Positions 1-33,802 of a stretch of DNA of 33,802 bases are shown here, in pieces. Positions within the stretch are counted from its first letter, which is position 1. Each line of letters begins with the position of its first letter. Position numbers and translations under genes: made by a program. This DNA is from SAR202 cluster bacterium (GTDB taxonomy: Bacteria > Chloroflexota > Dehalococcoidia > Lucifugimonadales > VGZY01): NCBI GenBank assembly GCA_016872355.1, contig VGZY01000001.1, positions 1 through 33,802 on the forward strand. The letters are read 5' to 3'. The notes under the pieces are model-generated. The model was not told where the DNA came from, made no database searches, and was given only the letters and a program-made list of their open reading frames with translations.

Positions 1-473
1 ACACCGTTTTTGGGGGCCATGGGCACTCCTCAAAAACTTGATGATTTTTCAAAACCATGGTAGCCGCCTTACAAAGCCGTTGCCAGTCCATAGGATCACA
101 CATTTTCTGCAAATATGCCCATTTCGACGCTCCGGAAGGAGAAATCCAGGGCGTTGCGTTCAGTCACGCATGTTACCACGCAACACTACCCTTGCCACCC
201 TGAGCGGCAGCGAAGGGTCCAAGAACCTTGCCTGCGGAAGCGCTCGCTGCTGTCAGGGAACGGCCTTAGATTGGCAATAATGGTCATGGATTCCCCCACC
301 TTTTTCGCGTCCGTCGCGGCCGCCACCCGCTGCTTCCCTGGCCTGTTCCTTTTGGCCCCTACCCTTCCTTTGCAAACCGTAATATACTTCCCCCGACCGC
401 CGATGACTCCTCAAAACATTCATGGCGCGCAAAATATTCTTCAGGGCTCCACTGTCCCAACAGGAGAAACAAC
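1..473. other. Non-coding or unresolved leader region
   Basis: I find no convincing gene here. The open frames that cross it have no recognisable domain, and the longest one overlaps the well-supported gene that starts at 474 in another frame. At 196-220 there is a CACCCTGAGCGGCAGCGAAG-type stretch followed by GGTCC. It resembles a short interspersed intergenic repeat seen in many GC-rich genomes, but that is recollection and not proof. The only clear functional site is the AGGAG ribosome-binding sequence at 462-466, serving the next gene. Confidence 0.5.
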
Positions 474-2042
474 GTGCAAAAACCTCGACTCATCTACTAC
501 ACCGACGGCCACCACTTCCATGCAAAGCGCATCGAGCCGCCCGCGAGCATCCACATGCTCCAGTGGCCGGCAGATGAGGTGGCAGGCACAGGCGTGGACC
601 TGCTGGTGCTCGGACTGGGCTACGGCGACGTCTATTTCCACAACAGCAAGGCGGGGCGCGTCGTCGGCGACAAGAAGGAAGTCTGGGAGAACTACATCGA
701 CTGGCGCATCATGCGCATGGTCGAGGAGGGCAAGAAGCTGGGCACGGACCAGCTCCGTGAGGTCATCAAGCACGGGCGGGATCTCGGCATTACGGTGTTC
801 CCCAGCCTCAAGCTCCAGGACAGCGCGAAGCAGGGAGACGAGCGGTGCGGCTGGCTGAAGTGGAACAAGGGCGCTGAGGTCTGCATCGGCGAGGGCAAGC
901 TGCAGTGGAACTACGACTTCGCCCGCCAGGATGTACGCGACGACAAGCTGGCCATTGCGCGCGAGGTTCTTGAAGACTACGGCGCGGACGGCCTTGAGCT
1001 CGATTTTGAGTTCGGCGGAGCGCTGTTCAAGCCATCCGAAGCAGTCAAGAACACCGGGCTTATGAACGACTACGTCGCGCAGTTCCGCAAGCTTGCGAAA
1101 GAGATCGGCAAGAAGCAGAAGCGCGAAATCAAGCTTATGGCCCGCATAGAAGCCGACCGCGAGAACAACCTCGCCAAGGGCATCGACGTAGAGGCATGGT
1201 TCAAGCAGGGCAGCATCGATTGGGTCGTAGGCCAGGACCGCGCAGTGCTGACCGACCCCGGCGTGCAGGCCAAATGGCTGCCGGACATCGCCAACGCTCA
1301 CGGCGGCGCAGCGTACTTCCGCCCTCCCCGCCGCGTCTACGACGAGCGCGTCGGGCTGCCGGCCATCGAACACTATCGCGCTCTGGGCGCGAACCTCAAG
1401 GCGCAGGGCTATTCAGGCCAGTACCACGGCTACCTGCCGTGGCCGTTCGCCGAGCGCGAGTACCAGATCCTTCGCGAGCTCGCCTACCCTGAGATGTTCG
1501 CCCGCAGGGACAAGGCGTTCACCACCCAGCCCAAAGAGGGCGAGGCCGGCAAGCCGACCACAACGCCACACCGGCAGGTGCCGGCAGTATTGAAGGAAGG
1601 CGAAACGGTCTGTGTGGACCTGACCGTATCGGACGATTTCGCCTCGGCGCGCCGTGACGGCGAAATGCGCAAGCCCGTCCTGACCCTGAGGTATGCGTTC
1701 TATTGCATTGAGGACGACATCGAGGTCAGGATCAACGGACGTCCGCTCAAGAAGGCTGACGCGGAGATCACGGACGAGCGCGCTCTCCAGATCCCGGTGC
1801 AGCTCGCAGGCGGCATGAGCGTCCAGGCGCCGCTCGGGTTTTCCGCCCACTGGTTCCGGTGGAAGCTGGAGCTGGACGATGTGAAGACCGGCAGCAACCG
1901 CATCGAAGTGCAGGTCAAGAAGACCGACAAGCGCGCCGGTTTCACACGCAGCCTTATCGGCGTGGAGATACTTACCCGCTTCAAAGACTTCGTGCGACCG
2001 GAAGCGTTCGACATGCACCGCGTGGCGCCGAAGTCCGGGTAA
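474..2042 (+). CDS. Glycoside hydrolase-like TIM-barrel protein
   Basis: A 522-residue protein starting at GTG, chosen because AGGAG lies 7 nt upstream. The N-terminal two thirds looks like a (beta/alpha)8 barrel of the uncharacterised glycosidase-like type. It has a WNYDFARQDVRDDK stretch followed by an IAREVLEDYGADGLELDFEF motif, where the Asp/Glu at the strand end would sit in the active-site cleft; the pattern is typical of GHL/GH10-like hypothetical proteins. The last ~150 residues look like a beta-sandwich appendix (alternating hydrophobic strands, an RINGRPL turn). No signal peptide is visible, so it is probably cytoplasmic. A rho-independent terminator follows. The substrate is unknown, and hydrolase activity is inferred from the barrel pattern only. 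Confidence 0.8.
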   Translation: MQKPRLIYYTDGHHFHAKRIEPPASIHMLQWPADEVAGTGVDLLVLGLGYGDVYFHNSKAGRVVGDKKEVWENYIDWRIMRMVEEGKKLGTDQLREVIKHGRDLGITVFPSLKLQDSAKQGDERCGWLKWNKGAEVCIGEGKLQWNYDFARQDVRDDKLAIAREVLEDYGADGLELDFEFGGALFKPSEAVKNTGLMNDYVAQFRKLAKEIGKKQKREIKLMARIEADRENNLAKGIDVEAWFKQGSIDWVVGQDRAVLTDPGVQAKWLPDIANAHGGAAYFRPPRRVYDERVGLPAIEHYRALGANLKAQGYSGQYHGYLPWPFAEREYQILRELAYPEMFARRDKAFTTQPKEGEAGKPTTTPHRQVPAVLKEGETVCVDLTVSDDFASARRDGEMRKPVLTLRYAFYCIEDDIEVRINGRPLKKADAEITDERALQIPVQLAGGMSVQAPLGFSAHWFRWKLELDDVKTGSNRIEVQVKKTDKRAGFTRSLIGVEILTRFKDFVRPEAFDMHRVAPKSG

Positions 2043-2137
2043 TACGGGCGTAATGGCGGCCGGCATTGGAGCGCTGGCATTTGTAAGGCTAAGGGGCAGG
2101 AAGCGAGCCGCGTAGTTCCGGTTAACAGCATCCAAGA

Positions 2138-2170
2138 GGGGCCACGAGTATTCGCGGCCCCTTTTCTTTT
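2138..2170 (+). terminator. Rho-independent terminator
   Basis: GGGGCC at 2138-2143 pairs with GGCCCC at 2156-2161 around a 12-nt loop, followed by a T-rich run (TTTTCTTTT). It ends the transcript of the gene at 474-2042 and isolates it from the next gene. Confidence 0.75.
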
Positions 2171-2223
2171 GGCCCCAACACCTCCAAGATTACTTTTAAC
2201 CATGATGGTTGACGGAGGATGAG

Positions 2224-3645
2224 ATGGCCCCAACGGTCCGGTTCCTGGGAGCGGCGCAAAACGTCACCGGCTCATGCTACCTAGTGGAGACCAACGGCAG
2301 CCGCGTTCTGGTTGACTGCGGCATGTACCAGGAGCGCGAGCTGAGATCCAGGAACTGGGACCCCTTTCCAGTGCCGCCTGGCACAATCGACGCTATCGTG
2401 CTCACCCATTCTCACATAGACCATAGTGGGCTGATTCCGAAGCTTGTGCGGGACGGCTTCAAGGGCAGGATATTCTGCACGCCGGCGACTGCCGAGATCG
2501 CAAAGATCATGCTGCTTGACTCCGCCGAAGTGCAGGAGGAGGACGCGGCGTACAAAAAGCGCCGCCACCAGCGCGAAGGGCGGACCGGCCCCTACCCTGA
2601 GATACCGCTGTACACCCGGCGGGACGCGCTGGACAGCTACAAGCTGTTCGAGCCGTCGCACTACGGCTTGTGGACCAGCGTAGCCCCCGGTATCGAGGCG
2701 GTGTTGTACGACGCAGGCCACGTGCTGGGCTGCGCGTTCGTCCGCCTGGAGGTCGGGACGAAGGGCAGCCGCCGGTCCATAGTCTTCTCAGGCGACGTGG
2801 GACGCTTTGACAAGCCCGTGCTTGCAGACCCTTCGGCGCCGGGGCCAGCGGACTACATCGTCGTGGAGTCCACGTACGGAGACCGGCTGCATAATGAGGC
2901 GCGGGACCTAAATGCGGCCCTCGTGGAGGTCATCAACTCAACGGTCGAGAAGGGAGGCAATCTTCTGATCCCCAGCTTCGCGCTGGAGAGGACGCAGGAC
3001 CTGATTTTCCGCATGAAGCGGCTGCTCGCGGAGAAGCGGATACCCGAAATGATGGTGTTCCTGGACAGCCCAATGGCCGCGCGGATCACCGAGGTATTCG
3101 AGGACCATCCGGAGTACCTGGACGAAGATGTGAGGGAGCTGTTCAGCGATGGCGGCTCGCCTTTCGATTTCCCTGGGCTTGTTACCGTGAGGAACCCGGA
3201 GACATCGAAGTCCATAAACAAGATCAGGGGCAGCGTGGTGATCATCGCGGGGGCGGGCATGTGCACCGGAGGAAGGATCAAGCACCACCTGACGACGAAC
3301 ATCTCGAGGCCCGAGAGCACCATTATGTTCGTCGGGTACCAGGCGGAGGGGACGCTTGGAAGGCAGATACTGGACGGAAACCCGGAAGTGCGCGTCCTGG
3401 GCAACATGTACCCGGTGCGGGCGAGGATAATAGCCCTCCAGGGGTTCTCTGCGCACGCCGACCGGGATGAGCTGCTGCGGGGTGGTTGGCCGGGTTTTCC
3501 GCGCTGCCGAAGCGGGTGTTCATCACTCACGGAGAGCGCTCCGCCGGAGAGGCGTTCGCCTAAGCCGTGCGTCAGCGGTTCGGATGGCCGGTGGCGGTCC
3601 CGGCGTACGGTGAGAGCGCGCCGCTGGACTGAGCCGTCGGGTTGA
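2224..3645 (+). CDS. Beta-CASP metallo-beta-lactamase-fold hydrolase (RNA-processing type), frameshifted C-terminus
   Basis: The start is ATG 2224, because GGAGG (2214-2218) sits 5 nt before it; an in-frame TTG at 2209 would overlap that site. The family includes mRNA 3'-end-processing exo/endonucleases (YSH1/RNase J relatives). Zn ligands are visible: THSHIDHSG (H62, H64, D66, H67), AGHVLG (H166) and SGDVG (D191). The beta-CASP motif A acid is in VESTYGDR (E215) and motif B His is in FSAHAD (H411). Right after residue 419 (nt 3480) the frame is lost. In the frame beginning at 3483 one reads WLAGFSALPKRVFITHGERS, so the motif C THGE at 3525-3536 is out of frame. That restored frame then meets TAA at 3561. 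The listed C-terminal ~55 residues are therefore not homologous protein. Activity is doubtful. Confidence 0.85.
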   Translation: MAPTVRFLGAAQNVTGSCYLVETNGSRVLVDCGMYQERELRSRNWDPFPVPPGTIDAIVLTHSHIDHSGLIPKLVRDGFKGRIFCTPATAEIAKIMLLDSAEVQEEDAAYKKRRHQREGRTGPYPEIPLYTRRDALDSYKLFEPSHYGLWTSVAPGIEAVLYDAGHVLGCAFVRLEVGTKGSRRSIVFSGDVGRFDKPVLADPSAPGPADYIVVESTYGDRLHNEARDLNAALVEVINSTVEKGGNLLIPSFALERTQDLIFRMKRLLAEKRIPEMMVFLDSPMAARITEVFEDHPEYLDEDVRELFSDGGSPFDFPGLVTVRNPETSKSINKIRGSVVIIAGAGMCTGGRIKHHLTTNISRPESTIMFVGYQAEGTLGRQILDGNPEVRVLGNMYPVRARIIALQGFSAHADRDELLRGGWPGFPRCRSGCSSLTESAPPERRSPKPCVSGSDGRWRSRRTVRARRWTEPSG

Positions 3646-3670
3646 ACGGCCAGGCAATTGTATATACAAT
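3642..3670 (+). promoter_or_regulatory. brnTA promoter with overlapping palindromic operator
   Basis: TTGAAC (3642-3647), a 17-nt spacer and TACAAT (3665-3670) form a good sigma-70-type promoter. A perfect 14-bp palindrome, ATTGTATATACAAT (3657-3670), covers the -10 box. BrnA antitoxins are known to repress their own promoter, so this is a likely BrnA operator. Binding is inferred from position and symmetry. Confidence 0.7.
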
Positions 3671-3672
3671 AG

Positions 3673-3993
3673 GTACATACATCGGACTTTGAGTGGGACG
3701 AGCAGAAAAGAGCCACGAACCAGATAAAGCACGGCGTCGATTTTGCGGGCGCCGCAGCGATCTTCGACGGCCCCATCACGCGCCGCGTCGACAACCGATT
3801 GGACTACGGTGAGAAGAGATATGTCGCCACGGGGGCAGCCGGCACGGCCATTCTTGCGGTGGTCTATACAATGCGCGGAGATATCTGCCGAATCATATCT
3901 GCCAGAAAGGCCCATGGGGATGAAAGACAACGTTACCAGGATGCGGTCGGACGAGGCGAAGCAAAGCGATACGACCGATTGGGAAAGGATTAA
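3673..3993 (+). CDS. brnT: BrnT family type II toxin, no canonical start codon
   Basis: The reading frame from 3685 gives DFEWDEQKRATNQIKHGVDF, then an internal VDNRLDYGEKRY segment, and ends RGDICRIISARKAHGDER plus a short tail. This is the standard layout of the ~90-residue BrnT ribonuclease toxins (RelE-like fold), which inhibit translation by cleaving RNA. A TAG at 3670-3672 closes the frame upstream. Between it and the first conserved residue there is no ATG, GTG or TTG; the first in-frame canonical start is TTG 3799, which would discard the N-terminal third. The TCG at 3682-3684 is one base from TTG and stands where the initiator would be expected. The gene is therefore either dead by start loss or uses an unusual start. 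It overlaps brnA. Confidence 0.75.
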   Translation, partial: VHTSDFEWDEQKRATNQIKHGVDFAGAAAIFDGPITRRVDNRLDYGEKRYVATGAAGTAILAVVYTMRGDICRIISARKAHGDERQRYQDAVGRGEAKRYDRLGKD

Positions 3994-4273
3994 GCGGCTG
4001 ACCGACGAGGAGATCGCCGCTGCGGTTGCTTCGGATCCGGACGCGGCTCCCATAGACCATGCTTTCTGGGAAAGCGGATTCGAAGTCATACTCCCCGATC
4101 CAAAGAGGCCGGTCTCCCTTCGCCTGGACGCCGATGTGGTGGACTGGTTCCGGCGCGGCGGCCGCGGCTACCAGACGCGCATCAACGCCGTGCTGAGGTC
4201 CTATGTTTCAGCGCAGATAGAGCGCGAAAAGCGTGCCGTGGCTAAGAAGAAGACTGTTCGCAAGTCCGCATAG
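3920..4273 (+). CDS. brnA: BrnA family antitoxin
   Basis: A 117-residue protein. The start at ATG 3920 was chosen because AAAGG (3906-3910) lies 9 nt upstream; ATG 3914 and 3941 are alternatives. The N-terminal half carries the acidic linker usual for BrnA (DEEIAAAVASDPDAAP, then an aromatic FWESGFEVILPDPKRP). The C-terminal half is the ribbon-helix-helix-like DNA-binding region, VSLRLDADVVDWFRRGGRGY followed by QTRINAVLRSYV. It would neutralise BrnT and repress the promoter at 3642-3670. It overlaps brnT by 74 nt, so the two are translationally coupled. The frame is intact although the toxin start is missing, as expected if the antitoxin outlives an inactivated toxin. Confidence 0.85.
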   Translation: MKDNVTRMRSDEAKQSDTTDWERIKRLTDEEIAAAVASDPDAAPIDHAFWESGFEVILPDPKRPVSLRLDADVVDWFRRGGRGYQTRINAVLRSYVSAQIEREKRAVAKKKTVRKSA

Positions 4274-4370
4274 ACCCAGGCGGAGTGATCCCCGTCGCGC
4301 CCTCGGGACTGGATAACGCCTGCCGCGTGCTGTAAAATCCTCGCGAACATCACCTCCAAAGGAGACTCAC

Positions 4371-5294
4371 GTGAATCGCGAGGAGATCAAGAAGCTGATA
4401 CGCGGCACGCCCGCGACGGTGCCCACGCCGTTTGACGACAAATACCAGGTCGACTACGCGAAGCTGACCGACCTCACCAAGTGGTGGGTGGAGCAGGGCC
4501 TCGGAACGGACGTCGCGCCGATCAAGACCTCTGCCGCGATGGGCGAGGGCCCCGACCTGAACGACGAGGAGTGGCCAGCCATTCTCCGGACGGTGGTCAA
4601 TGCCGCCCCGCGCGGCACGAAGGTCATCTGCGCACTAAAGACGAAGAATACGCTGCACACTATCGAGGACGCCAAGCGCGCAGCGGACCTGGGGGCCATC
4701 GGACTGCAGATAGACCTGCCGATCTTTCACCACTCCAACCAGGATGACTACGTCCGCTACTTCACGGATATCTCCGACAAGATCGATATCGGAATCATGA
4801 TCTATAACACATGGTGGTTCGGATGCGAGCACCTCGAACCCGACACCATCCTGCGCCTCAAGGATGCCGAGCACGTCACCGCGATCAAGTGGTCCGCCCC
4901 CCAGGGCAAGAACTACGACGACATGACAAAGTTCTCGGGTATATTCAACGTCATCGACAACTCCGGCCAGGCAGTGCGCGCCCACAAGAACGGCGGGCGC
5001 GGCTACATCAGCGCCACGATCGCGGCCTACCCGAAGTTCGACCTCGAGGTCTGGAAGCTGCTGGAGGCCAAGAAGTACGACGAGGCCCAGGCCATGCTGG
5101 ACAAGTACCGCACCCCGTGGTCGGAGTGGGCCAAGAAGGCCTCGGCGAAGTCCGGCGGCTACCGGCAGATAAAGGGCCTCATGAGGGCCATCGGGAAGCC
5201 GGCAGGCGACCCTCGCCCGCCGACGCTCCCCTGCAGCGAGGAAGAGGTTGCGGACCTGAAGAAGGTCCTCAAGGGCATGGGCTGGATCAAGTAA
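4371..5294 (+). CDS. Dihydrodipicolinate synthase (DapA) family protein
   Basis: 307 residues with a GTG start 6 nt after AAAGGAG (4358-4364). It belongs to the class I aldolase/lyase family of DapA and N-acetylneuraminate lyase. The Schiff-base lysine is K173 in VTAIKWSAPQ and the catalytic tyrosine is Y145 in IYNTWW. The usual GTTGE loop is replaced by KTSAAMGEG (51-60). Together with the altered residues after the tyrosine (TWW instead of the usual NxP), this suggests a substrate other than aspartate semialdehyde. It is probably a pyruvate-dependent aldolase or dehydratase in carbohydrate-acid catabolism rather than lysine synthesis. It stands alone between the brnTA pair and a strong terminator. 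The family call is firm; the reaction is not known. Confidence 0.9.
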   Translation: MNREEIKKLIRGTPATVPTPFDDKYQVDYAKLTDLTKWWVEQGLGTDVAPIKTSAAMGEGPDLNDEEWPAILRTVVNAAPRGTKVICALKTKNTLHTIEDAKRAADLGAIGLQIDLPIFHHSNQDDYVRYFTDISDKIDIGIMIYNTWWFGCEHLEPDTILRLKDAEHVTAIKWSAPQGKNYDDMTKFSGIFNVIDNSGQAVRAHKNGGRGYISATIAAYPKFDLEVWKLLEAKKYDEAQAMLDKYRTPWSEWAKKASAKSGGYRQIKGLMRAIGKPAGDPRPPTLPCSEEEVADLKKVLKGMGWIK

Positions 5295-5311
5295 GAATCG
5301 CCCGCGATTGG

Positions 5312-5338
5312 GGGCCCCGGTCTTCGGGGCCCTTTTTG
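5312..5338 (+). terminator. Rho-independent terminator
   Basis: GGGCCCCG (5312-5319) pairs perfectly with CGGGGCCC (5325-5332) over a 5-nt loop and is followed by TTTTT. It ends the DapA-family transcript. Confidence 0.9.
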
Positions 5339-5365
5339 TTGAATACGTCCCTCAGGAGGCAGTCG

Positions 5366-5953
5366 ATGGGTAAGAACATCCCGCTGGACGCGCCGCAGCT
5401 CACCTGGCAGGGCGCAATGTCGCCGCCGCCTATCGCCGGCAAGCAGATCGACCTTCTCCTGCCGGTGCCGCATATCTGGGAGGCGACGAAGCTCCTGCTG
5501 GAGGGCAACTCCCGGATGCAGGAGGTCGTGGACGCGTTCAGGATGCGCCGGCCTATCGACGGCGTGGTGTTCGAGGAGGACGGCTTCCGGGTGACTGCGC
5601 ACCACAATACGCACGTCGGCGCGCCGAGGCCTGGGCAGCCGTGGGAGTCGTTCTCCTATCGCTTCGAGGCCGACGGGCAGTCGATCGTCTACTCCGGCGA
5701 CATCGGCCGGCCGGAGGATGTCACGCCGCTCATCGAGCAAGGGTGCGACATGCTCCTGATGGAGTGCGGCCACCACTCCGTGGAGGAGGTCTGCGAGTAC
5801 GGCAAGCGGACGCTGGACAGGAAGTCGCGCATGGCCCTGCTCCACCACGGCCGGGCGGTTGTCGCCGCCCCTCCGGGGGAGCTCCGCAAGGGTAAGGCGA
5901 TACTGGGCGAGCGCGCCTTCTACGCCACCGAGGGGATGAGCCTCTTCCTGTAG
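5366..5953 (+). CDS. Metallo-beta-lactamase-fold hydrolase, N-terminally truncated copy
   Basis: 195 residues; ATG 5366 has a strong CAGGAGG site (5353-5359). From about residue 30 it aligns without gaps with the next gene: LLPVPHIWEATKLLLEG, then a VTAHHNTHVGAP motif (third Zn-binding element), VYSGDIGRPED (bridging Asp), MECGHHSVEEV and LLHHGRAV (last His). The HxHxDH signature that opens the metal site is absent, because the first ~100 residues of the family are replaced by ~30 unrelated residues. The DNA from about 5455 to 5953 is a direct repeat of 6274-6772 at a constant offset of 819 nt. It may be a dead duplicate, or it may act as a partner subunit for the N-terminal piece at 5981; the good ribosome-binding site leaves this open. 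Confidence 0.75.
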   Translation: MGKNIPLDAPQLTWQGAMSPPPIAGKQIDLLLPVPHIWEATKLLLEGNSRMQEVVDAFRMRRPIDGVVFEEDGFRVTAHHNTHVGAPRPGQPWESFSYRFEADGQSIVYSGDIGRPEDVTPLIEQGCDMLLMECGHHSVEEVCEYGKRTLDRKSRMALLHHGRAVVAAPPGELRKGKAILGERAFYATEGMSLFL

Positions 5954-5980
5954 ACAGATGCAATCGCAAAAGGCAGATAC

Positions 5981-6298
5981 ATGAAGATCACGTTCATAGG
6001 CACATCCGCGGGCACCGAACCGATGGCCGGCAAGCGACACAGCTCTTTTGCTGTCGAGTACCGTGGCGCGGTCTACTGGTTCGATACCGGCGAGGCCTGC
6101 GCTTACCACGGGTACCTGGCCGGCATCGACATCATGGCGACGCGGGCCATCTTCATCACGCACCGCCACACCGACCACACCGGCGGGCTGCCGATGCTCG
6201 TCTGGAACATCCGCAAGCTGAACAACACGTCGAAAGACCCGGCAGGCAGGATCAGCAACAAGCACTTCCGGCTCATACTGCCCGTCCCGCACATCTAA
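5981..6298 (+). CDS. Metallo-beta-lactamase-fold hydrolase, N-terminal piece (gene split by TAA)
   Basis: 105 residues beginning MKITFIGTSAGTEP and carrying the metal signature FITHRHTDHTGG. It resembles the RNase Z/arylsulfatase-like branch of the superfamily. The frame stops at TAA 6296-6298, directly after LPVPHI. In the upstream paralogue the matching codon is TGG (Trp) at 5477-5479. Sequence homologous to the paralogue continues in the same frame from 6299 (DATKLLLEGS...) to 6787, so a nonsense change divided a full-length gene of ~268 codons. An AAAAGG-like site lies just upstream of the ATG. Alone, this piece lacks half of its Zn ligands. Confidence 0.8.
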   Translation: MKITFIGTSAGTEPMAGKRHSSFAVEYRGAVYWFDTGEACAYHGYLAGIDIMATRAIFITHRHTDHTGGLPMLVWNIRKLNNTSKDPAGRISNKHFRLILPVPHI

Positions 6299-6361
6299 GA
6301 CGCGACGAAGCTGCTGCTGGAGGGCAGCACGGGACTTGAGCCGGTCGTCGCGGCCTTCGAC

Positions 6362-6787
6362 GTGGAGCGCCCGAAGGACGGTGTCGTGTTCGACGAGAAC
6401 GGCTTCCGCGTCACCGCGCACCACAACATGCACGTCGGCGCGCCGAAGCCAGGACAGCCATGGGAGTCGTTCTCCTACCGCTTCGAGGCGGACGGCCACG
6501 CAGTGGTATACTCGGGCGACGTGGCGCACCCGGAGGATGTGGACCCGCTGGTGGCGCAGGGCTGCGACCTGCTTCTAATGGAGACCGGCCACCACACCGT
6601 AGAGGCCGTGGGGCAGTACGCGGCGCGCGTGCTACCAAAGGGAGCGCGGCTCGGCTACCTGCACCACGGTCGCGCCGTAATGGCCGACCGCGCGGGCGAG
6701 CTACGGAAGGCAAAGGCGATCATGGGCGAGCGCGCCTTCTTCACAGAAGAGGGCATGGTGATGGAGATTGGGACTGGATCAGTGTAG
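6362..6787 (+). CDS. Metallo-beta-lactamase-fold hydrolase, C-terminal piece
   Basis: Continuation of the gene at 5981 after the TAA; homologous sequence is open from 6299, and the first likely internal start is GTG 6362. It contains VTAHHNMHVGAPKPGQP, VYSGDVAHPED, METGHHTVEAV and YLHHGRAVM, which provide the remaining metal-binding His/Asp residues. It would be translated only by re-initiation or read-through. The stop codon lies inside the left arm of an inverted repeat (6784-6863). Confidence 0.65.
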   Translation: MERPKDGVVFDENGFRVTAHHNMHVGAPKPGQPWESFSYRFEADGHAVVYSGDVAHPEDVDPLVAQGCDLLLMETGHHTVEAVGQYAARVLPKGARLGYLHHGRAVMADRAGELRKAKAIMGERAFFTEEGMVMEIGTGSV

Positions 6788-6863
6788 TCGCGCGATTTAT
6801 CGCGCCCGGATTGTTCGCCAGCCAGCCAGTAGAAAACGCATGCGCGATGAATCGCGCGACTAC
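6784..6863. repeat. 80-bp inverted-repeat element (MITE- or hairpin-like)
   Basis: Arms 6784-6805 and 6842-6863 are reverse complements over 22 nt with one mismatch (core GTCGCGCGATT), separated by 36 nt. It begins inside the stop codon of the upstream gene. No transposase is nearby. It could be a non-autonomous element, a REP-like palindrome or a long terminator-type hairpin; no T-run follows. Confidence 0.75.
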
Positions 6864-6886
6864 AAATACGTTCGGAGTACAAGACT

Positions 6887-8044
6887 GTGAAAGCATCGAT
6901 GTGCACGTATCCATGGGACGTGGCGGATGAGGGCATTGATAACGCCCTGGACAGTATCCAGCAGGTGGCGGGGATGAACGACCTAACCCTAGCGATCAGC
7001 TACCACATCGCCACGTACATGCTGCCGCGCAACCCGAAACGACAGCTTTACTACGGCGAGGACGGGATGCTGCTGTTCCAGCCGGATATGAAGCGCTACT
7101 CCGGCCGCATAAAGCCGCGCATCAGCGAGGTGGTGGACGGCCCCGACTTCCTGAAGCGGCAGACGGACCGCATCCGCGAGCGCGGGATGACGTTGACGGC
7201 GTGGATGGTCTACGCCTACAACCACCACCTGGCGCGCACGTTCCGCGACTGCGCAAAGAAGGACGCGCTGGGCAACCCGTACCTGTCACAGCTATGCGTC
7301 GGCAACCCGAATGTGCGGAGCTACTTCCTCACTCTCACGACCGAGATGATGGAGAAGTTCACGCCGGAGTGCGTTGTCCTGGAGACGCTCAGCTACCGCG
7401 AGTTCGAGTACGGGCTGCTGAACCCCAAGATCAACGCGCTCACGCCGTGGCACCGCTTCCTGCTGGGGCTGTGCATGTGCGAGCACTGCACCACCCTTGC
7501 CACGAAGCGCGGGATGGACGGCCCCGCGTTTCGCGCAGAAGTGGCGGCTGCCCTGCGCCGGGAGCTGCAGCAGCTGCCCACGGAACAGCAGATGGCCGCC
7601 GCTGTAACCCCGGAGCGCATCGGCAACGCGTTTGGAGGCAGGCTCAAGAAGTTCATTGACGCACGTACACACGTGGCGTCGTCGCTTTATGAAGAGGTCG
7701 CGAAGATCGTGAAGAACGGCAAGGCAGAGGTGAGGAGCACGCTCTACACCGAGGCGAATGTGCCTGTGACAGGCCTCTCCCCTGCCCGCATTGACCCTCT
7801 GAACAGCCGCCCCACCGTGCAGCCCGGGGCGGACAACGTCCGCTCGCAGTCGAAGCTCACGCGCTGGACGCCGTACCTTGCGATGGACCCTTCGCAACAC
7901 AAGTCAAAAGCCGATTTCGCGAAAGTGCTATCGGACTGCATCGACGTTGGCATACAGGGTTTCCACATCTACAACTACGGGCTGCTCCGCAAGGAGGAAC
8001 TGGAGTGGGTGGGAGCCACCAGGGACCTGTGGGCGGGGAAGTAG
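6887..8044 (+). CDS. Uncharacterised TIM-barrel-like protein (glycosidase-like)
   Basis: 385 residues; GTG 6887 lies 9 nt after GGAG (6874-6877). The opening MKASMCTYPWDVADEGIDN, the barrel-like segments (LTAWMVYAYNHHLA; LCVGNPNVRSYF; FTPECVVLETLSYREFEYG), the CMCEHC cysteine cluster (about residues 198-203) and the late GIQGFHIYNYGLL strand resemble glycosidase-like TIM-barrel proteins of unknown substrate. The glutamate in VVLETLSY is a candidate active-site residue. The Cys cluster may bind a metal. There is no signal peptide. It leads a run of three plus-strand genes (to 9295) that may share a transcript. Function is not established. Confidence 0.75.
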   Translation: MKASMCTYPWDVADEGIDNALDSIQQVAGMNDLTLAISYHIATYMLPRNPKRQLYYGEDGMLLFQPDMKRYSGRIKPRISEVVDGPDFLKRQTDRIRERGMTLTAWMVYAYNHHLARTFRDCAKKDALGNPYLSQLCVGNPNVRSYFLTLTTEMMEKFTPECVVLETLSYREFEYGLLNPKINALTPWHRFLLGLCMCEHCTTLATKRGMDGPAFRAEVAAALRRELQQLPTEQQMAAAVTPERIGNAFGGRLKKFIDARTHVASSLYEEVAKIVKNGKAEVRSTLYTEANVPVTGLSPARIDPLNSRPTVQPGADNVRSQSKLTRWTPYLAMDPSQHKSKADFAKVLSDCIDVGIQGFHIYNYGLLRKEELEWVGATRDLWAGK

Positions 8045-8121
8045 CCGCGTTTGCAGGACCAACGGCGTTTCAAATACCATTTAGCCTGTCGTCTAACGTC
8101 AACTGGAAGGCATAGCAACAT

Positions 8122-8913
8122 ATGAAGGTCAAGCTACTCGACTACGAGCGGTCGTTTATTGTCTTTGAAAGCCACTTTGTGAAATTCCCGCCCAAGACGG
8201 TGTCGGACCTGAGGCAGCAGGCGCACAACCGGGCGCGCATCAAGATCGACAGCCTGTGCCGTATTACGGACGCGAAGGGCGTTACCCGCGAGTACTACCT
8301 GGGAGAGTCGTGCAAGACCGAGCGCGTGGGCGTCGGGAAGGACGTTGGGCTATTCACGCAGCCGAACGCGGACTTCCGGCCCGTGATGTCCACGGAAGAT
8401 TCGATCTTCATCAAGAGCTGGGACAAGAACGACAAGGGCGTCATGCTGCAGCCTCCGTCCCTTGGGCCGCAGACGGAGCGGCAGTCGGTCATCACGAAGG
8501 ACGCGTTCTGGAAGTACTGCTTCGTCATCAAGCACCGCGAGGCCGATCTGCTGGAGGATGCTCCGGCGATCATCAAGGCGTCCGACGACGGCCGCCCCGT
8601 CTTCGCCCGCACCGAGTTCGAGAAGGACGGCTACAAGATATTGCTGGAGTACCCCGTCAAGACGTTGAACGTGAGCGAGGAGCACACGGCATTCCAGACA
8701 GACACGGGCCCCGTCCTGTTCCCGGACTTCAGCAAGCCGGTAACGAGGACCGCGCAGGGCTTCTACCTGGCGTTCATCGCGTACAACAAGTCCGATTGGG
8801 CGGAGTTCATTGTCAACCGGCCCACGCCCATCGCGCCCGGCGTATCGGTCAACCACTATTCCGAGAACGCCTGGATAGACAAGTGCAAGAACACCCTGTA
8901 CGCGATAGACTGA
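8122..8913 (+). CDS. Conserved-looking hypothetical protein
   Basis: 263 residues, ATG start with GGAAGG 11 nt upstream. I do not recognise a family. It is soluble, rich in charged and aromatic residues, and lacks a signal peptide or membrane segment. It begins MKVKLLDYERSFIVFESHFV and contains a GxVTREYYLGESCKTERVGV-like segment suggesting beta structure. Codon use matches the neighbours, and the long open frame in GC-rich DNA supports a real gene. It lies 77 nt after the TIM-barrel gene and 16 nt before the next gene, so the three may be an operon acting on one substrate. Confidence 0.7.
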   Translation: MKVKLLDYERSFIVFESHFVKFPPKTVSDLRQQAHNRARIKIDSLCRITDAKGVTREYYLGESCKTERVGVGKDVGLFTQPNADFRPVMSTEDSIFIKSWDKNDKGVMLQPPSLGPQTERQSVITKDAFWKYCFVIKHREADLLEDAPAIIKASDDGRPVFARTEFEKDGYKILLEYPVKTLNVSEEHTAFQTDTGPVLFPDFSKPVTRTAQGFYLAFIAYNKSDWAEFIVNRPTPIAPGVSVNHYSENAWIDKCKNTLYAID

Positions 8914-8929
8914 CGGAGCGTGCTCGCAC

Positions 8930-9295
8930 TTGCCTGAGCTGATCTACCTCGAAATAGAGCAGAACCCCAACTGCGACTACATGCCGATGCAGGTTTACGA
9001 CCCCCACCTGGAGGCCGTGCCGGTGCGGCGCGTTCGCATCGAGGACCCCGGCCACCCGTTCGGGGTGTACGAGGTGACGGGCTGGAGCTCCGAGCGCGGC
9101 GGCACGCCCTGCCCCGCCATGTACGCGCCGATCATGGACTCCGGCGCGGCGGAGGCGCACCTGGTCTACGGCGGCGACTGGGGCGTGCGCCTCCGTCCTG
9201 AAGGCAGCAACGAACCGTGGGACGTATCGAGCCCACGGCAATGGGGCGAGCCGTACGTGATACGGCTCAACAAGGCGGATATTCTGCCTACTTGA
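8930..9295 (+). CDS. Small hypothetical protein
   Basis: 121 residues from TTG 8930 (GGAG at 8915-8918, 11 nt upstream); ATG 8981 is a possible later start. The sequence has no domain I recognise. It is a compact soluble protein with several short beta-prone segments (YLEIEQNPN, PVRRVRIED, AHLVYGGDWGVRLR). It is 16 nt behind the previous gene, as in an operon. Its last 8 nt overlap the end of the minus-strand gene at 9288. Confidence 0.6.
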   Translation: MPELIYLEIEQNPNCDYMPMQVYDPHLEAVPVRRVRIEDPGHPFGVYEVTGWSSERGGTPCPAMYAPIMDSGAAEAHLVYGGDWGVRLRPEGSNEPWDVSSPRQWGEPYVIRLNKADILPT

Positions 9296-9548
9296 ACGCG
9301 ACCACGGGCGTGATCTGCTTCACCTCAGCCTTTGCCACCTTGATCCCCATGGCGCCGTGGGAATCGATCACAGCCTGAGCGTTAGGGGCGTCCGTAAGGC
9401 ACCAGCCCTCACCTTCGCCCATCAGCACGTTGATGGGCTTGACGCCGAACTGGTCCTTCTTGCCGGCCTGCAGGTTAGATTTGATCTGCCCTGCCAACTC
9501 GGCGGGCATCTGCGCGCGCATCTGGTGGTGGTCCATAAAGTTGGGCAT
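9288..9548 (-). CDS. DUF4242-like small protein (ferredoxin-like fold)
   Basis: 86 residues with AAGGAGA just upstream of ATG on the minus strand. It begins MPNFMDHHQMRAQMP and has GWCLTDAPNAQAVIDSH followed by a GIKVAKAEVKQITPV strand. This matches the pattern of the DUF4242/SCO4226-type small proteins (about 80-90 residues, Cys-Leu-x-x-Ala-Pro in the middle, His-rich ends; one member binds nickel). His residues at both ends of the fold could bind a metal. Family placement is by pattern and is moderately sure. It overlaps the convergent plus-strand gene by 8 nt and may share an untranslated 3' region with it. Confidence 0.75.
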   Translation of the reverse strand: MPNFMDHHQMRAQMPAELAGQIKSNLQAGKKDQFGVKPINVLMGEGEGWCLTDAPNAQAVIDSHGAMGIKVAKAEVKQITPVVAFK

Positions 9549-9643
9549 AGACGCGTCTCCTTGAGCGAATTACTCACGGGACCGGGGACGGTTTCCCGCC
9601 GCTCCGGGGCCAGTGGCTGCTGAGGAAAAGTGGGGCCTTACGT

Positions 9644-10099
9644 CTACATCGGCCTGCTCACCCACGGGTCGGGGCCGGGTCCGTTGCCTTCCAATGCCGC
9701 CTTCAGGCGGCCTGTGTAGTGCACCCAGCCCTGGAGGTGGCGATCGGCGGCGGCGGCTGGCAGGCCGGTGTGGCGCAGGCGCAAGATCGTCCCGCCGCAG
9801 TCCGGCGTCAGCGTGACCTCCACCGTGCTCGAGCCCGGAGGGATCGGGCTCCCTTCGTCCTCCCACCCCCATGTGAACACGATCTTCGTGAAAGGCGTGA
9901 CCTCAACGTACTCACCGCGGACGATATCGCGTCCCGTGACGTTCACCCTGTAGGCGCCGCCGGGGCGAGGGTCCATCGTCGCCTCGGTCCCCTTCCATCG
10001 CATCAACTTCACGGGGTCCGTGAAGAACGGGAAGATGGTCTCCGGCCGCGCGTCGATTCTCACGACCTGCTCAACGACGTTACTCGCCTGTCTTTGCAC
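9644..10099 (-). CDS. SRPBCC (AHSA1/START-like) domain protein
   Basis: 151 residues from GTG 10099. It has the typical order of the Aha1-C/AHSA1 branch: VVEQVVRIDARPETIFPFFT, then LMRWKGTEATMDPRPGGAYR, IVRGEYVEVTPFTKIVFTWG, a VEVTLTPDCGGTILRLRHTG strand and a GWVHYTGRL helix. These helix-grip proteins bind hydrophobic ligands, and many are encoded directly behind an ArsR-family regulator, as here. The start lies inside the end of the upstream arsR-type gene (20-nt overlap), so translation is coupled. The ligand is unknown. Confidence 0.88.
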   Translation of the reverse strand: MQRQASNVVEQVVRIDARPETIFPFFTDPVKLMRWKGTEATMDPRPGGAYRVNVTGRDIVRGEYVEVTPFTKIVFTWGWEDEGSPIPPGSSTVEVTLTPDCGGTILRLRHTGLPAAAADRHLQGWVHYTGRLKAALEGNGPGPDPWVSRPM

Positions 10100-10415
10100 G
10101 CTTGCGCAGTCTCCCTTCGTCGGCCTCGGCTTCCAGCTTCAGAAGCTGGAGATTATCGCTCCAGTAGCTTTCCAGGTAAGCCCTGATCTCTTGCATCCCC
10201 TCGGGTCGCGTACGGTAGATGCGCTTCGTGCCCTCGCGGCGGACAGTCACCAGGCGCGCCTCGGCAAGCACCTGGAGGTGCTGCGATATCGCCGGGCGGG
10301 TAACGTCCGGGAAGTTGGAAGAGATGTCCCCCGCCGCCATCTCCTCATCGCGGAGAAGTCGCAGGATCTCCATGCGCCGGGGGTCTGAGATTGCCTTCAG
10401 GGCGAGCTCGATCAT
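10080..10415 (-). CDS. ArsR family winged-helix regulator
   Basis: 111 residues. The winged-helix order is clear: ALKAISDPRRMEILRLLRD, MAAGDISSNFPDVTRPAISQ with the recognition helix at VTRPAISQHLQVLAEA, then the wing LVTVRREGTKRIYRTRPEG. No cysteine-rich metal site is visible, so it belongs to the non-metal-sensing ArsR branch usually paired with SRPBCC proteins. The promoter just upstream has the operator inside its spacer. The ATG stands about where transcription should begin, so the mRNA is probably leaderless. Negative autoregulation is inferred. Confidence 0.92.
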   Translation of the reverse strand: MIELALKAISDPRRMEILRLLRDEEMAAGDISSNFPDVTRPAISQHLQVLAEARLVTVRREGTKRIYRTRPEGMQEIRAYLESYWSDNLQLLKLEAEADEGRLRKRAKTGE

Positions 10416-10422
10416 GGCCCGT

Positions 10423-10456
10423 ATGTTAGCACACGCTTACGTAAGCGTCAACTAAC
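10423..10456 (-). promoter_or_regulatory. arsR promoter with embedded dyad operator
   Basis: On the minus strand TTGACG (10446-10451) and TAACAT (10423-10428) are separated by exactly 17 nt. The spacer and -35 box contain a perfect 16-bp palindrome, ACGCTTACGTAAGCGT (10433-10448). An outer pair, GTTAG (10425-10429) and CTAAC (10452-10456), is symmetric about the same centre. The -10 box ends 7 nt before the ATG at 10415. Confidence 0.75.
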
Positions 10457-10502
10457 GTTATCTTCGGGTTTGCGGTAACACAATCTTCGCCCGGATGGTT
10501 CT

Positions 10503-10829
10503 TCACGGCCTCCGCGCGAGGGCGAGGCCCCAGACGGAGGCCGCGCCGGCCTTCTTGAGCGCGCCGGCGGCGGAGCTCATGGTTGAGCCCGTGGTGACGA
10601 CGTCGTCGACCAGGAGGACGCGCAGGCCGCGGGCGTCCCCATTGCAGGCAAAAGCGCCGCGGATGTTTTCGCGGCGGTCCTTGTCTGTCTCGAGGCTCAC
10701 CTGCGGCGCCGTGTTTTTGACGCGGGAAAGGAGCGCGGCGTTCACTGGCGTGCCGGTGACCTTCGACAGTTCCTTCGACATCAGCTCGGCCTGGTTGTAG
10801 CCGCGGTGGCGCAAGCGCGAAGGGTGCAA
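10503..10829 (-). CDS. comF: ComF family protein, C-terminal phosphoribosyltransferase piece
   Basis: 108 residues from an internal TTG. Homologous sequence in this frame continues upstream to the G-tract at 10901-10907 (HIGALLAEHL, ILPIPLHPSRLRHRGYNQ). The PRPP-binding loop LLVDDVVTTGSTM is present, as is the PQVSLETDKDRRENIRGAF segment typical of ComFC. ComF proteins are needed for DNA uptake in competent bacteria. The N-terminal zinc-finger half is in another frame. Confidence 0.75.
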   Translation of the reverse strand: MHPSRLRHRGYNQAELMSKELSKVTGTPVNAALLSRVKNTAPQVSLETDKDRRENIRGAFACNGDARGLRVLLVDDVVTTGSTMSSAAGALKKAGAASVWGLALARRP

Positions 10830-10906
10830 CGGGATGGGTAGGATGACGTCCGCCGGGATGGGCTGCTCCGCCAGGTGCTCCGCGAGGAGCGCGCCGATGT
10901 GGGGGG

Positions 10907-11202
10907 GCGTAGGACCGCAGGTTGCGGTACTTCAGGCCGTAGACCATCTCGCGTACGGTGCCCTCCATGCGGTATGGCGCCCGCACGCCGTCGAACTTCG
11001 GCGGTTCCGCCAGGCACTTCTGGCAAACGAGCGGCCCGGGCTCGGCGCACACGCGGCAGAAAGGCTCCTTCAGGACGGGCAAGGCAGGACGGCACGCGGC
11101 GCAGAGGAAGACGCCCTCTCGCTTGCAGCTTACGCAGGAGAGCGGGAAGAGGATGTCCAGGGTTGACGAGACTGCCTTCGGCACGCGTTCGGCGATGCGC
11201 AA
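10907..11202 (-). CDS. comF: ComF family protein, N-terminal zinc-ribbon piece
   Basis: Starts at TTG 11202 with a GAGGTG ribosome-binding site. It contains LFPLSCVSCKREGVFLCAAC and CRVCAEPGPLVCQKC, the two CxxC pairs of the ComFC zinc finger, then YGLKYRNLRSYAP where the phosphoribosyltransferase domain begins. At the 7-G tract 10901-10907 the frame shifts; removing one G restores APHIGALLAEHL and joins it to the piece at 10503-10829. Without correction this frame runs on to 10426 with unrelated residues. It is either a pseudogene, a slippage site or a sequence error. Confidence 0.75.
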
Positions 11203-11325
11203 GGAACACCTCAGGTTACCCGGCGTAATGGGACCGGTCCGCAGCGTAGTTTATGTCCTCCGGGTAGAGGCTGCCATAGGCGGTCATAGCAGGTGGTTGC
11301 CGCCTTTTGTCCCCGGGGGACGCGG

Positions 11326-11369
11326 GAATTGTCGGACTGGTCCGACTCGTCCGACCAGTCCGACAATTC
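11326..11369. repeat. Perfect 17-bp inverted repeat (hairpin)
   Basis: Arms 11326-11342 and 11353-11369 are exact reverse complements (core GTCGGACTGG) with a 10-nt loop. The sequence contains repeated GTCCGAC blocks. It lies between the divergent comF start and the tRNA promoter. No T-run follows, so it is not a classical terminator. Its role is unknown. Confidence 0.7.
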
Positions 11370-11398
11370 TGAAGCAACCGACGCCGTGCCGGCGGAAC

Positions 11399-11427
11399 TT
11401 GTAAGTTGGGGGGGTTGCCCGTATCAT
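11399..11427 (+). promoter_or_regulatory. Likely tRNA-Pro promoter
   Basis: TTGTAA (11399-11404), a 17-nt spacer and TATCAT (11422-11427) lie at the right distance before the tRNA that begins at 11446, giving a short 5' leader of about 12 nt. Confidence 0.5.
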
Positions 11428-11445
11428 CTTTATGTTGGTGGTCGC

Positions 11446-11522
11446 CGGGGTGTAGCGCAGTTGGGCAGCGCGCCTGGTTTGGGACCAGGAGGTCCCGGGT
11501 TCAAATCCCGGCACCCCGACCA
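11446..11522 (+). tRNA. tRNA-Pro (anticodon TGG)
   Basis: A full cloverleaf can be drawn. The acceptor stem is CGGGGTG/CACCCCG and the D stem GCGC/GCGC. The anticodon stem CCTGG/CCAGG surrounds loop TTTGGGA with TGG at 11480-11482. The T stem is CCGGG/CCCGG with loop TTCAAAT. Discriminator A is followed by an encoded CCA (11520-11522). It reads CCA and, by wobble, other proline codons. Confidence 0.97.
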
Positions 11523-11648
11523 CCTTCCGCGCGAAGACGAAACGACGGTCATAAACGATGCCCCGCCCTCTCTTTTCAGATGCGAGCGGCGCTTCAGGCA
11601 TTTACCCCCTTCCGGCATCCTGATAAAGTGAATTCTCATCGGCACTGC

Positions 11649-11690
11649 AAGCCGGCCCCGCCGCTGTAGCGAAGGGTCGGCTTCTTCTTT
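11649..11690 (+). terminator. Probable terminator after tRNA-Pro
   Basis: AAGCCGGCCC (11649-11658) pairs with GGGTCGGCTT (11674-11683), with one G-T pair, and is followed by CTTCTTT. It would end the tRNA transcript before the protease genes. Confidence 0.6.
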
Positions 11691-11700
11691 AGTCGGGGGT

Positions 11701-12885
11701 ATGGCTATGAGGCGCAATCTCAGGATAGCGCTGGCCGGGCTTCTCGCCGGGCTCATTTGCCTTGCCCTCCTCTCCCGGCCCTCACCTGCCCGCGCCGCCG
11801 AAGAGACCGTGCATGTCACCCTGATTACCGGCGAAGCGGTGACGGTTACCGTCCGGACGGACGGTACGAAGGTGTACAGCAGACCGTCTCGGTCGATGCC
11901 GAGCCAACCCTCCTCCGGCGTCGCATCCAATTCGATCGGCGGCGGCCATTCCGCAGAGATCGACGGTCTCTTCTTCGATATCGACTACCTCATCGACAAC
12001 GGTTACCACAAGCTGAGCTATCTCCCGGTTGTGCTTACCGCACCCGACCGGCAATCGCTGCCGGCGCTGGCTGCGCTGGCTGCGGCCACAGGTGGCCGCG
12101 TGACGTATGTGTCGCGCCTCATTCCCGCCGTCGCCGTAGAGCTTCCGCTGGCAGGCGTCGCCCAGTCTGCAGGCGCGATCGCAGCCACGCCGGCCGCGAG
12201 CGGTCTCTGGCTGGACGCCACCGCGCGCGCCGACCTCTCCGTGTCCGTGCCGCACATCGGCGCGAACCTGGTTTGGGCGAACGGGTACCGGGGAGAAGGC
12301 ACAATCATCGCCGTTCTGGACACGGGCATTAACTCCGCGCACGACTTCCTTGACGACCTTGACGACAACCCTGCGACGACCGACCCCAAGGTGCTGGAGT
12401 CCCTGGACTTCACGGACACGACCCCCGACGACATACAGGGGCACGGCACGCACGTGGCGTCTACCGCTGCAGGCACCGGCGCGGGCACAGGTAAGACGGG
12501 AGTCGCCCCGCAGGCGTATTTGTGGAGTATCAAGGTCCTCGGGGGCTCCAGCGGTGTCGGTCTGACTTCGTGGATACTGGCGGGGCTGGACTATGCGGCT
12601 CTGGGGCCGGACATGGAAGCTAACACGGGCGACGAGGCGGACGTGATCAACATGAGCCTCGGCAATCCCGTCAACACGGACGGCCGCGACCCGCTGGCCG
12701 CGGCCGTGGACGCGGCGGTAGCGGCGGGGCGTGTTGTCGTGGTCTCCGCCGGCAACCGGGGGCCGAACGCCTCCACGCTCGGCACGCCCGGCGTGGCGTG
12801 GGACGCGATCACCGTCGGCGCGAAGTCTCTGATAGATACAAAGCGTCCTTCTCCAGCCGGGGGCCGACGGCGGACCTGCGGCTGA
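11701..12885 (+). CDS. Secreted subtilisin-like protease 1, N-terminal piece (frameshifted)
   Basis: ATG 11701 is the first start; ATG 11707 is better spaced from GGGGG (11695-11699). A signal peptide (IALAGLLAGLICLALL, cut near ARA-AEE) is followed by a ~170-residue propeptide-like region. The S8 domain has catalytic Asp207 in IIAVLDTGIN and His248 in GHGTHVAST, plus the substrate-binding SLGNP and VVSAGN segments. The frame fails within 12821-12830, right after AITVGA. The next frame supplies VSDRYKASFSSRGPTADLRL and the catalytic Ser. A one-base deletion explains it. The last ~20 residues of this piece are out of frame. It is the first of three adjacent secreted S8 proteins. Confidence 0.85.
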   Translation: MAMRRNLRIALAGLLAGLICLALLSRPSPARAAEETVHVTLITGEAVTVTVRTDGTKVYSRPSRSMPSQPSSGVASNSIGGGHSAEIDGLFFDIDYLIDNGYHKLSYLPVVLTAPDRQSLPALAALAAATGGRVTYVSRLIPAVAVELPLAGVAQSAGAIAATPAASGLWLDATARADLSVSVPHIGANLVWANGYRGEGTIIAVLDTGINSAHDFLDDLDDNPATTDPKVLESLDFTDTTPDDIQGHGTHVASTAAGTGAGTGKTGVAPQAYLWSIKVLGGSSGVGLTSWILAGLDYAALGPDMEANTGDEADVINMSLGNPVNTDGRDPLAAAVDAAVAAGRVVVVSAGNRGPNASTLGTPGVAWDAITVGAKSLIDTKRPSPAGGRRRTCG

Positions 12886-14339
12886 AGCCGGACGTGACGG
12901 CGCCGGGGACGACGATACACGCTGCCGCGCACGACAGCGCGAGCGGGACCGCCGTTATGTCCGGCACCTCCATGGCCGCGCCACACGTGGCGGGGCTGGC
13001 GGCGCTCCTGCGGCAGAAGTACCCGGACCGGTCGCCGGAATTTGTGAAAGCGGCGATCATGAACAACGCCCTCCCGCTGATTAACCTTGCCCTGACCGAC
13101 CAGGGGGCGGGCCGGATAAGGGCCGTGAATTCGATGAACGCGAAGGTGGTGGCGACCGAACCGAGCGTCAGCTTCGGGCGGGTGGCCGCGGGGTCGGACC
13201 CATCGCGGACGATAACGCTGTCATGCACGTGCGAAGAATCCATTTCGGTTAACCTTGCGACGGCCACCACACGCAACGGCTCGTCCGTTACAGGCCCCGC
13301 CGCGCCGGCATCGGTGACCATACCGGCGGGAGGGAATGCGACGTTCCAGCTATCACTCGACACGGGGCCGGACGATGCGGAAGGGACGTACGAGGGCCGC
13401 ATCACGGCCACCTTCACGGGCGGCACCATAACGGTCCCGTACATGTACAGGCTATTCAAGGCGCCGGAGATCTCAATCGAGGGCGCGCCGATTGAGCGCA
13501 GCATTATTCATGTGGGATGGTCCTACGACACTGTTGAGGTAGCCAACAACGGCAGCGGAGACCTGAAGTACCGGCTCGAAGGGCGCGCGGAGGGTTGGCG
13601 GCAGGGAGGGCTCAAGGTCCTGGCAAACGACCCCGCAGGCGACTACACCGGCGCGCCGGTGGATATCCTGCGCGTGGACGGCATTGCGGCAGACGGGTAC
13701 CTGACCATGCGACTGACGTTTGCGACCTCTACGCCTGTGCAAGAAATAGCGGCGGCAATGTACCTGGATATTGACCAGGACTTCCGGACCGGAACACCAA
13801 AGGGAGACATCGGCTGGGAGTATCTCCTCTATTTCGACGGGGCGGCAGAGGAGTCTGTGTTCTACGACCAGACGATGGAGGGGTTAGTCATACCGCTCAT
13901 TCTCGAGGGCAACACGGCCATAGCCGACTGGGAGTTGGAGTACATCGGCAACGACGACGGCGCGATGCACTTCATCGTCGAAGCCGGCCCCGCCGGGACA
14001 ACGACTGTCCTGGACACAGCGCCGGATACCCTCTTCGGCGTGCTGGACGCCGGCCCCGGAATCGCGCCCTGGATGTGCTTCCACCCGTCGTCCGGAACGC
14101 TTGGGCCGGGCGAGTCGCAGACCGTTAACGTGTTCACTCGCTGCAATACGAAGGTCGCCACGACCACCCACGAGGCGCTTATCACGGACATCAGCAATGA
14201 CCACGAGGCCGGAACACAGTCCCTGCCGTTCACTCTCATCGTCACTCAGGCCCCAAGTGTTCCGTCCGCCTCAGCGTGGGCGCTGGCAATTATTACTGCA
14301 TCGCTGGCAGCGGCGGTCTACGTGAAGCGACGCCGCTAA
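12798..14339 (+). CDS. Subtilisin-like protease 1, C-terminal piece with sorting-like tail
   Basis: Homologous sequence begins near 12825 (codons from GTG 12798 to there are out of frame). SFSSRGPTADLRLKPDVTAPG precedes the catalytic Ser codon at 12969-12971 in SGTSMAAPHVAGLAAL. After the S8 domain come a beta-rich Fn3-like region (about 13150-13470) and a second beta domain with VDGIAADGYLTMRLTFAT and YLDIDQDFRTGTPKGDIGW, the latter Ca-loop-like. The C-terminus reads VPSASAWALAII, then a membrane segment and KRRR, like IPTL/PEP-CTERM-type tails. Without the N-terminal half (Asp, His, signal peptide) it cannot be an exported active protease. Confidence 0.85.
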   Translation: MGRDHRRREVSDRYKASFSSRGPTADLRLKPDVTAPGTTIHAAAHDSASGTAVMSGTSMAAPHVAGLAALLRQKYPDRSPEFVKAAIMNNALPLINLALTDQGAGRIRAVNSMNAKVVATEPSVSFGRVAAGSDPSRTITLSCTCEESISVNLATATTRNGSSVTGPAAPASVTIPAGGNATFQLSLDTGPDDAEGTYEGRITATFTGGTITVPYMYRLFKAPEISIEGAPIERSIIHVGWSYDTVEVANNGSGDLKYRLEGRAEGWRQGGLKVLANDPAGDYTGAPVDILRVDGIAADGYLTMRLTFATSTPVQEIAAAMYLDIDQDFRTGTPKGDIGWEYLLYFDGAAEESVFYDQTMEGLVIPLILEGNTAIADWELEYIGNDDGAMHFIVEAGPAGTTTVLDTAPDTLFGVLDAGPGIAPWMCFHPSSGTLGPGESQTVNVFTRCNTKVATTTHEALITDISNDHEAGTQSLPFTLIVTQAPSVPSASAWALAIITASLAAAVYVKRRR

Positions 14340-14501
14340 GGTACCGCTACACTGGTCCGATTCGTTACACTAACGGACTAGTCTTCTCTTCAAGCGCGGG
14401 CTGCCCTTCCGCCGCATCGTAAAGGCGTTGATTAAGGTCACTTGCGCCGCTATATTACGCCGCACAACGCACAGTCTTCGCCCTTCAGGAAATACCGCAA
14501 A

Positions 14502-16496
14502 ATGCGATTCGCTCCTCTCGCGGCCCTTGCCGTGGTAGCCGTGACTCTCCTCGCCGTCGTGACTGGGCAGACGGCATTCGCCGACGTGCCTGCGCCGCTC
14601 AACGAGGCCGGATCGCCCTCCGAAGCGCAGTCGCGGGCGAAGATCGCCCACGAGCTTTCGTACTTCCTGGAAGATACCGGCCCCTTGCGTGTCAGCCGGG
14701 CCGTCGTCGGCGCGTCCTCGACAGAGCTTCGCCCCCAGGCGGCGGCGCTGGTGCGGGACGGCGTCGTTGATATGGACGCAGCGAACAGGGTCCAGCTGGT
14801 GGTGCGGGCGGGCTGCGAGACGGAAACCACCATCGCCGCGATTGAAGCTCTGGGCGGAAAAATTGAGCGCATAGACCGAAGCGATAAATCTATTCAGACT
14901 AGTGTTGACCCCGCCATAATACCTTCAATAGCCACCCTGGATGCGGTGACGTCGATCGAAACCCCGGTTTACGGACATGTGAATGCCGGGTCGAAGACGA
15001 CGCAGGGCGACGCCCTGCTCAACCTGGACGACATGCGCGCCGCGCTTGGGGTGAACGGGACGGGCGTGACGGTGGGCGTCATATCCGACGGCATCAACGG
15101 GCTACAGAGCTCGATACTGCTCGGGGACCTGCCGGCCACGCAGGAGATACGGAACGCCCAGGGGAGGGTGGCGACGACGACGGGCGGCGTGATAGGGCGG
15201 TCGTTCCGTTCCGACCGGAACCTGGAGGGGGGCCTCGGTGGCGCGACGACCGGCGCTGAAGGGACGGCGATGCTGGAGATCATCCACGACATCGCTCCAG
15301 GGGCGCAGCTCATGTTCGCCAACTTCCAGACGGCGAGCGAGTTTAACGCGGCGGTCGACTGGCTGGCGGCGAACGCGGACGTGGTGGTGGACGACATCAG
15401 CTTCTTCGGCATTGCGTACGACCAGTCGAGCCACGTTTCGGTGAACACCGCAACGGAGCTGAACAGGCCGGGAAACAGGGTGAGGGCGTACTTCACATCG
15501 GCAGGCAACTACGCGCAGCGGCACTGGGAGGGGATGTTCGAATCGGGCGGGACGTGCCACACGGACGCGTTCACAACGTGCCAGCAATTTACGCCGAGCG
15601 CGGACACAACTGACTTCCAGGGCCTTGGCGGGCAGCCGTTCAACAGGATCAGGATACTCAGGAACCAGTCCGCAACTATCTATCTGTCGTGGTCTGAGAC
15701 GTATGGGGCCGCAACCAGCAACTACAATCTCTACCTGGTCGATGAAACGACCCTCTCCGTGGTGGCCTCCAGCCAGGCGGACAACATCGGCGGCAACCCC
15801 ACGGAGCAGATCAGCTTTGTGAACTTGAGCGGCTCGGACCGCTGGTACCGGATTCGGATCACCAATACCGACTCCTATCCCGCACGAAACATGGATCTGT
15901 TCGTCCTTGGAGGCGTTCAGCAAGCGGACGGCAACAGGCTGAACTTCAATACCAGGAAAGGAAGTGTTCCCGCGCAAAGCGATGCTGGTGGAGGGGTGAT
16001 TTCGGTGGGCGCGATCAACTCTTCCGACATTGGGACAGACACTATTGCCCCGTACAGTAGCTGGGGCCCTGCGAACAACGGCGCGCAGAAGCCGGATGCA
16101 ACGGCAATAGACTGCGTGCAGGTCACTGGCTCCGGCGGCTTCGGCAGCAACTTCTGCGGCACATCGGCGGCCGCGCCGCACGGGGCGGCAATGGCGGCGC
16201 TGGTCCTGCAGAAGCGGCCGGACCTGATGGCCGGGGGGCAGGGCGAGGACCCGGCGGCGGAGCGGGCGGCGCTCCGTGCGGTCATCGTGGGGTCGGCAGT
16301 AGACCTCGGCGAGCCCGGCACAGACTACGTCTTCGGAGCAGGCAGGATCGACGGCCTGGCGGCGGGGAGCGCGGCGACGAGCGCAGAGCCGCCCGTGGTG
16401 CCCTCGGCCTCCGCCTGGGGGCTTGCGATAGCCGCCGCGGCACTCGCGACGCTAGCTGCAGTCCGCACCCGCCGGCCGGGGTCGAAATCCCTGTAG
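14502..16496 (+). CDS. Secreted subtilisin-like protein 2 (catalytic His replaced)
   Basis: 664 residues. ATG 14502 was chosen over the upstream TTG 14442 because AGGA (14487-14490) precedes it and the signal peptide follows at once (LAALAVVAVTLLAVVTGQTAFA). The S8 fold is clear: Asp196 in VGVISDGING, the oxyanion region TSAGN, and Ser555 in CGTSAAAPHGAAMAALVLQ. Where HGTxVA is expected one finds GAEGTAMLEIIHDIAPGAQL, with Glu253 in place of the catalytic His. A subgroup of S8-like proteins shares this EGTAMLE form, so it may be a divergent protease or a binding protein. The C-terminus is VPSASAWGLAIAAAALATLA then Arg-rich, the same signal as protease 1. This is the only one of the three with an intact frame. 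Confidence 0.88.
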   Translation: MRFAPLAALAVVAVTLLAVVTGQTAFADVPAPLNEAGSPSEAQSRAKIAHELSYFLEDTGPLRVSRAVVGASSTELRPQAAALVRDGVVDMDAANRVQLVVRAGCETETTIAAIEALGGKIERIDRSDKSIQTSVDPAIIPSIATLDAVTSIETPVYGHVNAGSKTTQGDALLNLDDMRAALGVNGTGVTVGVISDGINGLQSSILLGDLPATQEIRNAQGRVATTTGGVIGRSFRSDRNLEGGLGGATTGAEGTAMLEIIHDIAPGAQLMFANFQTASEFNAAVDWLAANADVVVDDISFFGIAYDQSSHVSVNTATELNRPGNRVRAYFTSAGNYAQRHWEGMFESGGTCHTDAFTTCQQFTPSADTTDFQGLGGQPFNRIRILRNQSATIYLSWSETYGAATSNYNLYLVDETTLSVVASSQADNIGGNPTEQISFVNLSGSDRWYRIRITNTDSYPARNMDLFVLGGVQQADGNRLNFNTRKGSVPAQSDAGGGVISVGAINSSDIGTDTIAPYSSWGPANNGAQKPDATAIDCVQVTGSGGFGSNFCGTSAAAPHGAAMAALVLQKRPDLMAGGQGEDPAAERAALRAVIVGSAVDLGEPGTDYVFGAGRIDGLAAGSAATSAEPPVVPSASAWGLAIAAAALATLAAVRTRRPGSKSL

Positions 16497-16532
16497 TCCC
16501 TCTCCATCGCTTGCGCTGGCTCCAGGAGCGCA

Positions 16533-17624
16533 ATGAAGAGATTAACAGCTCGAAAGACCCGCCTTCTTACGCCCCTGGCCGTGGCACTCACGGCGCTGGC
16601 GGTGCTCACCGCGGCGTCGTCTGCCTCGGCGCAGTCGGCAGACGACGCTCTGAAGCTCGACTCGAGCCTCTTCCCGCTCGCCCCCCAGCTCCTGCCGGAC
16701 GGATACCCCAACGGCGCCGGCGATAGCCCCCTCACCCTCGACCCGTGGATTCGGACGCGCGACAACCAGGTGCTCATCGAGATTTACGCCCAGCCCGGAC
16801 GGCTGCAAGAGGCAATCGCCGCCACGACGCGGTGGGGCTCCGAGGTGACGGACGCGCATGCGCCTGCAGACCTGTTCGCGGCCTGGGTCCCCGTCCCCAT
16901 CCTGCTCATCCTGAACGACGAGCCGTCTATCAAGGCCATCGCCGCCACGCCGATCATCTACCCTGAGGTCATAGGCGAGGGTTACAATCAGATTAACGCG
17001 CCCGCATGGGCCGCGGCCGGGTACAACGGCGCGGGTGTGAAGGTGGCGGTTGTCGACTCGGGGTTCCAGGGCTATCAGAACCTGCTTGGCTCGGAGCTGC
17101 CCCAGAGCGTCACGATCAACGGCACCTTCTTCGGTGACGCATCCCGTGGCATTAACGGCAACACCGACCATGGCGTCTACGTGGCCCAGTCAATGTACGA
17201 TATCGCTCCGGGCGCGCAGTATTATTTCGTGAATCCCGGAACGGTAACGGGGTTCCTGAACGCTGTGGACTACCTGATCTCCCAGAACGTAAGAGTGGCG
17301 AACATGTCGCTCGTCTGGTTCGGCCACTACGGCGACGGTAGCGACGTCATCAGCCAGAAGGTGCAGCAGGCGCGGGACGCAGGCATTACATGGGTAAACT
17401 CCGCCGGCAACCACGCGATGCTCCACTGGCGAGGCACGTGGCGAGACGCCGACAACGACGGCATTATGGAGTTCAGCGGGTCGGACGAGACGAACAACTT
17501 CAATATGGCGTCCGGGGGCGTGACGCTGATGCTCCGGTGGAACGACGCCCACACCGCCCCCGGGAACGACTTCCAGGTCTGCCTGAGCCAGAGTACCGGG
17601 CAGCTCGATTGCTCCGTGGACTAG
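16533..17624 (+). CDS. Secreted subtilisin-like protease 3, N-terminal piece (stopped by TAG)
   Basis: ATG 16533 with AGGAG (16524-16528) 4 nt upstream. The signal peptide is VALTALAVLTAASSASAQ. The S8 domain shows Asp175 in VKVAVVDSGFQG, His213 in TDHGVYVAQSMYDIAPGAQ and the WVNSAGNH region. TAG at 17622-17624 follows LDCSVD. The same frame stays open and homologous from 17625 (QSGQWWHGPGDFLTVPV) into the next piece, so this is a nonsense interruption and not a natural end. TAG could come from CAG or TGG by one transition. Confidence 0.85.
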   Translation: MKRLTARKTRLLTPLAVALTALAVLTAASSASAQSADDALKLDSSLFPLAPQLLPDGYPNGAGDSPLTLDPWIRTRDNQVLIEIYAQPGRLQEAIAATTRWGSEVTDAHAPADLFAAWVPVPILLILNDEPSIKAIAATPIIYPEVIGEGYNQINAPAWAAAGYNGAGVKVAVVDSGFQGYQNLLGSELPQSVTINGTFFGDASRGINGNTDHGVYVAQSMYDIAPGAQYYFVNPGTVTGFLNAVDYLISQNVRVANMSLVWFGHYGDGSDVISQKVQQARDAGITWVNSAGNHAMLHWRGTWRDADNDGIMEFSGSDETNNFNMASGGVTLMLRWNDAHTAPGNDFQVCLSQSTGQLDCSVD

Positions 17625-17666
17625 CAGAGCGGCCAGTGGTGGCACGGCCCGGGCGACTTCCTGACC

Positions 17667-20603
17667 GTGCCTGTGGCGGTGCCGTCCACACCGGGAGCTT
17701 TCATCCGCCGCGTCAACGCATCGCGCACGGACTTCACTTTCGACCTGTGGCTGCTCGGGCCGACGGGGGCGTTCGAGTACCCCAACCCTGCGGGAAGCAT
17801 AGTCACGCCCGCGGACTCGTCCGCTGCCATCACCGTCGGGGCCTACACCTGGTCGAACACCAGCGCCGTCGCATCGTATAGCAGCCAGGAGCCGACGGTG
17901 GACGGCCGCGTCAAGCCGGATATCACCGGGCCTTCCGGATTCACCGCCAGGGCGAGTAGCGGCACAGGCAATGTGTCCATCAGCGGCACGTCGTTCTCTT
18001 CGCCCGTGGTCGCCGGGGCGGCGGCGGTGGCCCTGCAAGCGAACCCAACATTTACGCCCGCCCAGGTACAGGCATGGCTGGAAGCCCGCGCCACGGACAA
18101 AGGGGCCGTGGGCAAAGACAGCGTCTTCGGCGCCGGGCTGCTGAATCTCGGCTCCCCAGCAAGGGTCGCAGTCTCCGGCACAACGGTGTCCGAGTCTGCA
18201 GGAAACGCCGCGGTAACCATCTCTTTGCTGGACCAGCCCTCAGGGTCACCGGTGACGGTCAGCTACGCCACTTCGAACGGGATGGCCCAGGCGGGTAGCG
18301 ACTACGGCAGCACGTCCGGCACGGCGACCATAACGGCGGGCGCGATGTCCACGGTCGTCCATGTGCCCATCATCAATGACGCGGTAGACGAGCTGGACGA
18401 GACGTTCACGGTCACCATTTCGAACGCATCCGGCGCCTCAATCCAGACTGGCACGGCATCAGTGACGATCACCGACGACGACCCCACGCCATCTCTGGCC
18501 GTCGCCAACCTGTCCGTCGCCGAGAGTGCGGGCGCTGCGGCGGTGACAATCACGCTCAGCGGCGCTTCCGACCGCGAGGTGCGCGTGGGCTACTCCACGT
18601 CGATCGGCACGGCGACGGCGGGGCAGGACTTTGCGGCCACATCCGGCACGGCGGTGTTCGCCCCGGGCACGCTTTCGAAGGCGATAAGCGTGCCGATCAC
18701 GAACGACGCCCTCTATGAGACGAACGAGACGTTCAGCTTTGCGATCTCCCAGCCGGTGAACGCAGTCATCGGCGGTAGCGCTACCGCCACCGTCACGATC
18801 ACGAACGACGATCCGGCGCCGTCACTCTCGGTTGCCCCGGTGACGGTTGAGGAGAGGGCTGGAAGCGCCTCGGTGAGGATCGCCCAGAGCGCAGTTTCGG
18901 GCCGCGCGACATCGCTCCAGTTCGCCACAGCGAATGGCGCTGCGCTCGCGGGGCAGGACTACACGGCGTCCAGCGGAACGGCGACCATACCGGCGGGGGC
19001 AACGTCCACGGCGATCACGCTCCAGGTCATCGACGATGAGATCGATGAGCCGGATGAGTCGTTCACCGTAGCATTCTCGAACGTGCAGAACGCCACTCTT
19101 GGCGTGCAGAGCGTGACCGTGACTATCAAGAACGACGACGCCCTGCCCGTTATCACTGCGCCGGCAATTGTCGTCAGCGAGGACGCCGGCACGGCGGTAC
19201 TGCGCCTGGTCCAGAGCTTCGCCGCAAGGTGGGATGTCACGGTGGGGTTCGCAACCTCGGGCGAGACCGCCCAACATCTCACTGACTACCTCGCCCGGAA
19301 CGGGACGGCGACAATCCCTGCGGGCGCGACCTCCACTACGGTCGTCATCCAGCTTGTCAACGAAACGCTCAGCGAGGCGCCGGAGTATTTCACCGTCAGC
19401 TTTTACAATCCATCGCGCGCCACGCTCGCTCCCACGGCAATCTCGGTCCGGGTGGACATCGTCGATGACGATGGTGAACCGGCGATATCCGTCTCCGGCG
19501 GAACATACAGCAAGTCCGTCGGGGCGGCGATCGCGGTAATAAGCCTCAGCAGGGCGGCAGGGCGCGACGTTGCCGTGCAGTATCGCACGATCAATGGCAC
19601 AGCGGTGGCGGGCCGGGACCACACTGCCGTGAGCGGCACGATTACGGTCCGCGCGGGAGAGACGTCGGCGGTTGTGACCATCCCGATCACGGATGACGCA
19701 GTTTACGAGTTCGATGAAGTGTTTGTTGTCGAACTACTCTCCCCCGTCGGCGCAACCCTGGCCCCGAGCGGCGCACAGGCGGAAATCGTCATTGCCGACA
19801 ACGACAGCGTCCCTGGCTATTCAGTTACCGGGGAGACCATAATCGAATCGGACGGTGAGGCAGTGGTCCGCATCGTCATGCAAGAGCCATCTGAGCAGCC
19901 GATCACGTTCAACTATGCAACGCTGAACAACGGCGCGGTGGCCCCCGGCGACTACGACGGCGGCGCCGGGAGCGTCACCTTACCCGCGGGCGAAACTTCG
20001 GCGAGGATCGTTGTGCCGATTGTGGATGACTCCCTCCACGAAACAGACGAGGACATCGACGTTGCAGTGACGCCGACTGGCGCGGACACCGCCACGCAAT
20101 CGGCCGCGGCCGCGTCGACCGGGACAGCAAGGATTGTGATCCACGACGACGACCCCCAGCCGGCGATATCCGTTCTCAACCTGGCGGTTATGGAATCCGT
20201 CGGGAACGCCCTGGTGACGGTCGCGCTGGACGCCCCCTCTGGGTTGGACGTGACATTCAATTATGAAACGGTGGATGGCACGGCCGTTGCGCCGCTGGAC
20301 TACAAGGCAACCGCCGGGTCTGGCACGATACCTGCAGGGGCTACCTCTACAACGGTGGCCATCCTGGTCCGGGACGATTCGCGCTACGAGAAAGAGCCGG
20401 AGAACTTCAGCGTGCGCCTGACATCGGTCGCGGGGGCGTCGGTCGCCCCGAACGCCGCCGGGGCGGTGACCATCCAAGAAAACGACCCGCCGCCGCCGCC
20501 GGTCCCGCTCGCCTCGCCGTTTGGGCTCATCGTGCTCCTGTTCGGAGTCGCCCTCCTGGCAGGGGTGCGCATGCGCTTCCACGCCGCGGGTCCACTGGTG
20601 TGA
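17667..20603 (+). CDS. Subtilisin-like protease 3, C-terminal piece with seven Calx-beta repeats
   Basis: Same frame as the piece at 16533; homologous sequence starts at 17625 and the first internal start is GTG 17667. Catalytic Ser (17991-17993) is in ISGTSFSSPVVAGAAAVAL. Then come seven Calx-beta domains of about 110 residues, each closing with a DDDP/NDDP-type Ca-binding turn: about 18163-18486, 18487-18816, 18817-19143, 19144-19474, 19475-19809, 19810-20157 and 20158-20490. A proline run (PPPPVPLASPFG), one membrane segment (LIVLLFGVALLAG) and a basic tail end the protein. The Calx-beta array would bind Ca2+ and act as a rigid stalk. The whole gene would give ~1356 residues, a surface-anchored protease. 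Without its N-terminal piece it is not exported. Confidence 0.88.
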   Translation: MPVAVPSTPGAFIRRVNASRTDFTFDLWLLGPTGAFEYPNPAGSIVTPADSSAAITVGAYTWSNTSAVASYSSQEPTVDGRVKPDITGPSGFTARASSGTGNVSISGTSFSSPVVAGAAAVALQANPTFTPAQVQAWLEARATDKGAVGKDSVFGAGLLNLGSPARVAVSGTTVSESAGNAAVTISLLDQPSGSPVTVSYATSNGMAQAGSDYGSTSGTATITAGAMSTVVHVPIINDAVDELDETFTVTISNASGASIQTGTASVTITDDDPTPSLAVANLSVAESAGAAAVTITLSGASDREVRVGYSTSIGTATAGQDFAATSGTAVFAPGTLSKAISVPITNDALYETNETFSFAISQPVNAVIGGSATATVTITNDDPAPSLSVAPVTVEERAGSASVRIAQSAVSGRATSLQFATANGAALAGQDYTASSGTATIPAGATSTAITLQVIDDEIDEPDESFTVAFSNVQNATLGVQSVTVTIKNDDALPVITAPAIVVSEDAGTAVLRLVQSFAARWDVTVGFATSGETAQHLTDYLARNGTATIPAGATSTTVVIQLVNETLSEAPEYFTVSFYNPSRATLAPTAISVRVDIVDDDGEPAISVSGGTYSKSVGAAIAVISLSRAAGRDVAVQYRTINGTAVAGRDHTAVSGTITVRAGETSAVVTIPITDDAVYEFDEVFVVELLSPVGATLAPSGAQAEIVIADNDSVPGYSVTGETIIESDGEAVVRIVMQEPSEQPITFNYATLNNGAVAPGDYDGGAGSVTLPAGETSARIVVPIVDDSLHETDEDIDVAVTPTGADTATQSAAAASTGTARIVIHDDDPQPAISVLNLAVMESVGNALVTVALDAPSGLDVTFNYETVDGTAVAPLDYKATAGSGTIPAGATSTTVAILVRDDSRYEKEPENFSVRLTSVAGASVAPNAAGAVTIQENDPPPPPVPLASPFGLIVLLFGVALLAGVRMRFHAAGPLV
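18163..20490 (+). repeat. Array of seven Calx-beta coding repeats
   Basis: Seven divergent repeats of about 320-350 nt lie inside the protease 3 gene. Each encodes an opening V-x-E-S-x-G strand, a middle ATxxGTAxAGxDY segment with GTATIPAGxTS, and a closing D-D-x-x-x-E-xx-E-x-F turn followed by DDDP. Divergence at DNA level argues against recent expansion. Confidence 0.85.
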
Positions 20604-20647
20604 GGGCCTGTGTGATCAGCTCAATGCCATGCCACCTGTGCCCGGTT

Positions 20648-20735
20648 TCCCTTAGTGGCGCACTGCGTGCGCTTCATGGCCTAGCCTATTACGTAGACAA
20701 CCACCGAAGAGCGCACGCAGTGCGCCACTAAGGGA
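20648..20735. repeat. 88-bp inverted-repeat element between convergent genes
   Basis: Arms 20648-20673 and 20710-20735 are perfect reverse complements over 26 nt (core TGGCGCACTGCGTGCGC), separated by 36 nt. It lies between the convergent protease 3 and RNase genes, where it could act as a two-way terminator. The layout (long arms, 36-nt centre) repeats that of the element at 6784-6863, although the arm sequences differ. Confidence 0.85.
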
Positions 20736-20757
20736 TTGTATACAGGGTGGTCTGCAC

Positions 20758-22806
20758 TTATCTGGCCGCGCCGATGTAAACGAAGTGGCCCTGCTTGCGC
20801 CACAGGTCTACCCCCGCGAGGCGCAGGACCACCCGGTCGCCCGGATTCACGCCGCGCGGAAGCTCCGTGCGCACACGGAAGGGAAACTCCTCCAGCTCCA
20901 GCATGGCCGGACGTCGCGGCTCGTTTTCCAGCACGACCGCAGCGAACAGCGAAGCCGCGGCGGGCGCGCCGGACTCCTCCAGTCGCGTGAGCTTGAGATG
21001 CTTGAGGAACCAGTACCGCTCGCGCTCGTTCTCCACCTGGTTGAGCTCTCGTAGCTGCACCTCCGCCCTGCCCACAACCGACGCAATCGCATCCTGTGGG
21101 TAGAACGGCTGACCCGTGCTCAGGAAACGGCTGATCTGGCGTTGCATGACCAGGTCCGGGTACCGCCTGAGGGGAGAGGTGGCCTGTATGTAGGCATCCA
21201 CCCCCAGGCCGCCGTGGCGCGCCGGGACGGTCGTAATTTCGGCGGGTAGAAAGCGCCGCGCTATCGGGTACCTCAGGAGCGGGCCGTGCGGGAGTGGCGA
21301 CCCGTCTTCACGCGTTAGTTTGATGTCCGAGATATCGGGCGCCGTCTGGGCGCGGTATGTAGCCGGAATGCCTTTCTCCTTGCAGAACTGCGCGAGCATG
21401 GAGTTGCAGAGGATCATCATCTCGGCCACCATTTCGCGCGACTGGGACGGCTGGAAGACTTTTACCGTGATCTTCCCTTCGCCATCCACCTTGATGTCCA
21501 TCTCGGAGCGGTCGAGCATGATGGCCCCAGCCTCTTCCCGCTTCTTTCTGAAGGCGCGCGCCGCGTCGTTCAGCTTGTCCAGCATCCAGTGCCATGGATG
21601 GGTGTCGTCCTTGAGAGCAACGTCCACCTCGGCGTAGGGCACTGCCGCGCGGCTTCGAATAATCGAAGGAACGATCTCGTAGCCGGTGATCGACCATTCG
21701 GCGTCGCAGTCCACCATCAGGCTCATGGCCAGGCGGGTCTGGCCGGGGTCCAGGCTGCCAGCGTTGCGCGTGAAGACAACCGGCAGCATCTCTATGTGGC
21801 GCTCCGGCATGTAAAGGGTCGCCATGCGCCTGTCAGCCTCGAGGTCCACGGCCCCCCCGGGCGGAATGAGCGCGCCCGCATCGGCAATGTGTATTCCGAT
21901 GCGGTACGCCCGCTTTGGGTCTCCCCCTTCCGGGAACTCCAGCGAGAGGGCATCGTCGCGGTCCAGCGTGGTCACGTCGTCGATCGTAACCACCTCCAGC
22001 GCCGTCAGGTCTCGCCACTGCCCTCCTTCAAGGGACTGCTCTACCGAGATGGCCTCGGCCTCAGCCAGGGCCTCCGGCGGGAACTTGTCGGTTATTTCCG
22101 TGCGCAGCAGCTCAAGCGGCTCATCGGGCGAAAAGACGCCCGCCGCCACAAGCAGCTCGAAGGCGCGGCGCTGGAGATCGCGGGCGCCGGCATCCACGAT
22201 GTGCAACAGGCTGTGCGCTGCGTGGCTACGCGGGTACTCGTCGCCATGTACAGCAAAGCCTCGAAGGTGCTGCAACAGCGTTGCGTGCGCCTTCGTGAAG
22301 GGGTCGGGCAGCTTGCCGGCGGACAGGGCGAGCATGAGCGACTGAGCAGCCTCAGCGTTCTCTGTCTCCCGCCTGCGCCGCGTACGGATCTCCTCCACGG
22401 CTTCCAACGTTCGTGGCATGTATCCCGTGCCGTCCGCCGTGAAAAAGTCGGTGCCCTCTTCCAGGTGCAGCACAAGGGCGATGAGTCTGGTGACTTCTAC
22501 ATTGCCGCCCCAGTAAAGCTCCGCAAGGTCGCTGGGAGAAATCGCGCGCGGCTCGTCCCGCAGGACCTCCCAGGCCTCGGCCAGGTCGATCTTCGCCGCC
22601 TCCTCCTGCGCCTTCTCGCGCATGGCCTCCACCTTCTCGAAGTCGGTCGAGACGATGCCAGTGGACAGCAGGACACGGTCGGCCGGGAGTTTGGCCTCCT
22701 TGTTGCGGCCGACCGATACGCTCACGCGCGACTTGCTCTGTTCGATGACACGGACAAGGCCGGCGCCCTTCCCGAGGCGGGCGACAATTATCTCTCCAGG
22801 CTGCAT
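20758..22806 (-). CDS. RNase II/R family 3'-5' exoribonuclease
   Basis: 682 residues, minus strand, ATG at 22806. The RNB catalytic domain is marked by VVTIDDVTTLDRDDALSLEF (about residues 270-290, with the Mg-binding aspartates), YRIGIHIADAGALIPPGG, LYMPERHIEMLP, YRAQTAPDISD and the ATSPLRRYPDLVMQRQI motif near the C-terminus. The last ~90 residues are an S1-like beta domain. The N-terminus is a helical/OB region shorter than in E. coli RNase R, resembling the cyanobacterial/plastid-type RNase II-like proteins. It degrades single-stranded RNA to nucleoside monophosphates in mRNA and structured-RNA turnover. The frame is intact. It is divergent from the aminopeptidase at 22975 and shares a 168-bp intergenic region with it. 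Confidence 0.92.
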   Translation of the reverse strand: MQPGEIIVARLGKGAGLVRVIEQSKSRVSVSVGRNKEAKLPADRVLLSTGIVSTDFEKVEAMREKAQEEAAKIDLAEAWEVLRDEPRAISPSDLAELYWGGNVEVTRLIALVLHLEEGTDFFTADGTGYMPRTLEAVEEIRTRRRRETENAEAAQSLMLALSAGKLPDPFTKAHATLLQHLRGFAVHGDEYPRSHAAHSLLHIVDAGARDLQRRAFELLVAAGVFSPDEPLELLRTEITDKFPPEALAEAEAISVEQSLEGGQWRDLTALEVVTIDDVTTLDRDDALSLEFPEGGDPKRAYRIGIHIADAGALIPPGGAVDLEADRRMATLYMPERHIEMLPVVFTRNAGSLDPGQTRLAMSLMVDCDAEWSITGYEIVPSIIRSRAAVPYAEVDVALKDDTHPWHWMLDKLNDAARAFRKKREEAGAIMLDRSEMDIKVDGEGKITVKVFQPSQSREMVAEMMILCNSMLAQFCKEKGIPATYRAQTAPDISDIKLTREDGSPLPHGPLLRYPIARRFLPAEITTVPARHGGLGVDAYIQATSPLRRYPDLVMQRQISRFLSTGQPFYPQDAIASVVGRAEVQLRELNQVENERERYWFLKHLKLTRLEESGAPAAASLFAAVVLENEPRRPAMLELEEFPFRVRTELPRGVNPGDRVVLRLAGVDLWRKQGHFVYIGAAR

Positions 22807-22897
22807 GACTGTAGTCTTTCCAGTGGTTGAATGTGCATATCTATCTTACCGCTTAAAGCTGTGCCTGGAAGGCCATGCCGGGCAGACTCCTCTTCCA

Positions 22898-22948
22898 CTT
22901 TACCCTTCGCCCCAGACCCTTTACCCTTCCTGCCTCACCCTTTACCCT
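22898..22948. repeat. Three CTTTACCCT motifs at 21-bp spacing
   Basis: CTTTACCCT occurs at 22898-22906, 22919-22927 and 22940-22948, exactly 21 bp (two helical turns) apart, in the region between two divergent genes. This could be a three-site operator or just a decayed tandem repeat. Confidence 0.6.
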
Positions 22949-22974
22949 GTAACCATCTTCACGCGAGGCAAAGC

Positions 22975-24096
22975 ATGGACTCACTCAACCAGCGCGCGGT
23001 GGACATTTTGAAGGGGCTCGGCGGCTGCCCGGCGACGCCGTTCCACGAGGAAAAGGTGGCGCGGCACATCATGAAAGTGCTGAAGCCGCTCGGCATGGAC
23101 GTCCGTCGCGACGAGTACGGGAACATCGTCGCCCGTGTCCGCGGCAATACAGCCGGAGCGCCACCCATCGCATTCGTGGCGCACATGGACCATCCCGGGT
23201 ACGAGACCATTGAGGCAGGCCCCGGCCTGACTGTCGCGAGGGCGATGGGCGGAGTGCCACCTGCCTCGTACCACAAGCCCACACCCGTCCTTGTGATCAT
23301 GCCGGACGGCCGGAGGGTCAAGGCTACGGCGAATCCGCATGCGCGGGCAAACGGAGACGACCGCCTGGTCCGCATAGAGCCGTCGGAGCCCGTCGATATT
23401 GCGTCCCCTGCACCGGTGGTCTTCGACCTGCCGGACTTTGTGCTCGATGGCGACACGATCAGGATGCGCGCGATGGACGACCTGGCCGGCTGCGCCGCTA
23501 TCACGGCGATGCTGGAGCGCCTGGCCGGCGGCGGAGCGGACGGTGACGTGTACGGCGTGTTCACGCGGGCGGAGGAGGGCGGGCTCTTCGGGGCGCGGCT
23601 TATGGCGCAGGACGGCACACTCCCGAAAGAGACGATTGTTGTCTCCGTGGAGTCCAGCCCGGCGATTCCCGGTGTGGCACAGGGCGCCGGACCGGTTATC
23701 CGCACGGGCGACGCCGCCTCCACATTCGTTGCCGATGCGGAGCAGGTGCTGATCGTAGCCAGGGACGCCATTCGACAGCGGAATAAAGAGTTCAAATGCC
23801 AGCGCCAGCTTATGTCCGGCGGCACATGCGAGGCGACGGCGTTCGCCGCATTCGGGTACAGCGTGACGGGCATCGCCTTTCCCCTGGGCAACTACCACAA
23901 CGCGACCACGAAGATCCCGGACCCGGATGGCGGAGTGGGCGCCGAGTATATCAACGTCTCGGACTTCCTGGGCGGCGTGGAGCTCATAACAGAGGCGGCC
24001 GGAAGCGTGTCGAAGCGAGGCGACACGCAGGTCCGCCGGTGGCTGCGGGAAGTGCAGGAGGACGTAAGAGTGAGGCTGAGGAGCACGGCGGGGTGA
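22975..24096 (+). CDS. M42/M28-type zinc aminopeptidase
   Basis: 373 residues from ATG 22975; the frame is open further upstream, but only this start gives the normal N-terminus (MDSLNQRAVDILKGLGGCPA). The dinuclear zinc site is visible: H70 and D72 in FVAHMDHPGYE, D168/D169 in RAMDDLAGCAA, E200/E201 in FTRAEEGGLFGA, E226 in VSVESSPA, and H308 in GNYHNAT. The order and spacing fit the M42 (glutamyl aminopeptidase/PepA-like) or close M20/M28 families, cytoplasmic enzymes that trim peptides. The GGG-rich stretch at 185-190 and the loop at 265-285 are ordinary for the group. The frame is intact. Confidence 0.88.
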   Translation: MDSLNQRAVDILKGLGGCPATPFHEEKVARHIMKVLKPLGMDVRRDEYGNIVARVRGNTAGAPPIAFVAHMDHPGYETIEAGPGLTVARAMGGVPPASYHKPTPVLVIMPDGRRVKATANPHARANGDDRLVRIEPSEPVDIASPAPVVFDLPDFVLDGDTIRMRAMDDLAGCAAITAMLERLAGGGADGDVYGVFTRAEEGGLFGARLMAQDGTLPKETIVVSVESSPAIPGVAQGAGPVIRTGDAASTFVADAEQVLIVARDAIRQRNKEFKCQRQLMSGGTCEATAFAAFGYSVTGIAFPLGNYHNATTKIPDPDGGVGAEYINVSDFLGGVELITEAAGSVSKRGDTQVRRWLREVQEDVRVRLRSTAG

Positions 24097-24141
24097 AGAC
24101 TCTCACCACAAGTGCTATCATTTACCGGGGGTGAAAGACTG

Positions 24142-24309
24142 ATGCTGAATCCGGAAATACCAACGCCCGCAATCTGCCCGGTATGGAGCCAGCCGATGCG
24201 ACGGGAGAAAGACGGCGTGCGAGAGCCGCCGATGCCCAACGTATTCTGGTTCTGCCGCAACCGGGACTGCAAGGACGGCAAGAGAAACAAGGTCTTCAAT
24301 GGAGGTTAG
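24142..24309 (+). CDS. Small zinc-ribbon-like protein with a CxxW variant
   Basis: 55 residues, starting at ATG 24142; GTG 24112 in the same frame is possible. It begins MLNPEIPTPAICPVWSQPMR and has FWFCRNRDCKDGKRNK near the end. The spacing suggests a four-cysteine zinc ribbon (CPxC...C...C), but the second position is Trp15 (TGG, one base from TGC). C12, C38 and C43 remain. Its stop is 6 nt before the aldehyde dehydrogenase start, so they are probably cotranscribed. Family unknown. Confidence 0.6.
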   Translation: MLNPEIPTPAICPVWSQPMRREKDGVREPPMPNVFWFCRNRDCKDGKRNKVFNGG

Positions 24310-24315
24310 CGCGTA

Positions 24316-25728
24316 ATGAAGATGTACATCGGCGGCCAGTGGGTCGACAGGGACCAGAAGATCACCGTCGACAATCCCTTCGACGGCTCGGTAGTGGACA
24401 CCGTGCCAAAGGCTACCAGGGAAGACGTTGAGACCGCGATCGCCAGCGCAGTGCGTGGCGCGGCTGAGATGAAGAAGCTCTCGGCCTACAAGCGCTTCGA
24501 GATCCTTCGGAAGGCCGCCGACCTCATGAAGGCGCAGTCCGAGGACCTGGCCCGCACTATCTCCATGGAAGAGGGCAAGATCATCGGCGAGGGCCGCCTG
24601 GAGGCCAACCGGTCGTACCAGACGATGGAGCTCTCCGCCGAGGAGGCAAAGAGGCTCTACAGCGAGGTTATCCCCCTGGACGGCGCTGCCAACTGGACAG
24701 GCCAGCTCGGCTTCACTATCCGCGTTCCGGTCGGAGTCGTCGCGGCCATTGCGCCGTTCAACTTCCCGCTGAACCTCGTCTGTCATAAGGTCGGCCCGGC
24801 CATCGCGGCGGGCAACTCCGTCATCCTGAAGCCAGCGTCGGACACGCCGCTGTCTTCGCTCAAGCTCACCAAGATCCTCCTGGAGGCAGGACTGCCCGCG
24901 GAGGCCATCCAGTGCATCACCGGCTCCGGCAGCACCATTGGCGACCCGCTGGTGGCGGATACGCGCGTCCGCAAGATCACGTTCACCGGCTCCAAGGAGA
25001 TAGGCGAGCGTATCTGCAAGATCGCGGGCCTCAAGAAGGTCACAATGGAGCTGGGCTCCAACTCCCCACTCATCGTCATGGCGGATGCCGATATGGAGAA
25101 AGTAGTCCGGGCAACCGTCTCGACCGGCTTCTCGAACGCCGGCCAGGTCTGCATATCCACACAGCGCGTAATCGCGAACCGCAAGATCTACGGCGAGTTC
25201 GTGGACAGGCTCACCGCGGGCGTGAAGGCGCTGACGGTCGGCAACCAGCTCGATGAGAAGACCAAGATGGGTCCGATGGTCCGCGATGCGGACGCCAAGC
25301 GCGTCAACGCGTGGATCAATGAGGCCGTCGCGAGCGGCGCGAGGGTCACGACCGGCGGAGACTACCAGGGCGCCCTGCACCAACCGACGGTCGTCGCGGA
25401 CGTTAAGCCCGAGATGCGCATCTCATGCGAGGAGCTCTTCGGCCCGGCCGTGGCAGTGACGCCCTTCGATAACATCGAGGACGCGATCAGGCTGGCGAAC
25501 GACTCACCTTACGGCCTGAGCGCGGGCATATTCACCCAGAACATCGACTGGGCGATGAAGTTCGCGAAGGAAGTGGACTCCGGCAACCTGCATATCAACT
25601 GGGGCCCCCAGTGGCGCGCCGACCTGATGCCGTACGGCGGCCTCAAGGACAGCGGCATGGGCAAGGAAGGCCCGCACCACGCGGTGAACGAAATGACCGA
25701 GCTGAAGATGGTCGTCATCCACCCGTAA
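24316..25728 (+). CDS. NAD(P)-dependent aldehyde dehydrogenase
   Basis: 470 residues, of usual family length. Catalytic Cys279 is in AGQVCIST, the general base Glu245 is in VTMELGSNSP, Asn149 is in APFNFPLN, and the cofactor lysine K172 is in ILKPAS. The C-terminal PYGGLKDSGMGKEGP stretch is standard for the superfamily. It resembles the non-phosphorylating glyceraldehyde-3-phosphate/lactaldehyde/succinic semialdehyde branch; the substrate cannot be read from the sequence. It is cytoplasmic. It follows the small zinc-ribbon gene by 6 nt and ends at a strong stem-loop. Confidence 0.95.
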   Translation: MKMYIGGQWVDRDQKITVDNPFDGSVVDTVPKATREDVETAIASAVRGAAEMKKLSAYKRFEILRKAADLMKAQSEDLARTISMEEGKIIGEGRLEANRSYQTMELSAEEAKRLYSEVIPLDGAANWTGQLGFTIRVPVGVVAAIAPFNFPLNLVCHKVGPAIAAGNSVILKPASDTPLSSLKLTKILLEAGLPAEAIQCITGSGSTIGDPLVADTRVRKITFTGSKEIGERICKIAGLKKVTMELGSNSPLIVMADADMEKVVRATVSTGFSNAGQVCISTQRVIANRKIYGEFVDRLTAGVKALTVGNQLDEKTKMGPMVRDADAKRVNAWINEAVASGARVTTGGDYQGALHQPTVVADVKPEMRISCEELFGPAVAVTPFDNIEDAIRLANDSPYGLSAGIFTQNIDWAMKFAKEVDSGNLHINWGPQWRADLMPYGGLKDSGMGKEGPHHAVNEMTELKMVVIHP

Positions 25729-25760
25729 GCGGGACATCCGTCAGAGACAACATAGGGTGA

Positions 25761-25809
25761 CAAAGACAGAACGGCCCTCACTTAGAAGTCAGCGGCCGTT
25801 CTGTCTTTG
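25761..25809. terminator. Strong stem-loop terminator (possibly two-way)
   Basis: A perfect 16-bp stem (25761-25776 with 25794-25809; core AGACAGAACGGCC) encloses a 17-nt loop. The outer arms are A-rich on the left and T-rich on the right (GTCTTTG), so it can serve transcription from either side. It marks the border to the less GC-rich region. Confidence 0.75.
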
Positions 25810-26017
25810 CCACCATGCTTACCCATGAACTTGAACCGCTCGAATAGTTAGTCTTTCCACGTGTTAACACTATAGTGGATACGATGTGTAAAGTACTATG
25901 TTCATGTGTTACAGGCCCCCACCCCAACCTCATAGAAATATCAATGCCCTAATTGCGAAGCAATCGAAGCGCTAAAACTTAAGAGCAGTACAAGCAGTCC
26001 CAGATATGGGAGGCACT
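25810..26017. other. AT-richer intergenic region with nested palindromes
   Basis: No gene seen. Three perfect palindromes overlap: CACGTG (25858-25863), GTGTTAACAC (25861-25870) and CACTATAGTG (25868-25877). TATAGT at 25871-25876 may be a -10 box, though no good -35 is present. GGGAGG (26008-26013) is the ribosome-binding site for the next gene. Confidence 0.5.
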
Positions 26018-26989
26018 ATGCTGAAGCTCAAGGGTAGAGATACATGGCATGTTCCTGGTGCCGGTATTTTGGTGATGAGCGTACTGCTTGTATCCTTGGC
26101 AATCGCAACCAGGGTTGGAGACGCACAAGCGTTCCCCGGTGAAACCGCAACTACCCTGTCAGAATACTACTTGGCGTGTGGTAAACCGTTGCCGAGCCTT
26201 GCTAATCGGGGCCAGATATTCCAGACGCTGGGCCTCGGAGCAGCTTCCTCCTACACTGGTAGCATAGGGCAGAATACGGTCCTGCTCAACGCTCTGAAAG
26301 CGCGACAGATTTGCCCTGCAACTGCCTCAGAGATTCCATTGACGGATTCCACCGTTCCAACAGTTAACTCCTTCTCCGTCACTCCCGGTTCGGTAACATT
26401 GGGAGGGTCTTTCCACATCGCTTACAGCGTCTCGGACTCGGGGGGCTCGAATCTGAACCGTGTAGAGCTCTGGCGGGCGGGCGATAGTGCTGGTAGCCCA
26501 ACAGGCTGGGTGGAGGTCAAGAGGGTATCCATCTCTGGAACCAGCAGCTCCAGCTCGTTCACTGACACGCCTTCGTTGTCAGGCTCCTACTGGTACGGAG
26601 TGCACGCAGTGGACAACGCCGGCAGCTGGGCTCCCGAAGCCTCCCCCGTCAAGGTGACGGTTACGCCCCTCACCGCACCATCAGCTCCGCTGAACCTTCA
26701 GGCAACTGCGGAGGATGGGTCGGTCAACCTCTCCTGGAACGCTCCCTCCAACAACGGCGGTTCGGCGGTCACCGGATACAGACTCTACAGGGGCACTTCC
26801 TCAGACGGTGCATCATTCTATTCAAACGTGGATGGTACCACCTACCAGGACATCGCCAATGTCACCAACGGCACTACCTACTACTACAAGGTAACTGCCG
26901 TCAACAGCGCAGGAGAAAGCGCGTTCTCCAACGAGGCAATCGCTACCCCCCCAGGCGGCGGCAGTGACACTGACGCTGTACGTGCGTGA
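26018..26989 (+). CDS. Secreted mosaic protein, N-terminal piece (signal peptide and FN3)
   Basis: ATG 26018 was chosen (GGGAGG 4 nt upstream); ATG 26006 overlaps that site. The signal anchor or peptide is VPGAGILVMSVLLVSLAIA. A short Cys-containing region (YYLACGKPLPSLANRG ... RQICPAT) follows, then an Ig-like region and a fibronectin type III domain (SAPLNLQATAEDGSVNLSWN to GTTYYYKVTAVNSAGES, about 26680-26930). The frame is lost at the 7-C tract 26946-26952. Removing one C leads straight into the frame of the next piece. Codon use is less GC-biased than in the rest of the window. Confidence 0.75.
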   Translation: MLKLKGRDTWHVPGAGILVMSVLLVSLAIATRVGDAQAFPGETATTLSEYYLACGKPLPSLANRGQIFQTLGLGAASSYTGSIGQNTVLLNALKARQICPATASEIPLTDSTVPTVNSFSVTPGSVTLGGSFHIAYSVSDSGGSNLNRVELWRAGDSAGSPTGWVEVKRVSISGTSSSSSFTDTPSLSGSYWYGVHAVDNAGSWAPEASPVKVTVTPLTAPSAPLNLQATAEDGSVNLSWNAPSNNGGSAVTGYRLYRGTSSDGASFYSNVDGTTYQDIANVTNGTTYYYKVTAVNSAGESAFSNEAIATPPGGGSDTDAVRA

Positions 26990-28499
26990 GTTGAGCATCG
27001 CTGATCCGGTTGTGCCCGGGGCGCAGGTCACCGGCACTACCGGCAATGGCGCGCCGTTCAACCAGTCCGCAAACAGCAGCGGTTACGTGACCCTGACAGG
27101 CGCTCCGGGGACCTGGCAGTTTGCGATCTCCGCCGTTGGCTTCACATCACGAACCTGGAACGACACCATCACTACGAGCCAGACCAGGACCGCCTTCTTC
27201 TCATCGAAGGTCACTGCCACTCCCGTCATTGCTGCCCAGGTCGTTAGCTACGCACCAGCTAACCTCGCCACCAAGCCGATCGGAACAAGCGTATCTTTAT
27301 CAGTGACGATTCGGAACACCGGAAACACCCCGTGGAATTTCACCGGCGGGCTGACTATCTTCGACGACGCAGGCGTGGAAGTCGCCTCATATTCTGCTCA
27401 GACAGGCTCCATGGCGCCTATCGAAGAAAGAACTCTCATATGGGATCACGTGCCTGAGGCAGCTGGAGATTACTGGGTCCAGTTTGGCGCATGGAAGCAG
27501 CAATCTTTCATTGCCGACAATCTCTTGCATCGGTACCCTAGCCCGTCGCGGAACCTAATAAGGGCGACGGCCAGCGAATCGTGCGTACCTCTTTCATCGC
27601 AACAGGTGCCGTCACTCGAACGGCCTGCGATCGCAACGCTCGTCGGTTTTAAGAAGGCCCAGAATGTGACAGTGGCTTCAAGAAGCAATTCGCTACAAGT
27701 TTGTAGTGCTCCGATTGTAAGCCGTGTATCTCCACCCTCCGACACCATTTCTTTGAATGTCGGCGAAAGCATAACGTTCATCGCGCAAGTCACCGCGCAT
27801 GACGGGAACCTGAGTGGAGTGGCATGGCGAATCAACGGTGAGCTGGTATCCGCCTTCAGGTTCGAAGCGATTGGCTCTCGGCAGGATAGCCTGCCCCGCA
27901 CCTTTACTGATGTGGGCACCCTCACGGTTACGGTTACGTACTTAGATACCTCTGGAATTGACGGTGACATAGCGTGGACAGTAACGGTCGAAGAAACTCC
28001 CTCAGTCTGTGGAGAAGCACTTGGTTTTCAGATGCCTATTGCCAATAATTTAAAGGACCCTACACAAGCATTCGCATTGTTTCTCCCAGATTACAACGGC
28101 AAAGTATATCAAGGGTTCCACGGGGGAGAAGACTGGTCAGCGGACCCGGGACAATCAGTCTACCCGATTGCCAAAGGTAGAATCGCAAAGATCTCTCCAC
28201 TAGGGGCCCTCGGACACCTCATCGCTATCGAACATACCGGATCTTTCTTGTTCCCTGACTATGCCACGACCACTCACGGCCAGTCCGTTCATTATTCTCA
28301 AGAGAACGTGAATACGTTTTACTCTGTTTACATACACGTAACGCCAGGAACCGGGCTAATAGAAGGTCAGTGCGTCAATCAAGGCGATGCGTTTGCCTCC
28401 ATTGCGACTTTGCTTGGGTCCCACCTTCATTTGGAGATTCGCCATCCAGACCAAATTCACTCAAGAAACTGGAGTCTGGTAGGAGATCCCGAAAACTAG
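26964..28499 (+). CDS. Mosaic protein, second piece (CARDB-like, Ig-like, M23 peptidase)
   Basis: In the frame reached by skipping one C at 26946-26952. The order is: a carboxypeptidase-regulatory-like beta domain (VPGAQVTGTTGNGAPFN); a CARDB-like domain (VSLSVTIRNTGNTPWNFTGG, WVQFGAWKQ); an Ig-like/PKD-like domain (ISLNVGESITFIAQVTAHDG); and an M23 peptidase domain. The latter has FHGGEDWSADPG, with His (28119-28121) and Asp (28131-28133), and HLHLEIRH, with His at 28422 and 28428, so all LytM-type zinc ligands are present. M23 enzymes cut peptidoglycan cross-bridges or other glycine-rich peptides. TAG at 28497 stops the frame after GDPEN, but homologous sequence continues in the same frame. 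Confidence 0.75.
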   Translation: MTLTLYVRELSIADPVVPGAQVTGTTGNGAPFNQSANSSGYVTLTGAPGTWQFAISAVGFTSRTWNDTITTSQTRTAFFSSKVTATPVIAAQVVSYAPANLATKPIGTSVSLSVTIRNTGNTPWNFTGGLTIFDDAGVEVASYSAQTGSMAPIEERTLIWDHVPEAAGDYWVQFGAWKQQSFIADNLLHRYPSPSRNLIRATASESCVPLSSQQVPSLERPAIATLVGFKKAQNVTVASRSNSLQVCSAPIVSRVSPPSDTISLNVGESITFIAQVTAHDGNLSGVAWRINGELVSAFRFEAIGSRQDSLPRTFTDVGTLTVTVTYLDTSGIDGDIAWTVTVEETPSVCGEALGFQMPIANNLKDPTQAFALFLPDYNGKVYQGFHGGEDWSADPGQSVYPIAKGRIAKISPLGALGHLIAIEHTGSFLFPDYATTTHGQSVHYSQENVNTFYSVYIHVTPGTGLIEGQCVNQGDAFASIATLLGSHLHLEIRHPDQIHSRNWSLVGDPEN

Positions 28500-28538
28500 G
28501 CCAAATTCCCCCATGATGGCAACTACAACGGATATTAC

Positions 28539-30641
28539 TTGAATGCTCAAACCATGGTTTACGACGGCCTTAGAGATCCAAGGCAGGTCATCAATGCCAA
28601 TCCGGTCGACACTCAGAACACACTGACGTTGATGCCAGAGCCGCCAGACTCTGGAGGTTTTAGCCTCGATCAACCGTCCATGAGTACACTGGGCGGAACC
28701 TTTCCATTCAGTGAAGTTCTCCTTGTGACAATTTCCGGCTTACCTGCTTCGGGATGGTACTTCGTCGGCTGGAGTGGTGATTGCGATGGCGGCGGTCCAT
28801 GCCAAGTCACCATGGATCGAAACCGGTCAGTTATAGCACATTTTTCTCAAGAAATACCGTATGTAAAAACGTTCGTCAAGCCAGTAAAATCCACGTCTTC
28901 AACCGAAGCACCTTTTGTAAAGGCGACTGTGAAGTATCGCAAGCTAGGTATTGATTCATTCTTGGTGCATGAGGTACGGCTCGATGGTGAAGGTATAGCG
29001 GGAGGTGCCACCGAGTTCGGAATTTACGACCGAAGCGATTATCAGCCACCAATTCCCCCGGCACCGTGGACAGCAAAATGGCTGAAGCTGGACTTTTCAC
29101 AAGATGCGAGCGAAGTCAGGACGTTCTCGCCTAACATCATCGTCCACGCTGACGATGTAATGACATTAAGCTTCGGCGGTTTTGCAAAGGGCAGAGTTTA
29201 TTTTGGCGTTGGCTGGCTTGACCCGGTGGACGAACTGCTTGCAGATTTGCTCGCCAACACCTGGCCGGCAATTGCTGCATTTGAGTCCGATAGCCCCACA
29301 GTCTTCGAAGTTACTCCCAGACTGCCTGACTTGGAAATCGTTCGCACCGCAAGTCCGGGTGAGCTGCGGCTGGTAGACAGCTTAAACCGGACCACGGGTA
29401 CCAACGCCGGCCAGACAACGATGGAAATCCCTAATTCTATGTTGATTGACGGGGCCGTCTTAGTACTCGGGCCTCAAAATCCCCATAGCATGATCGTGCG
29501 CGGCGCGGCTGTTGGGACTTATGGCCTAGAAGTGGCGTCCGTGAAGGATGGAGAGTTGCGCCGAACCTCGAAAACCGATGTTCCTATTGTTTCGGGTGAA
29601 ATCCACCAAATACAAATTAGCCTTGGACAGTCCATCGCCATCCACGAGATAGATGCTGACGGAGACGGGGGTTTTGAGTCCACCGCGGAGTTAGCCGTTC
29701 CTCAAGAGCCACAGAATCTGTGGCCCGTGAGTGAGTCTAAGGCTATCGGCCTGAATCCACTGCTTTCATGGCAGGCAGGCTCCGCAGACCACGGCAACCT
29801 GCTGTCTTACGATGTCTATCTTGGTGAAGACCCTTCTTCAATGTCCATGGATACGGTTGGCCCACGTATCGCCCAAGGTGCGGGTGAGACATTCCAAGTA
29901 TCAAGCCTAAAACCCGGAACAGATTACTATTCGAGAGTCCGGGTCGCCGGGGAAGGCGGTATCGAAACCGGCCCGCTCTGGTCCTTCACCACCGTCCCCT
30001 GTGGAGACATTAACGGCGACGGAAGCCTGAACGCTATTGACGCGATCTCACTCTTGCAAATAGCTGTAGGTCGAATTGAGGCCACCGAAGACAAGTTGGT
30101 CCTCGGTGACACAAACAGTGACGGCAAAATTAACGTTTTGGACGCTATCGTACTCTTAAAGGTGATAACCGGAGTTCCGATCGACTTTTGCTCATCGGAC
30201 GAGCAGAGTCCTGTCCCGCCTCCGCCTTGCACAGTCGGCCACATCGCGTTTCACCGCGCCAATGAAATCTATATCATGTGCGCCGATGGGACTGGGGAGA
30301 AGAGGCTCACCGGTAACCTGAATTCGGAACGGGACTCACACAGAGACACCCGCCCAGCGCTTTCGCCCGATGGTACTAAGATCGTCTTCGAATCCGATAG
30401 GCACAGCACATGCCCGCAGGAGGCGTGCCTTGAGATATACACGATGAACGCAGATGGGTCTAATCCCGTTCGGCTGACCTGCAATTCAGCTCCTGACTGG
30501 AACCCTGCATGGTCTCCGAACGGCTCAATGATCGTATTTGACTCTACTCGCGACGGGACTAAGGATATTTACAGGATTTCCTCGACCGTCCCTTGTTCTA
30601 GTGAGGACAAACTTTCAGCTAACGGTCTTCACAAGGAGTGA
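28539..30641 (+). CDS. Mosaic protein, third piece (InlB-like, FN3, dockerin, propeller start)
   Basis: Same frame as the previous piece; open from 28500. The start at 28539 is only the first internal initiator. The order is: an InlB-type repeat (GWYFVGWSGDCDGGGPCQVT, about 28740-28850); a long beta-rich region; an FN3-like domain (NPLLSWQAGSADHGNLLSYD to DYYSRVRVAGEGG, about 29700-29995); and a type I dockerin with two calcium loops (DINGDGSLNAIDAISLLQ and DTNSDGKINVLDAIVLLK, about 30000-30177). Last come TolB-type blades (IYIMCADGTGEKRL, ALSPDGTKIVFESDR, AWSPNGSMIVFDSTRDG). TGA at 30639 stops it inside the propeller. Confidence 0.75.
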   Translation: MNAQTMVYDGLRDPRQVINANPVDTQNTLTLMPEPPDSGGFSLDQPSMSTLGGTFPFSEVLLVTISGLPASGWYFVGWSGDCDGGGPCQVTMDRNRSVIAHFSQEIPYVKTFVKPVKSTSSTEAPFVKATVKYRKLGIDSFLVHEVRLDGEGIAGGATEFGIYDRSDYQPPIPPAPWTAKWLKLDFSQDASEVRTFSPNIIVHADDVMTLSFGGFAKGRVYFGVGWLDPVDELLADLLANTWPAIAAFESDSPTVFEVTPRLPDLEIVRTASPGELRLVDSLNRTTGTNAGQTTMEIPNSMLIDGAVLVLGPQNPHSMIVRGAAVGTYGLEVASVKDGELRRTSKTDVPIVSGEIHQIQISLGQSIAIHEIDADGDGGFESTAELAVPQEPQNLWPVSESKAIGLNPLLSWQAGSADHGNLLSYDVYLGEDPSSMSMDTVGPRIAQGAGETFQVSSLKPGTDYYSRVRVAGEGGIETGPLWSFTTVPCGDINGDGSLNAIDAISLLQIAVGRIEATEDKLVLGDTNSDGKINVLDAIVLLKVITGVPIDFCSSDEQSPVPPPPCTVGHIAFHRANEIYIMCADGTGEKRLTGNLNSERDSHRDTRPALSPDGTKIVFESDRHSTCPQEACLEIYTMNADGSNPVRLTCNSAPDWNPAWSPNGSMIVFDSTRDGTKDIYRISSTVPCSSEDKLSANGLHKE

Positions 30642-30713
30642 GCGGCGTGGTCTCCAGACGGCGCAAGTATCGCTTACACGGGCAAAAATAGTGAGGGTGC
30701 TCTACGGATCTTT

Positions 30714-31058
30714 GTGATCAATGCCGACGGAACAAATCCATTCCCCGTGGCGACCACTACCTCCTCCGAAGGAGGGCCAACTTGGTCGCCAGACGGGCTC
30801 AAGATCGCCTTCCGTTCCACTGAGGGTGGCATTCCTCAGATTTGGATAGTCACCACCGATGGAACTGGTGCAGCCGCCGTTACTATCCCAAATACAGTGG
30901 GCGGTGAAGCGCCCGCATGGTCAATGCAAGGGGCCAGACTCGCTTTCACAAGCAAGGTCGGCGACGAGTCGCATATATTCACAATCAATGTGAACGGCAC
31001 TGACAGGGTTCCTGTCACGGTCGTGGGCGGTACCTTTGAGCCCTCCTGGTCAAACTAA
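30714..31058 (+). CDS. Mosaic protein, C-terminal piece (TolB-type propeller blades)
   Basis: Continues the third piece in the same frame from 30642 (AAWSPDGASIAYTGKNSEGA), interrupted only by TGA 30639-30641. It contains further PD40/TolB blades: FVINADGTNPFPVATT, TWSPDGLKIAFRSTEGG, WIVTTDGTGAAAV, AWSMQGARLAFTSK and FTINVNGTDRVPV, then FEPSWSN and a natural TAA. The propeller probably binds a protein or glycan partner. Translation of this piece alone is doubtful. Confidence 0.65.
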   Translation: MINADGTNPFPVATTTSSEGGPTWSPDGLKIAFRSTEGGIPQIWIVTTDGTGAAAVTIPNTVGGEAPAWSMQGARLAFTSKVGDESHIFTINVNGTDRVPVTVVGGTFEPSWSN

Positions 31059-31108
31059 CGAAACGCAAGTAAGGCTGGGCCATCGAATTCACTGCACCGT
31101 GCAATTAA

Positions 31109-31137
31109 TTGACTTTGCAAGCACATCTTCATAGAAT
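31109..31137 (+). promoter_or_regulatory. Promoter of the Fe-S carrier gene
   Basis: TTGACT (31109-31114), a 17-nt spacer and TAGAAT (31132-31137) form a near-consensus promoter about 50 nt before the TTG start at 31187. A CAATTAATTG palindrome (31102-31111) overlaps the -35 box and could be a regulator site. Confidence 0.7.
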
Positions 31138-31186
31138 GAAGGTGTAGTGCGCCGCTTTACGAGGTGTGGGCGCACGGAGGAAAGGG

Positions 31187-31543
31187 TTGACGACAACGAC
31201 CGAGCCGCGAAAGCCATTGACGATCTCCATATCTCCGGACGCCGCCGAGCATGTCCGGAAGTTTGCAGCGCAGTCCGGGAAGCCGAACGCCAGCCTGCGC
31301 GTGGGTGTGAAAGGGGGAGGATGCTCCGGCCTGACGTACGTCCTCGACCTTGTTGAAGCCCCGAACGAGAATGACAAGGTGATCGAGGACCACGGCCTGA
31401 AGCTGTATGTGGACAAGAAGTCCTACGTCTTCCTGGCCGGCACAATACTCGAATACTCGGGCGGGCTAAACGGCAAGGGGTTTGTATTCAACAACCCCAA
31501 CGCAAAGACGACTTGTGGATGCGGGACTTCCTTCGGCGTCTAG
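31187..31543 (+). CDS. IscA/ErpA/SufA-type iron-sulfur cluster carrier
   Basis: 118 residues. TTG 31187 is preferred over GTG 31166 because GGAGG (31176-31180) lies 6 nt before it. The A-type carrier cysteines are present: C46 in VKGGGCSGLTY and C110/C112 in TTCGCGTSF. The GFVFNNPNA segment is typical. The protein receives Fe-S clusters and passes them to apo-enzymes in the cytoplasm. It is followed by a strong terminator and then by a YgfZ/GcvT-like gene, whose family also supports Fe-S enzymes, so the two fit functionally. Confidence 0.95.
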   Translation: MTTTTEPRKPLTISISPDAAEHVRKFAAQSGKPNASLRVGVKGGGCSGLTYVLDLVEAPNENDKVIEDHGLKLYVDKKSYVFLAGTILEYSGGLNGKGFVFNNPNAKTTCGCGTSFGV

Positions 31544-31568
31544 CCTTGCTCGATTCCTAAAGTCCCAT

Positions 31569-31602
31569 CGCCGCCCCTGAAATATGGGGCGGCGCTTTTT
31601 TT
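31569..31602 (+). terminator. Rho-independent terminator
   Basis: CGCCGCCCC (31569-31577) pairs perfectly with GGGGCGGCG (31586-31594) around an 8-nt loop, followed by C and seven T. It ends the Fe-S carrier transcript. Confidence 0.95.
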
Positions 31603-31630
31603 GAATAGTGAATAGTGAATTATGAATAGT
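31603..31630 (+). repeat. 7-bp tandem repeat over a start codon
   Basis: Four consecutive 7-mers, GAATAGT, GAATAGT, GAATTAT and GAATAGT, run from 31603 to 31630. The ATG of the next gene (31622-31624) lies within the repeat, and no Shine-Dalgarno sequence is present in front of it. Confidence 0.75.
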
Positions 31631-32626
31631 GAGTTGAAGACGGAAAACACGTCGGCTGAGCAACACGGGGCGCTGAAGTCCGGGGTGGCGCTGGTGGACA
31701 GGTCCGCCCTGGGAAGGCTTGCCGTGAAGGGCAAGGACGCCCTGGACCTGCTCAGCAGGCTGTCCACCAACGCGCTGCTTGACCTTGCGCCCGGCAGAGG
31801 GATGCAGACCGTCCTCACCTCCAACAAGGGCCGCATAGTGGACGTCCTGACCGTGCTGCGCCAGGACGACCGCCTGCTGGTCCTCACATCCCCGGCAACG
31901 CGGCAAAAGGTCGCTGAGTGGATGGACTTCTACACCTTCACCGAGGACGTTGCGGTCAAGGACGTGACTCTGGACACCGCGATGCTCTCGCTATCGGGAC
32001 CCAGGGCAGGCGAAGTGCTGGACGCCATGTCCTGCATGTCCGCCTCGGCGCTCGCGCCCTACGAGCACGTTTACACCGGGCTCGGAGATGTGGAGGCGAT
32101 GGTCGCCCGCACCGACTTCACCGGCCTGCCGGGGTTTGACATCATTGCGCCCGCCGCACATGCGGAGGCGCTCCGGAACACCCTGCTATCCGCTGGGGAA
32201 CCGCTCGGCATCGCCGCTGCGACCCAGGAGGCAGTGGAGATCGTGCGCATTGAGCGCGGCGTCCCGGCGTACGGCAAGGAGCTGGGCGAGGACTACAACC
32301 CCCTCGAGGCCGGGCTGATAGGCCTGGTGAGCTTCACAAAGGGCTGCTACATCGGCCAGGAGGTCGTCACCCGGCTCAACACCTACCAGAAAGTCCAGAA
32401 GCAGCTTGTCGCACTGCGATGGGACGGCGCTGCGGACGTTCAGGCGGGCGCGCCGCTGATGATGGACGGGAAGAAGGCGGGTGTGGTCACGTCGGCGGCA
32501 AGGCTGCCGGGCAGTGGGACGGGAATCGGGCTGGGGTACGTGCGGAAAGCACAGGCTGAGGCGGGGACGAAGCTGGAGGGGCCGGGAGGGGCGGCGGTGG
32601 AGGTGATCTCAAGTTTTCGGCAATAA
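31622..32626 (+). CDS. ygfZ: YgfZ/GcvT-like folate-binding protein
   Basis: 334 residues from ATG 31622. The family signature KGCYIGQEVVTRL is present at about residues 239-251 (Cys ~241), with GVALVDRSALGRLAVKGKDA and VLTSNKGRIVDVLTVL in the N-terminal GcvT-like part and the C-terminal barrel at the end (GYVRKAQAEAGTKLEG). YgfZ proteins bind tetrahydrofolate and help assemble or repair certain Fe-S enzymes. The position just behind an IscA-type carrier agrees with this, though a terminator separates them. No ribosome-binding site is seen; the start lies in a 7-bp tandem repeat. An initiator further downstream is possible but would remove few conserved residues. Confidence 0.9.
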   Translation: MNSELKTENTSAEQHGALKSGVALVDRSALGRLAVKGKDALDLLSRLSTNALLDLAPGRGMQTVLTSNKGRIVDVLTVLRQDDRLLVLTSPATRQKVAEWMDFYTFTEDVAVKDVTLDTAMLSLSGPRAGEVLDAMSCMSASALAPYEHVYTGLGDVEAMVARTDFTGLPGFDIIAPAAHAEALRNTLLSAGEPLGIAAATQEAVEIVRIERGVPAYGKELGEDYNPLEAGLIGLVSFTKGCYIGQEVVTRLNTYQKVQKQLVALRWDGAADVQAGAPLMMDGKKAGVVTSAARLPGSGTGIGLGYVRKAQAEAGTKLEGPGGAAVEVISSFRQ

Positions 32627-32627
32627 G

Positions 32628-32636
32628 TGTTAGAAT
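32628..32636 (+). promoter_or_regulatory. Extended -10 promoter candidate
   Basis: TGTTAGAAT is an extended -10 element (TGn plus TAGAAT) right after the ygfZ-type stop and about 30 nt before the GTG of the small-protein pair. No clear -35 is seen. Confidence 0.45.
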
Positions 32637-32665
32637 GAGGCACCAACAAGTCGTGTGGAGATCGG

Positions 32666-32908
32666 GTGCACTTCGAGATTGTGGGTCCGATTGAAGATAT
32701 TGAGACCTTTGCAACAGGCAGGGATATACGCGAGCTCCAGAGACTCAGGCGTGTCTACGGCAGAGCGAGGTGGCGCAAACGCAAGGGAGTCGCGAACGTT
32801 TGTTTGCCGAGTGGCTCGATTGTAAAGGCGGAGCTTCACTGGTACGAGGCGGCCGGCATAGGACGTAAAGAATTCAATATCAAGAGGTATTTCGGGAGGC
32901 AGGTATGA
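32666..32908 (+). CDS. Conserved small basic protein, first of a two-gene cassette
   Basis: 80 residues, GTG start 5 nt after GGAG (32657-32660). It reads MHFEIVGPIEDIETFATGRD, then a strongly basic helix (RRVYGRARWRKRKG), and ends ELHWYEAAGIGRKEFNIKRY. I recall similar unnamed proteins in cyanobacteria and Chloroflexota, always short and next to a partner like the one downstream. The basic middle suggests contact with nucleic acid. Its stop overlaps the next start (ATGA at 32905-32908). A toxin-antitoxin role is possible but unproven. Confidence 0.7.
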   Translation: MHFEIVGPIEDIETFATGRDIRELQRLRRVYGRARWRKRKGVANVCLPSGSIVKAELHWYEAAGIGRKEFNIKRYFGRQV

Positions 32909-33132
32909 TCACGGGACTGGCCGGCCTGGCCGTTTGCATCAGAAACGACGGTTACTCCGCGTCGCTTGAGCGATTCAAGATTTACAAAGCGATCGAAGAC
33001 ACTGTGGCCAAACAGGAAGGCATGCTTCGCATCATCGACGAGTCCGGAGAGGACTACCTGTACCCTGAGTCGTACTTTGTGTTCGCAAACTTGCCGGAAG
33101 CTGTTGAGAAGGCTGTCCTCGAGGCCGCGTGA
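32905..33132 (+). CDS. Conserved small acidic protein, second of the cassette
   Basis: 75 residues, coupled to the previous gene by the ATGA overlap. It reads MITGLAGLAVCIRNDGYSAS, then LERFKIYKAIEDT, RIIDESGEDYLYPESYFVFA and NLPEAVEKAVLEAA. The core CIRNDGY...DESGEDYLYP...F is, from memory, a recurring pattern in short unnamed bacterial proteins. It is acidic where its partner is basic, which fits a pair that binds each other. Confidence 0.7.
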   Translation: MITGLAGLAVCIRNDGYSASLERFKIYKAIEDTVAKQEGMLRIIDESGEDYLYPESYFVFANLPEAVEKAVLEAA

Positions 33133-33190
33133 ATCCGGCCACATTATCAGTATCTGGCGAGCGCCTGCGATTTCTTCGGATAATCGCTCC

Positions 33191-33802
<612 letters not shown>

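Follow-up and report, generated by a model that had tools for sequence, protein, structure and literature searches.

An interrupted mosaic gene combining M23 peptidase, dockerin and TolB-like propeller domains in a SAR202 bacterium predicted to lack peptidoglycan

In a 33,802-nucleotide stretch of DNA from a SAR202 cluster bacterium (the window, by which we mean the whole stretch analysed), four open stretches on the + strand (26018-31058) read together as one mosaic gene, interrupted three times. From its N-terminus, the encoded protein would consist of a signal peptide, a first set of adhesive beta modules, a zinc endopeptidase of the M23 family, further beta modules, a type I dockerin and a six-bladed propeller. 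It would be exported and, through its dockerin, bind the only cohesin protein that the genome encodes, itself probably bound to the cell surface. The M23 domain would cut peptidoglycan belonging to other bacteria, either to antagonise them or to feed on wall debris, while attachment to the target or to a surface nearby would fall to the propeller and the Ig, FN3 and InlB-like modules. We give slightly less than an even chance to this proposal of an exported, cohesin-docked M23 endopeptidase acting on the peptidoglycan of other bacteria. A full-length product of the interrupted gene is putative; the domains, their ligands, the cohesin, the absence of transpeptidase and MurG and the intact M23 mosaics of relatives are observations.

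The open reading frames lie where the earlier note had placed them, and its account of the interruptions proved accurate: a frame change separates piece 1 from pieces 2–4, which share one frame and are divided by two in-frame stops, making three interruptions over 5 kb (Table 1). The periodicity of GC by codon position runs unbroken across both stops (28497, 30639). In Candidatus Lucifugimonas marina (G085, CP046147.1), Ig, FN3-like and 'TLTLYV' modules occupy a single open frame, and hence the first junction is natively fused in this relative. At the other end of the gene, six propeller blade motifs are found only when both sides of the TGA at 30639 are combined. Both results uphold the earlier reading of the four frames as one protein. 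The start codon, ATG at 26018, is backed by GGAGG at 26009-26013 with suitable spacing; piece 1 has this ribosome site and a plausible signal peptide, and pieces 2–4 have neither signal peptides nor evident ribosome sites. GC3 is 0.58 in the mosaic gene compared to 0.81 in nine neighbours, an offset that suggests foreign origin or relaxed constraint.

Table 1. Features of the mosaic gene, with positions in the window.
Feature	Position	Strand	Evidence
Likely signal peptide, 38 residues, Sec type	26018-26131	+	Sequence reading
Ig-like module	26336-26680	+	50-55% identity to three repeats of G170 M23 protein (L142)
Fibronectin type III domain	26681-26938	+	Pfam fn3, E 6e-11
C7 tract, frame change	26946-26952	+	Sequence; L026/L154 keep the same junction in one frame
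'TLTLYV' beta module, carboxypeptidase-regulatory-like	26964-27218	+	41% identity to L026/L154 module after Ig/FN3-like region
CARDB-like module	27219-27578	+	28-42% identity to modules in G172, G065 and G109 proteins
Peptidase M23 (LytM) domain	28005-28496	+	Pfam PF01551, E 6e-9
In-frame TAG	28497-28499	+	Sequence reading
Divergent InlB B-repeat (Flg_new_2)	28725-28850	+	Pfam, E 6.5e-6
Second fibronectin type III domain	29763-29960	+	Pfam fn3, E 3e-4, 21.3 bits, below cut-off 25
Type I dockerin, two complete calcium loops	30003-30158	+	Pfam PF00404 Dockerin_1, E 1.8e-6
Six-bladed TolB-like beta propeller, stop-interrupted	30228-31055	+	PD40 in both halves
In-frame TGA, inside propeller	30639-30641	+	Sequence reading

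The main rival, a serious possibility though one we judge less than probable, is pseudogene decay: a mosaic gene gained by horizontal transfer would have suffered a frame change and two nonsense mutations and would now be functionless, yielding at most a secreted Ig-FN3 fragment of ~320 residues. Three interruptions within 5 kb, the foreign-like GC3, the lack of a conserved orthologue and the confinement of signal peptide and evident ribosome site to piece 1 are what decay would predict. However, codon-position periodicity and all M23 and dockerin ligands remain. Interruptions also affect other genes of this assembly, which makes an error of assembly or consensus another possible cause. On contig C1, a gamma-glutamyltranspeptidase gene is interrupted by TAG (L093 13157-14827) and an FAA hydrolase gene by a frame change (L093 5259-6169); on contig C30, an HtrA-like gene is interrupted by TAA (L092, around 17882). 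Within the window, a tandem array of three genes for secreted subtilases (S8) spans 11701-20603, and Calx-beta repeats are present in the last. A frame change splits the first of the three (11701-12885/12798-14339), and a TAG in frame at 17622 splits the third (16533-17624/17667-20603). Interruptions are thus found on more than one contig and comprise all three stop codons as well as frame changes, while the RNase II-like, aldehyde dehydrogenase, GcvT-like, rpoB and rpoC genes of the assembly are open. Assembly or consensus error and gene decay both fit these data. We rejected recoding of TAG or TGA as an explanation, as both are ordinary stops of neighbouring intact genes and the interruptions involve all three stops and frame changes.

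To define the domain content, each piece (26006-26986, 26964-28496, 28500-30638 and 30642-31055) was searched separately with Pfam profiles against curated cut-offs. The M23 and dockerin segments match their profiles as anticipated, with scores of 36.4 bits for Peptidase_M23 in piece 2 (cut-off 28.7) and 28.5 bits for Dockerin_1 (cut-off 22.9). The M23 domain is divergent, its Pfam match falling in two stretches; no PDB sequence matched it, and an AlphaFold model of the domain alone, at a pLDDT of 33.6, is too poor to be informative. It keeps HGGED and HLHLE, and the zinc ligands HxxxD and HxH align with the M23 domains of relatives, confirming that the full set is present. Pfam and NCBIfam searches found no known wall-binding domain beside it, which, like its divergence and the lack of a PDB match, tells against the proposed wall-cutting role. 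Both calcium loops of the dockerin, DINGDGSLNAID and DTNSDGKINVLD, are kept as read from the sequence, and PDB dockerins match it (best E 7.7e-5). For the propeller, PD40 matches have E values of 2e-15 (28500-30638) and 2e-16 (30642-31055) and reach 113 bits when the stop is read through. A read-through model has low confidence (pLDDT 52), with TolB structures as its top Foldseek matches, which are consistent with the sequence evidence but contribute little beyond it. Scores against the TolB equivalog TIGR02800 are 71 and 80 bits, far under the cut-off of 343.

The domain order put forward in the earlier note was recovered in part. Pfam places the first fn3, M23, InlB-like, dockerin and propeller domains, but the second fn3 falls below its cut-off and the CARDB-like and Ig-like segments have no Pfam match reaching cut-off. 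Identity to modules of relatives does back these last two segments as modules. Relatives of the Ig-like module range from 35 to 67% identity, with 36% to Ca. Lucifugimonas marina, and the InlB-like segment reaches as much as 60% identity with the repeats of an M23-amidase protein (L143). Matches to the Ig-like module at 35-67% identity (L160-L173) occur in records labelled Acidobacteria, archaea, Bacteroidales and Gallionellaceae, which suggests that this module has been widely transferred.

No whole-chain orthologue was found in 197 genomes of the order, 393 genomes of the class or GTDB contigs, the genomes searched all lying outside the host's own family. Searches of GTDB contigs with piece 2, viral contigs with piece 3 and plasmids with the M23 domain yielded no relative, and we found no description of SAR202 or Dehalococcoidia dockerins in the open-access papers searched; by title and abstract, the papers returned concern Planctomycetes and Anaerolineae instead. 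The suggestion that the architecture is undescribed therefore holds for the whole domain order, seen in no searched genome, but not for the pairing of M23 with dockerin: genome G007 encodes CarboxypepD_reg, dockerin and M23 in one intact frame of 484 residues (L141), its dockerin scoring 22.0 bits in a whole-protein scan, just below the cut-off of 22.9, and 26.0 in another search. No intact single-frame orthologue of the whole chain was found in the genomes searched; the Ca. Lucifugimonas marina frame spans the first junction. Two further intact relatives share parts of the protein. In G170 (L142; L161, JAQBXL010000176), three of the mosaic gene's Ig modules precede M23 and a C-terminal hydrophobic tail; in G249 (L143), M23, Amidase_3, eight InlB repeats and a propeller-like end form a chain of 1653 residues. 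The latter (4848-9809) resembles a lipoprotein and joins M23 to muramoyl-alanine amidase; it comes from a genome of an order that largely lacks peptidoglycan. G007 also encodes subtilase, cohesin and dockerin within one 1116-residue frame (L156 7033-10383).

A dockerin implies a cohesin partner elsewhere, as the earlier note pointed out, and a search of the host genome found one (C30:13356-13694, 45.3 bits). The open frame around it is 279 residues long and includes a likely signal peptide as well as a Thr/Pro tail. Its homologues in two relatives, G035 and G217, consist of a signal peptide, a cohesin and a Pro/Thr linker, with a hydrophobic stretch and basic residues at the end, suggesting that they are membrane-anchored. 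Given the cohesin in the genome and the hydrophobic tails of its relatives, surface docking of the mosaic protein is plausible. The Thr/Pro repeat of the host cohesin ends within the antisense end of an ABC substrate-binding protein gene (L001 2005-2172, C30), and the assembly join at this repeat may be chimeric.

Across the 250 genomes of the order, 31 have both dockerin and cohesin, 26 dockerin only, 9 cohesin only and 184 neither. Cohesin is thus present in 31 of 57 genomes with dockerin compared to 9 of 193 without, an odds ratio of 24 that is inflated by shared ancestry, which the co-occurrence test ignores. The idea that the mosaic dockerin is the only one in the host genome was weakened by a second, weak match (E 0.02, below cut-off) in an SdrD_B protein near the cohesin gene. 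This SdrD_B-repeat protein (L159 2365-8577, – strand, C30) has 2070 residues and a CHRD domain, and its gene is ~5 kb away from the sole cohesin gene. A cellulosome-like complex would call for a scaffoldin bearing several cohesins and for multiple dockerin enzymes; with a single cohesin, one dockerin above cut-off and one weak, the genome falls short of this. In many genomes of family f41, there is a two-gene locus in which a ~960-residue protein ending in cohesin and dockerin adjoins a ~220-residue cohesin protein (e.g. L104 8686-12233); this locus recurs in genus g81 and its neighbours.

The substrate of the M23 domain has to be considered in light of the host's own envelope. Published work describes SAR202 bacteria as having no peptidoglycan synthesis (PMC10444878, PMC11994032). 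The host genome (3.07 Mb, 97.6% complete) belongs to the same order as Ca. Lucifugimonas marina, a member of the SAR202 clade. It contains no penicillin-binding transpeptidase (PF00905) and no MurG, and PF00905 is present in just 4 of 250 genomes of the order. From gene content, then, the host lineage is predicted to be without a peptidoglycan wall. M23 domains above cut-off are rare in the order (15/250 genomes), and the host's sole one is that of the mosaic gene; a second match in the host genome was RpoC, a false match. Since the host lacks transpeptidase and MurG, the M23 domain would not remodel its own wall, and if it cuts peptidoglycan, that substrate would be foreign because the host has no wall synthesis. 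Hence, of the earlier suggestion that a peptidoglycan-active enzyme is docked on a surface complex, the docking is plausible, given the cohesin and its putatively anchored homologues; the lack of peptidoglycan in the host lineage was not foreseen there, and the enzyme would not act on a wall of the host's own.

Alternatively, the M23 fold could cut other extracellular proteins, as in the LasA-type elastases, which use this fold on such substrates, or could be a non-catalytic binding module of an adhesin. We regard this as unlikely. It would suit a host without a wall, an M23 domain with no wall-binding domain, and a protein-digesting secretome of the kind that the three subtilases of the window and the subtilase-cohesin-dockerin protein of G007 would form. 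Yet the catalytic ligands are kept, and the G249 protein, whose single chain unites M23 with a muramoyl-alanine amidase, points to a peptidoglycan substrate in the order. Least probable by far is that four separate genes lie in a row by chance: the stops do divide the frames, but the second splits one propeller, the first junction is fused in Ca. Lucifugimonas marina, and pieces 2–4 have no signal peptides or evident ribosome sites of their own.

Returning to the proposed cohesin-docked wall peptidase, a broader and rather doubtful extension is that peptidoglycan-less bacteria of the SAR202 clade display secreted lytic peptidases (M23, subtilases) on their surface via cohesin-dockerin pairs, and that such display is a small cellulosome-like system aimed at the walls and proteins of other cells and not at plant fibre. 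SAR202 bacteria abound in the ocean and are difficult to culture. If wall-less cells do carry a surface-docked wall peptidase, some SAR202 bacteria would attack or digest other bacteria, and cohesin-dockerin docking would extend beyond polysaccharide-degrading systems. The intact relatives in G007, G170 and G249 make this reading testable despite the interrupted copy.

Among known systems, the M23 (LytM/lysostaphin) endopeptidases, including the weaponised zoocin A and archaeal Woldo, resemble the mosaic protein in PF01551 fold, zinc ligands and predicted export. The Woldo M23 hydrolases are used by cells without peptidoglycan to kill bacteria (PMC12352652), and the host genome likewise encodes a hydrolase for a substrate it does not make. 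Unlike zoocin A and Woldo, the mosaic M23 has no known wall-binding domain, which would be expected beside the catalytic domain of a weaponised hydrolase of this type, and is coupled to a dockerin and a propeller in a peptidoglycan-less bacterium. The hosts of ruminococcal cellulosomes are Firmicutes that have a wall and scaffoldins bearing several cohesins. PMC6403190 cites a lysozyme activity for the cellulosome of R. champanellensis, as well as ruminococcal wall hydrolases with dockerins, and these enzymes, like the mosaic protein, carry a dockerin for cohesin docking; the mosaic's host, in contrast, has one cohesin in its genome and no wall. Closer to home, the G007 protein, exported and encoded in one frame, shares the CarboxypepD_reg-like, dockerin and M23 domains but has its dockerin before M23 and no Ig, FN3, InlB or propeller. 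The G170 protein has a hydrophobic tail in place of dockerin and propeller, and the G249 protein, which shares M23, InlB repeats and a propeller-like end, adds Amidase_3 and is without dockerin. TolB of the Tol-Pal system has a similar six-bladed PD40 propeller, which here is a module within a mosaic. The domain combination is real and unusual, a variation on known kinds.
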